Source: Brachionus manjavacas | Taxonomy: Eukaryota > Rotifera > Eurotatoria > Ploima > Brachionidae | Assembly: GCA_019054805.1 (NCBI GenBank) | Contig: JAHQIY010000023.1 | Coordinates: 248,001 to 312,000, forward strand | Length of the DNA stretch: 64,000 nucleotides | Direction: 5' to 3' | Part shown: one piece after another, positions 1-64,000 of the stretch | How positions within the stretch are numbered: position 1 is the stretch's first letter | Layout of the letters: each line of letters opens with the position of its first letter | Notes under the pieces: generated by a model | What the model saw: only the letters and a program-made list of their open reading frames with translations | Database searches by the model: none | What the model was told of the DNA's origin: nothing | Made by a program: the position numbers and the translations under genes

Positions 1-92
1 TTAACTGATCCTTTTTTCTAGATATTTTTAAAATTTGAAAACTAAAAAATTTAACTGACTGTTAAATAAATCAAAAAAAATCTAAAACTTAC

Positions 93-789
93 CATCATGT
101 AAACTTATAGTACCATAAGTGTCTTCGGCGTTCACATCTCCATTATTTTGCAGGTACTCACGCACAATATTCATATCACCGTTTTGAACGGCTTAAATAT
201 TCATTACTTATTTATCTATTTTTCTAATACTTTAAATTTACCCTCTCTAAAATCAAATTCAGAAATTTTTTTAAAAACTTTGATCGCTAGAGACAAAAAA
301 ATCATGGAGATTATTATTTTATTTGACTGTAAAAAAAACTTTACAATTTTCTTTTGGATATTTTATTGGCTTTATTTGGTGCCTGATTTGTTCGATGATC
401 GTTTCCTCCCAAACTAAATTTTTCTCATACTTTATGTACAATAAATTGCTTACCAGAAAGCCAACACCACCTAGATCATTTAAATGAACTTTTTCAAAAA
501 GAATTGGCAATATAATCTTATCTTTTTGGTTTCTTTTGCAATCGCTTGCAAAATTTATTTCGCGTTGACAATTTTCAGATTTGGAATATTTTACTGTCAG
601 ACAACAAATGATCATTCTTGAGCGTCTAATTGCCTCGGCAATCTCGTTAGTCAAATTGTGGCCTGTAAGCATGCTTTTCTCGTCCATCCATACGCTATAA
701 CCATTTCTGGTCAAGATAGAATAAAGATTTTTTACATCTGGCTTAATGTCCCAATTATAGGAAATAAATATATCATTTTTATAATCCAT
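93..789 (-). CDS. TIR-domain / ankyrin-repeat protein, 5' part (continues off the left edge)
   Basis: Exon 1 runs 789 down to about 345 and encodes a TIR domain from the first residues: NDIFISYNWD near residue 5, GYSVWMDEKSM near 30, then LTVKYSKSENCQREI. Length (about 145 aa) and order of boxes fit TIR domains of the TIR_2 type, which mediate signalling by self-association or cleave NAD. The frame would close at 319, but a GT donor at 344-343 (phase 1) and an AG acceptor at 193-192 join it to an exon at 191-93 that is exactly 99 nt. That exon encodes one 33-residue ankyrin repeat (GDMNIVREYLQNNGDVNAED) and ends at a good donor (GTAAG, 92-88), so more ankyrin exons should lie left of the window. 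The ATG at 789 is the first Met. Splicing is inferred from phase and sequence, not from transcripts. TIR plus ankyrin suggests an innate-immune or NADase role; no function is proven here. Confidence 0.72.
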
Positions 790-963
790 TATTGAACTAG
801 TTTTTTTATGCTTTAGCCTGTTTTATTTGCTTTACTTTTTAATAATTTAACATTTAAATTTCACTTTGAAATAATTAATTCAAATATGTTTTTTTAAAAG
901 GTTGCTATCGACTTGATGATAGTTGCTAGCAACTCGTTGGAAGTAAAATGATAACGAATCTGG

Positions 964-970
964 TATAAAA
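964..970 (+). promoter_or_regulatory. TATA-like box before the GNAT gene
   Basis: TATAAAA lies about 41 nt upstream of the ATG at 1011. If used, it implies a very short 5' UTR. In DNA this AT-rich the motif could be chance. Confidence 0.3.
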
Positions 971-1010
971 TTGAAAAAAAAAAAATTTTATTTAAAAAAA
1001 AAATCAAAAA

Positions 1011-2693
1011 ATGACTCATTATTCTATCGAGGCAAAAAACAGCAAAAACGTAGATGTAAAACAAAGGCAAATTATTTTAGAAGACAAGGAATGGTTTGTC
1101 AAAGAGTTCATTCGCAGCTTTTTGTTTGTGTATGCAAACAAAGTATTTTACATAAGCAAAGACGATAGAGAAATTTTGCTCAGCCCAAAGGATATGAAGG
1201 AGAAAGAAAAATGGCTGATCGAAACTGCTGAAGACGATTTTAATGATTATGTAGCTAATCCAAAGCCTGGCTTCAAAGCCCTTGCTGGTTTTATCGATTA
1301 CACTCCTGTTGGAATTATTCTGTACAGGGAGCTAAAAGAAGAGCGAGTGTTGTACTTGGCACAAGGTTTTATAGTGCCTGAATACCAAAAGAAAGGTATC
1401 GGCTCTAATTTGTTGGAAAAGCTTTTAGAGCAAATAGCACAAGATTATGACGAGTTTCATGTGTTGACTCGACATCAAAATGATGCTGCCATGAGCTTGT
1501 ACAATCAATTGGACTTTTCAGTTGGTACTTCTGCAATTGTGGAAAAGTATGGCTACAATCCAATGCGATACATTTCATTTTTCAAGCATTCGCCTAAAAG
1601 AAAACAAGCTTTTGATGCTAAAAAAGTTGAGCACACAGATCTTGGCGCTCAAAATGAAGAATGGTTTAGAACACAAATGAAAGCCATTTACAAGAGCATT
1701 TATGACTCAAAGTCGCTTCTAATTCAAAAATCAAATGGACCAGTTTCGCTTGGAATCGACAGTTTTGCTGAAAAAGAAGAATGGATTAGTGAAACAATTG
1801 AGAATTGTTTGCACCAGTTTTTGGCTAGTCCAAAGCCCGAATTTAAATCACTAGTATTCAATTATGAAGAGCAGCCTGTTGCATGCTTTCTCTTCGAGGT
1901 AAATGGTGACACTATTAATGTAGTAGAGGCATTTGTGATCGAAGAGTACAGAGGTAAAGGTTTATTCAAGCTTTTCATCAACACTATTTCATCATACAAA
2001 AATGTCGGAGTAAAAAACATAAAAATAAATGTGAGACATCAGAATGAGACAATGCTTCATTGTGTTTCCAAAATGGGCTTTTATGTGAATGCTGAATCAT
2101 CATCAACTTTTTATGTGAGTATGCAAAAAAGTATTGAAAATTTTGAGGTGAGAAAAATATCCGCCCGGGGTATTCAATTTTTGGATATTAAAAGTGAGGA
2201 CCACGAATGGTTAATTGTTAACTATGTGAAACACTTTATGTGCGCCTTCAATAGCAAAATATATTTTAGCCGAAATGAAAATAATGAGAGTGCGCTCATT
2301 CTAAAGGATGAACAAATGAAAAAAAAATTCGCAACTGGCCTTGTTAATAAATATCTAAATGATCTGAATCAAAACATGATCAAATTGCAAATTGTTTGCA
2401 AAAACAATGAAAAAATTGGAGCTATTTTTTTCAAGCTTGATATTTCAAATCAGTCATTGCTAATTTTAGATTTATTTACTGTTGATGCTGAAATCTTGCA
2501 AAATATTCTGAGTGATTTTGTAAAGCATTCTAGGAATAATAACAGCATTAGGTTAATCAACACAGTAGTTAATCATCAAAACGAAAGGCTTATTCAAGCT
2601 TTGGTAAATATCAATTTTCAAATGGCAAACAATACAATGGCTTTTAATCAGCACTATGAACCTTTATTCCAGAAATTGTTTTATTTAAATTAA
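1011..2693 (+). CDS. Triple-GNAT acetyltransferase-like protein, 560 aa, intronless
   Basis: Three homologous units fill the protein: residues about 1-190, 204-372 and 379-560. Each starts with a D/N-x-EW motif (25-30, 215-220, 397-402) and ends with an HQN motif (155-157, 343-345, 522-524). Units 1 and 2 share a PKPxFK motif. The acetyl-CoA loop of GNAT enzymes (R/Q-x-x-G-x-G/A) is seen in unit 1 (YQKKGIGSNLL) and unit 2 (YRGKGLFKLF) but is lost in unit 3 (VDAEILQNIL), so unit 3 is probably catalytically dead. GNAT enzymes move acetyl from acetyl-CoA to an amine; the substrate here is unknown. The ATG at 1011 is the first Met in an open frame with no visible intron. A bacterial origin is possible but the base composition matches the surroundings. 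Confidence in the GNAT fold is high, in function low. Confidence 0.85.
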   Translation: MTHYSIEAKNSKNVDVKQRQIILEDKEWFVKEFIRSFLFVYANKVFYISKDDREILLSPKDMKEKEKWLIETAEDDFNDYVANPKPGFKALAGFIDYTPVGIILYRELKEERVLYLAQGFIVPEYQKKGIGSNLLEKLLEQIAQDYDEFHVLTRHQNDAAMSLYNQLDFSVGTSAIVEKYGYNPMRYISFFKHSPKRKQAFDAKKVEHTDLGAQNEEWFRTQMKAIYKSIYDSKSLLIQKSNGPVSLGIDSFAEKEEWISETIENCLHQFLASPKPEFKSLVFNYEEQPVACFLFEVNGDTINVVEAFVIEEYRGKGLFKLFINTISSYKNVGVKNIKINVRHQNETMLHCVSKMGFYVNAESSSTFYVSMQKSIENFEVRKISARGIQFLDIKSEDHEWLIVNYVKHFMCAFNSKIYFSRNENNESALILKDEQMKKKFATGLVNKYLNDLNQNMIKLQIVCKNNEKIGAIFFKLDISNQSLLILDLFTVDAEILQNILSDFVKHSRNNNSIRLINTVVNHQNERLIQALVNINFQMANNTMAFNQHYEPLFQKLFYLN

Positions 2694-3072
2694 AATTGGG
2701 GTTTTTTGAAACTCAGCAAAATGATAAACAATTGAATTACTTTTTATTTAAGTTCAAAATTCAAAGCTCTGTAAATGCCGCATGGTGCATAGTTGCATTA
2801 ACTGTCAAAGTCTTCTTTTCATTGCATTAACTCTCTTTTACCTTGACAGCTTATGCAACTATCCATGCTGCGCTGACAGAACTATTATTGAACTAAAAAA
2901 AAAAGTTATTCTTTAATTTGATCATTTTGTACAGTACCAGAAATGCTAAATTCTAGCTAGTTGAACAAAATGACTTTCACTTAATTGATTCATTGAATAA
3001 AAATTTAATTTATAAATCTTAATATGTTTATGCCACAAAAATTGAGACTCAATTAAAAAAATATTGAGTCAT
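2694..3072. other. GNAT 3' flank, no gene
   Basis: Contains the hairpin described separately and an AATAAA near 2995 that could serve as poly(A) signal of the GNAT gene. Nothing coding is seen. Confidence 0.4.
2777..2873 (+). repeat. Long imperfect hairpin, pre-miRNA-like or small foldback
   Basis: Two arms of about 30 nt face each other. The left arm contains ATAGTTGCATTAACTGTCAA, the right arm TTGACAGCTTATGCAACTAT, around a loop of about 33 nt. GCATGG on the left pairs with CCATGC on the right. It lies about 85 nt after the GNAT stop codon and before an AATAAA, so it would be in the 3' UTR if transcribed. Confidence 0.45.
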
Positions 3073-3076
3073 TTAA

Positions 3077-5602
3077 CCCTTTTCCGTTGAAAACTGGGTC
3101 AAAAATGACCCAGCACTACGTTGTTGACGAAAATGGGTCATTTTTGACCCAAGCAAATTTTTTTTTATTTTTATCGTTTTCTAATTGACAAATCTTATTT
3201 GAAATAAATATACAATAGTGTTTACTTTTACAAATCAAACAATTAGTTTTCATTTAATAAATTGCTTATCCCTTCTTTAGAATCTTAAAAAAACCGCTTT
3301 ACTTTTAATCCTTTTAATATTTTTCATAATTGAAGGATTGATTTCAAATCAACGAATTTCTCAAAATAAAAAATCTGCTATATAAATCAATTGAAAATTA
3401 TTGATTGATGAGAAAATGGGAAAAAACCCACTGACAAGTAGACCATTCTGGAAAAAAATAAATAAATTTAGATCAAAAAAAGGATCAAATTTAATCCCAA
3501 ATTTGTTTTTAAATGACAAGGAATTCAAAACTAATGAAGAAAAGGGAAAATGCTTTGGAGAACTCCTATCTTCAATATTTAGTCCTAATTCTGATTTAAT
3601 CGATCGTGATAAAGATTTCGAAATACTTAATTCTAACTCTGAATTCTTTAGAAATTATGATCAGTCTAATTTTAATGATCCAATTTGCTTAAATGAATTA
3701 ATTATGGCTCTAAAAAGATTGAAAAATGAAGCGGCATCAGGACCTGACCAAATTCATAATCTAATGTTAAAAAACTTACCTAGAAATTCATTAATAGAAA
3801 TTATAGAACTTTTTAATTTTTCTCTTCGAGAAGGTAGAGTCCCTAAAGCATGGAAAACATCGAACATTACTATGATTCAAAAAAAAGCCTCTTCTTTACA
3901 AGATCCTCTAGATTATAGACCAATTAATATAACAAGTTGTTTAGGAAAGCTCCTGGAACGCATAGTATTTTCAAGATTATACAATTATTTGGAAAAAAAT
4001 TCACTCCTTATCCAGGAGCAATCTGGATTTAGGAAACACCGGCGAACATCAGATAATCTTTTCTTTTTAATTCAAAAAATTGTGGAATCATTTAATAGAA
4101 AAAAAAAAGTTTGCAGCCTTTTTTTGATATTTCTAAAGCCTTTGATAGGGTTTGGCATGAAGGTCTACTTTTTAAATTGATTAAAATGAATCCACCTCAT
4201 TACTTGACTAACTGGATTAGATCCTTTTTAGATAGTAGGACATTTAAGGTAAATGTGAATGATCATCTGAGCGAAGAATATAAAATAACTGCAGGTCTTC
4301 CTCAAGGCTCAGTAATTAGTCCTCTTTTATTTAGTATATATATTAATGACATCCCCAAAAGAAACAAAACAAATAACGAATACTCTCTGCTTTTCGCAGA
4401 TGATCTAGTTACATTCTTCATTTATAACAAGAAAGGGAACCTAGAAAATAAGATTAATAAATACACCAACGAACTAGAACAATGGCTTATTGAATGGAAA
4501 ATGAAGATATTAGTTGAAAAGTCGTGTTCAGTAGTCTTTTCTAGATACAAAAAAGAGGGTGATAATCTAAACTTAAAAATCTATGGAAACAGAATAGTGA
4601 GCCAAAAAGAAATCAAGTTTCTTGGTATTAAATTTGATTCTAAGTTAAACTTTAATATACTAGTAGACGAAATTAAAGAACGCTGCAACAAAAGGCTAAA
4701 TATTATTAAGTAATTGTCATACAAAAAATGGGGTCTTAATCAAAACACACTAGGAAATTTAAATAAATCTTTAGTCGGATCGATTTTAGACTATTCTTTT
4801 CCTTGCTTGAATTCATTTTCAGAAAATAATATCAAAAAACTACAAGCAATTCAGAATACAGCAGTAAGATCTATCCTTAAGTTAAAATATGATACTCCCT
4901 CCAACATCGTGCAACATGAAGCTTTTAATAAACTAAAATTCTAACAGTCTCGAATCGTCTTTTTGAGTTGAGTGAGAAATATGTTGGGACAGGACTGAGT
5001 CATTCTATTCCATTGGTTGAAAGACTGGTGAAAGAATACATAGAAGGTTTCGAATCAAGATATATTGAATACCCAACTCCATTGTGTAATTGCTACCTTA
5101 CTATTTCTTCTTTTTTTCCTGAAACTTGAACTATTTTAACATGTGCCACATGAAACAATCTTTTCCAATTTATGTCTTTTCAACTTTAATTTTTTTAGCT
5201 TATTTACTCTATTTTGATTCTTTTTTTTATCTAATTTTATTAACTTTAATTTTATTTTTATTTTATTTTTTTATTTTATTTTTAATTTATTCTGAAGGAG
5301 CTTTAGCTCGGTACAGAAAACAAATAAATAAAATAAATAATCGATTCAATCAATTTAAAAAAAAGCTCAACAACTTGTTGCCAATGCGCAAGCTTTGTCT
5401 GAAAAGATCATCTAGAAAAAATGAATACTATTATTTCTAAAAATTGTGTTTTAAATTAATTAGCTTTTATCATTTTTTATTTTTTTAAACTTGTATTTTT
5501 TTTAATAAAAGCATTTTAAAACACAATTAATTTTTTTTAGCTGGGTCAAAAATGACCCATTTTTGTCAACAACGTATTTTTTCTATTTTCGACGGATAAG
5601 GG
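3077..5602. mobile_element. piggyBac-type element with TTAA target sites, carrying a LINE insertion
   Basis: TTAA occurs at 3073-3076 and 5603-5606, directly outside termini CCCTTTTCCG and its near complement CGGATAAGGG. Behind the tips, both ends carry ACGTTGTTGAC and the palindrome TGGGTCATTTTTGACCCA, so the inverted repeats reach about 80 bp. A TTAA duplication next to CCC is the signature of piggyBac. No piggyBac transposase is recognised; the interior is mostly a LINE (about 3390-5345), plus short AT-rich flanks. This is a non-autonomous or internally replaced copy. Confidence 0.8.
3390..5345 (+). mobile_element. 5'-truncated non-LTR retrotransposon (Jockey/CR1-like), copy 1
   Basis: The reverse transcriptase is readable in pieces: 3401-4180 carries the fingers and palm (ASGPDQIHNLMLKNLP, PLDYRPINITSCLGKLLERI), 4111-4713 carries [22 protein letters not shown] and the catalytic LFADDL. 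4714-4944 and about 4945-5130 carry the C-terminal thumb region. At least two frameshifts (near 4110 and 4942) and one stop (4711-4713) break it. The 3' end is a short hairpin GGAGCTTTAGCTC followed by GGTACAGAAAAC and an (AAAT)n-like tail near 5300-5341. The endonuclease domain is absent. Two more copies occur at 6320-7743 and 15342-16404, and a lone 3' end near 12515. Confidence 0.85.
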
Positions 5603-5606
5603 TTAA

Positions 5607-6319
5607 CGATAATAATAATAATATTAAGCTACAACAGACTAACTGCGGAGAAAGGCAAAAAGTAGCCTCGCTATGGTAGCTGTCTGGTTTTAACATAAAT
5701 CCTTATAATGATGAAATTATGTTAGCAGAAAAAAACTATTTTTTTAGATTCAAATATTTATCAAGTTTTTTTTTAATTCATTTTTAGATTTTGCATTTAA
5801 GATTATTTAATTTTTTTAAGGAAGATGCTATATATAGATAAAATATTTTTACCTAGCTAAGTTTAAAAACAGAAAACTATCTGTAAAAAAATTTTCTCGA
5901 ATAAGATAAATTATCTGAAAAATAAAGAGAAGACTCTAAGAAGATAATTCGGTGTGAACATTTTATTGAAAAAATAGAAAAAAAAGACTCAAAAAAGATA
6001 GAAGCATTATTTACAAGATTTTCAAGATTTTTTTAAGGCCTTTGATACAATTTCTACGGTGACTAGAAATCAAAAAATCATTTGTAATGCCAGTGGTACA
6101 TTGCATGCAGGTTGAGTTTGTGCTCTCTATTTGATCTTCTATTGGAACATCATTACCTTTTCTTTTTTTTTAGCTTTAGCCGGAGCTCCTTGTTTCGGTG
6201 CGCTTTTAACAAGACTTCTGAAAATCATTGACAAAACGACCAGACTCATTCTCTTGTGATGACGAAGATGAAGGTTGAATTTTAATTTATGACACATTAA
6301 GATGATGATTAAGTTTGTT
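5607..6319. other. Intergenic, no gene
   Basis: Begins with a short (AAT)n run near 5610-5625. A minus-strand stretch near 6130-6300 has mixed composition with serine- and lysine-rich translations but no open frame I can support. Confidence 0.3.
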
Positions 6320-7743
6320 ATTTATTTATTTGTTTTCTGTACCGAGCTAATGAGGTTATTGCTAAAGCACGATATACCTGTTTTTTACTAAAACATGGAC
6401 CACCCCTCAGAGACCGAAGGAATAATTAAATAAACTTTCTTCAATTGTTTAGTACAAAATTTTATGCTCTTTCACGCGCAATTGAGACTTAAGCTCTAGG
6501 ACTTTTTTTTTATATTGTAAAAAGCTGATTGAGTTGTGACCCTTCAGCAAAAGAATAAAGAATATAAAAAATTAACATTAGCCAAAATAAGTTTTGTAAA
6601 GGGTGAAGGATCAAATATTTTTGAATAAGTGGAAAGAATTCGCCAATAGTAGGAAAAAAGCTACACAAAGGCGTTGGATTGTCAATATCTCTAGACTCAA
6701 AATTGTGTCTGAATTCACTAATAAGATGACAGACAGGAGTCACCTGTTTTTGTAGACCTATTTCCTGACATATTTCTCGCCTAGACCAAACTACAACAGT
6801 TGCATAGGGCTCTATAACATTACATAGAAAAAAAAACATAGATGAAAAATTAACATTGAAAAAATTATCATATTTTTTGGTCAAATCCTTGGTCAAAAAA
6901 TCTATTAAGCTTTTATATCATAAAATAAATAAAAAATTAGTATCACATGATTCCAATTAATTTATCTAGAAATTCTAAATATTTTATACTTTTATTTTGT
7001 TTATATAAATTTCATCTTTTTTTTTCTCTCTTTGATCTCTTTAAATTTAGTTTCAATTTAAAGATTTTGTTTTTTGTTTCACAATGTCTTCTTTTGTGAA
7101 AGTTCCAATATTTTATTGAAAACAATGAAATTGTCTCATCGGCGAGGAAGCATTAGCTTTTAAATTTACTAAAGCCAGATATTTGAAAATATCATAAGAG
7201 AAAATTTTTTCCAAAAATTATAGAAGTTAAAAAAAATTGAATTTAAATTAACAAGAAACTTGTCTTTATTGAGATTCAATTTTGTATGTGAATTTTTCTA
7301 TGTATCAATTTTCGGACAAAAAATTTGTCACTTTTCAATGTAAATTTTCTATGTTTTTTTTTCTATGTAATGATATGGCCTCGTGTTTGGAGCGCATGAT
7401 GAAAAAGGGTTTCTGAACTAGTATCATACCTGAGTTTAAGAATACTACGGGTTGCTGAGTTTTGAATTACTTGTAGTTTTTTAGATTGTTGTCACCAAAG
7501 GCATCTAAGCAAGAGAATGAGTAATCAATAATGGAACCGATAAGTGTAATTTAATCTAGATTTACATTTCTGCTTAATTTCTTCAACTTGGTTATTAAAG
7601 TTTAGTCGTTCATCAAATGTGATTCCTAAAAACTTAGTGGATTTGGAATGGGGTAGAGTTTTACCAAAGAAGGAAAGTTTTAATTTGGGATTTTGGGATT
7701 TGCAAAATATAATGTAGGAGGATTTTTGTGTAGAAATTTTCAT
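6320..7743 (-). mobile_element. Same LINE family as 3390-5345, copy 2, interrupted
   Basis: Reading the minus strand, 7743-7525 encodes the region after the catalytic motif (STKFLGITFDERLNF, cf. IKFLGIKFDSKLNF in copy 1). 7525-7380 continues it ([14 protein letters not shown]), and 6830-6510 the C-terminus ([19 protein letters not shown], cf. [19 protein letters not shown]). The 3' tail with AGCTCGGTACAGAAAAC and AAATAAATAAATAA is at 6365-6320. Several frame breaks are present, and a MITE splits the copy at 6818-7372. It is dead. Confidence 0.78.
6818..7372. mobile_element. Short MITE inside the LINE copy
   Basis: The ends are inverted repeats: CATTACATAG followed by A-rich DNA and ACATAG at the left, CTATGTTTTTTTTTCTATGT and AATG at the right. 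An AACATTGAAAA-like block is repeated behind each end. The LINE coding sequence resumes on both sides, so the 0.55 kb unit is an insertion. It holds no ORF and its superfamily is unknown. Confidence 0.55.
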
Positions 7744-8893
7744 CTTCCACTTACAGAGAAAATCAATCGAAAAAAGAACTAGAAAATTAACTTTTTTTTA
7801 TTAAATCTTTGCCTATTATTATCTTAAGAATTGTTTGAAACATTATAAAGTATTTATAAATAATTGAATAAATTATGATGCATTAAAATTTTTTTCATTG
7901 ATTATTTTGGATGAAATGATTCCTTAGTCATTAATGATTCATCCATCAATCTTCATCGATTAATCATCGCTTTTGTGACTGGGAAACTTCATGAGATCCA
8001 AGATTTTGCTCAGATTGCAAACTAATTTCTATTGCAAAAATCTAAATTCTAATAAAAAATAAACTCTAATAATTTTTAAATTATTTTAAATACCAAGCTA
8101 ACAAAATTTTGTTGTTGTTTTATAAACAAGTATATAAAAAATATGTATTTTTTCTTCGTGTGTTTATTTACGTTGAACAATTGTCGATCCTCTGTTAAAT
8201 AATTTTTCAGGTCTATTTTAAAAAAGTTCAAGGTCTATTTTTTTCAAAAAAATAAATGCTTTTAATATTTATTCAATCTAATATATAATCAGTAAATTTT
8301 AAATTATTTTCTACAACTAAATCAAAGAAAAACGGAAAAAAAAGTTTAAAAATATTTAGCGTTTTTTTAAAAAATAGAACAAATTTTATTTAGATAATAA
8401 GAAATTAAAAATTCAGATTGAGAATAAAAAATTAACACGTCAATTTTAAAACGGGTACACTAAGTGACCAATTCTTTTAGTATTGATTAAATTAAGCCAT
8501 CGTGTTTGCGTAAATTTTTTGTTTCAAAAAACTTCTCAATCATATAAAGTTAATAAACTTAAATTTGATCATTTTGTCACTTACCATTTTAATTTTCTAT
8601 CCCAAAAAATTTCGAAAATTTTTTAAATCACAACATATAAAAGGATCAAAAGAACTTTAAAAGAGTCTCATGCTATACGAAAAATTATACAGTTTTACAT
8701 CATTAACACAAAGCAATGATAAGATGCTATTATGACTACAAACAAAAAAAATTCTCAGTAAACTAATTAATGGACGTAAATAAATCACTGGTATAATGTC
8801 ATTGAAAAATTTTGATTTTTAGTCCGCCAGCTTATCTACAAAAATTATTATTTGAAGTTTTGGAGAGAAAAAAGTTGAACAAATTTTCAACTT
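7744..8893. other. Region 3' of capicua, no gene
   Basis: AT-rich DNA downstream of the capicua stop codon. It probably includes the capicua 3' UTR in its right part. There are short overlapping repeats of ATTCATC/GATGAAT near 7905-7965 and otherwise nothing I can support. Confidence 0.35.
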
Positions 8894-9120
8894 TCATTCT
8901 GAAGTTACTACAAAATTCGATTTATAAAATCTTTCTGCTTTCTGAATTTTCAAGTCATCGATTTGATTGTCGAAACCATGATTTGCCATATTGATTGGAT
9001 CATCTGTTATTTTTCCATTATTCATTATTTTCTGTCTCACCTCTCTTAATTTTGTCAAAAATTCACGTTTGTTGTTAAACAAGTCTTTGTTTTTATTCAA
9101 AAATTCATTCATTATTTCCT
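8894..9120 (-). CDS. CIC: Capicua coding exon 3: end of the C1 motif and C-terminus
   Basis: The acceptor TTTTATTTAG ends at 9121. The phase-1 join gives [18 protein letters not shown], then [29 protein letters not shown] is the invariant end of the C1 motif in capicua proteins, which confirms the exon although it is only 75 codons long and 3.75 kb from exon 2. The protein stops at TGA (8896-8894), soon after C1, which is shorter than in vertebrates. Confidence 0.88.
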
Positions 9121-12100
9121 CTAAATAAAAAAAAATTACTTTTTTTATTTTTACTTAGTTTAAAAAAAAATTCAAAAGGCAATTAAATGATAAAATGAAA
9201 TTAAAAATACTATTCTTTTTTAAATTGTTGAAGAATTAATTAAAATTTAAATTAGAATCTTTTAAAATAAAAAAATCACCTATGATAATTTAAAAATTGA
9301 AATAATTTGAAAGCTTTCCCCACCAAATTGTTCCTTGAAGAAAAAACCAAACAAATAAAAAATAATGGATGAGTTATAATAGAACATAAAAAGAAGAGAA
9401 TGAAAAAAAAAATATGTCAAAAATTATTAATATAATTTGAACAAGAGAGAAGTACAGTATTAATTTGTTTTTTTTTTATTTTAGAAAATAAACCATAAAA
9501 TCGAGATTAAACTCTTCACATAGAGATTAAACTTAAATTTTCATAACCATCATGGTGACCTTATACCAAAATTTCCACAAATGTAAAGCTATATGAAATA
9601 TCGAAGGATGCGTGATGGTGACGATAACAGTATAAAAGGTCTAAAGGAGTTTGTATCCCCTAAAATTTATGAAAATGCCGAATTGTTTTTTTGTTTTATT
9701 CTCTATTTGAAGTTTTTTTATTAATAAAATCAAAAATAGTTTATTTCTCAGTTAATTACAATTTACTTTTGTTTTTCTCTCAGTTTGATAAATAAAAATC
9801 AATTTTATGTTGTGAATTCTTTTTTTTGCTTTATTATACCTCATCCTAAAACAATTAATAAATTTAATAATTAAATATTTTATTTTTATTATTAAATAAT
9901 TTTAATCGATTGACACCGATGTTTCATTCAAAATTAAGCTATCTAAAAAAAATTTCAACTTTTCTCTACAAAATTCGACATCAAAGAGTGATGTTCCTTT
10001 AATAAATTAATTGCTAAATATTTAGAATTATTGATTTAAAAATTCTTTGCTTTTTTCTTAATTTTGTTTACTAGATTTACCAGTTGTAGATTTTATTTTA
10101 AGATTAGAATTCTCCGAAATCAAATTTATTTTATCATCAATCATAAGTAAGTTTTTATGGCAAGGGATTTTAAAAATCTGGTCAATCATTGTGAAAATTC
10201 AAACTTGCTCTGTAAATGAAGCAAATTTTGTTTCACTAAATGTTAATTTATTTAAAAGAAAATTTAGACAGAGCCTTTTAGTCATTTCATTAAATTTTTT
10301 TCATCGTGGAAAAAATTTTACTAAGGTTGAGTCAAATTTGATTTTTTTAAATGTCGAAACAAAAAATTATTTTGAAATTAAATAGAAATTTTCAAGATAG
10401 TTTCTGTAGATGCTATAAAATTAAATTTTGAATTTGAAAAAATCAAAATAGCAATTTTACATAATTAAATTAATTTTAAATAGTTAAATATCATCATTCA
10501 CCTGATGGATAATAGGTATAGTTATTTTTAAGAACTATACCCAGTCAAAGATTTAATAGAGATATTTTGTAGTTTCTCTAAAAATTATTTAAAAAATCTT
10601 TATAATTTGAAGAAAAAATAGAGATATTCTAGAGATAAAAAAATATATTAATGTAAATAAAAAATCTTTAAATTTTCTAAATTCTCTGTAAAATGTTTGA
10701 TTTTTTTAGCAAGTCAAAAATTTTCTAGAGATTTTTTGTAGTTTCCTTACAGAATTTTTTTAAAAAAAAATAACCTACTTTTAAATTTTAATTAATATAA
10801 TTTTTTTCTCTTTTACAGAATCGTTTAAAAGTGACTAGTCTTTATTCAAGTCTTAGTCATAACTTGACTTTGTCTTAAACTAGACCGCCAATATAGCTAA
10901 CTGGAAAGTCAAAAATTCATGATTGATGAATGATCGTTTAGCCGTTCGAGCTAGTTATTTTACCGGACTAGTTAAAGTCATATTCCGGAATTTAAAAAAA
11001 TATTCTAGTCCGGTCTTTTAGTTGACTTTTTTTTTATTTAATAAATATATTTGGGTTTCCCGAGAGTTTGTCCGAATGGCATTACCCTTCGTTTAAACCC
11101 TCATGCAACGAGAAAAATGTTATAATTTTAATTATAAATTGATTAAAAGAAAATTCTAGTCGGATAAAGGACTTGAACAAGCTCCAAAATCATATAAAAG
11201 ACACAAGCCAAATAATGCAGCTTTATCAATAGAGAATATTTGTAAAACTTGTAATGCCCCAATGAAGCAAAAAAGAGGTTTTTATTGCCCAAATGGTTGT
11301 ACTAGGAAAAAAATTAAATTTTTTGATTATTCTTTTTTTTTACTAAAATTTTTTTTTTATTGATTAAATGGAAAAATTAATTTTTTTTTGGTATTCTTAC
11401 TATTTATGTTAATTTTAAATAAAAAAATTGACCCAAAATTAATATTATTATTTTTTTTATATATTTATGGGTTTTTTACTATTTCTGTGGAATTTTTACT
11501 AAAAATATTTTGCACAAATATTTAGAGTTATTCTAGTCCGGTCTTTTAGTTGACTAAAGACTTGTTACTTTTAAACAAATTTGCTTTTAATGTTCTTAAT
11601 TTTTTTTATGTTTTCTTGAAAATGTTTAGCCTTTAGTTCATTTGTTGATTTTTAGATTTTTTATTGTTTAATGAACCATCAAAATTATCAATTTAACCAG
11701 AGCCAGAACAAAATTATTTTTAATCATTCACTAAAAATCATTCTGCAGATATCATCAGCTTTCACTTGACCAAAAATGTTAAAGATTTTATTTCTTATTA
11801 TCATTCTAATTTCGACAGCAACAATTTAAACAAAATTTTAAAAAGAAACGGTGGTAGTTCAGACTTAAGCATGCTTTTCATGAAAATTAAAAAATTGATC
11901 AAGAGCGTCAACTTAAATTTATAAAATGCTTATTGTGCATTTTTTTTCTGTTGTAAATAAATTACAAATATTAATTTAAACTGAAAATTAAGCTATTTAT
12001 CATAATTTCATCTTTACCTTTAATATCTTAATCCTTGAAAATTCCAACTAATAATCTTAATTGACCGTAATAAATAATTATTGACGATTTATTGATCTTT

Positions 12101-15100
12101 TATAAAAAAAATTTGAAGATTTTGAGAGAAAAATAAAGGAAAATCTTAAAGATAAATTAGAGAAAAATGTACGATAAATTCAACAAAAAACTCTACAAAT
12201 TTTTCCAAAATTTCTTTAAAGATCCTTTATAATTTAGTTGACTGGGTAGCTGATTCAGAAAAAATTTGTTCATGTGAAATTCACTACAAAATGAACAAGA
12301 CTAGACTTTTAAAATCTAAATTCTTTGTATCTTCAATGAATAATAATTATCAAAATTAAAAATTAACATTACAAAACTTAAATCCCCAATTGTATAAATA
12401 CAAAAGCATAATTTCTTGTCTTCTTACTCTATTTTACTTTATTTTTAAATTTACTTTTTTGATTTTTTTCTTTTTTTTATTTTATTTAATTTTTTTTTTG
12501 ATTTTTTGGTTTTATTCTAAAGGAGCTTAAGCTCGGTACAGTTAACAAAAAAATAAATAAATATCTTCAGAGTTTATTTCTGAGGATGCAAGTGACAAAA
12601 ATTTTTTTTAAAGTTTTAATTCCAATAAAAAATTTAATCGAATGTTATTTTACCATAAATTTTCCTCAAAAAAGTTTGATGAGTTTTTCTTGAGCAAAAT
12701 TTAATCTGTAAAAAAAACAAAAAAATGGTGCCTCCAGTGTTAAAGAACCGATCGAAGTCATGATCGAAGATCTCTAAATCAAAACTTCAGACCTATTTAG
12801 CTTTAATTTTTATTTAAAAAAGAATCTGCGAAAAAGAAAAAACCCAGGAGAAAAAAAATTGACTTAGACTCACCTGATGGATAAATAGATTGCTTTAGAA
12901 GATTATACACAGCTTTGCGCCTCTTTTCTAATAAAGCTGATTTTGGCGTTTTGTTGTTCGAAAGCCGAAATAGAGAAGAGTCAGAAGTTGTTTTTCTCAA
13001 TGGTTTTTGATTTTCAGTGTCGGTGTGCTTAACACAGACATCCAATTCTTTGATTTCGTTCGCTGGATCATTGATCGATTCACTATCATATAATCCAACA
13101 GGCGTTGGGCTGTCTGACTGAAAGTTCGAAGAAAAAGTCTTCGGGGCTATACCAATGGGACTAAAAGTGGTATTTTGCTGAACAGCAAATTTGTTTGATG
13201 AACGCGACTGGTCTAGGGGCGAGATTTTGGGCGGCGATTGGTCTTCGTCCAAACAACTCGACGAGGGTGTTAAAAACGACGAAGATGTGGGCTTAAAGAC
13301 TATGCCAGAAGGTTTGAAGTTATTAAAATCGTTTATGGTAGAGCTTTTGACGGGAAGTATTTGCTTGATGGGCTTGGGCTTTATTTTGCTTTCAAAAATC
13401 TCATTTGTTAAATTTGGAATGAGATCTTCGACGTCCGAGGGACAACTGAGCTGCTTTCTTATTCCTTTTGGAACAAAAAAATCTTTGCCCTTCTTGTTTT
13501 TCAGCACTTTAGTTCCTGGTTCACTTTTTTGCCTCTCTAGTTTATTTCTCCACTTCCACTCTGGATTTGCCTTGAAGTGGTCCTTTTTTAGCTGAGAAGC
13601 TATTTCGTGGTAGAAATTTTTCTCCTCTTGATTCAAAGCGTACCATCTTTCTCCCAGCATTTTGCTCACAGCGCGATTATCACAATTGGGATGTTGTTGA
13701 TGAATCAGAGGTCTTTCTTTCTTGCTAAAAATCATGAACGCATTCATTGGCCGCCGTACATGGTCGTTGCCAAAAGAAAATCGACCAGCCACATTTAGTT
13801 CATGCTCGGACACATTGCGCTTTAAATATGTCATTTTGGCCTTTTTTTCGTTTTCCCTTTTCAGATTTTCGTCGATCAGAGCACCATCCATTTCCTCAAG
13901 ACATTTGCCAGATTTGGAATCGCTGGGTTTTTTGCTCTCGGTTTTGCTCTCGCTTGAACCAATCTTCGAATCTCTAGCTTGCCTGTCCAAGTCCTCTTGC
14001 ACCAGGAGAACACCTGCGCCATTGTTTCTGTCATTGTCGTCATCGCTCAGCGAAGGACTTTTCTTGCCTGACAAATTAGAGTAGTCGGCATTGGCTTCGT
14101 TGTCCTCTTTTTCCTCGTCTTCCTCTTCGCCTTCTTCGTCTGAATTCTCGTTTTCTAGATCAGTGTCAGGATAAAGTTCTACACTTGTTGTGTCGTAGGT
14201 CTTGCTTTGGCTGCTGTTACTTCGCTCCGATTTCACGGATGAATTGATTCCGACTAGAGCATTCGCAGCGCACAATTCATCGTCTGTTCTCAATTTGGAT
14301 TTGGGCATTTGGTTGTAATCTTGCACGAGCCATTTTGACGAATTAATTGACTGAAGCAAATTGGAGTTGTGAAATTTGGAAAGATTTGCTGAGCCGATGC
14401 CAAAGGCCATTTCTTTTTCTGGATTTAAATTGAACGGAGCTTGAGCCATGCTGCTAGATGATGGAGCCAGTGAATTTTGAACTTTTCTTCCACCGGATCG
14501 TTGAGTCAAATGTCTGGAGCAAAATCCTTTTCTTTGAGATTCTTTTGAACAGTCTTCTTTGGAGCAAAGTCTTCGCCATTGTTTTCCGTTGAATTTTTTC
14601 CTAATTCCATTTGGCGTGGTCACTATGTCTCCTTTTTTATACTTTGTGTTTGCATTAAAACTTGTTTGCTGGTAATTGTCCAAATTTAGGTTCAATGGGT
14701 TTGTGTGGATTTCTTTTGACTCAGTTTGTGCTTGAGCAAGTTTGGAAGAAGTCTCTGCAGGAAATCCTTGGAAAGAAAAATAATTGAAGTCGAGACAACG
14801 GCATTCAAATAAAGGAAAATAAAGGAAATTTAGACGTTCAGTGTCACAATTTAAATTTGAAAAGAAACAAAAATTTAAATTTACAATTTAAAGAGGAAAA
14901 ATTTGTTTTAGAATTTTGAATTGTTTTTGCCAAGACGCTAAATGAAATGTTCTAGCCTTTTCCCAACATTTCCAAGCTGAAGCAGTAGTTTACTTTTTCT
15001 ATGAAAAGTCTAGCCCCTTGTAGACAAGCTCAAGTAAGACAGTTGTGGCAAAAATTTAGAAATTAATTATTTTATTTATCTAAAATTGTTTGTTTATTAA

Positions 15101-18100
15101 ATTCAACGAAAAGTTGAGTGTATAAGAAAAAAAATTAAAAACTAAAATTTGAAGAGTTTTTTTTTCTACAATTTGATTTATTGCAATCGGCATAAAAATA
15201 TAATTATTAAATATTAAATGTTTATAATCAAAAAACTTCCTTTAAAAATTAAAAGTCAGTTCAAAAGATTAAATAACTATATCCATCTTTTTTCACACTG
15301 TGATGATTATTCCTAGCATATTTCTTAATTTTGAATAAAATGTGCTCCTAAACTGCTTAACTCCAACTCCATATGTCAAATTCCTAATTCAGGAGCAATC
15401 AGGTTTTGGAAAAAATCGACGAACCGCTGATAATCTCTTTTTCCTTATTCAAAAAATTGTGGAATCATTTAATAGAAAGAAGAAAGTTTGTTCCCTATTT
15501 TTTGATATCTCCAAAATCAAATCGTATGGTGCTCTGATCAAAATGGATGGTGCTCTATTTTTTGATATCTCCAAAGCGTTCGATAGGGTTTGGCATCATG
15601 GTCTTATTTATAAACTAATAAAGATGAACCTTCCCCCTTACCTAATACATTGGATTAATTCGTTTTTAGACTCAAGATCATTTAAAGTAAATATAAATGG
15701 TCACATAAGTGATGAATACCATATTACTGCATGTGTTCCTCAAGGCTCGGTAATTAGTCCATTATTTTTTAGTATTTTTATCGATGATATTCCTAAAAGA
15801 AATAAAAAAAAATAGCGAATACTCTCTTCTTTTTGCTGATGACTTGGTTACATTTTATATTTTTTAGAAAAAAGGAAATCTAGAAAATAAGATAAACAAT
15901 TACTTAGACGAACTAGAAAAATGGCTCTTCAAGTGAAAAGTCTTGCTTCATTGTCTTCACTAATTATAATAAGGAAAATATTTACTTAAAATTAAAAATA
16001 TATCAAAATAAAATTGAGAGTCAAAATATAAATCTTTAATCGGATCTATAATTGATTACTCTTTTCCGTGTCTAAATTCATTTTCGGAGACAAAAATTAA
16101 AAAGATTCAAGTCTTACAAAACTCAGCTGCTCGTTTTATACTTAAACTAAAATATGATACTCCTTTAAATATTGTGCATCATGAGGCCTTTAATAAACTT
16201 AAATTCTTAACTGTCTCGAATCGACTTTTTGAATTGAGCGAAAGATATGTAGCGGGAGGACTGCGTCATTCTGTTCCATTGGTTCTCAAGCTGGTTGATG
16301 AATATAAGGCGGATTTTGAATCAAGGTATGTTGAATACCCAACTTCATTGTGTAATTGCTATCTTACTATTTCTTCTTTCTTTCCTGAATTGTTCAATTC
16401 TTAAATACTTTTCACATGTCACCTCTTACAATTTATAAATTTTTTTAATTGTCGTTTTATTATATTTTAACTTATTTCAATTTTTCTTATATTTTTTCTT
16501 TACGTTTTTACTTTATTTTGTCGTAATTTTTATTTTTATTTTTTTTTAAGCATTTTTTTCATTTTGAAAAATTTTTATTTTGAATTTAGATTTCACTAAC
16601 TGGAATTGTCATAAAATTTATTAATTTTAGAGCTTAAAAAAATTCATAAACAAATAAAACAAAAAAATCTTAACTCTCTATTTTTTAAGAAAATGAAACT
16701 TTATTCAATTCAATCTTGTCAGCTCCTTCCAGCTCTTTATTTAATAGAGAAATATTATTTAATCCTTCTTGTCCTATCGAGATCCTTAAACTGTTTTTTA
16801 GACATTTTAATGTATAATAAGATCCTTCGGAACTTGCATTACTAATTTGGGATACAGTCAACCCTCGTTAATTCGGACAAGTTAACTTTTAAGATATTCG
16901 GCCGAATTAGCGATTCTCCGAGATATCGTTATCTCGGAAAATTGTAATTTTAACAAAAAGTTCGGATTGAAGAAAAAAGTTCTATAAAAATTTTTTTATT
17001 GATAAGCATAACAAAAAAACAAGTCTAATTAAATGTATAATTGGATATATTATTTACGAATAAAATTATCAAGTGTCGATTGTTTTTCTTCTAATTTATA
17101 AAACCTTAGTTTATTTGACAAATTATAAAAAGTGTTTGTATCTTCTTCACTTAAGCAATTCTTATGCTGTTAAACATAATTAGCAATGATACTTAAAGAT
17201 TCGACTAGACTTTTGTAATTAACAGTATTTTCTTCTATAACTATATCATTCTCGGACTCATCGTTTACCTCGCTTTGATTTTTGACTAAATTTATCATCA
17301 TCATTTAAAACTTAGCTCTACTTTTTTCTATTATTATTATCAGATGTTACTTCTTTCATTTTTTAGAAAACAAAGAATTGAGAGAAGAAAAGGAGAAAAA
17401 ATAATGAAAAAAAAATAATTTTATGCTTAATTTTTTTTCAATAAAAATTAATTGCTTATATTTCTTAACAAAACTTTATACAATTTGTTTAAAAATGCGC
17501 CGGATCTTGGCTATTGGCTTCGCCGGATTAAAGAGTTTAAATATAATGTATTTTACACAAAACAGGTTTTTTTTGGTCCAATTCCTCCGAGTAAGCGAAT
17601 TTTCCGAGGTATCGAAGGCCGGATTAAAGAGGGTTGACTGTAGTAGTATAAATTCTGAATAACAAAACACGATTGTAAACATTTCCTTAACAAGTTTTAT
17701 TAAAAAAAGATTTTTTAAAGTGGGCAATTTTTTTTCTTCTTTAATTGCTTGTAATTAAAATTGAATGTTTTTTTTGAAATGATAACATAAGTCTAGTTCA
17801 GTAAATAAATTATCCATGGAAAAAAAATTCAAAAAATTCCTTAACTATTAGACATCTTTAGATGATCTAAATTATAATCAAAAAAATTAAGTAGCAATTG
17901 GATTAATGCTGGAATCATAAAATCTTTCATTAATACAGTCATTAAATGAATCAATAATATAGCAATAAATTTTGAAAAATGATTGCTGAGCACCCCTAGG
18001 CTACGCTCGTGTTGGCGATGATGGTGGTAAAGAGTGGCCCAACATTTTGTATTTTAATGTTGCATCTATATTACTTTACTGGGATTCGGACCCAAACCCT

Positions 18101-21028
18101 CAGCCACAGTAAGCTCTTGTTTTACACTGTTCAGTGTTCTAATTTTTATAATTTTCAAACTAAAGTTAGATTTATTAAAATATTTTAGAGATTTTTTTTG
18201 ATTTTTAATTAAAAAAAATCGAAATAAATTTTGAAAAATTTTTGAAAATTATCAAATTAATAAATTGTTTACGAATGAATTGTTTCCGCTTTAATATAAA
18301 ATTAAGTAGAAAAAGTTAAGCATCCATTCAACGTTTTTTATGACATATTTTTCAAATTAATTTTCATATAAATAGAGTTCAATGATTCTGATCTTTGGTC
18401 TGAACAAAAAAAAATATTGCTGATCTACAGAATGGTGAAAAATAAAGTTTCAGAATTTACTCAAAAGTTTTCAAAAAATGTCTAGAAAAAAAATCTGCCA
18501 ATATAATGATACTTTTTCTGCTTGAAACGAACAAGGGGTAATAACGATAAGTGTTTTTTGATCTCAGATAACTTTTTTTTGAAAAGTTTTTTTTAGCGCA
18601 AATAAAAAATGATAATTTTTCTATTTTATTTTCTACAAATTTTTCAATTGATATAGGAATGAGCTATTTCTCAAATGAGCTATTTCAATGGACAACTGTT
18701 TTTCTGTAACATTTCCGTTTTCTTTTTCAAACTTCTAATGTCATTTTATTAATTTAATTAATTCAACACAACTTTTTATATGGACACTTTTTTAAAATTT
18801 TAAATACCAAAGGCGAAAGGAGTTCCATTACTCAAAGCCTTTATTTCTTTTGAAATATTGAATAAACTATTAACAACAAGGACCTAACCCATTATATATT
18901 TTTTTAAATTGATTGTAAAAATAACCCCATAAATAAAAAGATACCGCTTGCGAAAAAAAACTTCTTGAAAAATTTTTTTTTTAAACAATGACTCTTTGTA
19001 GTTTTTGATAACAGTTCTCGTTTTATTAAAAAAAAAACACATTTAAAAAAAAAATTCACTTTTGGTTGTACCGTTAATTGGTTTGTTTTGAATTTCTATA
19101 TAAAAATAAATTGATTATTAAAAGTTTCTTTTATATAATGATCTTTTTTTTTAAATGCCAAGAACAAACTTTAAAAATAAACCTGCTCCCAATAAAAATA
19201 CACTGACGAGTCACTGAATAAAGCCATGAACGAAATTAAAATTAGAAGAAGAAGAGCTTTCAAAAAAAGAAAAAAAAAGAAAAAAGTCTGATAAAGCACC
19301 AAGTAATGTAGATCTAGTAGTAGAGCCAAATATGAGTTTAAAAAATGAAAGAAATTGTTTCAAATGTAAACAAAAATTCGGTTCCGATAAAAAAATCAAC
19401 CTAAATGGATTTCGTGTGAAGGATGCTCTAACTGGTCATGTGCTAAATGTCTACCTAAAAATTTTGATCCGAAAAGTGAATTTTATTGTTCGAAAAAATG
19501 TAAATAATAGAATTTAAATTAATTTGATTTCGTTTTTTTTGTACATACTCATCTTTTATTTGTTTTTTGTATTTTATCACTTTTACCCCAACCGTTGGGG
19601 TCAAACCGTTAACAAACCTCATTCCCTTTAAATGTGTACATTTTTTTTATGATTTTTTATTTTAATAAAATTTTTTTTCAAAATTGACCGAAAGTGTTTG
19701 AATTTTTTAAATCCTATCAAATAATACCAATCCAATTAAATTTCCAGCCCCTAGACCTCTTTGAATAAAACAAATATCGAATTTACCCCATTTTACTTTA
19801 ATTAGGAAAAAAATGTTCAATTACCTAAAATAGGTGTACTTCCTGAAAAAACTTGCAATCCGCACTTATTCGACAATTGTATTTGTTTTGAGAGGAACTT
19901 TTTCAAGCTTTCAATCAAACTCATATTAAGCTTTAGATCAAGTTCGTCTTTGTATTCGTCAAACCAAGGGGGCTGCAGGAGACGAAGATTTGGCCGATCG
20001 ATCCATTCGTGATTGACTAATTCAGAGATAAGAGAATTCGATCCGAATTCGAGACAAATTGGTTCGACAAGAAAATTTTTCTGCTTCTCAATGATTCTTC
20101 CCAGCCGATATTTTGTCGCTTTTTGATTTTTGCTTGGATCCACCAGGCTACTGGCGGTTGGCATCGGCACAGACGTTGGCGTCGATGAATGCGAAGAACA
20201 GCTCACGTTTTGGTTGCTCACACGAAAAAGAACGAGGATGCCTTTTTCTAATTTATCTAGTCTAGCCTGGGCGTCCTCAATTAAAGAAAATCTCTCCTCA
20301 TCTTTGGAAACATCGAAGGTGACGCGCTCCTCATTATACAACACGGTCACAAGTGTTCCATTCACGGTCTCTATGTCCCCTGGATAATAGTTGATAAAAT
20401 TCAAGTCACTGTCCAATTCGTCATTGTATTTGAAACTTTTCCTAAGTGCCAAGACCCTGGTTTCTCGCCACTGCGACAAATCAACCGGAACTCTTCTACT
20501 CTCCACCTCAGTATTACTGATCATGCGCTTTTTCAACGGTATATTGTAGTTGCTCGGCGACTCTAGCCGAATGGTGCTGCTAGGCGCCGTCGAAGTAGAC
20601 TTGGAGAAATTGGCCATTGAATTTAGTGGGACAGGACTTTGTAATGACGGCGCCATGTTTGGTGAGCCTAGCAAAAGAGATTGATGACCATGCGGTAGGT
20701 TAGACGAGAGGGGTCGCGAAATGGGATTCGATAATGGCATTGAATACATGGAATTATAGTTTGATAAAATGTGTAAAGCCAAGTTGTTGGTTCTTGTCGA
20801 ATCTAGGCTATTTTCTGCTTGGAAAAACTGTGCCAGATGACTAAAACTCTGAATAAAATCAGTTTGGTTTCGGTTGTGAATATTTTCATTGCTACTACTA
20901 TTATTATTATTATTATTACTACTACTGCTATTATTACTAATTAATAAGTTTGTATTTTCGCTGTCCGTACTCAAGCTATTGCTATTTTTATCTTTATTAT
21001 TTTGCTGCTCGCTTGATTTTCTCTTCAT
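8894..21028 (-). CDS. CIC: Capicua transcriptional repressor, long (CIC-L-like) form, whole gene
   Basis: Three coding exons, 21028-19825, 14766-12874 and 9120-8894, sum to 3324 nt, exactly 1108 codons, with both introns in phase 1 and GT..AG borders. Order in the protein: the N-terminal domain of the long isoform (about 178-390), a basic block before the HMG box ([13 protein letters not shown], about 459-469), an acidic Ser-rich stretch, the HMG box (about 738-809) and the C-terminal C1 motif, which spans the second splice junction. Capicua binds TGAATGAA-like sites through the HMG box plus C1 and represses targets until relieved by RTK/MAPK signalling; it acts in the nucleus. The ATG at 21028 is the only Met before an upstream in-frame stop near 21136. 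This is one of the few clearly intact host genes here. Confidence 0.93.
9121..10539. other. Capicua intron 2, distal part
   Basis: AT-rich intron DNA. I see no gene, and the short frame near 10191-10385 looks like chance. A short GGTGAC-containing patch near 9540-9660 has somewhat higher GC but no recognisable structure. Confidence 0.35.
10540..12246. mobile_element. Tc1/mariner-like remnant with TA target sites, in capicua intron 2
   Basis: CCCAGTCAA at 10540 is flanked by TA (10538-10539) and TTGACTGGG ends at 12246, flanked by TA (12247-12248). Behind both tips lie loosely matching blocks such as TTTTGTAG and TTTGTAGAG. No transposase remains. A hAT-like unit (10817-11579) sits inside. 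Confidence 0.5.
10817..11579. mobile_element. hAT-like non-autonomous element nested in the previous one
   Basis: The inverted ends share GTTTAAAAGTGACTAGTCTTT (left) and its near complement AAAGACTTGTTACTTTTAAAC (right). The left tip is CAGAATC, flanked by CTTTTA on both sides, a partial target duplication. The termini resemble those of the complete hAT MITE at 38398-38628. Inside, near 11230-11310 on the plus strand, a short frame encodes [20 protein letters not shown], a small cysteine-rich zinc-ribbon-like piece. Confidence 0.45.
12400..12560 (+). mobile_element. Isolated LINE 3' end in capicua intron 2
   Basis: AAAGGAGCTTAAGCTCGGTA and CAG followed by an (AAAT)n-like tail (about 12519-12560) match the 3' end of the LINE at 3390-5345. 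The upstream T-rich stretch corresponds to its 3' UTR. It is a severely 5'-truncated insertion. Confidence 0.6.
12874..14766 (-). CDS. CIC: Capicua coding exon 2: HMG box
   Basis: The acceptor follows a pyrimidine-rich tract with CCAAG at 14770-14767; the exon opens with phase-1 bases that complete Gly (GFPAETSSK). The HMG box lies at 13759-13544 ([17 protein letters not shown] ... [18 protein letters not shown] ... EWKWRNK), preceded by the CIC-specific block [15 protein letters not shown] and KGFCSRHL near 14610-14510. An acidic run ([12 protein letters not shown]) sits near 14150-14110. The exon ends with [17 protein letters not shown], the first half of the C1 motif, at a strong donor (GTGAGT, 12873-12868). 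Plus-strand frames over this exon are shadows. Confidence 0.95.
14767..15341. other. Capicua intron 1, proximal to exon 2
   Basis: AT-rich intron sequence ending in the exon 2 acceptor. No gene or clear repeat is seen. Confidence 0.35.
15342..16404 (+). mobile_element. Same LINE family, copy 3, in capicua intron 1
   Basis: RT pieces are [50 protein letters not shown] and LFADDL, then [20 protein letters not shown] and [19 protein letters not shown] at the end. A short direct duplication repeats FFDIS around 15500-15570. Frameshifts and stops occur between the blocks, and about 200 codons are missing between the catalytic motif and the C-terminus. It lies antisense to capicua. The typical 3' hairpin tail is not seen. 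Confidence 0.8.
16405..16852. other. Capicua intron 1 spacer
   Basis: AT-rich; the left part may be LINE 3' UTR. No gene is seen. Confidence 0.3.
16855..17640 (-). mobile_element. Tigger/pogo-like element with TA target sites, internally deleted
   Basis: CAGTCAACCCTC at 16855 and GAGGGTTGACTG ending at 17640 are perfect inverted tips, with TA outside on both sides. Further in, TTAATTCGG and CCGGATTAAAG continue the pairing. The minus strand keeps the C-terminal end of a pogo-type transposase (separate entry). At 786 bp it is a deletion derivative. Confidence 0.75.
17050..17302 (-). pseudogene. C-terminal remnant of a pogo/Tigger transposase
   Basis: Reads [20 protein letters not shown], then [10 protein letters not shown], one stop, then [20 protein letters not shown] and [13 protein letters not shown] before TAA (17052-17050). 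An acidic linker followed by a coiled segment and a Lys-Gln-Ser/Thr-x-(I/L)-x-x-(F)-(F/I) ending is typical of jerky/Tigger transposases. The DDE core is deleted. Confidence 0.55.
17643..19154. other. Capicua intron 1, repeat-poor stretch with a SINE-like patch
   Basis: Near 17990-18125 GC is higher. On the minus strand TTGGGTCCGAATCCCAG there looks like a tRNA T-arm/pol III B box, so a truncated SINE is possible, but no matching A box is convincing. The rest is AT-rich with no gene. Confidence 0.3.
19155..19507 (+). pseudogene. Small basic protein with C-terminal PHD-type zinc finger, decayed
   Basis: Starts [19 protein letters not shown], passes a Lys/Arg-rich block near 19245-19285, then [23 protein letters not shown] and FYCSKKCK before TAA at 19505. 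The Cys pairs with a Trp between them follow the PHD-finger layout. About three frame breaks are needed to read it (near 19217, 19285 and 19400). It lies antisense in capicua intron 1. It may be the tail of a transposase or a retrocopy; I do not recognise the parent. Confidence 0.45.
19508..19824. other. Capicua intron 1, next to exon 1
   Basis: Contains an AACCGTTGGGGTCAAACCGTT patch (near 19589-19610) and the exon 1 donor. No gene is seen. Confidence 0.35.
19825..21028 (-). CDS. CIC: Capicua coding exon 1: N-terminal domain of the long isoform
   Basis: 401 codons plus one base. Residues 20-55 are Ser/Asn-rich, encoded by AAT/AGT trinucleotide runs (about 20889-20940) likely to vary in length. 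From about 178 ([20 protein letters not shown]) to 390 it matches the conserved N-terminal region of CIC-L, with two SH3/Tudor-like strands ([19 protein letters not shown] and [19 protein letters not shown]). The donor (TTTTAG followed by GTAA at 19824-19821) overrides an in-frame stop a few codons later. Short CIC isoforms lack this exon. Confidence 0.9.
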
Positions 21029-21145
21029 TTCATCTCGTTTAAGAAAAAAGACTCCAAAAAAAAGAATACAAATATTACAAAAGTCTAATACTATTTTACA
21101 AATACACCGGGATAAAAAATAAATGTAAAAAAGCCTAAATATCTG

Positions 21146-21454
21146 TTATATTGATCGAAATTTGGATTGTACTAGTAATAAATAAGGTAGACAATTGACG
21201 CGAATTTCATTAAAATGATCAAAATATTTTAGTTTGTATTGCAATTTGCTGATGTCGAACTTTAGTAATTTTGGCTTTGTGATCTGAAAAAAGGATTGTG
21301 GTCGAGCGAGACTACCGAGTCCAGAATATAATTTCGAGTCCAGGTTATCTAAAATAACCTGATTGCAGTCTTTTTCGTTTAAGATTAATTTGAAAAAATA
21401 TATTGATACTAATGATGAAATTGATGTTGAAAATAGAAACAACTCCGACGACAT
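21146..21454 (-). CDS. Hypothetical protein, 102 aa, N-terminal membrane segment
   Basis: ATG at 21454 (MSSELFLFSTSISSLVSIYF) begins with a hydrophobic segment that could be a signal anchor, followed by a mixed-charge region (LGSLARPQSFFQITKPKLL) and TAA at 21148-21146. It lies 118 nt upstream of the capicua ATG on the same strand, so it might instead be a 5' exon or upstream reading frame of that transcription unit. I do not recognise a family. It could also be chance, but its codon content is less biased to A/T than random frames nearby. Confidence 0.35.
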   Translation of the reverse strand: MSSELFLFSTSISSLVSIYFFKLILNEKDCNQVILDNLDSKLYSGLGSLARPQSFFQITKPKLLKFDISKLQYKLKYFDHFNEIRVNCLPYLLLVQSKFRSI

Positions 21455-21469
21455 ATTATTAAAAAACAC

Positions 21470-23350
21470 ATTAATACCGCTTGTTCAGATAAATACTCTT
21501 GTTTAAATTTTATTCTAGTCTAAAACTGAAATTAAGTTATTTTGTAAATCACTTTTTCCATTTAATAATAATAATAATTTATTTCAATTTAGACTTTAGC
21601 ATTTATTAATAAAACAAAAATTTGTTTAAATAAATAAAAGAGTTTTTTTTATTTCCGACGTAAACATAATTTTAAATTTTTAAAATAAAAAAAAATAGTA
21701 TGAAATTTGAACACATTAATAAAATTTATCGATTCTCATTTTCAAAAATTTGTTTCTCAGTATCTTAAAGTAAAAAGTATTATGAACAAAAAAAAGCTAA
21801 ACCAGCTAATAAATTAATTATGCTTAAACATTTTTCCTTATTTTAAAAAAATAATATTTTTCTCTATTTCTTTGAGCTTTTTTAAGTGTTGACCGAAGAG
21901 AAAAAATTATCTAATCGAAAATATTTTAATTCTATCCAAATTCCAATGATAAACATGATTCTCTGTTTAAAAAAAAATTAAATTCCTTCATTATGCAAAC
22001 TAGAAAACATTTTATAAGCATTTCAAAAAATCATAATCAATTGAATATTATGTTTTTGCTGTTTTACAATGCGCGCGTAAAGTTTATACATTATTAGATC
22101 TAGAAAAGACTAACAAAAAAAATAGTAAAATCTAATTGCTAAGCATTTTTGTGTCAAATCTAAAATATGGTACTAAAATTTACATAGTATTAACAAAATA
22201 ATGTTTTCACAAACTAATAATTACAGTATTAAGAACAGTCATAAAAATTTTCGAAAAAAAAATATTTAAAGATCAACTATAAAAAAAATAAAAAAACTTT
22301 TGCATCTAAATATTCTAGACCCAACCAGTCTAGTAATTTCAAAAAATAAAAATAGCTCGTTTGAAAAGAAAAGATTCTTTTCAATTAAAAAAAATTGAAG
22401 ATTGATCAACTTAAAAAATCAATTAATAACAGAAAAACTCTAAAATCAGATGAAAACTATTTTGAAAAGAAAAATTGAATGTAAGACTTTAAAATGAAAG
22501 AAATAAAAGTTTGAAAAAAATGGATCATTCAAAAATAAATTTCTACTCGTCTAGATACTTAGAAAAATTCCAAATTTCGTAAGAATGTATTAAATAACGA
22601 CGCGTTATTATAGGCCTCAGAATAAATTAGAGTTTGAATTATATATGCGAAAGTCTTTTCAAAATATAAAATTTTAATTTATTATTCAAAGATAAAATTA
22701 TTAAGATCATATTTTATTTAGTCAAATAAACTATTTATAATTTAAAATTGAATTTTAAAAACGAAAAATCCATGAAAAAACTAATTAATGTTAAATAATT
22801 TATTATAATTTAAAAAATAAAATTTGACTTAATAAAATAATTATTGGCTAAGAAAATATTTTTTTTAAAAGATCTAATTCAAAAATCCAGTTTAAATATA
22901 CGAATTTTTAAGAACTTTAAAAAAAAAGCAAATACTATTTAAATGAAAAAAAATATCATACAGAGATCTTAGACGAATAAAATTCTTTTGCCGGCATTGG
23001 GAAATTTGAAGAAATTTACTTAACATTGTAATCACAAAAGTAACTAAATAGGTTTTCCTTTTCTTTGGTTTTCGAAAATAACTTCACAAAGAACTCAAAA
23101 AAGTTTCTTTTCATTAGTGAGAATTTAAAATTTGAATTGGGAAAAAATTTTATTTTTTTTACTTAAAATTCAAATAATTGGTATCGCTCTCGATTTTATT
23201 CAAATAATGGAAAATTATCATTTGGGATTTTTTTTTTAAATTAATTTTGTTTTGGAAATTTTTTTTTAAGATTAATTTCATTATTCGAAATTAAATTTTG
23301 AAAAATTGAAGAGTTTTAGATTCACAAAAAAAGTTATGTTTATTGAGCGA
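21470..23350. other. AT-rich desert
   Basis: Nearly 1.9 kb with very low GC and no frame of note on either strand. An (AAT)n run occurs near 21567. Nothing else seen. Confidence 0.4.
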
Positions 23351-24775
23351 ATCAATATGTGACCCTGATCCTGATGATCTATTCAATGTTAGTAAGTAAG
23401 ATAGAAGAAATACTAATAAAGAGATTGATCCTTATAAAGTTCATGGAAAAGTTTTAAAAAATTGTGCTGATTCTTTTGCGTTACCTTTTTCAATAATTTT
23501 CAAAAATTCATTAATCTCAGGGACTTTGCCGGTTGCTTGGAAGCTGGCAAACGTTCCACCACTTTATAAAAGTGGTAGCAAAATGTCAACCAAAAACTAT
23601 CGACCTGTTTCTCCAACTAATATTATTGCAAGATTTTAGAGAGTATTTTGAAAGAGGAAATAATAAATAATTTATTAAATAAAAAAAGACTATTAATCTG
23701 ATTACGGAATCAGTGTCTCAAGGTTTTGCTGTTGATTTAGTCTATACGAATTTTGCAAAAGCCTTTGATAACGTTTCTCACAGGATACTCTTATGCAAGC
23801 TTAGATTTTTTGGTTTGAGACAAAGAATTGTTGAGTGGATTCGTTTATTTTATAACTGGAAAGCCACAAAGAGTCGTTCTTGGTGATGCGAATTCTAGTT
23901 GGGTTGGTGTTGAAAGTGGAGTTCCACAGGGCTCGGTTTGGGGTCCTCTTCTTTTTAAATGATGGAGATAATTTCAAATAGTTGTGAAGCATAAGCTTAT
24001 GATATAAATATTTTAGTAGTTATAAAAAATTTTGATTCAGTTCTTGGGCTTCAAAACGACACTGATAAAGCTTGGAAGTGTTCTGAAGATTGGTCTATTC
24101 AGCTAAATGCTGAAAAGTGTAAAGTTCTTCAGTATTTAGGCCACGGCAACAAAAAGTTTAATTTCTCAATTTATTCTTGTGAAAGGGAATTACACTCAAG
24201 ATCATTTGAAATGGAACTCTCAAGTTGATTAGGTTACTATACTGCTCACTTTCCAGAACGCACTTAGAATACGCGATTAGCTCTTGGTTTCCTTATTTTG
24301 AAAAAAGATATGAGTGCGCTGGAAAAAGTATAACGAAGATCGTCTAAATTAGTTCATGAACTGCGTCATTTACACTACTCGGAAAGACTGTCAGAGTTAA
24401 AGTTAACCGACTTATAAACAAGAAGAGTACTTGGCGACTTGATTAAAATGTTTAAGATAGCTAATGAGATTGTTATTTTTACCTACAGGATCAATTATGT
24501 TTAAACACCAAGATGAAAAATCGAAGGTATGAGCTGAGAAGACACGGACAGAAGGAGTTGTCTTCCTAAATTTAACTTTTTTTATTAACAGAGTTGTCAA
24601 TGATTGGAACAAATTACCGGAAGAAATTATCAACTCAAAGGATACAAACAGTTTCAGAGCAAAACTGATGTTTGGATAGCGAAACGATTTGCAGCGACTG
24701 CTATTTAGCTCATTAGAGCTCTGCTTGGTTGACTCCAAGCTCCAGTTTACACTACTTTGACTAATAAATTTTTTA
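23350..24775 (+). mobile_element. Second LINE family (CR1/Jockey type), degraded
   Basis: Readable blocks in order are SGTLPVAWKLANVPPLYKSG with NYRPVSPTNII (RT fingers), FAKAFDNVSHRILLCKL, VPQGSVWGPLLF, then ESEDWSIQLNAEKCKV-like and RRVLGDLIKMFKIANE, and finally RVVNDWNKLPEEIINSKDTN with SFRAKLDVW, the usual C-terminal end of CR1-like LINEs. The catalytic ADD region is missing or scrambled, and stops and frameshifts are frequent. It is 5'-truncated and clearly older than the LINE at 3390. Confidence 0.75.
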
Positions 24776-25592
24776 TTTTTTAAACTAATTTAGTAATTTT
24801 GAATTCAAAAATATTTTCTTATTCTATCTAAACATTTATAATAATAATAAAGATTTCATGCTTGTTTTTAATATTTTTGGTGAGTTGAATCTGTAACATA
24901 TTTATTAGACAAATTCAAATTGATCGTTTTCTCACATAAAAAAAATTATTGTCACAAAATAAATATTGCTGATGATGCTTAAAAATGGTCATCGAAATTA
25001 CCTCTAAATTTTTAGTGATGGAATTTGGCTAACAATGTTAATACAACTATCCCAAAAATGATTCTAATTACCCCTTTTTTCACTAATTTAGGCAAAAAAT
25101 TACCAAATTACCTTTTTTTAGTTTACAAAAAATTTTTTTTTTATTCGAGATTCATCAAGTACGTAGATAATTCGATTTAAACTAGAGAAATTTTTTAAAA
25201 ATTTAATTTGTAATTCGACTATTTAAATGATTAACTAGATAGAGTGTGGCGAGCGATATTAAAACATCTAGATGCTTGACTAGGATTCAAAGAATCTTCT
25301 TTTAATTTTTTTGAGTCATGATTAGATAATTTTTTTGGAGGTGATTTTTAGATCCTTGTCATTTAAGATCAAAAGATTTTAGGGGAAAGTGGCTAACCAA
25401 ATTAGCCTTTTTACCCTATATTAAACCCAATTAGCCAGTACCATTAAATTAATAAATTTCTTAATTAAATTCTTTCCTTCATTTCTAAAATAAAGATTTG
25501 TCACCGACAAGCTAATATGATAAGGCTAAAGTTAAGTTTTTTTATTTTTTTATATTTTAAAATACAGTAGTGATTCGATAATAGGATCCATG
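24776..25592. other. Intergenic, no gene
   Basis: AT-rich, with repeated AATTACC and ACCAAATTA words near 25050-25110 and 25390-25440. Just left of the 11-kb element a TACAGTAGTGATTCG motif at 25564 resembles a pogo-type tip, but no partner is found. Confidence 0.3.
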
Positions 25593-25999
25593 GTAAAGAA
25601 CAATACACTGTTTCCATTGAAATTTTGCCCTTTTATATTTTATTTAAAAAAAGAGGGTTCAACTTAATTTTTATATCAAAATAAAGGTTTTTTACTCATC
25701 TTTCGGCAAAATTATCTAATTTTTTTAGATTTCCAAAAAAATGTCAATTTTGGCAAGATGAAAATCTACATTTTTTCATAATAAACTTTACAATTTTACT
25801 TGCAAGCAGTCGTTGTTTCTTTTTTCTTGGTGAAAAAGAATAATTCTCTATTAAGGATTTATTTTGCTTAGAATTGAATTAAATAACAATTTAAAAATAA
25901 TAAAAAATATCTTTTGATAAAAGTTAGATAATTTTTAAATAAAAATTCAGATTAAAGATGCAGAAAACTTAATGAACCTTATTAAATACTTAAAATCTT
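25593..25999 (+). repeat. Left terminal inverted repeat of the 11-kb element
   Basis: Pairs base for base with 36687-36280 apart from a handful of changes (for example AGTTAGATAA here against AGTTATGTAA in the partner). It has no ORF. Confidence 0.9.
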
Positions 26000-26315
26000 C
26001 AAGAATACAACGAAAATTTTAGCGTTTGAGAGTTATTTTTCTAAAGATTTAAGTTGTAATTTTTATTTCATTTAACAAAAAATAATTTTAGTTACAAAAA
26101 GTTTTTAAATAAGATTACATAAATATCTATTTAAAAAAGAGGATAATTTTTGAGTCATCTTCTTCGTATTTTTCAATAATCAAATTTTTTCCAATTGAAA
26201 ATAGAGCATTACATATTAAATTGGACATAGCATATTTTTTAAAAATTGCACATAAATTAATTTATATATAAATTCATTTTAAAAATTTTAGACAAAGTTT
26301 AACTGAAGCTAAAAA

Positions 26316-26938
26316 ATGAATTTAAAAATCAATGATAAAGTTTCATTTAAAAGATCAAATGGTATAAAATTAATATCATGCATTATAATTAAATATTGTT
26401 TAAAATTTTTTTTTAAGGATTAATTCAAATAGGATTTATTAAGAGTATAAATCAAGAAAAATTAGAGCTGGTATGGAATAGTAATCAGAGGACTTTTGCA
26501 AAAAATCTTCGAATTGAGGACGTCAAGCTTGTTAAAAATAAATATTTTTCCCTTAAAACATTCTTAATATCATTGATGGTTGTCATTTTTAGTTTGTTTG
26601 GAATTTTGATTGGGGAAGGTGTTTATGTTAACTATGTTGAACAAGAAATAGCATATAATAAGTGCTTGCCGTATAAAGATTTAAGTTTTTTTGTTTTTTT
26701 TTTCACAGACTTTTGTTCAAAGAGTCCTTCTTTTCTAAGAGCAATCCTTGTTACTTTTTCTGATATAGCTTCTAGTATAGGGCATTGTGGTGGTCTCTAC
26801 TTAAATTTTTTTTTTAAAGGATTATTTACAAATGTTGGAATTTTTGGATTTTTTCAAATTGTTATTTGTGTGATCACCTTTGTTATAATTTTTTTAACTT
26901 TAATTTTTTTTATATGTTTATATGCTAGAAAAAATTAG
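26316..26938 (+). CDS. KOW/Tudor-like domain plus transmembrane protein, two exons, 188 aa
   Basis: Exon 1 is 26316-26361 (MNLKINDKVSFKRSN), then a 56-bp intron (GTATAA...TTTTAAG), then exon 2 at 26418-26938; phase 1 is kept. The joined N-terminus DKVSFKRSNGLIQIGFIKSI...LELVWNSNQRT looks like a small SH3-fold KOW/Tudor barrel. It is followed by TM segments around FLISLMVVIFSLFGILIG and IVICVITFVIIFLTLIFFIC, with a Cys-bearing loop between. AATAAA follows near 26965. Part of exon 2 (AILVTFSDIASSIGHCGG) faintly resembles the chloride-channel CLIC-like membrane region, but I would not rely on it. It lies just inside the left inverted repeat and is probably cargo. The frame is intact. Confidence 0.55.
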
Positions 26939-27206
26939 TGTAATATTATTGTTTTTTCTTTAAAAAATAAAATTTTTTTAAAATTTAAATAAGAAAAATA
27001 TTATTTTATGGACCTTGTTAATGCAGAGAAGTCCGCTATGGGTCTTACTTTCGTCCTGGGTCTCGAGACCAGCAAAAAAGTTCCGCAATATCGTTCCTAT
27101 TTGATCGTTCCGCAATATCGGGATGATTCGACTATTCTGGCCTTTTAAAGAGAGACCAGCACGAGTCCTTATCCTTATCGCTGGACTAATTTTGTGCTAA
27201 TAGCTC

Positions 27207-27563
27207 TTAATACGAGCGCAACCAGCTGCCGACCGAATCATGAGACCGTTTTGTAGATTGGCAAAGAGCGCGTGAGTGATTGGAAATTCCTAATGGAAAG
27301 ATATCTGTGGGTAGAGCGAAGTAGGCGTCCACCTTTACTTTTTCCCTAGATATAGAGCTGTGAGCTGTGAGACCCTTGGCCTGAATCTGACAATCATCGA
27401 ACTGGGCGAAAATTCTTTCGACCTGGTTGCAAAGAAGCTGGTGGTAGTAGGTGGAGGAGGCTGTTGGAGATCCCTCGCCTATTTGATCATTTTCCTTATC
27501 ATTTTGCTCTTGAAGCTCGTCTTCCGAGCTTTCTGGATTGTCCATGTACCTCCACGATTCCAT
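27207..27563 (-). CDS. Unknown 118-aa ORF in the GC-rich island
   Basis: Starts at ATG 27563 (MESWRYMDNPESSEDELQEQ): an acidic Ser/Glu-rich N-terminus, then YYHQLLCNQVERIFAQFDD and a basic tail. No motif is recognised. The acidic start and small size recall viral or retroelement accessory proteins, but this is only an impression. It may be a fragment. Confidence 0.35.
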   Translation of the reverse strand: MESWRYMDNPESSEDELQEQNDKENDQIGEGSPTASSTYYHQLLCNQVERIFAQFDDCQIQAKGLTAHSSISREKVKVDAYFALPTDIFPLGISNHSRALCQSTKRSHDSVGSWLRSY

Positions 27564-27755
27564 AAGGAATTATGGAACATTACTAATTAATTCCATAATT
27601 AATTAATAATGTTCGTGTCTTTGTCCCAGAAGTATTTACTAATTACCGGGCGACCGAACTTCCACTTATGAATTAATGAATAATTAGGGTGATTAGTGGT
27701 GGGTGAAAGGATATTGTTGACTAAATCGATCCCCGGTGTGAGCTTTGCTAGTTCC

Positions 27756-27920
27756 TTAAAACCGCATCCTGCTTTTTGAGCGAGTGCGAGACTTAGCTGT
27801 AGCTGTCTTGTTGCCTCCTGTTTTAGGAAGCCTTCCTGAGGAGCTAGCAGGCTTTGTGGCTACCACTACTACGTTGTCCCTCTGTGGGATGTAGCTTGCC
27901 TTATCTAATGAGAATATCAT
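27756..27920 (-). CDS. Unknown 54-aa basic ORF in the GC-rich island
   Basis: ATG at 27920. MIFSLDKASYIPQRDNVVVV is followed by a Ser/Thr/Lys/Arg-rich half (RLPKTGGNKTATAKSRTRS). It lies 192 nt upstream of the 118-aa ORF on the same strand. The basic tail suggests nucleic-acid binding; the family is unknown. Confidence 0.3.
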   Translation of the reverse strand: MIFSLDKASYIPQRDNVVVVATKPASSSGRLPKTGGNKTATAKSRTRSKSRMRF

Positions 27921-27999
27921 GATCTTCAAAAAAATTTAGGGTCCTATCCCAGCTTCCTTTAGAGACTACTTAACTACCAAAACAAAAAAACTTCAATTG

Positions 28000-29000
28000 T
28001 ATTAGAATAAAGTCTTTTAAAGTTTATAATAGTTTTTAACCACAATTATAAAAAACGATTAAAAAATTAAATATTAATTATTAAATTTTTCTAATCAATA
28101 AGTGGCTCAAGGATACGAGGTCAGCTTTTTTAATGACAATTGGTGCTATTTGTAGAGTACCACAAGTAAAATTGTGATTAATTTGCAGGAGCATTAGGAC
28201 TTAAAACAGTCAGCATAAAAAAATGAATAAGTCTTAGATTTGCAGGTTAAATAAAATTATGAAAGTTTTTAAGTTTTTTAAAGTTATTAAATTCAAATGA
28301 TTATTGATAATTCATTGCATATGTAAATGAGTAAAAAGAGATAATATTTTTTTATTAAGAATTCGAATCCAAATCATGTCACAAAAATATAACATTAAAA
28401 AAAACCTATTTATTCTTCAGCTCAGATTTGGGCTCTTTTTGACATTTGATTTGATTTTTTGGGGTGTTGTGAATTTCAAAAACAAATAGAAAAAAATTCA
28501 TCATGTTTTGATAAATCAAAATTAGAGTTAATAAAAAATATTAGAAAAAATAAGGCAACAAACTGCAACAAAGTATGTTACACTTTATCGCCTTAAATAA
28601 AATTTTTTATTCTATTTTCTGTTTTTTAAATTCACAATACCATTAATGGTAAATAATTTATTTGTTTATTTGTAATTTTATATTTTTGTTAAATAAATGT
28701 GAATATTAAATATCTTATAAAAAATTCCAATAAAATGATGATTCGTTCGAATTTATCCATCTATTTTCCTGAATCAAAAACCAAGTTCAGATGCAAAAAT
28801 TAAGATTTTATCATTCAAGTGAAATTTAAAATTAAACATTGTTTTTTGAAATAAAAGTGATATTCTAAAAAAATGATATTTTTCCTTTTCTCTAAATTTT
28901 TTTATCGCTATTAATAATCTAATAAAATATACACTATGTTTAAAAAGTTAATTATTGTATTTAGCAAGTAAAAATTTATTTAAAAAAAATTTACATAAAA
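28000..29000. other. AT-rich spacer inside the 11-kb element
   Basis: No open frame or repeat is seen. It is the region downstream of the homeodomain-like gene. Confidence 0.35.
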
Positions 29001-29552
29001 TTAAATTGATTTATTTTTTTTTAATTCTTTTCTTCTTTTTCTGTAAAACCATTGACTGATTTGTCTTCTTGTGATCTCGAGATTCTCTGCCAATTCAGAT
29101 ATTTGTTCTTTTTGTGGATATGCACACACATTTTCAAAAAATTCATTCAGTTTTATTTCTTCGTTTAATGATATGCGTTTAGACGAATTAAATTTTTTAT
29201 TTCTTGAATTTGAAATCCATCTTGATATTTGACGGACCGACAAATTTGTTTTTTTAGCTAATTGAATCTTTTCATTTCGAGAAAATCTTTTTTGGTATAT
29301 GAGTGCATCGTAAAGAATCCTGCGATTTTTAAAATTTATTCGTTTTTTTGAATTTTTCTTAATAGGCTGATTATCATTTTTCTTGGACTGTTTTTTATTG
29401 ATAAATGTATTGAAAACTTTCGATAAACTTCGAAAAGAGACTTTCGAAGAATTAAAAAACATTTTAAAAGCATTGGTAGAAAATCTCCAGCTTAAGTTAG
29501 CTGAAGCTCTAAGTGAAGTGAGTAAAATGTTTGAATAACGAATTAATGCCAT
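29001..29552 (-). CDS. Protein with two tandem homeodomain-like HTH domains, 183 aa
   Basis: From the ATG at 29552 (MALIRYSNILLTSLRASANL). The first HTH (about 70-125) ends in a helix-3 motif SVRQISRWISNSRNKK. The second (about 128-182) ends in TRRQISQWFYRKRRKE. Both follow the homeodomain pattern W-(F/I)-x-N/R-x-R-x-K; the canonical Asn51 is kept only in the first. The frame stays open upstream to 29699 through a very hydrophobic stretch that overlaps the 123-bp array, so I prefer the internal ATG. Harbinger transposons carry a second gene for a Myb-like DNA-binding partner that brings transposase to the ends; this gene could play that part. That role is inference. The frame is intact. Confidence 0.7.
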   Translation of the reverse strand: MALIRYSNILLTSLRASANLSWRFSTNAFKMFFNSSKVSFRSLSKVFNTFINKKQSKKNDNQPIKKNSKKRINFKNRRILYDALIYQKRFSRNEKIQLAKKTNLSVRQISRWISNSRNKKFNSSKRISLNEEIKLNEFFENVCAYPQKEQISELAENLEITRRQISQWFYRKRRKELKKNKSI

Positions 29553-29680
29553 TTTAAAAATAATCTTAAACATCAAGATAAAAAGATTAAAATAAAATAT
29601 TGGAATAATAATTATATCAAAAAAATCTAAAATTAAAATACTAACGACAAGAAAAAAATTTTTAAGGTAAAAGATATAGA

Positions 29681-30417
29681 ATTTGGAAGAAAAAACCATA
29701 ATTTTTATCTTTTCTAAAGATATGTTTTCTGCCTTAAAATAAGTTTTTTAGTATAAAATTATTTATTGAGGTCAATTTCGATTTTTTATGTTAAAAAAAT
29801 TGTATTTGGAAGAAAAACTATAATTTTTATCTTTATTAAAGATATGTTTTCTGCCTTAAAATAAGTTTTTTACTCTAACAATCTTTATTGAGGTCAATAT
29901 CGATTTTTTATGTTAAAAAAATAGAATTTGGATGAAAAAACTATAATTTTTATCTTTTTAAAGATATGTTTTCTGCCTTAAAATAAGTTTTTTAGTATAA
30001 AAATCTTTATTGAGGTCAATATCGATTTTTTATGTTAAAAAAATAGAATTTGGAAGAAAAAACTATAATTTTTATCTTTTTTAAAGATATGTTTTCTGCC
30101 TTAAAATAAGTTTTTTTAGTATAAAAATCTTTATTGAGGTCAATATCGATTTTTTATGTTAAAAAAATAGAATTTGGAAGAAAAAACTATAATTTTTATC
30201 TTTTTTAAAGATATGTTTTCTGCCTTAAAATAAGTTTTTTTAGTATAAAAATCTTTATTGAGGTCAATATCGATTTTTTATGTTAAAAATTTAGAATTTT
30301 GAAGAAAAAACTATAATTTTTATCTTTTTTAAAGATATGTTTTCTGCCTTAAAATAAGTTTTTTAGTATAAAAATCTTTATTGAGGTCAATATCGATTTT
30401 TTATGTTAAAAAGTAAG
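29681..30417. repeat. Minisatellite, six units of 122-124 bp
   Basis: Units begin (at ATTTGG or ATTTTG) near 29681, 29804, 29926, 30048, 30172 and 30296. Each contains AAAGATATGTTTTCTGCC, a run TTGAGGTCAATATCGAT and TTTTTATGTTAAAAA, with slightly more divergence in the first and last units. The array touches the 5' end of the homeodomain-like gene. Each unit has an AGGTCA hexamer next to an ATCGAT-like core (the first unit varies). Confidence 0.92.
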
Positions 30418-30647
30418 AATTTTCGCTGAAACTTGATTCAAAAAAGATATTCTTAAAAATATAATATTTTTTATTTCGATAAAAAAGTTGTAGTAAAATA
30501 ATTTTTTTTCAAACAAAATCTAAAAGGAGATGCAATTATATATTTTTTTTCTTTTTTTATTTTGTTTAAATTTCAAAAAAAGTAAAACTTTATCATCTGC
30601 CCATATAATTTCTAATAAAAAAATGTAAACACTGAAACATTTTCTAG
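30418..30647. other. Short spacer upstream of the 3-exon gene
   Basis: AT-rich. It ends in an acceptor-like CATTTTCTAG at 30638-30647. Any upstream exon of the next gene is not seen. Confidence 0.3.
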
Positions 30648-31353
30648 TCATTTTCCTCCAAACACTTTTCATGGTGTAAGCAACGCTGTGGCATGTGATG
30701 ATAAACTTCGTTGCCTAAAAATTATTGAATTTTCAATATCTCCAAATCATTCATTGAATTGTTTCGACAAATATCTACCAATTATTTTTGGCGATTCTCA
30801 GATTGGTTTTTATCCACGGGATGGAGGCATTTTATTTTACCATCAAAAAAATTCAGAAACATGTCAAAAAATTAAAAGGTAATTTTTGATTGCAGTAAAT
30901 TTTAATTTTCTTACTCTAATTTCTTTTGTTAGGTTTAAAATAAATGAAGAACAAGTTCTAATTATAATTAGGGAAACAATAGCAATTAGCGACATAAAAA
31001 ATGTAGAAGAGACAATTGAATGGCTCTTATTTAAAAATAATGAGTTCGCTTGTTGGCTTATGTTCTCATTTGGATTATACGATGAAGAAAAAAACAGAAT
31101 TTTTTATTTTGTTGGATTAAAAGTATTTTTTTATTTGAAGATTTGAATTTAAAATTTGTTATCTATTTAGGATCTAGTGTTTATCGGAGCTTGTCTTCTT
31201 ACAGTGAAATCTATTTATACAAAACTGTGCATAATTTACATTTGTATTAAAGTTTTAACAGAAGAATCAAGAGTAAAATGTCAGATAAAAAAGTTAATGA
31301 AACCAAAAAATCAAAGTAGATTTTTCAATTTTTTTTGTATTTTTTTCAAATAA
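30648..31353 (+). CDS. Unknown multi-exon protein (at least three exons)
   Basis: Exons 30648-30878, 30933-31122 and 31171-31353 join with GT..AG introns of 54 and 48 bp and keep phase (2, then 0). The product includes CDDKLRCLKIIEFSI, FDKYLPIIFGDSQIGFYPRD, KINEEQVLIIIRETIAISD and a hydrophobic DLVFIGACLLTVKSI near the end, finishing at TAA 31351. No start Met is evident in the first exon, so a 5' exon is missing or tiny. I do not recognise a family. The consistent splicing argues for a real gene. It sits 110 nt upstream of the transposase on the same strand, within the 11-kb element, and so may be cargo. Confidence 0.45.
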
Positions 31354-31465
31354 AAGTTTAAACTATATTTATTATATCACTCTAATCGATAATAACACAA
31401 AATATTATTTTTATGAAATTTTTAAGAACTCAATCTTCATTTTTTAGATAAAAAAATAAATTAAA

Positions 31466-33291
31466 ATGTCCACGAAAAAGATAGAAACAGCTATAAATTC
31501 GCATAATTGCTGTTTTATTTGTAGACGGAAGCGTTCTGATAGGATTAAACTGCGAACAATTAATAAAAATTCAATTATTCATGCATTCAAAATGAAAAGA
31601 ATAATTATTGATGAAAATGCAAGATGCTGCAGAAACCATCTTGATAATAATGGTTGTATTAAAGAGGAACTTTATGGTCAAATTCGTACAAAAAAAAAAT
31701 TATAAGAATCAATTAATAAAAATGTTTGATATGTTTGAAGTCGGTGAAAAAAGTGTGTTTGAAAAATTTAAAGATATTTCTTCTGTTCAAGACTCACATT
31801 GTATTGAAATTACAGGTTGGACAAAAAAACAATTTTTAGACTTTTCTAAATTCATCACTAGCATAAAAAATAGTAAAAATCGTTCGAAAGAACAGCTGAT
31901 TGCTCTTTATCGATACTGGTTAAGAACAGGAACAAACCAATCAGTACTTGCTAAAATTTTTAAAAAGGGATGTTCTCAACAAGCCATTAGTAAATACTTG
32001 TCTCAAATACGAAAGGCAATAAACGATGATTTTGTTCCATTTTTTCTTGGAGCTGATAGAAAAAGAGAATTTTTTTGAAACACAACAATGAAATGGTAAC
32101 AGAACTTCTATCAATTAAGAATGAAGAACTTGTTATTGTTTGTGATGGTACCTATACTCGCATTGAAAAAAGTCAGAATAATAACTTCCAGTATAAAAGT
32201 TGGAGTGTTCAAAAATCAACATCATTACTTAAGCCTTTTATTATATGCTGTAGTGATGGATATATTATTGACTGTTATGGATCATTTTCTGCAAATATGA
32301 ACGATGCTTGTATATTTGAATATATATTGAAGACAGACTTAGCTCTAAAAGAAAAGATTCTTCTTCCTGGAAAAACAATTATCTTTCTCGATAGAGGTTT
32401 GTAAAAATTTATAATTTGCACTAAAGAATTTTATTATGTGAATTGTTAAAAATAAAAGATTTATTTAAAAGGATTTAGAGATGTCGTATTACAACTTAGA
32501 GAAAAATACGATTTTGATGTAAAAATTCCAACTTGTCAGCAGTTTTTAAATAATGATTTGGATGAGTCTAATTTAAAATCTAAACAGCTTTCTACCAAAC
32601 AGGCTAATGAAACACGAATGGTAACAAAGGTAAATTAAATTATGTTTTTTTTATTAAAATTTTATTTGATTAATTAAGTGTCGATTCATAGTTGAAAAAC
32701 AATTGGCGAAATTAAAAAATTTAGGGCTTTAGAAAATGTTCGAAATACAGCTATTGGTGATATTCAAATTGACTATCGAATAGCATCAGTAATGATTAAT
32801 TTCAGCCATATTAGTTGTTCCCCTGATGGAAATCATGGAAAAAAATTGCGCGAAGAATGATTAGAAAATCAAAAATAACCAAGAATGAATTAGAGTTTTT
32901 AATAGGAAAACATTTGGAAACAAAATTGATAGCATCTATTTCGATTTCAAGTATTGTTGATTTTCCAATTCTAAGACCAAAACAAATGATGAGAAAGTTA
33001 TTTCTTGGATCATATCAGTTAAAGCAAGCTAGAGCCTACGCTGATGACCTTTTATTTAATAAAACAGCTTACATTGTTAGCTCAAGATTGATGAAGAATA
33101 TGTCAAATAGGGTTTTAACTGATGAATATGAAAATTCAAAAATCCTTGCATTTGAAATAATTTCACGTCATAGAAGATCTAAAAAAATCTAAAAGATATT
33201 GGGCAAACCAGCTATGTTAAACAGTTTAAAAATACATACAAAGTTTTTATCAAATATATACCTGGATTAAATCATTCGAAGTCAATTCAAG
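31466..33291 (+). pseudogene. DDE_Tnp_4-type transposase, N-terminal and catalytic part
   Basis: From MSTKKIETAINSHNCCFICR: a zinc-binding head (CxxC at 31505 on, then RCCRNHL), an HTH_Tnp_4-like helix-turn-helix (KEQLIALYRYWLRTGTNQSV, then GCSQQAISKYLSQIR) and the DDE core. Likely catalytic residues are Asp in VCDGTYTRI (32144), Asp in FLDRGFRD (32390) and Glu in RFIVEKQ (32693). Two introns split the core, 32397-32471 and 32630-32678; both restore the expected protein. Then comes FPILRPKQMMRKLFLGSYQL, the linker known before SWIM domains in this family. Frameshifts are seen near 31690 (A-run), 32070 (T-run), 32722 and 33187, so this copy is probably inactive. It is followed by a 60-bp intron and the SWIM exon. 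Confidence 0.82.
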
Positions 33292-33351
33292 GTAAATTCA
33301 AAATTTTACACTATTTACTAGGTAATCTTTTGATTTTAATTTTTATTTAAG

Positions 33352-34505
33352 CTCATATATGCACATGTTTGTCAGGTCGTCGAATAGTCGGATGCTGTAG
33401 CCATGTCGCAACTGTGATTTATTATTTAAGCTATTTAAAATATAGAACACCTGGTATCATATCAAAAGGAAGACATTTAAACGAAATTCCTATCGATATA
33501 CAGAATCAACAGTTGCCTAACAAACCGAAAAATATTAAAGGAAAGAGAAGTAGAAAAGAAAGTTCAAGTGATTCGGAATATACTACTAGTTGTTCAGATT
33601 CAAGTGATATTGAAATTGAAATCCTTCAAAAGGAATTGAATCAAACTCATGAAATATCATCAAACGATTTAACAAGTATTGAATCATTCAAAAATCACAT
33701 ACCAAAGTGGGGAGCTTTCATTGAATACAAAGGGAAAAAAACGTTTTTGTTTCAAAAACTTGCTCAATTGATTATATTCTTTTAGCATTCTGGTATCTTT
33801 ATAAAAAAATTCTTCTTATTTTCAAAATATAATAAGTAACAAGTTGACTATAGTTATAAAAGACATTATAGATGAAGTGGATAAAAAGAATTTCGATAAA
33901 GCTAAAGAATTATGGATTAAACAAATAATGAGCTATGATACAAAATTAAATTTTTCTGAAAATTTTATTGAAATATCACTTGATAATAATGAAGAAGATA
34001 ATTTTTCAAAGAATTTAAAAGAATTTCAAAAGTATGTATTTATTCAACAAAGTTGTTCAAGATGTGAAAAAATGAGAGAAATATTCCCAAAGAATCTGAT
34101 GTCATACTTTTTAAAAAATCTAATTCAAAAATTAAGTTATCAGCTGAAAATGAAGAAAGATGCAAGTCATGCAAGTTGACTTTTGAATTCAACGTTAAAT
34201 TTTTTAATCAGCCTACATTTTTGTTTATAAAATCAGCAGAGAAGAACATTTTTATCCATGAATTACCAGATGTTATAACATGTGATAATAGAAACTATAA
34301 TTTTCTTTGTGCAACTTTAAACAAACCAGGCCATACTGTTTCAATTTTTAAGCTAAAAAATGATTTTTATGTGGTTGATGACATATATAAAACTGTCAAA
34401 AAATTATCTAAATATGGAAAAAATCTGAAAAAGAAGAGAGATCATTTTTATTTTCAAAAAGCAACCATCAGTTATTCATTTTATTATTTAATCAATAGTT
34501 TTTAA
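33352..34505 (+). pseudogene. SWIM zinc finger plus USP-like cysteine peptidase, C-terminal part of the transposase gene
   Basis: After intron 33292-33351 (phase 1) the frame reads HICTCLSGRRIVGCCSHVAT, a SWIM motif (CxC...CxH). An acidic Ser-rich linker follows, then IPKWGAFIEYKGKKT. In the next frame TCSIDYILLAFWYLYKK (about 33754) has the look of a USP/C19 cysteine box. Further on are SCSRCEKM (34050), a second Cys-rich patch, then YNFLCATLNKPGHTVSIFKL and NDFYVVDD (34300-34380), which resembles the USP histidine box (G-H-x-x-x...W/F-Y-x-x-D-D). TAA closes at 34503-34505. Shifts near 33740, 33800 and 34165 break it. SWIM attached to this DDE family is known; the peptidase assignment is my inference. 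Confidence 0.6.
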
Positions 34506-34889
34506 TTTTTTTTAAAATTTTTTTGAATAAACAAATTATTAATTCATTTTCTATTTACTAACATTTAAACGTTATAACAAAAAAAAAATTTAGACGTATG
34601 TTGATTTTTTAAATATATGTTGATAAGTAAAAAAATTAAATATTAATTACAACTAATATATTTACAAAATTTTAATGGATCGCAGCAAATTTTTTACAAT
34701 TAAATTATACAAAAAGCAACAAAGACAATTAACCAGAACAAGTTAGAAGGAAATATTAATACAAAAACAATGGATCAGAAACATGAAACAGGATGAGAAA
34801 CTAATTCTCTTGTTCTGGTTGAATCAGTATCATTTAGTTTTTCTAATTTAAAATGTTCCCTTAAAAATTGAGAATTTTCATATTGGTTT
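34506..34889. other. Convergent 3' flanks with a hairpin
   Basis: Lies between the 3' ends of the plus-strand transposase gene and the minus-strand secreted-protein gene. AACCAGAACAAG near 34729 pairs with CTTGTTCTGGTT near 34811 (12 bp, about 70-nt loop). Confidence 0.35.
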
Positions 34890-35430
34890 TCATAAATACA
34901 AACATCCTTTTAATGAAATTGTGTAAAAAAATGCCATTTTTTTATCTTTGTAAATTACTTCGAAGCTATCGTCATTTGTCTGATTATACACTTCTTCAGA
35001 AACGATTGCAGATTGAAGCTTAAAAAAATTTTGCTTATTCTTTTATAAGATATTTTTGAAAAAACCTCGTTAAGATCTCTCAAAAATGCTTTGGCAAATT
35101 TTGGTTGTGCGCACAGACAAGGCTGTCGATCAATTATAGGAACATTTTGGTCCTGGCCCTTTAAAAATATTTAAAAGGAAAATGCAAGACAATTTATTAC
35201 CAAAATCTGATTCCGATTATCAGCTGAAAAACGTGAGACACCATTTTGACCAATACTTAAGTTCAAATCTGAATTTGGGTTCTTAATTTAAAAATAAAAA
35301 AATTGCTCAGCTTTTAGAAAAAGAAATTACATTTTTTTTTGAAAAATAATTTTTTTTTCAGTAATGATACAGATAAGCAAATTAAAAATACAGTCAAAAG
35401 AACTATAAAAAATCTGGTCATTGATATCAT
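34890..35430 (-). CDS. Predicted small secreted protein, four exons
   Basis: Exons 35430-35371, 35281-35201, 35158-35066 and 35018-34890, all joined in phase 0 by GT..AG introns of 89, 42 and 47 bp; each exon is a multiple of three. The start MISMTRFFIVLLTVFLICLS is a textbook signal peptide (ATG 35430 or 35421). The mature part has SRFSADNRNQILGQDQNVPI, IDRQPCLCAQPKFAKAF and LQSAIVSEEVYNQTNDDSFE, with few Cys. The family is unknown. The first exon stays open upstream of the ATG to about 35574, and the plus strand is also open there, so exon 1 is the least certain. It is inside the 11-kb element, next to the right inverted repeat, and probably cargo. Confidence 0.5.
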
Positions 35431-35589
35431 ATTTATATCAATTCTGATATCTATTGAATTTTTAGAATTGTTCAAAAAGTTTGAAACTGTCAAATTCGTT
35501 GAAATCGAAGACTTTTTAGCTGCAATTTTTGTACTTGACCAAAATTTCTCCAAAAACGCATTGAACGAACTCACTTTATAAAAGAAATA

Positions 35590-36279
35590 TTAATGAAAAA
35601 AAACAAGTTGAAACCGGATGGTAAAGAAAAGCTTAAAGAAACTTTTTGAGTAAAAAAATAGATTAGAAAAGAAGATCAAAATACAAAGAAATCGGTTCAA
35701 ACTTCTTTTAAAACAGATTTCATAAGGCCATTAAAATTTTGAGCTAGGTTAAAAAGAGACTGACTGAAATTTCAAAATCAAAAAATTCATTTTTTAAAAT
35801 GACTAATCATTTTTTGAAAATTTTGTTTCAATAAACAATTAAAAAAATTTTTCTTGAGATGTATGCTTTAATTTTTTATTAATTTTAAATCATTAATATG
35901 GAAAAAATAAATTGAAAATAATATTTCAAAATGAATATTGACAAATGAAACAAAATAAAACTTAACAAAAAGTTTAAATATTTTAGATTATATTAAATTT
36001 TTAATTGCTTTTGCTTTCCTCTGCGTTACTGGTTTAAATTCATTTTTTTTCATTTTTATTTCTTTTTAAAAAGTAGTCGATAATTGATGAAAAAAATTTA
36101 TGATCAAAAATAAGTAAATTATTGATAATCCAAAATACTTTAAATTATTTACCTTTTTATTTTGGTAAAGCCTTTAAAGGGAAATAATCATTTAGATAAA
36201 AAAATTTTTCAAATCATGAATATCATCCCAAATAAAATAAATCATTGTTTTTTAAAAATAAATTAAATAAATATAAAAT
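35590..36279. other. Spacer inside the right end of the 11-kb element
   Basis: AT-rich, no supported gene. It could hold the promoter of the secreted-protein gene. Confidence 0.35.
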
Positions 36280-36687
36280 AAGATTTTAAGTATTTAATAA
36301 GGTTCATTAAGTTTTCTGCATCTTTAATCTGAATTTTTATTTAAAAATTACATAACTTTTATCAAAAGATATTTTTTATTATTTTTAAATTGTTATTTAA
36401 TTCAATTCTAAGCAAAATAAATCCTTAATAGAGAATTATTCTTTTTCACCAAGAAAAAAAGAAACAACGACTGCTTGCAAGTAAAATTGTAAAGTTTATT
36501 ATGAAAAAATGTAGATTTTCATCTTGCCAAAATTGACATTTTTTTGGAAATCTAAAAAAATTAGATAATTTTGCCGAAAGATGAGTAAAAAACCTTTATT
36601 TTGATATAAAAATTAAGTTGAACCCTCTTTTTTTAAATAAAATATAAAAGGGCAAAATTTCAATGGAAACAGTGTATTGTTCTTTAC
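36280..36687 (-). repeat. Right terminal inverted repeat of the 11-kb element
   Basis: Inverse of 25593-25999. Homology stops sharply at both borders, as expected for a transposon end rather than gradual decay. Confidence 0.9.
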
Positions 36688-37590
36688 TTAATTTTACACA
36701 AAAATACGTAAATTCACGAAAAAAATGGAAATTTTAATATTTTTTACGTAAAACAAAAATTATTGAAAATGGTAAATTAACAAAATTTTACGTAAATAGA
36801 AGTAAAATTACCAATTTTTACGTTAAATTATGTTAAATCCAAAATACGATTTCGACTTGTGATTTTTTTTTCTTTTTTAATTTAATTTTTTACCATTTTT
36901 ACGTAAAAATTAATAAAATCCAAAATTTTTTAGGTAAATTTTGGTTGTTTTAATTGTTAAAAATTGTTTAGGTTTAGGTTCAAAAAAATAAAAATAAGAT
37001 TTAGGAATATTATTGTTTAAGTTAAGTAAGTTATCAGTCAATGCATTGATAGATCAAATGTTACAAAGTTTATCTTATTGTTTTTTGATTTTTCTCTTTT
37101 TACCATTTTCTTTCAAAATTTATCTATAAAACTTTGGATTTTATCAATTTTTACGTAAAAATAGTAAAAAATAAAAAAATTAGGTCTGGATTTTTTACTT
37201 AGATATGCCGATGGTCGATCACTGTTCGAATCAGTGAAAGCGTGTAGTTGAACCATACTCTGTTCGCTAACAATTTTGATGGCGTCACCTCTTCTCCTTC
37301 TACTTTAAGCGAAGGTATGCCGATTTTTGCTAGTCTGGATAGACAAAAGTTTGGTAGTTCTTCTTTGAACATTTTCTCTCTTTAAGATGTCTTTCTTTGG
37401 CTGTAGTATTCGAGATGTATTTAAAATGTATTTAAAAGATATTTGATGAATTTAGTTTTCAAATAAGATTAAATATTACATAGCATTTCAATTTACCAAA
37501 TTAACTTTTAATATATTAATTAGACCGTTTTACTGGCAACTTTAAGTTTATGATTAATTTTTGATACTCAAAATGATCAAATCAAGTTTT
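36688..37590. other. Intergenic DNA with a TTTACGTAAA cluster and a tRNA-like T arm
   Basis: About six ACGTAA words, mostly as the palindrome TTTACGTAAA, lie between 36709 and 37160. At 37219-37237 TCACTGTTCGAATCAGTGA forms a perfect T-arm stem with loop TTCGAAT, but no D arm or acceptor stem fits around it. Confidence 0.35.
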
Positions 37591-38160
37591 AATTTATTTA
37601 TTTATTTATTTGAGTGAAATAAGCCTCATAGACACAAATAAAAGTGAACAGAAAAATTAAATTAAGTTATTGTATGTGCACAAAACATATAAAAATTAAG
37701 TTAAAAAATCTACTTTTAAAATGTCGTTTAAAATGTTAAATAAGTAAAAATAGTTCGAATTCTGTGACATTTCAATCTTAAGCTGTTGAACAACAAATTT
37801 AATCGAGTCCACCAAACCTCGGTTTGCACAATGGAAGACATGGTCAACAATTGAGATTGACGTTTCTGAATTACAATCGAATGTATTGATATAAATTTTC
37901 TTTTCTAAGTTGCTTATCTGTCTACAATACGAAGAATTTTTTTGGTCAAAATGTTAATAGTTTCCTTTAAAGAAGACCAGTAGGCTGTTACACAAAACAC
38001 TTTGACGAAGAAAGAAGATCTTAAACTTGATACCAAGTGCTCTTTTTAGGAGCAAATTCTGTCTTGTTTCAAATTCACTGAGTTTATCATCACCAATCCA
38101 AACCATATCGACAAGTTTGAATATTGAATAATTTAGAGATGCGTTTTTGGATTTAACTTA
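37590..38160 (-). mobile_element. Probable 3' end of a LINE
   Basis: The minus strand reads NSLLVFFKGNYQHF, then VDHVFHCANRGLVDSIKFVV and ILNDILKVDFLT to a stop, then a 3' tail GAGGCTTATTTCACTC with (AAAT)n at 37615-37590. The tail style matches the LINEs seen earlier. No RT motif is left, so the assignment rests on the tail. Confidence 0.4.
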
Positions 38161-38397
38161 CTTTGTTAAATCTAAAGATAAAAACATCAAAAGTCTGCAA
38201 AAAAATATCACACTAAAAAAAGATATATGGTGTGCATTCTGAAATGTGTATTTTGTATTACTGAAATTAACATAGTATTTTAAATCCATGAAATGCGGTT
38301 TTACTATATAATTTAAAAACAAATTCTTAAATACAAAAACGACACAATTAAAAACTTTAAGCATTTGTTATGAAAATTTATTATCAGAAATTACACT

Positions 38398-38628
38398 CAG
38401 ACCTGTTTTTAAGTCAAAGCCAATGGCTTAAAAATTTTTTTCATTTTTTTAGTGAAGTTTAGTCGAGTGAACTAATTTTCTGATTTTAAAACGAAACTTT
38501 TTTTGGATAAAAATAAAAATCATATCTATTTTTTAGTTTAAAAATCAGAAAATTAGTTGACTAAAAAAAAAAAATTTTACGTCATTGACTTGACTTGACT
38601 TAAGACTTGTGACTTAAAAACAAGTCTG
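38398..38628. mobile_element. hAT-type foldback MITE with 8-bp target duplication
   Basis: ATTACACT occurs at 38390-38397 and 38629-38636. The tips are CAGACCTGTTTTTAAGTCA and TGACTTAAAAACAAGTCTG, and most of the 231 bp pairs with itself (CTAATTTTCTGATTTT on both arms). The CAG tip and 8-bp duplication are hAT features. It has no coding capacity. Confidence 0.88.
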
Positions 38629-38910
38629 ATTACACTAAAGCTTTGAAACAAACAACTTTACTTTGATCAATATAATAAGATGTGTTTTATTTTAAAATTT
38701 GATCTCAGATAAGTGTCAACTGTATACGGTCTTTAATTTTTTTCATTGGAATTTTTTAATTAAAAAATAAATGGGAAAATTGAATTAAAGTGCAAGGCAG
38801 CATGAATACAAATTCTTTTAGAAAATAATATTGTAATTAAAGGACAGATGTTTTATATGTTATTTGATATCAGCTTTCATTTGAAAAAAAAAATTAGTTC
38901 AATTAGTTCG

Positions 38911-39540
38911 ATGCGTACGAAGTAAATGATGATGAAGAAGCATTAGAGCCTTCTCCTGGCTCAACCTCATCATCAGCGACCCCACAGGCTGTTTCAATAG
39001 ATCCACATAACCAACCAACACCAACTCCTACACAAGTTGAATCACCAGTTCCAGTTCAACATCCACCAGTACCAACACAAAGTGAAATTCAAACACCAAC
39101 ACCGGGAAATACATCAAAGCAAAAAGTTGGAAGACCAACTAAAGAAGAGGCTAAGAAGATAGCCGAAGAGAAACCTAAATCAAAGTCAGGTCTCCAACAA
39201 GTCACTGAACAAAACCGAGAAGGTCTGAACGACTAAAGGCCAAATCTTCGGTCTAAAAACCGAAGGCAAGATGTGGTGTGGCAACCACAAGAGCAAAATT
39301 AGATGTGCTCTCTAATCGAAACATTATTATTCATATTCATTTATTTACACTATTTACAAAAGCACTAGTCTCACCGACCCTTGGAAATAGGCTTAGAATA
39401 AAACAATATTTAATCTTTATTTACTAACTAATTACAACTTGGCTAAAAAATCTATTTATACTTATGTGTTTAACTAAAACTCTAACCTTTCCGTATCTTC
39501 TATTTTATTTACACTTTGTACACCGAACATATAGTTTATT
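38911..39540 (+). mobile_element. Ty3/Gypsy-type LTR element fossil, 3' part only
   Basis: Contains the Pro/Thr-rich C-terminal tail of the pol product (STSSSATPQAVSIDPHNQPT), then, after a purine-rich patch, an LTR-like stretch starting near TGTGGTGTGGCAACC. It is cut at its left end by the duplication border and nearly identical to 50753-51380. A fossil, young by its identity to the other copy. Confidence 0.7.
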
Positions 39541-39839
39541 TTGAAAGTTAAGAACATTATTAAAAAAATTAAAAAAAAAATTGAAGGAGTAAAATTCTAA
39601 ACTTATAGTATATTTTAATATAATGTTAACAATATTATCTTAAATATAATTTTATTATCTTTCTTTTGATAGATAAATTGTTCAAAAAAATTCTGAACAC
39701 TCCAGAACCCATAAAAAAACCAGATAAAATTGACCAAAAAAAATAATCTTTAAAGTTTAGAACAATTATTTTATCCTCAAATTTTACCACACCTTTACAA
39801 TCTAGAAAATCTAGCAACACCATGGACATTTATTTTTCA

Positions 39840-41090
39840 AACAATTCTTGGAATGTCTTTTCATTCTGTTTGTTTGCACCTTTAACGTTTGATTTATTAT
39901 TTTTTGATTTTAAAATTGGTCATTTTATATTAAAATCGGACATTTGAGTTTATTGATATTGTACCATTTTGGCGTTTTTCCCATAAAAATGGACAAAAAA
40001 AAGTATCTGAGGCTCAAAGCAGGCAAAAAATTGGTCTTTTGGAGGATAAGACTAAATCTCAACAAAAAATAGCTGATCTAGTAGGAGTTTCGAAAAAATT
40101 TGTGATTACAACAAAGCGCAATTATGAGAAGACATCCGTGGTCAAAGAATTACCAACATCTGGTAGACTTCGAAAGTTTCCCAGTCGTTGGTCAGAATCA
40201 ATCCTACAACAAGCTATACAAAGCTAGCCTTTGATTTTAGTTCTAAATTTCCAAATATTACTGTCAGTAAAGACATTGCAAGAAAAGTTCTATTTATTAA
40301 AAAAATACAGTCGTATACTGCAATAAAAAACCTCGTTTGACTGTATTGGATCGATTGAAAAGGCTCAAATGTTCCAAAGAACTACAAAGATGGACTGTTT
40401 ATGAATGATCAAAACTTGTTTTTAGTGACGAGTCTAATTTCGAAGTATTAAACAGAAAATCTAGAGTATATGTATAATATTTTCCAAACAAAAAGTATCC
40501 CCCTATGTTTTGTTTCCCAATTTTACAAAATGGTGGATGTTCGGTTGGTATTTGGGGATGTTTTAATTATAAAGGTACTGGATGCCACTCCATTAATACA
40601 GGCAGATTTTTTTAATTTGTGTGCATGGACATTCTGGAAATAGCTTATAACCATCAGTCGAGGTATTTTTTGATCAGATTCAAGACTGGATTTTTCAGCA
40701 GGATGGCGCTAGTGAACATACTGCTCATTCAATTCGAGATTGGTTTCAAGAAAAACAAATAAAAGTTGTTCCCTGGTGCCCAAGATCACCTGATCTCAAT
40801 CGAATAAAGAATTTATGATCATGAATTGACCACAAAATGGTCAATACAAAAATTACGTCTGTGGAGGAATTAAAAAGCGTTCTTTTTAATGAATGATTGA
40901 AAGTTTCAATTGAAGGAGCAAAAACATGATTGAATCTATGCCAAAACGTGTCGATAAGTTTTTTAAAGCTAAGGGTGGGCTTTATAAATGTTAAAAAAAA
41001 TGTTTTAAATTTTGAAGACATTTTTTTTGTTAAAAAATTTCATTCCTTTATGCGGTTTTTTTAACTTCGTTTTTTTTTCTATCCTAGTTT
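39840..41090 (+). mobile_element. Tc1/mariner-type transposon, copy 1
   Basis: ATG near 39989. The N-terminal HTH (SRQKIGLLEDKTKSQQKIAD, LVGVSKKFVITTKRNYEK) is open at 40039-40227. Further blocks are KLVFSDESNFEVLNRKSRVY (first Asp), GIWGCFNYKGTG, FQQDGASEHTAHSIRDW (second Asp) and VPWCPRSPDLNRIKNL (third acidic position expected in this block, where NPIENLW is usual). A frameshift after about residue 80 and several stops break the frame. The exact tips are not identified. Confidence 0.8.
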
Positions 41091-43650
41091 TAAAATTTCC
41101 AAATAAAATAAAGGCGAATCTTTTTCAAAACATTTAGGAAAATATAAATACGATAATATTGATCAAAACAATAAGTATACTCAAACAAAACAATCTATTG
41201 AAGTAAATAATAGTTCAAAAAATAATTCAAAGCAACAAAGACCAATATTAAATCAAGTCAATAATTATCAATATCAAAATAGCCAAAAAAATATAAATAA
41301 TCAAAGAATTTGGAACGCTAAAGTAGTCAATCATAGAAAAATTCAATTAAGAAAAAATATTTTTAACTACTATAATAAACAAAGAGAAAGTTTCAATTAT
41401 AATTTTAATCGGAAATACTCAACTTCAGATTCAAGAAATCCATTTGGCAATTACCAAACGAACAATTATAGAGTTGAAACTGATAGAATTTACAAATTTC
41501 GACTCAATCATATTCAAAGACAATTTCACCACATGAATGATTCTTCACCCTATTTTTATGACTATGCACCAATGTCAAATTTTCAAAATTATCAGTCAAG
41601 ACCGGCTCCTAATGACTAACGAAACCAAAATTTTCGATCGGCTTTTACAATGAATCAAAGATTTTAACCTTGAACAATTGTCCAAAACTGATATCGTAGA
41701 TTTCGTAGATTTAGATAATTCTGTTTTTTCTTTTGGTAAATTGAACTTGGTACTAATTTTATTAATTACATAGTTTTTTTATTAAATTTAGGATTTAAAT
41801 TTGTACTTAATACTAAATTAAATAGATTCGAATTTATGAAATCTTTTAATAAATCCAGACCTTTCTCTTCTTGAGTTTAATTCAAAAATCTTTTTCTTTT
41901 TAAAAAATTTCTTAAAGAATCGGTCACAAATGATTTAGATGAAGATATTTATTCCCATTCGGAAACTGAATCGGTAAATTATGAAGAAAATTCTTTTCAG
42001 TTTGTTAAATTAATTGATCAATTTTGTCAAAATTATAAAAGTAAAAAAGAATTTTCAAAATATTCCTTTAAGAGATGAAATTTTAGAAAATTTTGAAAGT
42101 TTATTTAAAAAATAAGCTTGATAGTAATTTGGATATTTTAAATAATTAATCCTTAAAAAAATTTTCTTAGTGAGAAACCTTTTAAAGTTCTACAATGTGA
42201 AAAAATGTAGGTACAATTTTAATTTGTAATGAGGATTTTATAAATCATGCCAGAGAACATTTAGATAATGAATCAAAATATGAAAAATTTTTCAAAATAC
42301 TCTTATCAATTCAGAAATTTTTATTAATGATGAACTTAATAAAATTATATAATGAAAAATGTTTGTCTATAAGACTTTTAATTAACCTTTAGAAAAAATT
42401 CCAAAAAGGCATTTTTAGAGTATTACCGAAAATTCACAAAATAAAGTTTTGGATAATACCTATTAAAAATTATATAGATCATTCAACTTCAAAACTATGA
42501 AATTTAATTGATATTTTGTTTAAACCTTTTGTTAAAAAATGAAATACAATATTAAAGGATTCATAGGAACTTCTCCAGGTTTGTGAAAGTCTAAAATTAA
42601 ATTGTAATGATCTTCATCTATACTCTTGCGATTTTGAATAATTATAAAAAAAAGCTGGGTTTCCTTAAGTAGCAGCATTATTCTTTATAAAAGATTCATT
42701 AATGACATTTTTATTGCAGCTCTAATTGAGATAGACTAAGATGAATTATTATCACAGTTTTTATGCTTAAAATTAAACATAAGTAAAATAGAATCAACAG
42801 TCTTTTTAGATTTAATTAATAAATTTGAACCTTTAACTTTGTGAATAAAATGTATAAAAACTTAGTTTCGTTTTTTGTTCTCAATTTCAATCTGAATGAC
42901 TCAAAAAAAAATTTTCATATAAGTGCAATAAAATAGAATGTAATTTTTGTCAGTTAAGTGTAAAAAGTTTGTAAAATATAAAAATTATTCTCCACCCTTT
43001 TATATTTGATTCTAATTGTGATGCTACTGGAATAGTTTATATAATTAAGTGTTTAGAATGTATAGAATTTTATCGGAGAATCGAAAAGATCAGCAAGAAA
43101 AAAAATTTAAGAACATTTATACACAATAAATAAGTTTAGAAAAAATTTAAGAAAATCGCTCTGTAATTTTGCCAAATGTTCCGAATCGTCTCGAATAATT
43201 TCAATTAAGATGATCACACTGATCAAGATTTTTCTTTTTCAATATTCAAATCAAATATTGATAATGATTCAATAAGAAAATCAACTGGAGCCGATTTAAT
43301 TAATTTATTCATTAAATTTCAAATACCAATTTTAAATAAAAAAATCTAAAAGTTGGATAAAATAAGAACCTTATCATTTTATTAAATTCATTGTTTAATT
43401 GTAAATTAAATTTAGTTAATTTTTCAAATAATGAAAAAATTTTAAGATTTTTATTCTTAAAATGAAGTATAACAATTTTTTTCTAAAATTCAAAAAAAAA
43501 AATTTGTTTTTTTCATAATTAATAAAATTTTTAAAAAATAATAATTCTCGGTCATCTAAAACCCGAAGAAGGCCTATCTGTCGAAAAAAGTCGTTTTCTA
43601 CAAAATTTTTTTTTTTTTTAATAAATTTTAGATTAAAATTAAAATTATTT
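41091..43650 (+). mobile_element. Penelope-like retroelement (RT + GIY-YIG), copy A
   Basis: Starts where the Tc1 copy ends (GGCGAATC, about 41112). An Asn/Gln-rich N-terminal region (NPFGNYQTNNYRVETDRIYK), LPKIHK of the RT fingers, LYKRFI of the palm and a GIY-YIG-like end (GIVYIIKCLECIEFY) mark it as Penelope-like. It ends with the repeat motif TCGGTCATCTAAAAC near 43550. It lacks its 5' part and is not whole. Confidence 0.75.
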
Positions 43651-45168
43651 TATTCGAATTTGTCAAACAGATCATCTGCACAAGCATAGGAAAATTTTAC
43701 TTTTTAATCGTCAAGTGAAAATAAATAAAAACCACTATGAATCTTAAAAATTATTTTTTTCTATAAACTTTTGAACTTAAATAATTATATTACAAAAATA
43801 AAATTTTATTTAAAAATAAAATTGAAATTGATAATAAAATTGATATTCAAGTTTTACAATAAATGGTGTTAAATCAAACATTTAATTAAACTATAAAAAT
43901 TTTTTTAAATCAATTTATAGGAATTTTTCAATATCATAAAAAATTTCAATTAATTTGATTAGCAAAAAAATTCTCTTTTTTTATTTGAATAATTCCGGCA
44001 GCGTAGCAATCGATCAAACATTGTAAGTGTTAGTTCGATGAATTATGCGAGAATTTAGAAATTATTAGACAAATAAATCAAAATAATAAAATAAAATTTT
44101 CTAAATTTTTTTTTAAATAAAATAAAATACTAAAATATTAGAAAAAATATGGATATTATACTAAAATTTCTATCTTCAATCTATTTTGATAATCAATAGA
44201 AAATGTAATATTCTATTAAATATTAAATTGGATTCATACCTAAACCTAATGTTCAAAATTGGTGAATAAATTCGATAACTTTTTGGTTTGAATTGAGACA
44301 ATTTTAAAAGAGATCTATTTCTTTCTGATAGTAATTTTTTTCTTCTGCTTGATTAATGATAACTAAATATTTTTTATGTTTTCAAAAAATTAATACCAGC
44401 TAGCTTACTTTGACACTTTATAAAAAAGAAATACCAGTAAAAATTAATCGACAAGCTGAATGGCTTAATTAATTTTCTTGAAAAATTATGATAGCTCCAG
44501 ATCATATTTTAAATTAACTCTCAGTCAGCTTGTAGGAAGTTCATGTGTCGAGGTATTAGTGTTAACTTTGCTTTTACCTTTTTTTATGTTTATTTGCAAT
44601 TTTAGCATATATTAGCCAAAATTGACGTATATCTTTTTTTTTAACTTTTTCATTTAACTTTAACTTTAAAGAAATTTTTTTTTTAAAAAATTCATTACTC
44701 TTTTTTGAATATTGAAAAAGTCTTTAATAAGTTAAATAAACTAATATTTTGATATGACTTTTAATTGATGCTTCTTTTTTCATTCTATAATTCAACAATT
44801 TTTTTGTTAAAATTTTTTTAAAAAAGTCAAAATTTATTAAAAAAATTTGTAAATTTGCATTAATTGACTTTATAAGAAAATTTTGTAATAATACCTGTAT
44901 TGTGTAAACAAATATATTCAAGAAGACTATTAATTAAAATTTGGATTTATTTCGATAATAAAAAAATTTGCTTTAAAAAGTTTTTTATTAAATTTAATAA
45001 AATTACAAATTTATTACTTTAAATTAAATGAACTATTTAACAAATAAATTATTTGTATTATTAATAAATAAATTATTATTTTAGTACGAAAAACTTATTA
45101 TTTTCTAATAATAAGTTTTTCGTACTAAAATAATATCATACAAATAATATAAAATATAAAATTAATTT
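43650..45168. other. Spacer of the duplicated unit
   Basis: AT-rich spacer found again at 55386-56480 and 61800-63770 in rearranged form. Conserved landmarks are ATTGAGACAATTTTAAAAG (44298), GTTCATGTGTCGAGGTATTA (44539) and TTTTGATATGACTTTTAATT (44746). No gene is seen. Confidence 0.45.
45075..45134. repeat. Perfect palindrome, 28-nt arms, 4-nt loop
   Basis: ATTATTTTAGTACGAAAAAC begins the left arm and GTTTTTCGTACTAAAATAAT ends the right arm; the loop is TTCT. Copies 2 and 3 (near 56418 and 63735) have only the right arm, so the left arm was gained here or lost there. It lies 35 nt downstream of the stop of the membrane ORF. Confidence 0.9.
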
Positions 45169-45654
45169 TTATCTTAAATTATGGAGACTAAAATCGGCGA
45201 TTAAATGGAGTAATAATCTGTAAAGTGGCAAGAATACGTGTGGTGTTAAAACAGCAACAAACGGACCAAAAAAACAATTCAAAAAATAAGTTGTTTTTCC
45301 ATCAAAGATAAAACTTTGAACAACTCCAATAGCTAATCCAATCATGCCTAAGCTAAGTGGATTCAAACAAAAATCAGAAATACAAAAATTGCTTATAAGT
45401 AAAGAGCACGCCAGACTGGTTAAAAAAAGGTTCGTAAAAACTTTTAAAAAAGCTTTGACTTCATCTGCAATTCCTCGCATGAGCAATGGGACTTGATCTG
45501 CCATTACATCAATTATTCTCTGAATGAGAAGCATTAAGCTGACAAAGAGCGATGTAAAAGTCTGAATTATTAAAGCTATTGAACTCGCTATTCGTGTTTT
45601 AATCGGATGTGAGACATCTTTTAAAAATTCAATTATTTGATCAAACCAAGACAT
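45169..45654 (-). CDS. Membrane protein of the repeated unit, 161 aa, copy 1
   Basis: ATG at 45654 (MSWFDQIIEFLKDVSHPIK). An amphipathic/hydrophobic N-terminal half (IALIIQTFTSLFVSLMLLIQ, then DEVKAFLKVFTNLFLTSLAC) is followed by two likely TM segments (LSLGMIGLAIGVVQSFIF and FFGPFVAVLTPHVFLPLYRL). No known domain is recognised. An in-frame TAA sits two codons before the ATG, but an AG directly before A-ATG (45656) leaves open that this is an internal exon. GC is higher than the flanks and the frame is uninterrupted across 161 codons, which is unusual in this DNA. Copies at 56481-56966 (frame kept) and 63774-63861 (fragment). Confidence 0.6.
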   Translation of the reverse strand: MSWFDQIIEFLKDVSHPIKTRIASSIALIIQTFTSLFVSLMLLIQRIIDVMADQVPLLMRGIADEVKAFLKVFTNLFLTSLACSLLISNFCISDFCLNPLSLGMIGLAIGVVQSFIFDGKTTYFLNCFFGPFVAVLTPHVFLPLYRLLLHLIADFSLHNLR

Positions 45655-46559
45655 TCTTTAAAATTTCAAAAATTAAAAGTTTTAATTTTTAAAATTATAA
45701 ACTCCTTTAAAATAAAATTTTGAATGCAAAACTAATGCTATTTTCCTCTTATTTTTTTTAATTTTAGAATTATTATTTATTTTCGAACTTTAATTTAAAA
45801 ATTCTTTTATAAAATAAAAACTTTTGTCAAAACTTAATTTTTTTTGAAAAATGGATTTTAAAGGAAGAAATAACTAAAAAGTGGAGCAAAAAGCTTGAAA
45901 AACACCTCTATCCTTTAATTTTTTTTTCCATTGTTTAATCTATTAAACAGTAAATCCTAATAATTAATTCATAAATGTGTTCAATTCACTAAACCTGTTA
46001 AAAAGTAGCGTAATTTAAGATAATAAAAATTGATTTATTAAATCAAGTTTTTTTTTAATATATAGGGAACTTAGTTTGCAGGTGAACTTTCTAAATAATG
46101 TAATTTTAAAAATAAAATATTATCTTTAATTGAAATTGATTGTCTTGAAATACAACATAAAAAAAGGAAATTTTAAAGAATTATTAATTAAACAAATCGT
46201 GAACTAAAGAATTAAAAAAAAATATTTTACTTTGTTGAACCTGATGCTTTGTTGTAGTTTCACGCTCCATCTTTTCTTTCGTTTTTCTACGATTTCGGAA
46301 AAAATAAGCAAGTATTTAAAAAGGCTTTGAAAATTTTAAAATTGTTTTTAAAATTATAAAATTAGTAATAGCTTTATTATTATCCAAAAATAATTTTCTT
46401 TAAATAGACCAAAATTCTGTATTTAGCTTTAATTTTGAAAAAGACAAGCTAATTGCTTATTTTTAACCATGAGGACTATGCCATTTCAGCTTTTTGAAAT
46501 TTATGAAAATTCAAAACAAATTTTTTGGTTTTTTTCATAATTAAAAAAAAAAAAATTAA
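45655..46559. other. Spacer between the membrane ORF and Penelope-like copy B
   Basis: Repeated at 56967-57829. On the minus strand near 46270 a short frame MERETTTKHQVQQ ends at a GTAAAA donor-like site. It could be a 5' exon of the membrane gene, but the phase does not fit the obvious acceptor. Confidence 0.35.
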
Positions 46560-49275
46560 AAAATTGTAATTCTCGGTCATCTAGAACTTGAAGGAGGCCT
46601 ATCGGTCGAAAAAAGTCGTTTTCTACAAAATTGTTTTTTTATATTAATAAATTTAAAATTAAAATTAAAATTGTTTTATTCGACTTATCATTCGTTTGCT
46701 CGGTAAATTACCTAGAAGATTACAAAAAACTGTGTTTTCTATTCCATTATACCTTTCAAAATCCTCACTGAGAGATCGTACCAACAGAAACTTTGATTCG
46801 TTTAGAATGTGACATAAAGCAGAATTTAACTCACTTGAAAAATCAATCAATTTGAATATAAAAATTGAAAATTTGAATTTATCATTAACCGAATTATTTA
46901 AAAAAGTTGAAAAAAAATACAAATTCATCATTTTTAAATTTAAACAAAATATTTAATGAGAACCCAAATATTGGCGGGAAAGGAATTTTTACAAATCAAA
47001 TGATAAATAATTTAGAATAAATTTGCATTAATGCTGAGAAAAATTACCTGGTTTATCCATCAATTTCAAGAATTCCTGATACTCAAACCTTTAGACCTTA
47101 AAGTTCTCAAACTTAATTATTAATGATACTCAATTGAACGAGAATACTAAAGTAGGATCAATTGAATCTAATTATAATCAACCTGTAATAAAGCACAACC
47201 TAAATGAGTCTTACATTTGAGAATCAATTTTGAACGATTACTAGGTAAATTCCAAAGTGAAAATGAAAATTCAGTCTAATTTGTTCAAGATTAGCGACAA
47301 ATCGTCAATAATATCAAAGATGAAAGTGATTTTAAGGATATTAAACATTGGATTCGTCGTCTACTCATTAAAAAAAACAATATAAATTTATTGAACTTTC
47401 ACATCAATAATGAAACTACACCAAATCAACTATTCTTTGACAAATTTCCAACTCCATTCTTGAATTGCTACCCATTGTTGGTTGAAAATTTAATACATAA
47501 TAATTAAAAAATGTCAAGTAGAAATAATGAACGAATCGTTTTAAGATTAAAATGCCAAATAAAAGAGTAAAGGAACAATATAAAAGAGTCAAAAAAGAAA
47601 AAGATGATTTGATTAGTAACCTTTTTAAATCAAGTCAAAAATCAAATGATAAAATAAAGGCGAATCTGTTTCAAAACATTTAAGAAAATTTAAATACGAT
47701 GATAATATTGATCAAAACAATAAGTATACTCAAACAAAACAATCTATGGAAGTATTTAATAGTTCAAAAAATAATTCAAAGCAACAAAGACCAATATTAA
47801 ATCAAGTCAATAATTATCAATATCAAAATAGCCAAAAAAAATATAAATAATCAAAGAATTTGGAACGCTAAAGTAGTCAATCATAGAAAAATTCAATCAA
47901 GAAAACATATTTTTAACTACTTTAATAAACAAAGAGAAAGTTTCAATTATAATTTTAATCGGAAATACTCAACTTCAGATTCAAGAAATCCATTTGGCAA
48001 TTACCAAACGAACAATTATAGAGTTGAAACTGATAGAATTTACAAATTTCGACTCAATCATATTCAAAGACAATTTCACCACATGAATGATTCTTCACCC
48101 TATTTTTATGACTATGCACCAATGTCAAATTTTCAAAATTATCAGTCAAGACCGGCTCCTAATGACTAACGAAACCAAAATTTTCGATCGGCTTTTACAA
48201 TGAATCAAAGATTTTAACCTTGAACAATTGTCCAAAACTGATATCGTAGATTTCGTAGATTTAGATAATTCTGTTTTTTCTTTTGGTAAATTGAACTTGG
48301 TACTAATTTTATTAATTACATAGTTTTTTTATTAAATTTAGGATTTAAATTTGTACTTAATACTAAATTAAATAGATTCGAATTTATGAAATCTTTTTTA
48401 ATAAATCCAGACCTTTCTCTTCTTGAGTTTAATTCAAAAATCTTTTTCTTTTAAAAAATTTCTTAAAGAATCGGTCACAAATGATTTAGATGAAGATATT
48501 TATTCCCATTCGGAAACTGAATCGGTAAATTATGAAGAAAATTCTTTTCAGTTTGTTAAATTAATTGATCAATTTTGTCAAAATTATAAAGTAAAAAAGA
48601 ATTTTCAAAATATTCCTTTAAGAGATGAAATTTTAGAAAATTTTGAAAGTTTATTTAAAAAATAAGCTTGATAGTAATTTGGATATTTTAAATAATTAAT
48701 CCTTAAAAAAATTTTCTTAGTGAGAAACCTTTTAAAGTTCTACAATGTGAAAAAATGTAGGTACAATTTTAATTTGTAATGAGGATTTTATAAATCATGC
48801 CAGAGAACATTTAGATAATGAATCAAAATATGAAAAATTTTTCAAAATACTCTTATCAATTCAGAAATTTTTATTAATGATGAACTTAATAAAATTATAT
48901 AATGAAAAATGTTTGTCTATAAGACTTTTAATTAACCTTTAGAAAAAAATTCCAAAAAAGGCATTTTTAGAGCATTACCGAAAATTCACAAAATAAAGTT
49001 TTGGATAATACCTATTAAAAATTATATAGATCATTCAACTTCAAAACTATGAAATTTAATTGATATTTTGTTTAAACCTTTTGTTAAAAAATGAAATACA
49101 ATATTAAAGGATTCATAGGAACTTCTCCAGGTTTGTGAAAGTCTAAAATTAAATTGTAATGATCTTCATCTATACTCTTGCGATTTTGAATAATTATAAA
49201 AAAAGCTGGGTTTCCTTAAGTAGCAGCATTATTCTTTACAAAAGATTCATTGATGACATTTTTATTGCAGCTTTA
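46560..49275 (+). mobile_element. Penelope-like retroelement, copy B (5' part to RT palm)
   Basis: Begins with the long-terminal motif TCGGTCATCTAGAAC (46575). The N-terminal coding region from about 46,850 includes LSLTELFKKVEKK, NIGGKGIFTNQM, LLNFHINNETTPNQLFFDKF and the Asn-rich part. The RT block LPKIHK is near 48,975. It stops inside the RT palm at 49275, where the Gypsy fossil starts. It shows the uninterrupted junction at 47640-47660 that is split by Tc1 DNA in the other copies. Confidence 0.75.
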
Positions 49276-51380
49276 TAGGCAGATGGAAAACGACCAACTG
49301 ATGACAAATGTCAAGCCCTCTGGAAGCTTCACCACCTTTAAACATAAAAGAACTAACGTCCCTACTTGGTTTAGTTCAGTCAAACAGTCGCTTCATAAGA
49401 AACACATGCTCAATTACTGAACCGCTGTGGCATCTAACAAAGAAGACAACTAAATGGGGGTGGACAAAAGAACACGATGCCGCACTCAGCACGCTGAAAA
49501 ATACTATATCTGACAAGGACATGGCCTTTTTCAACAAAGAGTGGGACACCGAGCTCAAAATCGATGCCAGTCCAGTAGGCCTAGGCGCAGTCCTTCAGCA
49601 AAGAAACCCCGCAACACGAACATAGCTGACTACTTTTCACGTCACCTAACCCAATCAAAAGAAGCTGTTGACCAGGATGAATCAAGTGAAAAGGACATCA
49701 ACTTGATCGCTGAATGCATTAGACCATACGCAATTTCAATGGAAGAAATCATCTCGGAGACAAACGCAGATGAAAAACTGCAATCATTGAAATCATGGCT
49801 AGCCCAAAAAAAACGTTAACTTCCAACAAACTTAGCAAGTTACTGTCACGTAGTAAGCAAAGTATGCCAGACCGAAAACGGGGTACTACTTAGAGGCACA
49901 AGAATCATCGTACCTAAGTCTTGCATCGTATACAAAACAACAGCCAGCAAAACTCAATTTGCGCCTCTAAAACCGTAAAAAATGCCAGACGGGCCATGGC
50001 AAGAAGTCATCGGTGACATCTTTGGTCCAATGTCAGACGGTACGTACTAATTCGTCAACCACGATGACTACAGTAGATGAGTAGCAGTCGATAAAATCAG
50101 GTCAACCAATTTCGTAGATACGAAAAAGGTACTAGACCAGCTTTTCGCAATACTAGGTGTCCCAATAAAGAACAAGACCGATAATGGTCCTCCATTTTAA
50201 TCTTACCAGTTCGCCGAGTACTCAAAACAAATGGGCTTTATACATCGTCGTATAATTCAACGTTGGCCAAGAGCAAACGGCGAATTAGAAAGTTTCATGA
50301 AGAACCTTGGTCAAGTTTTGATAACAGCGACAATTACCCGCAAGAACAAAGATGTTGAACTACAGAGCTTCCTAAAAGCCTATAGAGAAACTCCTCACAC
50401 AACAACCAAAGTTCCACCAGTCAAACTGTTGTTCATGAACTCATGAACATCTGGTATACCCGAAATCCAAAAGCTCAACATCAACGAATTAAAGGAGTTT
50501 CACGAAAAAGCTAGAACAAATGACCGTAAATCCAAATTACAAATGAAAAGAGACTTTGACAAGAGAATGAGGGTACGTGAGCCTCTAATTCAAGTCGGGG
50601 TAAGAGTCCTACTTAAAGTAGAACAGAAAAAGAAGGTTGATCCAAACTGGCATTCTGTACCTTTCACAGTGCTTTGCATTAGAGGCACAATGATAACAGC
50701 AAGAAGAGGGAACAAGAGCTCACTAGAAACGTCAGTTTCTTCAAGCTGTCATATGCGTACGAAGTAAATGATGATGAAGAAGCATTAGAGCCTTCTCCTG
50801 GCTCAACCTCATCATCAGCGACCCCACAGGCTGTTTCAATAGATCCACATAACCAACCAACACCAACTCCTACACAAGTTGAATCACCAGTTCCAGTTCA
50901 ACATCCACCAGTACCAACACAAAGTGAAATTCAAACACCAACACCGGGAAATACATCAAAGCAAAAAGTTGGAAGACCAACTAAAGAAGAGGCTAAGAAG
51001 ATAGCCGAAGAGAAACCTAAATCAAAGTCAGGTCTCCAACAAGTCACTGAACAAAACCGAGAAGGTCTGAACGACTAAAGGCCAAATCTTCGGTCTAAAA
51101 ACCGAAGGCAAGATGTGGTGTGGCAACCACAAGAGCAAAATTAGATGTGCTCTCTAATCGAAACATTATTATTCATATTCATTTATTTACACTATTTACA
51201 AAAGCACTAGTCTCACCGACCCTTGGAAATAGGCTTAGAATAAAACAATATTTAATCTTTATTTACTAACTAATTACAACTTGGCTAAAAAATCTATTTA
51301 TACTTATGTGTTTAACTAAAACTCTAACCTTTCCGTATCTTCTATTTTATTTACACTTTGTACACCGAACATATAGTTTA
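49276..51380 (+). mobile_element. Ty3/Gypsy-type LTR element fossil (pol 3' half and 3' LTR-like end)
   Basis: Parts in order: the end of the RT/RNase H region (KIDASPVGLGAVLQQRNP), the linker before integrase, the integrase core (PWQEVIGDIFGP...), its C-terminal domain, a Pro/Thr-rich tail and an LTR-like 3' end from about 51116. Its GC is higher than the host's. It adjoins a Penelope-like copy that stops at 49275. No 5' LTR, gag or protease is present. It is broken in several places and partial, and fairly recent judging from the duplicated 3' end. Confidence 0.85.
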
Positions 51381-51679
51381 TTTTGAAAGTTAAGAACATT
51401 ATTAAAAAAATTAAAAAAAAAATTGAAGGAGTAAAATTCTAAACTTATAGTATATTTTAATATAATGTTAACAATATTATCTTAAATATAATTTTATTAT
51501 CTTTCTTTTGATAGATAAATTGTTCAAAAAAATTCTGAACACTCCAGAACCCATAAAAAAAAACCAGATAAAATTGACCAAAAAAAATAATCTTTAAAGT
51601 TTAGAACAATTATTTTATCCTCAAATTTTACCACACCTTTACAATCTAGAAAATCTAGCAACACCATGGACATTTATTT

Positions 51680-52935
51680 TTCAAACAATTCTTGGAATGT
51701 CTTTTCATTCTGTTTGTTTGCACCTTTAACGTTTGATTTATTATTTTTTGATTTTAAAATTGGTCATTTTATATTAAAATCGGACATTTGAGTTTATTGA
51801 TATTGTACCATTTTGGCGTTTTTCCCATAAAAATGGACAAAAAAAAAAGTATCTGAGGCTCAAAGCAGGCAAAAAATTGGTCTTTTGGAGGATAAGACTA
51901 AATCTCAACAAAAAATAGCTGATCTAGTAGGAGTTTCGAAAAAATTTGTGATTACAACAAAGCGCAATTATGAGAAGACATCCGTGGTCAAAGAATTACC
52001 AACATCTGGTAGACTTCGAAAGTTTCCCAGTCGTTGGTCAGAATCAATCCTACAACAAGCTATACAAAGCTAGCCTTTGATTTTAGTTCTAAATTTCCAA
52101 ATATTACTGTCAGTAAAGACATTGCAAGAAAAGTTCTATTTATTAAAAAAATACAGTCGTATACTGCAATAAAAAAACCTCGTTTGACTGTATTGGATCG
52201 ATTGAAAAGGCTCAAATGTTCCAAAGAACTACAAAGATGGACTGTTTATGAATGATCAAAACTTGTTTTTAGTGACGAGTCTAATTTCGAAGTATTAAAC
52301 AGAAAATCTAGAGTATATGTATAATATTTTCCAAACAAAAAGTATCCCCCTATGTTTTGTTTCCCAATTTTACAAAATGGTGGATGTTCGGTTGGTATTT
52401 GGGGATGTTTTAATTATAAAGGTACTGGATGCCACTCCATTAATACAGGCAGATTTTTTTAATTTGTGTGCATGGACATTCTGGAAATAGCTTATAACCA
52501 TCAGTCGAGGTATTTTTTGATCAGATTCAAGACTGGATTTTTCAGCAGGATGGCGCTAGTGAACATACTGCTCATTCAATTCGAGATTGGTTTCAAGAAA
52601 AACAAATAAAAGTTGTTCCCTGGTGCCCAAGATCACCTGATCTCAATCGAATAAAGAATTTATGATCATGAATTGACCACAAAATGGTCAATATAAAAAT
52701 TACGTCTGTGGAGGAATTAAAAAGCGTTCTTTTTAATGAATGATTGAAAGTTTCAATTGAAGGAGCAAAAACATGATTGAATCTATGCCAAAACGTGTCG
52801 ATAAGTTTTTTAAAGCTAAGGGTGGGCTTTATAAATGTTAAAAAAAAATGTTCTAAATTTTGAAGACATTTTTTTTTGTTAAAAAATTTCATTCCTTTAT
52901 GCGGTTTTTTTAACTTCGTTTTTTTTCTATCCTAG
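51680..52935 (+). mobile_element. Tc1/mariner-type transposon, copy 2
   Basis: Nearly identical to 39840-41090 and part of the tandem duplication, with the same frameshift and stops. The HTH frame is 51885-52073 and the following frame 52034-52255. The A-run after the start codon is two bases longer than in copy 1, so neither copy reads straight through. Confidence 0.8.
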
Positions 52936-52944
52936 TTTTAAAAT

Positions 52945-55385
52945 TTCCAAATAAAATAAAGGCGAATCTTTTTCAAAACATTTAGGAAAATATAAATACG
53001 ATAATATTGATCAAAACAATAAGTATACTCAAACAAAACAATCTATTGAAGTAAATAATAGTTCAAAAAATAATTCAAAGCAACAAAGACCAATATTAAA
53101 TCAAGTCAATAATTATCAATATCAAAATAGCCAAAAAATATAAATAATCAAAGAATTTGGAACGCTAAAGTAGTCAATCATAGAAAAATTCAATTAAGAA
53201 AAAATATTTTTAACTACTATAATAAACAAAGAGAAAGTTTCAATTATAATTTTAATCGGAAATACTCAACTTCAGATTCAAGAAATCCATTTGGCAATTA
53301 CCAAACGAACAATTATAGAGTTGAAACTGATAGAATTTACAAATTTCGACTCAATCATATTCAAAGACAATTTCACCACATGAATGATTCTTCACCCTAT
53401 TTTTATGACTATGCACCAATGTCAAATTTTCAAAATTATCAGTCAAGACCGGCTCCTAATGACTAACGAAACCAAAATTTTCGATCGGCTTTTACAATGA
53501 ATCAAAGATTTTAACCTTGAACAATTGTCCAAAACTGATATCGTAGATTTCGTAGATTTAGATAATTCTGTTTTTTCTTTTGGTAAATTGAACTTGGTAC
53601 TAATTTTATTAATTACATAGTTTTTTTATTAAATTTAGGATTTAAATTTGTACTTAATACTAAATTAAATAGATTCGAATTTATGAAATCTTTTTAATAA
53701 ATCCAGACCTTTCTCTTCTTGAGTTTAATTCAAAAATCTTTTTCTTTTTAAAAAATTTCTTAAAGAATCGGTCACAAATGATTTAGATGAAGATATTTAT
53801 TCCCATTCGGAAACTGAATCGGTAAATTATGAAGAAAATTCTTTTCAGTTTGTTAAATTAATTGATCAATTTTGTCAAAATTATAAAGTAAAAAAGAATT
53901 TTCAAAATATTCCTTTAAGAGATGAAATTTTAGAAAATTTTGAAAGTTTATTTAAAAAATAAGCTTGATAGTAATTTGGATATTTTAAATAATTAATCCT
54001 TAAAAAATTTTCTTAGTGAGAAACCTTTTAAAGTTCTACAATGTGAAAAAATGTAGGTACAATTTTAATTTGTAATGAGGATTTTATAAATCATGCCAGA
54101 GAACATTTAGATAATGAATCAAAATATGAAAAATTTTTCAAAATACTCTTATCATTACAGAAATTTTTATTAATGATGAACTTAATAAAATTATATAATG
54201 AAAAATGTTTGTCTATAAGACTTTTAATTAACCTTTAGAAAAAAATTCCAAAAAAGGCATTTTTAGAGTATTACCGAAAATTCACAAAATAAAGTTTTGG
54301 ATAATACCTATTAAAAATTTTATAGATCATTCAACTTCAAAACTATGAAATTTAATTGATATTTTGTTTAAACCTTTTGTTAAAAAATGAAATACAATAT
54401 TAAAGGATTCATAGGAACTTCTCCAGGTTTGTGAAAGTCTAAAATTAAATTGTAATGATCTTCATCTATACTCTTGCGATTTTGAATAATTATAAAAAAG
54501 CTGGGTTTCCTTAAGTAGCAGCATTATTCTTTACAAAAGATTCATTGAGGACATTTTTATTGCAGCTTTAATTGAGATAGACTAAGATGAATTATTATCA
54601 CAGTTTTTATGCTTAAAATTAAACATAAGTAAAATAGAATCAACAGTCTTTTTAGATTTAATTAATAAATTTGAACCTTTAACTTTGTGAATAAAATGTA
54701 TAAAAACTTAGTTTCGTTTTTTGTTCTCGATTTCAATCTGAATGACTCAAAAAATTTTTCATATAAGTGCAATAAACAAGAATGTAATTTTTGTCAGTTA
54801 AGTGTTAAAAGTTTGTAAAATATAAAAATTATTCTCCACCCTTTTATATTTGATTCTAATTGTGATGCTACTGGAATAGTTTATATAATTAAGTGTTTAG
54901 AATGTATAGAATTTTATCGGAGAATCGAAAAGATCAGCAAGAAAAAGAATTTAAGAACATTTATACACAATAAATAAGTTTAGAAAAAATTTAAGAAAAT
55001 CGCTCTGTAATTTTGCCAAATGTTCCGAATCGTCTCGAATTATTTCAATTAAGATGATCACACTGATCAAGATTTTTCTTTTTCAATATTCAAATCAAAT
55101 ATTGATAATGATTCAATAAGAAAATCAACTGGAGCCGATTTAATTAATTTATTGATTAAATTTCAAATTCCAATTTTAAATAAAAAATCTAAAAGTTGGA
55201 TAAAATAAGAACCTTATCCTTTTATTAAATTCATTGTTTGATTGTAAATTAAATTTAGTTAATTTTTCAAATAATGAAAAAATTTTAAGATTTTTATTCT
55301 TAAAATGAAGTATAACAATTTTTTTCTAAAATTCAAAAAAAAAAAATTGTTTTTTTCATAATTAATAAAATTTTTAAAAAATGTT
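52945..55385 (+). mobile_element. Penelope-like retroelement, copy C
   Basis: Same extent as copy A but ends earlier: the terminal TCGGTCATC repeat and following spacer are missing, and the copy is joined directly to the ATTGAGACAATTTTAAAAG spacer at about 55400. It contains the Asn-rich region, RT and GIY-YIG blocks. It is not whole. Confidence 0.75.
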
Positions 55386-56480
55386 TGTGTTTGAATTTTT
55401 GTTTGAATTGAGACAATTTTAAAAGAGATCTATTTCTTTCTGATAGTAATTTTTTTCTTCTGCTTGATTAATGATAACTAAATATTTTTTATGTTTTCAA
55501 AAAATTAATACCAGCTAGCTTACTTTGACACTTTATGTTTATGTTTTTTTTATTCGGACTTCTAATTTTTTCATTGAAAAAAGGTTGTATCCATAATTTT
55601 GAACTAAAAGATTTGATCAAGAAAATAAAAAAAAAGACTTAAATAATTTGATTAAAAATAATTCATTTAGAAATAGAATTAACTTAAAACCAGGTTAAAA
55701 ATTATATTTTTGATGTTGTTGTTAAAAAAGATAAAAAATCAAAATTCATGTGTTTTAAACTAACCATTTTCACTCTAATGGCTATTTCAGTAAATTAAGA
55801 TTTAAGTTGGAAATGTCAAAATTTTAACAAATATGATAAAATTCATTAAAAGTGTATCAAAAAAACCAATCTAGACAAAACTAAGCTTGTAGTGAGTTCA
55901 TGTGTCGAGGTATTAGTGTAAACTTTGCTTTTACCTTTTTTTATGTTTATTTGCAATTTTAGCATAAATTAGCCAAAATTGACGTATATCTTTTTTTTAA
56001 ACTTTTTCATTTAACTTTAACTTTAAAGAAATTTTTTTTTTAAAAAATTCATTACTCTTTTTTGAATATTGAAAAAGTCTTTAATAAGTTAAATAAACTA
56101 ATATTTTGATATGACTTTTAATTGATGCTTCTTTTTTCATTCTATAATTCAACAATTTTTTTTGTTAAAATTTTTTTAAAAAAGTCAAAATTTATTAAAA
56201 AAATTTGTAAATTTGCATTAATTGACTTTATAAGAAAATTTTGTAATAATACCTGTATAGTGTAAACAAATATATTCAAGAAGACTATTAATTAAAATTT
56301 GGATTTATTTCGATAATAAAAAAATTTGCTTTAAAAAGTTTTTTATTAAATTTAATAAAATTACAAATTTATTACTTTAAATTAAATGAACTATTTAACA
56401 AATAAATTATTTGTAGAAAATAATAAGTTTTTCGTACTAAAATAATATCATACAAATAATATAAAATATAAAATTAATTT
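55386..56480. other. Spacer of duplicated unit 2, with an extra segment
   Basis: Carries about 0.35 kb (55540-55890, ATTCGGACTTCTAATTTTTT onward) absent from unit 1 and present again at 62540-63200. No gene is seen. Confidence 0.4.
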
Positions 56481-56966
56481 TTATCTTAAATTATGGAGAC
56501 TAAAATCGGCGATTAAATGGAGTAATAATCTGTAAAGTGGCAAGAATACGTGTGGTGTTAAAACAGCAACAAACGGACCAAAAAAACAATTCAAAAAATA
56601 AGTTGTTTTTCCATCAAAGATAAAACTTTGAACAACTCCAATAGCTAATCCAATCATGCCTAAGCTAAGTGGACTCAAACAAAAATCAGAAATACAAAAA
56701 TTGCTTATAAGTAAAGAGCACGCCAGACTGGTTAAAAAAAGGTTCGTAAAAACTTTAATAAAAGCTTTGACTTCATCTGCAATTCCTCGCATGAGCGATG
56801 GGACTTGATCTGTCATTACATCAATTATTCTCTGAATGAGAAGCATTAAGCTGACAAAGAGCGATGTAAAAGTCTCAATTATTAAAGCTATTGAACTCGC
56901 TATTCGTGTTTTAATCGGATGTGAGACATCTATTAAAAATTCAATTATTTGATCAAACCAAGAAAT
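56481..56966 (-). CDS. Membrane protein of the repeated unit, copy 2, start codon lost
   Basis: 161 codons stay open and almost identical to copy 1 (LIQRIIDVMTDQVPSLMRGI for LIQRIIDVMADQVPLLMRGI), but the Met of copy 1 is Ile (ATT) here. The first Met is at 56846, leaving 121 aa. Either this copy is a young pseudogene or the ORF is a downstream exon that needs no ATG. Changes include K-to-I and Q-to-E near the start, A-to-T, L-to-S and L-to-I in the middle, and N-to-S. Confidence 0.55.
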   Translation of the reverse strand: MSWFDQIIEFLIDVSHPIKTRIASSIALIIETFTSLFVSLMLLIQRIIDVMTDQVPSLMRGIADEVKAFIKVFTNLFLTSLACSLLISNFCISDFCLSPLSLGMIGLAIGVVQSFIFDGKTTYFLNCFFGPFVAVLTPHVFLPLYRLLLHLIADFSLHNLR

Positions 56967-57829
56967 TCTTTATAATTTCATAAATTAAAAGTTTTAATTT
57001 TTAAAATTATAAACTCCTTTAAAATAAAATTTTGAATGCAAAACTAATGCTATTTTCCTCTTATTTTTTTTAATTTTAGAATTATTATTTATTTTCGAAC
57101 TTTAATTTAAAAATTCTTTTATAAAATAAAAACTTTTGTCAAAACTTAATTTTTTTTGAAAAATGGATTTTAAAGGAAGAAATAACTAAAAAGTGGAGCA
57201 AAAAGCTTGAAAAACACCTCTATCCTTTAATTTTTTTTTCCATTGTTTAATCTATTAAACAGTAAATCCTAATAATTAATTCATAAATGTGTTCAATTCA
57301 CTAAACCTGTTAAAAAGTAGCGTAATTTAAGATAATAAAAATTGATTTATTAAATCAAGTTTTTTTTTAATATATAGGGAACTTAGTTTGCAGGTGAACT
57401 TTCTAAATAATGTAATTTTAAAAATAAAATATTATCTTTAATTGAAATTCATTGTCTTGAAATACAACATAAAAAAAGGAAATTTTAAAGAATTATTAAT
57501 TAAACAAATCGGGAACTAAAGAATTAAAAAAAAATATTTTACTTTGTTGAACCTGATGCTTTGTTGTAGTTTCACGCTCCATCTTTTCTTTCGTTTTTCT
57601 ACGATTTCGGAAAAAATAAGCAAGTATTTAAAAAGGCTTTGAAAATTTTAAAATTGTTTTTAAAATTATAAAATTAGAAATAGCTTTATTTTTATCCAAA
57701 AATAATTTTCTTTAAATAGACCAAAATTCTGTATTTAGCATTAATTTTGAAAAAACCAGCTATTTGCTTATTTTTAACCATGAGGACTATGCCATTTCAG
57801 CTTTTTGAAATTTTTGAAAATTCAAAACA
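56967..57829. other. Spacer, second copy of 45655-46559
   Basis: Near-identical to the spacer in unit 1, including the CACGCTCCATCTTTTCTTTC patch near 57573. No supported gene. Confidence 0.4.
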
Positions 57830-60800
57830 AATTTTTTGGTTTTTTTCATAATTAAAAAAAAAAAAATTAAAAAATTGTAATTCTCGGTCATCTAGAATTT
57901 GAAGGAGGCCTATCGGTCGAAAAAAGTCGTTTTCTACAAAATTGTTTTTTTATATTAATAAATTTAAAATTAAAATTAAAATTGTTTTATTCGACTTATC
58001 ATTCGTTTGCTCGGTAAATGACCTAGAAGATTACAAAAAAATTACACTGTGTTTTCTATTCCATTATACCTTTCAAAATCCTCACTGAGAGATCGTACCA
58101 ACAGAAACTTTGATTCGTTTAGAATGTGACATAAAGCAGAATTTAACTCACTTGAAAAATCAATCAATTTGAATATTAAAATTGAAAATTTGAATTTATC
58201 ATTAACCGAATTATTTAAAAAAGTTGAAAAAAAATATATTACAAATTCATCATTTTTAAATTTAAACAAAATATTTAATGAGAACCCAAATATTGGCGGG
58301 AAAGGAATTTTTACAAATCAAATGATAAATAATTTAGAAAACATTTGCATTAATGCTGAGAAAAATTACCTGGTTTATCCATCAAATTCAAGAATTCCTG
58401 ATACTCAAACCTTTAGACCTTAAAGTTTTCAAACTTAATTATTAATGATACTCAATTGAACGAGAATACTAAAGAAGGATCAATTGAATCTAATTTTAAT
58501 CAACCTGTAATAAAGCACAACCTAAATGAGTCTTACATTTAAGAATCAATTATGAACGATTAAATACTAGATAAATTCCAAAATGAAAATGAAAATTCAG
58601 TCTAATTTGTTCAAGATATGCGACAAATCGTCAATAATATCAAAGATGAAAGTGATTTTAAGGATATTAAACATTGGATTCGTCGTCTACTCATTAAAAA
58701 AACAATATAAATTTATTGAACTTTCACATCAATAATGAAACTACACCAAATCAACTATTCTTTGACAAATTTCCAAATCCATTCTTGAATTGCTACCCAT
58801 TGTTGGTTGAAAATTTAATACATAATTATTAAAAAATGTCAAGTAGAAATAATGAACGAATCGATTTAAAGATTAAAATGCCAAATAAAAGAGTAAAGGA
58901 ACAATGTAAAAGAGTCAAAAAAGAAAAAGATGATTTGATTAGTAACCTTTTTAAATCAAGTCAAAAATCAAATGATAAAATAAAGGAATTAAAAAGCGTT
59001 CTTTTTGATGAATGATTGAAAGTTTCAATTGAAGGAGCAAAAACATGATTGAATCTATGCCAAAACGTGTCGATAAGTTTTTTAAAGCTAAGGGTGGGCT
59101 TTATAAATGTTAAAAAAAAAATGTTTTAAATTTTGAAGACATTTTTTTTTGTTAAAAAATTTCATTCCTTTATGCGGTTTTTTTAACTTCGTTTTTTTTC
59201 TATCCTAGTTTTAAAATTTCCAAATAAAATAAAGGCGAATCTGTTTCAAAACATTTAGGAAAATATAAATACGATAATATTGATCAAAACAATAAGTATA
59301 CTCAAACAAAACAATCTATTGAAGTAAATAATAGTTCAAAAAATAATTCAAAGCAACAAAGACCAATATTAAATCAAGTCAATAATTATCAATATCAAAA
59401 TAGCCAAAAAAAATATAAATAATCAAAGAATTTGGAACGCTAAAGTAGTCAATCATAGAAAAATTCAATCAAAAAAACATATTTTTAACTACTTTAATAA
59501 ACAAAGAGAAAGTTTCAATTATAATTTTAATCGGAAATACTCAACTTCAGATTCAAGAAATCTATTTGGCAATTACCAAACGAACAATTATAGAGTTGAA
59601 ACTGATAGAATTTACAAATTTCGACTCAATCATATTCAAAGACAATTTCACCACATGAATGATTCTTCACCCTTTTTTATGACTATGCACCAATGTCAAA
59701 TTTTCAAAATTATCAGTCAAGACCGGCTCCTAATGACTAACGAAACCAAAATTTTCGATCGGCTTTTACAATGAATCAAAGATTTTAACCTTGAACAATT
59801 GTCCAAAACTGATATCGTAGATTTCGTAGATTTAGATATTTCTGTTTTTCTTTTGGTAAATTGAACTTTGGTACTAATTTTATTAATTACATAGTTTTTT
59901 TATTAAATTTAGGATTAAAATTTGTACTTAATACTAAATTAAATAGATTCGAATTTATGAAATCTTTTTTAATAAATCCAGACCTTTCTCTTCTTGAGTT
60001 TAATTCAAAAATCTTTTTCTTTTTAAAAAATTTCTTAAAGAATCGGTCACAAATGATTTAGATGAAGATATTTATTCCCATTCGGAAACTGAATCGGTAA
60101 ATTATGAAGAAAATTCTTTTCAGTTTGTTAAATTAATTGATCAATTTTGTCAAAATTATAAAGTAAAAAAGAATTTTCAAAATATTCCTTTAAGAGATGA
60201 AATTTTAGAAAATTTTGAAAGTTTATTTAAAAAAATAAGCTTGATAGTAATTTGGATATTTTAAATAATTAATCCTTAAAAAAATTTTCTTAGTGAGAAA
60301 CCTTTTAAAGTTCTACAATGTGAAAAAATGTAGGTACAATTTTAATTTGTAATGAGGATTTTATAAATCATGCCAGAGAACATTTAGATAATGAATCAAA
60401 ATATGAAAAATTTTTCAAAATACTCTTATCATTACAGAAATTTTTATTAATGATGAACTTAATAAAATTATATAATGAAAAATGTTTGTCTATAAGACTT
60501 TTAATTAACCTTTAGAAAAAAATTCCAAAAAAGGCATTTTTAGAGTATTACCGAAAATTCACAAAATAAAGTTTTGGATAATACCTATTAAAAATTTTAT
60601 AGATCATTCAACTTCAAAACTATGAAATTTAATTGATATTTTGTTTAAACCTTTTGTTAAAAAATGAAATACAATATTAAAGGATTCATAGGAACTTCTC
60701 CAGGTTTGTGAAAGTCTAAAATTAAATTGTAATGATCTTCATCTATACTCTTGCGATTTTGAATAATTATAAAAAAGCTGGGTTTCCTTAAGTAGCAGCA

Positions 60801-61800
60801 TTATTCTTTACAAAAGATTCATTGAGGACATTTTTATTGCAGCTTTAATTGAGATAGACTAAGATGAATTATTATCACAGTTTTTATGCTTAAAATTAAA
60901 CATAAGTAAAATAGAATCAACAGTCTTTTTAGATTTAATTAATAAATTTGAACCTTTAACTTTGTGAATAAAATGTATAAAAACTTAGTTTCGTTTTTTG
61001 TTCTCGATTTCAATCTGAATGACTCAAAAAATTTTTCATATAAGTGCAATAAACAAGAATGTAATTTTTGTCAGTTAAGTGTAAAAAGTTTGTAAAATAT
61101 AAAAATTATTCTCCACCCTTTTATATTTGATTCTAATTGTGATGCTACTGGAATAGTTTATATAATTAAGTGTTTAGAATGTATAGAATTTTACATCGGG
61201 GAATCGAAAAGATCAGCTAGAAAAAGAATTTTAGAACATTTATACACAATAAATAAGTTTAGAAAAAATTTAAGAAAATCGCTCTGTAATTTTGCCAAAT
61301 GTTCCGAATCGTCTCGAATTATTTCAATTAAGATGATCACACTGATCAAGATTTTTCTTTTTCAATATTCAAATCAAATATTGATAATGATTCAATAAGA
61401 AAATCAACTGGAGCCGATTTAATTAATTTATTGATTAAATTTCAAATTCCAATTTTAAATAAAAAAATCTAAAAGTTGGATAAAATAAGAACCTTATCCT
61501 TTTATTAAATTCATTGTTTGATTGTAAATTAAATTTAGTTAATTTTTCAAATAATGAAAAAATTTTAAGATTTTTATTCTTAAAATGAAGTATAACAATT
61601 TTTTTCTAAAATTCAAAAAAAAAAATTTGTTTTTTTCATAATTAATAAAATTTTTAAAAAATTATAATTCTCGGTCATCTAAAACCTGAAGAAGGCCTAT
61701 CTGTCGAAAAAAGTCGTTTTCTACAAAATTTTTTTTTATATTAATAAATTTTAGATTAAAATTAAAATTATTTTATTCGAATTTGTCAAACAGAACATCT
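57830..61800 (+). mobile_element. Penelope-like retroelement, copy D, the most complete, with both terminal repeats
   Basis: Direct terminal repeats (TTCATAATTAA ... TCGGTCATCTA ... AAAGTCGTTTTCTAC ... ATTTTATTCGA) lie at about 57830-58000 and 61625-61790, like the pLTRs of Penelope elements. Between them: an open N-terminal frame 58169-58423, the Tc1 fragment at 58985-59225, the Asn-rich region, the RT (LPKIHK) and the best-preserved GIY-YIG domain (GIVYIIKC, FYIGESKRSARKRILEHL, about 61150-61240), preceded by a CNFCQLS zinc-like patch. The host-facing unit is about 3.9 kb. Not whole. Confidence 0.8.
58985..59225 (+). mobile_element. Tc1/mariner 3' fragment between Penelope-like segments
   Basis: Begins abruptly at GGAATTAAAAAGCGTTC (the region behind the third catalytic block) and runs to the same right border as the longer copies. 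AAATAAAGG occurs on both sides. At 47640 the same Penelope-like site is uninterrupted, so this shows the empty site. Confidence 0.75.
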
Positions 61801-63773
61801 GCACAAGCATAGGAAAATTTTAGTTTTTAATCGTCTTCAAGTGAAAATAAATAATTTCCACTATGAATCTTAAAAATTATTTTTTTCTAAAAACTTTTGA
61901 ACTTAAATAATTATATTACAAATAATTTTTTAAAAGTTTAAAAATAAAATTGATATTGATAATAAAATTGATATTCAAGTTTTACAATAAATGGTGTTAA
62001 AACAAACATTTAATTAAACTATAAAAATTTTTTTAAATCAATTTTTAGGAATTTTTCAATATCATAAAAAATTTCAATTAATTTGATAAGCAAAAATATT
62101 CTCTTTTTTTATTTGAATTATTCTGGCAGCGGAGCAATCGATCAAACATTGTTAGTTCGATGAATTATGCGAGAATTTAGAAATTATTAGACAAATAAAT
62201 CACAATAATAAAATAAAATTTTCTAAATTTTTTTTTAAATTAAATAAAATACTAAAATATTAGAAAAAATTAGGATATTATACTAAAATTTCTATCTTCA
62301 ATTTATTCTGATAATCAATAGAAAATTTAATATTCTATTAAATATTAAATTGGATTCATACCTAAACCTAATGTTTTAAATTGGTGAATAAATTCGATAA
62401 CTTTTTGTTTGAATTGAGACAATTTTAAAAGAGATCTATTTCTTTCTGATAGTAATTTTTTTCTTCTGCTTGATTAATGATAACTAAATATTTTTTATGT
62501 TTTCAAAAAATTAATACCAGCTAGCTTACTTTGACACTTTATGTTTATGTTTTTTTTATTCGGACTTCTAATTTTTTCATTGAAAAAAGGTTGTATCCAT
62601 AATTTTGAACTAAAAGATTTGATCAAATAAAAATAAAAAAAAAGATATTTCGAGTTTTGCATGTTTAAAGATTTTGAAACAACTGATAAATAATGCAAAG
62701 GTATTTTCAATGAGTCTTTATTGTAACATCATCACTCACTTGATAATTTCACATTAGAAAAAAATTTTTAAACAAGAATAGAATTATTTTCTACCTTTAT
62801 TGAGCCATTATGTGAAGCAATGGAAACGTGAAGCGAAAAAATGAACCTAACGACCAGATGTTTTTTTTATTCGGACTTCTAATTTTTTCATTGAAAAAAG
62901 ATTGTTTCCATAATTTTGAACTAAAAGATTTGATCAAGAAAATAAAAAAAAAGATTTAAATAATTTGATTAAAAATAATTCATTTAGAAATAGAATTAAC
63001 TTAAAACCAGGTTAAAAATTATATTTTTGATGTTGTTGTTAAAAAAGATAAAAAATCAAAATTCATGTGTTTTAAACTAACCATTTTCACTCTAATGGCT
63101 ATTTCAGTAAATTAAGATTTAAGTTGGAAATGTCAAAATTTTAAAAAATATGATAAAATTCATTAAAAGTGTATCAAAAAAACCAATCTAGACAAAACTA
63201 AGCTTGTAGTGAGTTCATGTGTCGAGGTATTAGTGTAAACTGTGCTTTTACCTTTTTTTATGTTTATTTGCAATTTTAGCATAAATTAGCCAAAATTGAC
63301 GTATATCTTTTTTTTTAACTTTTTCATTAAACTTTAACTTTAAAGAAATTTTTTTTTAAAAAAATTCATTACTCTTTTTTGAATATTGAAAAAGTCTTTA
63401 ATAAGTTAAATAAACTAATATTTTGATATGACTTTTAATTGATGCTTCTTTTTTCATTCTATAATTCAACAATTTTTTTTGTTAAAATTTTTTTAAAAAA
63501 GTCAAAATTTGTTAAAAAAATTTGTAAATTTGCATTAATTGACTTTATAAGAAAATTTTGTAATAATACCTGTATAGTGTAAACAAATATATTCAAGAAG
63601 ACTATTAATTAAAATTTGGATTTATTTCGATAATAAAAAAATTTGCTTTAAAAAGTTTTTTATTAATTTTAATAAAATTACAAATTTATTACTTTAAATT
63701 AAATGAACTATTTAACAAATAAATTATTTGTAAAAAATAATAAGTTTTTCGTACTAAAATAATATCATAAAAT
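61800..63773. other. Spacer, third copy, with an internal duplication
   Basis: Matches 43650-45168, plus the extra segment seen in unit 2. Part of that segment (ATTCGGACTTCTAATTTTTT) occurs twice, near 62558 and 62871, separated by about 0.25 kb of unique AT-rich DNA. No gene is seen. Confidence 0.4.
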
Positions 63774-63861
63774 TAAATGGCGATTAAATGGATTAATAAT
63801 CTGTAAAGTGGCAAGAATACGTGTGGTGTTAAAACAGCAACAAACGGACCAAAAAAACAAT
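63774..63861 (-). pseudogene. Membrane protein of the repeated unit, copy 3, 3' fragment
   Basis: Matches the last 30 or so codons of copy 1 (FLPLYRLL region) with the stop region changed; homology ends at AAAAAAACAATAC (63,85x). It marks the right border of the repeat complex. Confidence 0.6.
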
Positions 63862-64000
63862 ACAAACAACATTGTTTATTAATTTAATTTAATTTTTATT
63901 GTTTACAAAAGAGATAATGTTTTTATGAATTGATAGTTAGGTATTTTTTGGTTAATTAAAGGAATTTTTAAACAATTGAATAAATGTATTAATTCAGTCT
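63862..64000. other. Unique AT-rich DNA at the right edge
   Basis: No similarity to the repeat units and no gene. Confidence 0.4.

Follow-up and report, generated by a model that had tools for sequence, protein, structure and literature searches.

The block at positions 25598-36682 of the window, a stretch of 64,000 nucleotides of Brachionus manjavacas DNA, is a young DNA transposon of about 11,000 nt with numerous nearly identical copies in a single genome. We interpret it as a recently active, probably autonomous PHIS (DDE_Tnp_4) transposon with several genes, Spy-like insertion, a candidate homeodomain helper, and genes that appear to be under selection, and we put the probability of this reading at about 75%. 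PHIS groups in the cited literature have one or two genes, whereas four are found here. Their joint retention in divergent families suggests an ability of PHIS transposons to expand into larger self-contained units.

Ends, copies and insertion sites

Alignment of 25593-25999 with the inverted 36280-36687 gave 99.3% identity over 408 columns with one gap, in agreement with the preliminary description, which had noticed nearly identical inverted repeats bounding the block. The outermost GT/AC of this alignment is a chance match, and the next AAA/TTT are host half-sites; therefore the element proper spans 25598-36682, with inverted ends of about 403 bp. The left terminal inverted repeat, starting with GAACAATACACTG, occupies 25598-25999 (+ strand) and the right one 36280-36682 (− strand), as delimited by the repeat alignment and the ends of the full copies. 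The half-sites lie at 25595-25597 (AAA), recognized from AAATTT in the empty partners of three other insertions, and at 36683-36685 (TTT), recognized from the insertion-site comparison.

The preliminary description had proposed an 11-kb transposon with several genes and suggested searching the same genome for further units and empty sites. Both were found. There are 15 full copies with the same layout (10.7-11.2 kb) at 14 distinct sites, differing pairwise by 0.05-0.30% substitutions (105 pairs), along with 2 truncated copies and an older relic cluster at about 92% (the C24 relics). All 15 full copies read AAA|GAACAATACACTG...CAGTGTATTGTTC|TTT. Empty partners were found for three of the 14 sites and contained AAATTT: in all 7 matches spanning the C16 site, in 1 of 13 for C23b, and in the single spanning match for C2a, at 3411-3604 of the window. 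For the other 11 sites no empty partner was found in the sequence searched. The AAA and TTT borders of all copies, together with the AAATTT empty partners, demonstrate that insertion is exact, between AAA and TTT, and without target-site duplication. These results leave next to no probability for a non-mobile block of host genes that arose by inverted or segmental duplication. Local duplication does account for the common flanks of copies at three loci (C26, C16, and C7), but there are 14 distinct flanks with sharp ends, and the empty partners refute this reading.

The mode of insertion also bears on classification. The preliminary description had compared the element to Harbinger/ISL2EU-type transposons. 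This assignment was not upheld, as neither a TWA nor an AT duplication is present, and the clean insertion into AAATTT is that of Spy. In the available text of its report, Spy has a DDE transposase of the PHIS kind, inserts between AAA and TTT, leaving no target-site duplication, has inverted repeats of 5-691 bp, and is recorded from arthropods, cnidarians, and molluscs (PMC11304231). The present element resembles Spy in its duplication-free AAATTT insertion (15 of 15 copies; an empty partner at 3 of the 14 sites) and in its PHIS-kind DDE transposase (PF13359, E=3e-15), a likeness in insertion and domain. It differs in size and content, since the Spy elements described in the same available text are 1,165-5,910 bp long and mostly have one ORF (one or two according to the discussion of that paper; PMC11304231), in contrast to 11 kb and four genes here against less than 6 kb and the transposase alone. 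Because reported natural Spy elements are below 6 kb, a natural duplication-free mover of 11 kb bears on Spy-based gene delivery. ISL2EU shares the PHIS transposase and an AT-rich target (A|AT|T; PMC4482050), but its AT duplication and YqaJ/THAP proteins were not seen here, and no YqaJ model was among the matches listed for the 10 and the 5 overlapping element proteins scanned. Likewise, the ANT, CWG or C|TNA|G duplications of Pangu, NuwaI and NuwaII were not seen. In large size and accessory genes the element is similar to the giant eukaryotic transposons covered by a review (PMC6431247), whose main text, in its available part, does not contain the words Harbinger and Spy.

Genes and other segments of the element

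Gene 1 (26316-26938, + strand; exons 26316-26361 and 26418-26938 by inspection) is predicted to encode a two-pass membrane protein. It has divergent homologues, and its two hydropathy peaks are both kept in the C4 family. Its first part is weakly similar to the KIF2A N-terminal model (PF22923, E=0.0017, below cut-off). Gene 2 (29001-29573, − strand, with the open frame continuing to 29747), which likewise has divergent homologues, encodes a putative double-homeodomain, TALE-like protein, matching PF05920 and PF00046 in two stretches each and extradenticle/PBX structures in the PDB (best E=0.001). The second homeodomain has R in place of the usual N51, and the customary W of the first homeodomain is absent from the C4 and C50 relatives; both features weigh against the helper role proposed below.

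Gene 3 (30530-31130, + strand) has at least two exons and approximate ends placed by inspection, and is supported by ORFs and divergent homologues. Its protein has no Pfam match. The idea that it encodes a secreted protein was dropped, as no hydropathy peak was present. Gene 4 (31466-34505, + strand, at least four exons by inspection) encodes the DDE transposase, with a SWIM-like motif and a further C-terminal part. The preliminary description had called it a DDE_Tnp_4/SWIM transposase. The first half of that name is borne out by PF13359 (DDE_Tnp_4; E=3e-15 on the exon-joined reading), whereas the SWIM half found only a weak match (PF04434, E=0.47, below cut-off), at a CxC...CxH motif whose residues were assigned by eye (33360-33405, + strand). 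The putative catalytic triad, also assigned by eye with the codons checked, consists of D at 32144-32146, D at 32390-32392, and E at 32694-32696. In a relative on C1, a single open frame of 1073 aa contains both the DDE match, at 124427-124852, and the C-terminal match, at 125528-126622. A ubiquitin-protease-like fold, suspected in the C-terminal part from a Cys...Gly-His...Asp-Asp pattern, found no support in Pfam and PDB searches. An AlphaFold2 model of that part, computed without an alignment for the 385 aa of the C4 copy, had a mean pLDDT of 31.6 and was discarded.

Outside these genes, a GC-rich (44%) insert at 27000-27960 is present in all 17 young copies, and short ORFs at the right-hand side (34955-35589) have matches only in their own family and the C24 relics. 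Both were rejected as core genes because they do not recur in divergent families. The presence of several genes including a membrane protein, together with long inverted repeats, is reminiscent of an integrated virus-like element of the polinton or virophage kind. This origin is very improbable, however, as none of the proteins scanned significantly matched a capsid, polymerase or packaging family (viral names appeared at E 0.18 or worse), a DDE transposase is present and a target duplication absent, and no relative emerged when viral contigs were scanned with the DDE part.

For the preferred reading of a multi-gene PHIS transposon, the transposase would excise the element at its GAAC...GTTC ends and join it between the AAA and TTT of AAATTT without duplication or loss; the outcome of insertion is observed, and the chemistry is presumed. 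The most likely role of the double-homeodomain protein is to bind the long inverted repeats and to cooperate with the transposase, by analogy with PIF/Harbinger. In that group a DDE transposase is accompanied by a separate DNA-binding protein (PMC4482050), and transposition requires a Myb-class helper that binds the ends, as stated in the accessible part of the report (PMC4671723). The resemblance lies in a DDE transposase alongside a separate candidate DNA-binding protein. PIF/Harbinger elements differ in their TWA duplication, their Myb/SANT helper, and an autonomous mean length of about 4.1 kb, compared with 11 kb, no TWA duplication, and a double homeodomain here; no Myb model was among the Pfam matches listed for the element proteins scanned, the second DNA-binding protein matching homeodomain models instead. 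The conserved gene set provides a natural case for asking whether the DNA-binding half of a transposition machine can be a homeodomain protein. Selection may maintain the membrane protein and gene 3 for some role in the life cycle of the element or in host interaction.

Recurrence of the four genes in divergent families

The preliminary description had regarded the extra genes as cargo, and Spy elements published in the available texts, which carry the transposase gene only (PMC4482050, PMC11304231), would fit the chance capture of host genes by a Spy-like element. Passengers do exist here, namely the GC-rich insert and the right-hand ORFs. Genes 1 to 3, however, recur in matching order and orientation with 33-55% protein identity to their divergent-family homologues and with pN below pS, and chance acquisition appears improbable. 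One divergent family, at C4:1.050-1.061 Mb, has all four genes with order and orientation kept. Matching order and orientation were also found for genes 2, 3, and 4 at C10 (gene 1 unmatched), for genes 1, 2, and 3 at C4:35-38 kb (transposase unmatched), and for two genes each at C13 (3 and 4; genes 1 and 2 unmatched), C50 (1 and 2), and C33 (2 and 4).

Since the young copies have only 63 substitution columns among 15 copies, dN/dS between them is uninformative, and divergent families were compared instead. All four genes showed an excess of changes at third codon positions and pS above pN, consistent with the earlier suspicion that they are under selection. For genes 2, 3, and 4, the stretches compared from the C4 family include stops, and for gene 3 the comparison crosses a presumed intron. 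Two matches taken as chance were dropped before counting: one was an additional match to gene 3 over 11 codons with a ratio of 0.42, the other an additional C50 match at E=0.067 (pS 0.68, pN 0.58). Comparisons with the C24 relics were mixed (dN/dS 0.36-1.90, 14 comparisons), as expected of decaying copies, and were not counted as support. Because they recur as a set and show the third-position excess, the four genes are, as judged from sequence comparison, not passive cargo.

A search with the end pattern gave 80 matches versus 15 for the reversed control. The end variant AAAGAACAATACGCTATTTGC occurs five times (C4:34614, C4:1072991, C12:2608950, C13:3160934, and C50:39203), each within 2.4 kb of a match to one of the four genes; the C12 end is not on the side that an intact layout would require. 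At C10, and on the left side of the C4:1.050 Mb set, no end with up to 3 mismatches was listed. A more far-reaching reading takes these families as a distinct PHIS group of four co-evolving genes, in which the homeodomain protein would be the end-binding or regulatory partner of the DDE/SWIM transposase and the membrane and gene 3 proteins would serve beyond cut-and-paste, for example in spread between cells or hosts or in control of host membranes. We regard this as speculative and rather unlikely.

Broken frames and variation between copies

The DDE exon is fully open in C11 only, and the C-terminal exon in C2b, C16, and C4 only; no copy in this assembly has all pieces open. The preliminary description had read the transposase as decayed and possibly mobilised in trans. 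A non-autonomous family, with broken transposases and copies moved by another source, would explain why no single copy has both exons open, and the same end is found on pairs without a match to the four genes (e.g. C10:138794-145233). Duplications within the window have more substitutions than gap openings (e.g. 21 vs 15 and 58 vs 20), which indicates that the assembly is not uniformly indel-ridden. Against this reading, 394 of the 419 indels relative to the column majority fall within homopolymer runs of at least 4 nt, and 364 have a length of 1 nt. The breaks are mostly copy-specific and vary from copy to copy, and a 2.2-kb duplication at C7, outside the element, likewise has 0 mismatches and 8 indels, 7 of them in homopolymers. 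The broken frames are thus probably assembly noise. Decay fits less well than assembly noise, and mobilisation in trans, which copy-specific homopolymer indels do not require, is somewhat doubtful.

The copies also vary in the tandem array that had been noticed inside the block together with the other genes. In the window it lies at 29659-30412 and consists of 6.1 units of 124 bp, and across the 17 copies it ranges from 3 to 7 units by a count of exact 20-mers, which can undercount.

Boundaries, copies and insertion site

The 11-kb block is flanked by inverted repeats at 25593-25999 and 36280-36687, which are 99.3% identical over 408 columns. Since the outermost two matching bases of the repeats agree by chance and the adjoining AAA and TTT derive from the host site, the element proper extends from 25598 to 36682. 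Copies were sought by comparing the left repeat with 114.2 Mb in 61 contigs of the same genome, taking the best 40 of 88 candidates (at least 40 matches). The surroundings of the left-repeat matches listed contained at least 15 full copies, which measure 10,721-11,224 bp with their half-sites counted, and two truncated copies that retain the left end, at C16:42452-49817 and at C7:6115647-6120046. Substitutions among the 15 full copies amounted to 0.05-0.30% (105 pairs). Two of them, C26a and C26b, have common flanks, and the 15 copies therefore represent 14 distinct sites. Contig C24 (687000-777000) holds a rearranged relic cluster at about 92% identity (mostly 90-94%), composed of inverted and repeated pieces.

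All 15 full copies begin with GAACAATACACTG immediately after AAA and end with CAGTGTATTGTTC immediately before TTT; each of these triplets begins at 8-9% of window positions. To look for empty sites, the joined flanks of the insertions were compared with part of the genome's sequence and with the window, and spanning matches were obtained for three insertions. At the C16 satellite site, AAATTT was present in 7 of 7 spanning matches, and the C2a site had a single spanning match (window 3411-3604, reverse strand), which also reads AAATTT. In the C23b satellite, AAATTT stood at the insertion point in one of 13 spanning matches, the other 12 being diverged units that lack it. For the remaining 11 of the 14 sites, no spanning match was found in the part of the genome compared. 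Because AAA and TTT bound every full copy and empty partners read AAATTT, we conclude that insertion of the element is precise and occurs without target duplication.

A four-gene set shared with divergent families

The product of gene 1 (+) has two strong hydrophobic segments, both also present in the divergent C4 family, and a weak match to the KIF2A N-terminal model (E=0.0017, below cut-off). Gene 2 (-) encodes two homeodomain stretches, and its product matches extradenticle/PBX in PDB (best E=0.001). No match to gene 3 (+) was found in a Pfam search. Gene 4 (+) is the transposase, with a DDE_Tnp_4 match at E=3e-15 in the exon-joined reading and a weak SWIM match (E=0.47). A relative on C1 carries both the DDE match (124427-124852; 43% identity) and the C-terminal match (125528-126622; 31%) in one open frame of 1073 amino acids, which supports a predicted single protein comprising both parts of gene 4.

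Protein searches over the whole genome revealed related gene sets at six divergent loci, and gene order and orientation were those of the window element at all six. The set at C4:1.050-1.061 Mb comprises gene 1 (+, 47%), gene 2 (-, 50%), gene 3 (+, 43-44%), the transposase (+, 73%) and, in pieces at 28-43%, its C-terminal part (+). At C10:2.286-2.292 Mb, these searches detected gene 2 (-, 33%), gene 3 (+, 36-41%), the transposase (+, 64%) and the C-terminal part (38-43%), with no gene 1 match; at C4:35-38 kb, they detected genes 1, 2 and 3 (44-50%) with no transposase match. They likewise found gene 3 (47-55%), the transposase (73%) and the C-terminal part (48%) on C13, where neither gene 1 nor gene 2 was matched, genes 1 and 2 (49-50%) on C50, and gene 2 (37%) with the C-terminal part on C33. 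The same searches gave many further transposase matches without such neighbour genes, for example at C1:124427 and on C9 and C35.

The terminal sequences were followed across the genome with a 21-base end pattern, which gave 80 matches with up to three mismatches, versus 15 with a reversed control. Exact matches numbered 47: 30 in the 15 full copies, two in the truncated copies, five on C24 and ten elsewhere. An end variant, AAAGAACAATACGCTATTTGC, occurs five times (C4:34614, C4:1072991, C12:2608950, C13:3160934 and C50:39203), in every case no more than 2.4 kb from a match to any of the four genes. The C12 occurrence is not on the side expected, and that copy is therefore rearranged or cut. 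The matches listed (up to three mismatches) include no end at the C10 set and none on the left flank of the C4:1.050 Mb set. A T-variant, AAAGAACAATACTCTATTTGC, accounts for 16 exact ends among the matches listed, including ones on C29, C31 and at C2:9682308; none of the 16 has a four-gene match close by, and they perhaps mark a further family with a common terminus. Facing pairs of the element's own end (0-1 mismatch), 4.3-6.4 kb apart, were also observed at C10:138794-145233, C6:1569631-1575114 and C2:9424261-9428566. No match to the four genes lies between the ends of these three pairs, which are possibly non-autonomous derivatives.

Among PHIS transposons (the DDE_Tnp_4 superfamily that includes PIF/Harbinger, ISL2EU and Spy), Spy was reportedly described in a 2014 paper, which PMC4482050 cites as its reference 15. 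Duplication-free insertion is the trait that distinguishes Spy (PMC4482050, PMC11304231). According to PMC11304231, intact Spy elements have a single ORF (its discussion says one or two), span 1,165-5,910 bp and come from arthropods, cnidarians and molluscs. Since the window element resembles Spy in insertion mode but not in coding content, we class it as a PHIS element that inserts like Spy and refrain from assigning it to Spy itself. Transposition of PIF/Harbinger requires a Myb-class protein that binds the element's ends (PMC4671723); by analogy, the homeodomain protein would be its natural, putative counterpart. The PHIS groups, as described in the consulted text of PMC4482050, have no counterpart of the membrane protein predicted from gene 1. 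In titles and abstract openings, mostly of top-ranked matches, we found no Spy element that carries several genes, one of them for a homeodomain protein.

Selection, reading frames and passengers

Differences from the C4 family were counted by codon positions 1/2/3, and dN/dS was estimated by the Nei-Gojobori method. The transposase differed at 34/19/66 of 147 codons (dN/dS 0.15), gene 1 at 40/27/57 of 112 (0.46), and gene 3 at 47/38/72 of 127 (0.44, in an alignment that extends over a presumed intron), these values being rough, as genes 2, 3 and 4 contain stops in their C4 stretches and the estimates carry no correction for base composition. For gene 2 (34/26/51 of 92), dS was saturated (pS 0.75, pN 0.31); against the stop-free C50 homeodomain gene it differed at 36/33/61 of 110 (pS 0.74, pN 0.30). 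Fourteen comparisons with the C24 relics gave mixed dN/dS values of 0.36-1.90.

None of the 15 full copies has every gene piece open; the DDE exon is fully open in C11 only, and the C-terminal exon in C2b, C16 and C4 only. Outside the tandem array, the copies show 63 substitution columns, 53 of them singletons, and 419 indels relative to the majority, 394 of which fall in homopolymers of at least four bases. A 2.2-kb duplication on C7, beyond the element, has no mismatches and eight indels, seven in homopolymers, but duplications within the window itself have more mismatches than gap openings (21 versus 15, and 58 versus 20). We regard the frame breaks as mostly long-read assembly noise, although some may be real and common to the copies.

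A GC-rich insert (27000-27960, 44% GC) is present in the 17 young copies and partly in the C24 relics; its best match outside these is 74% over 0.58 kb (C11:658391), the others being shorter. All 72 matches to the right-hand ORFs lie within copies of the window element's family or the C24 cluster. From this distribution, the insert and these ORFs would be passengers. The tandem array ranges from three to seven units across copies by exact core-word count.

Neighbourhood in the window

The minus strand carries an HMG-box ORF at 12809-14887 and, at 19823-21145, a DUF4819 match that falls slightly short of the cut-off. This pairing is known from capicua; 12806-21145 is probably a capicua-like gene, and the host is accordingly probably an animal. 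The transposon begins about 4.4 kb upstream of this gene. Reverse transcriptase (RVT_1) ORFs occupy 3395-4710, with a second, diverged copy of that region at 15382-16389. Large direct duplications of 0.5-4.6 kb, mostly 97-99% identical, run throughout the right part of the window (38911-63866).
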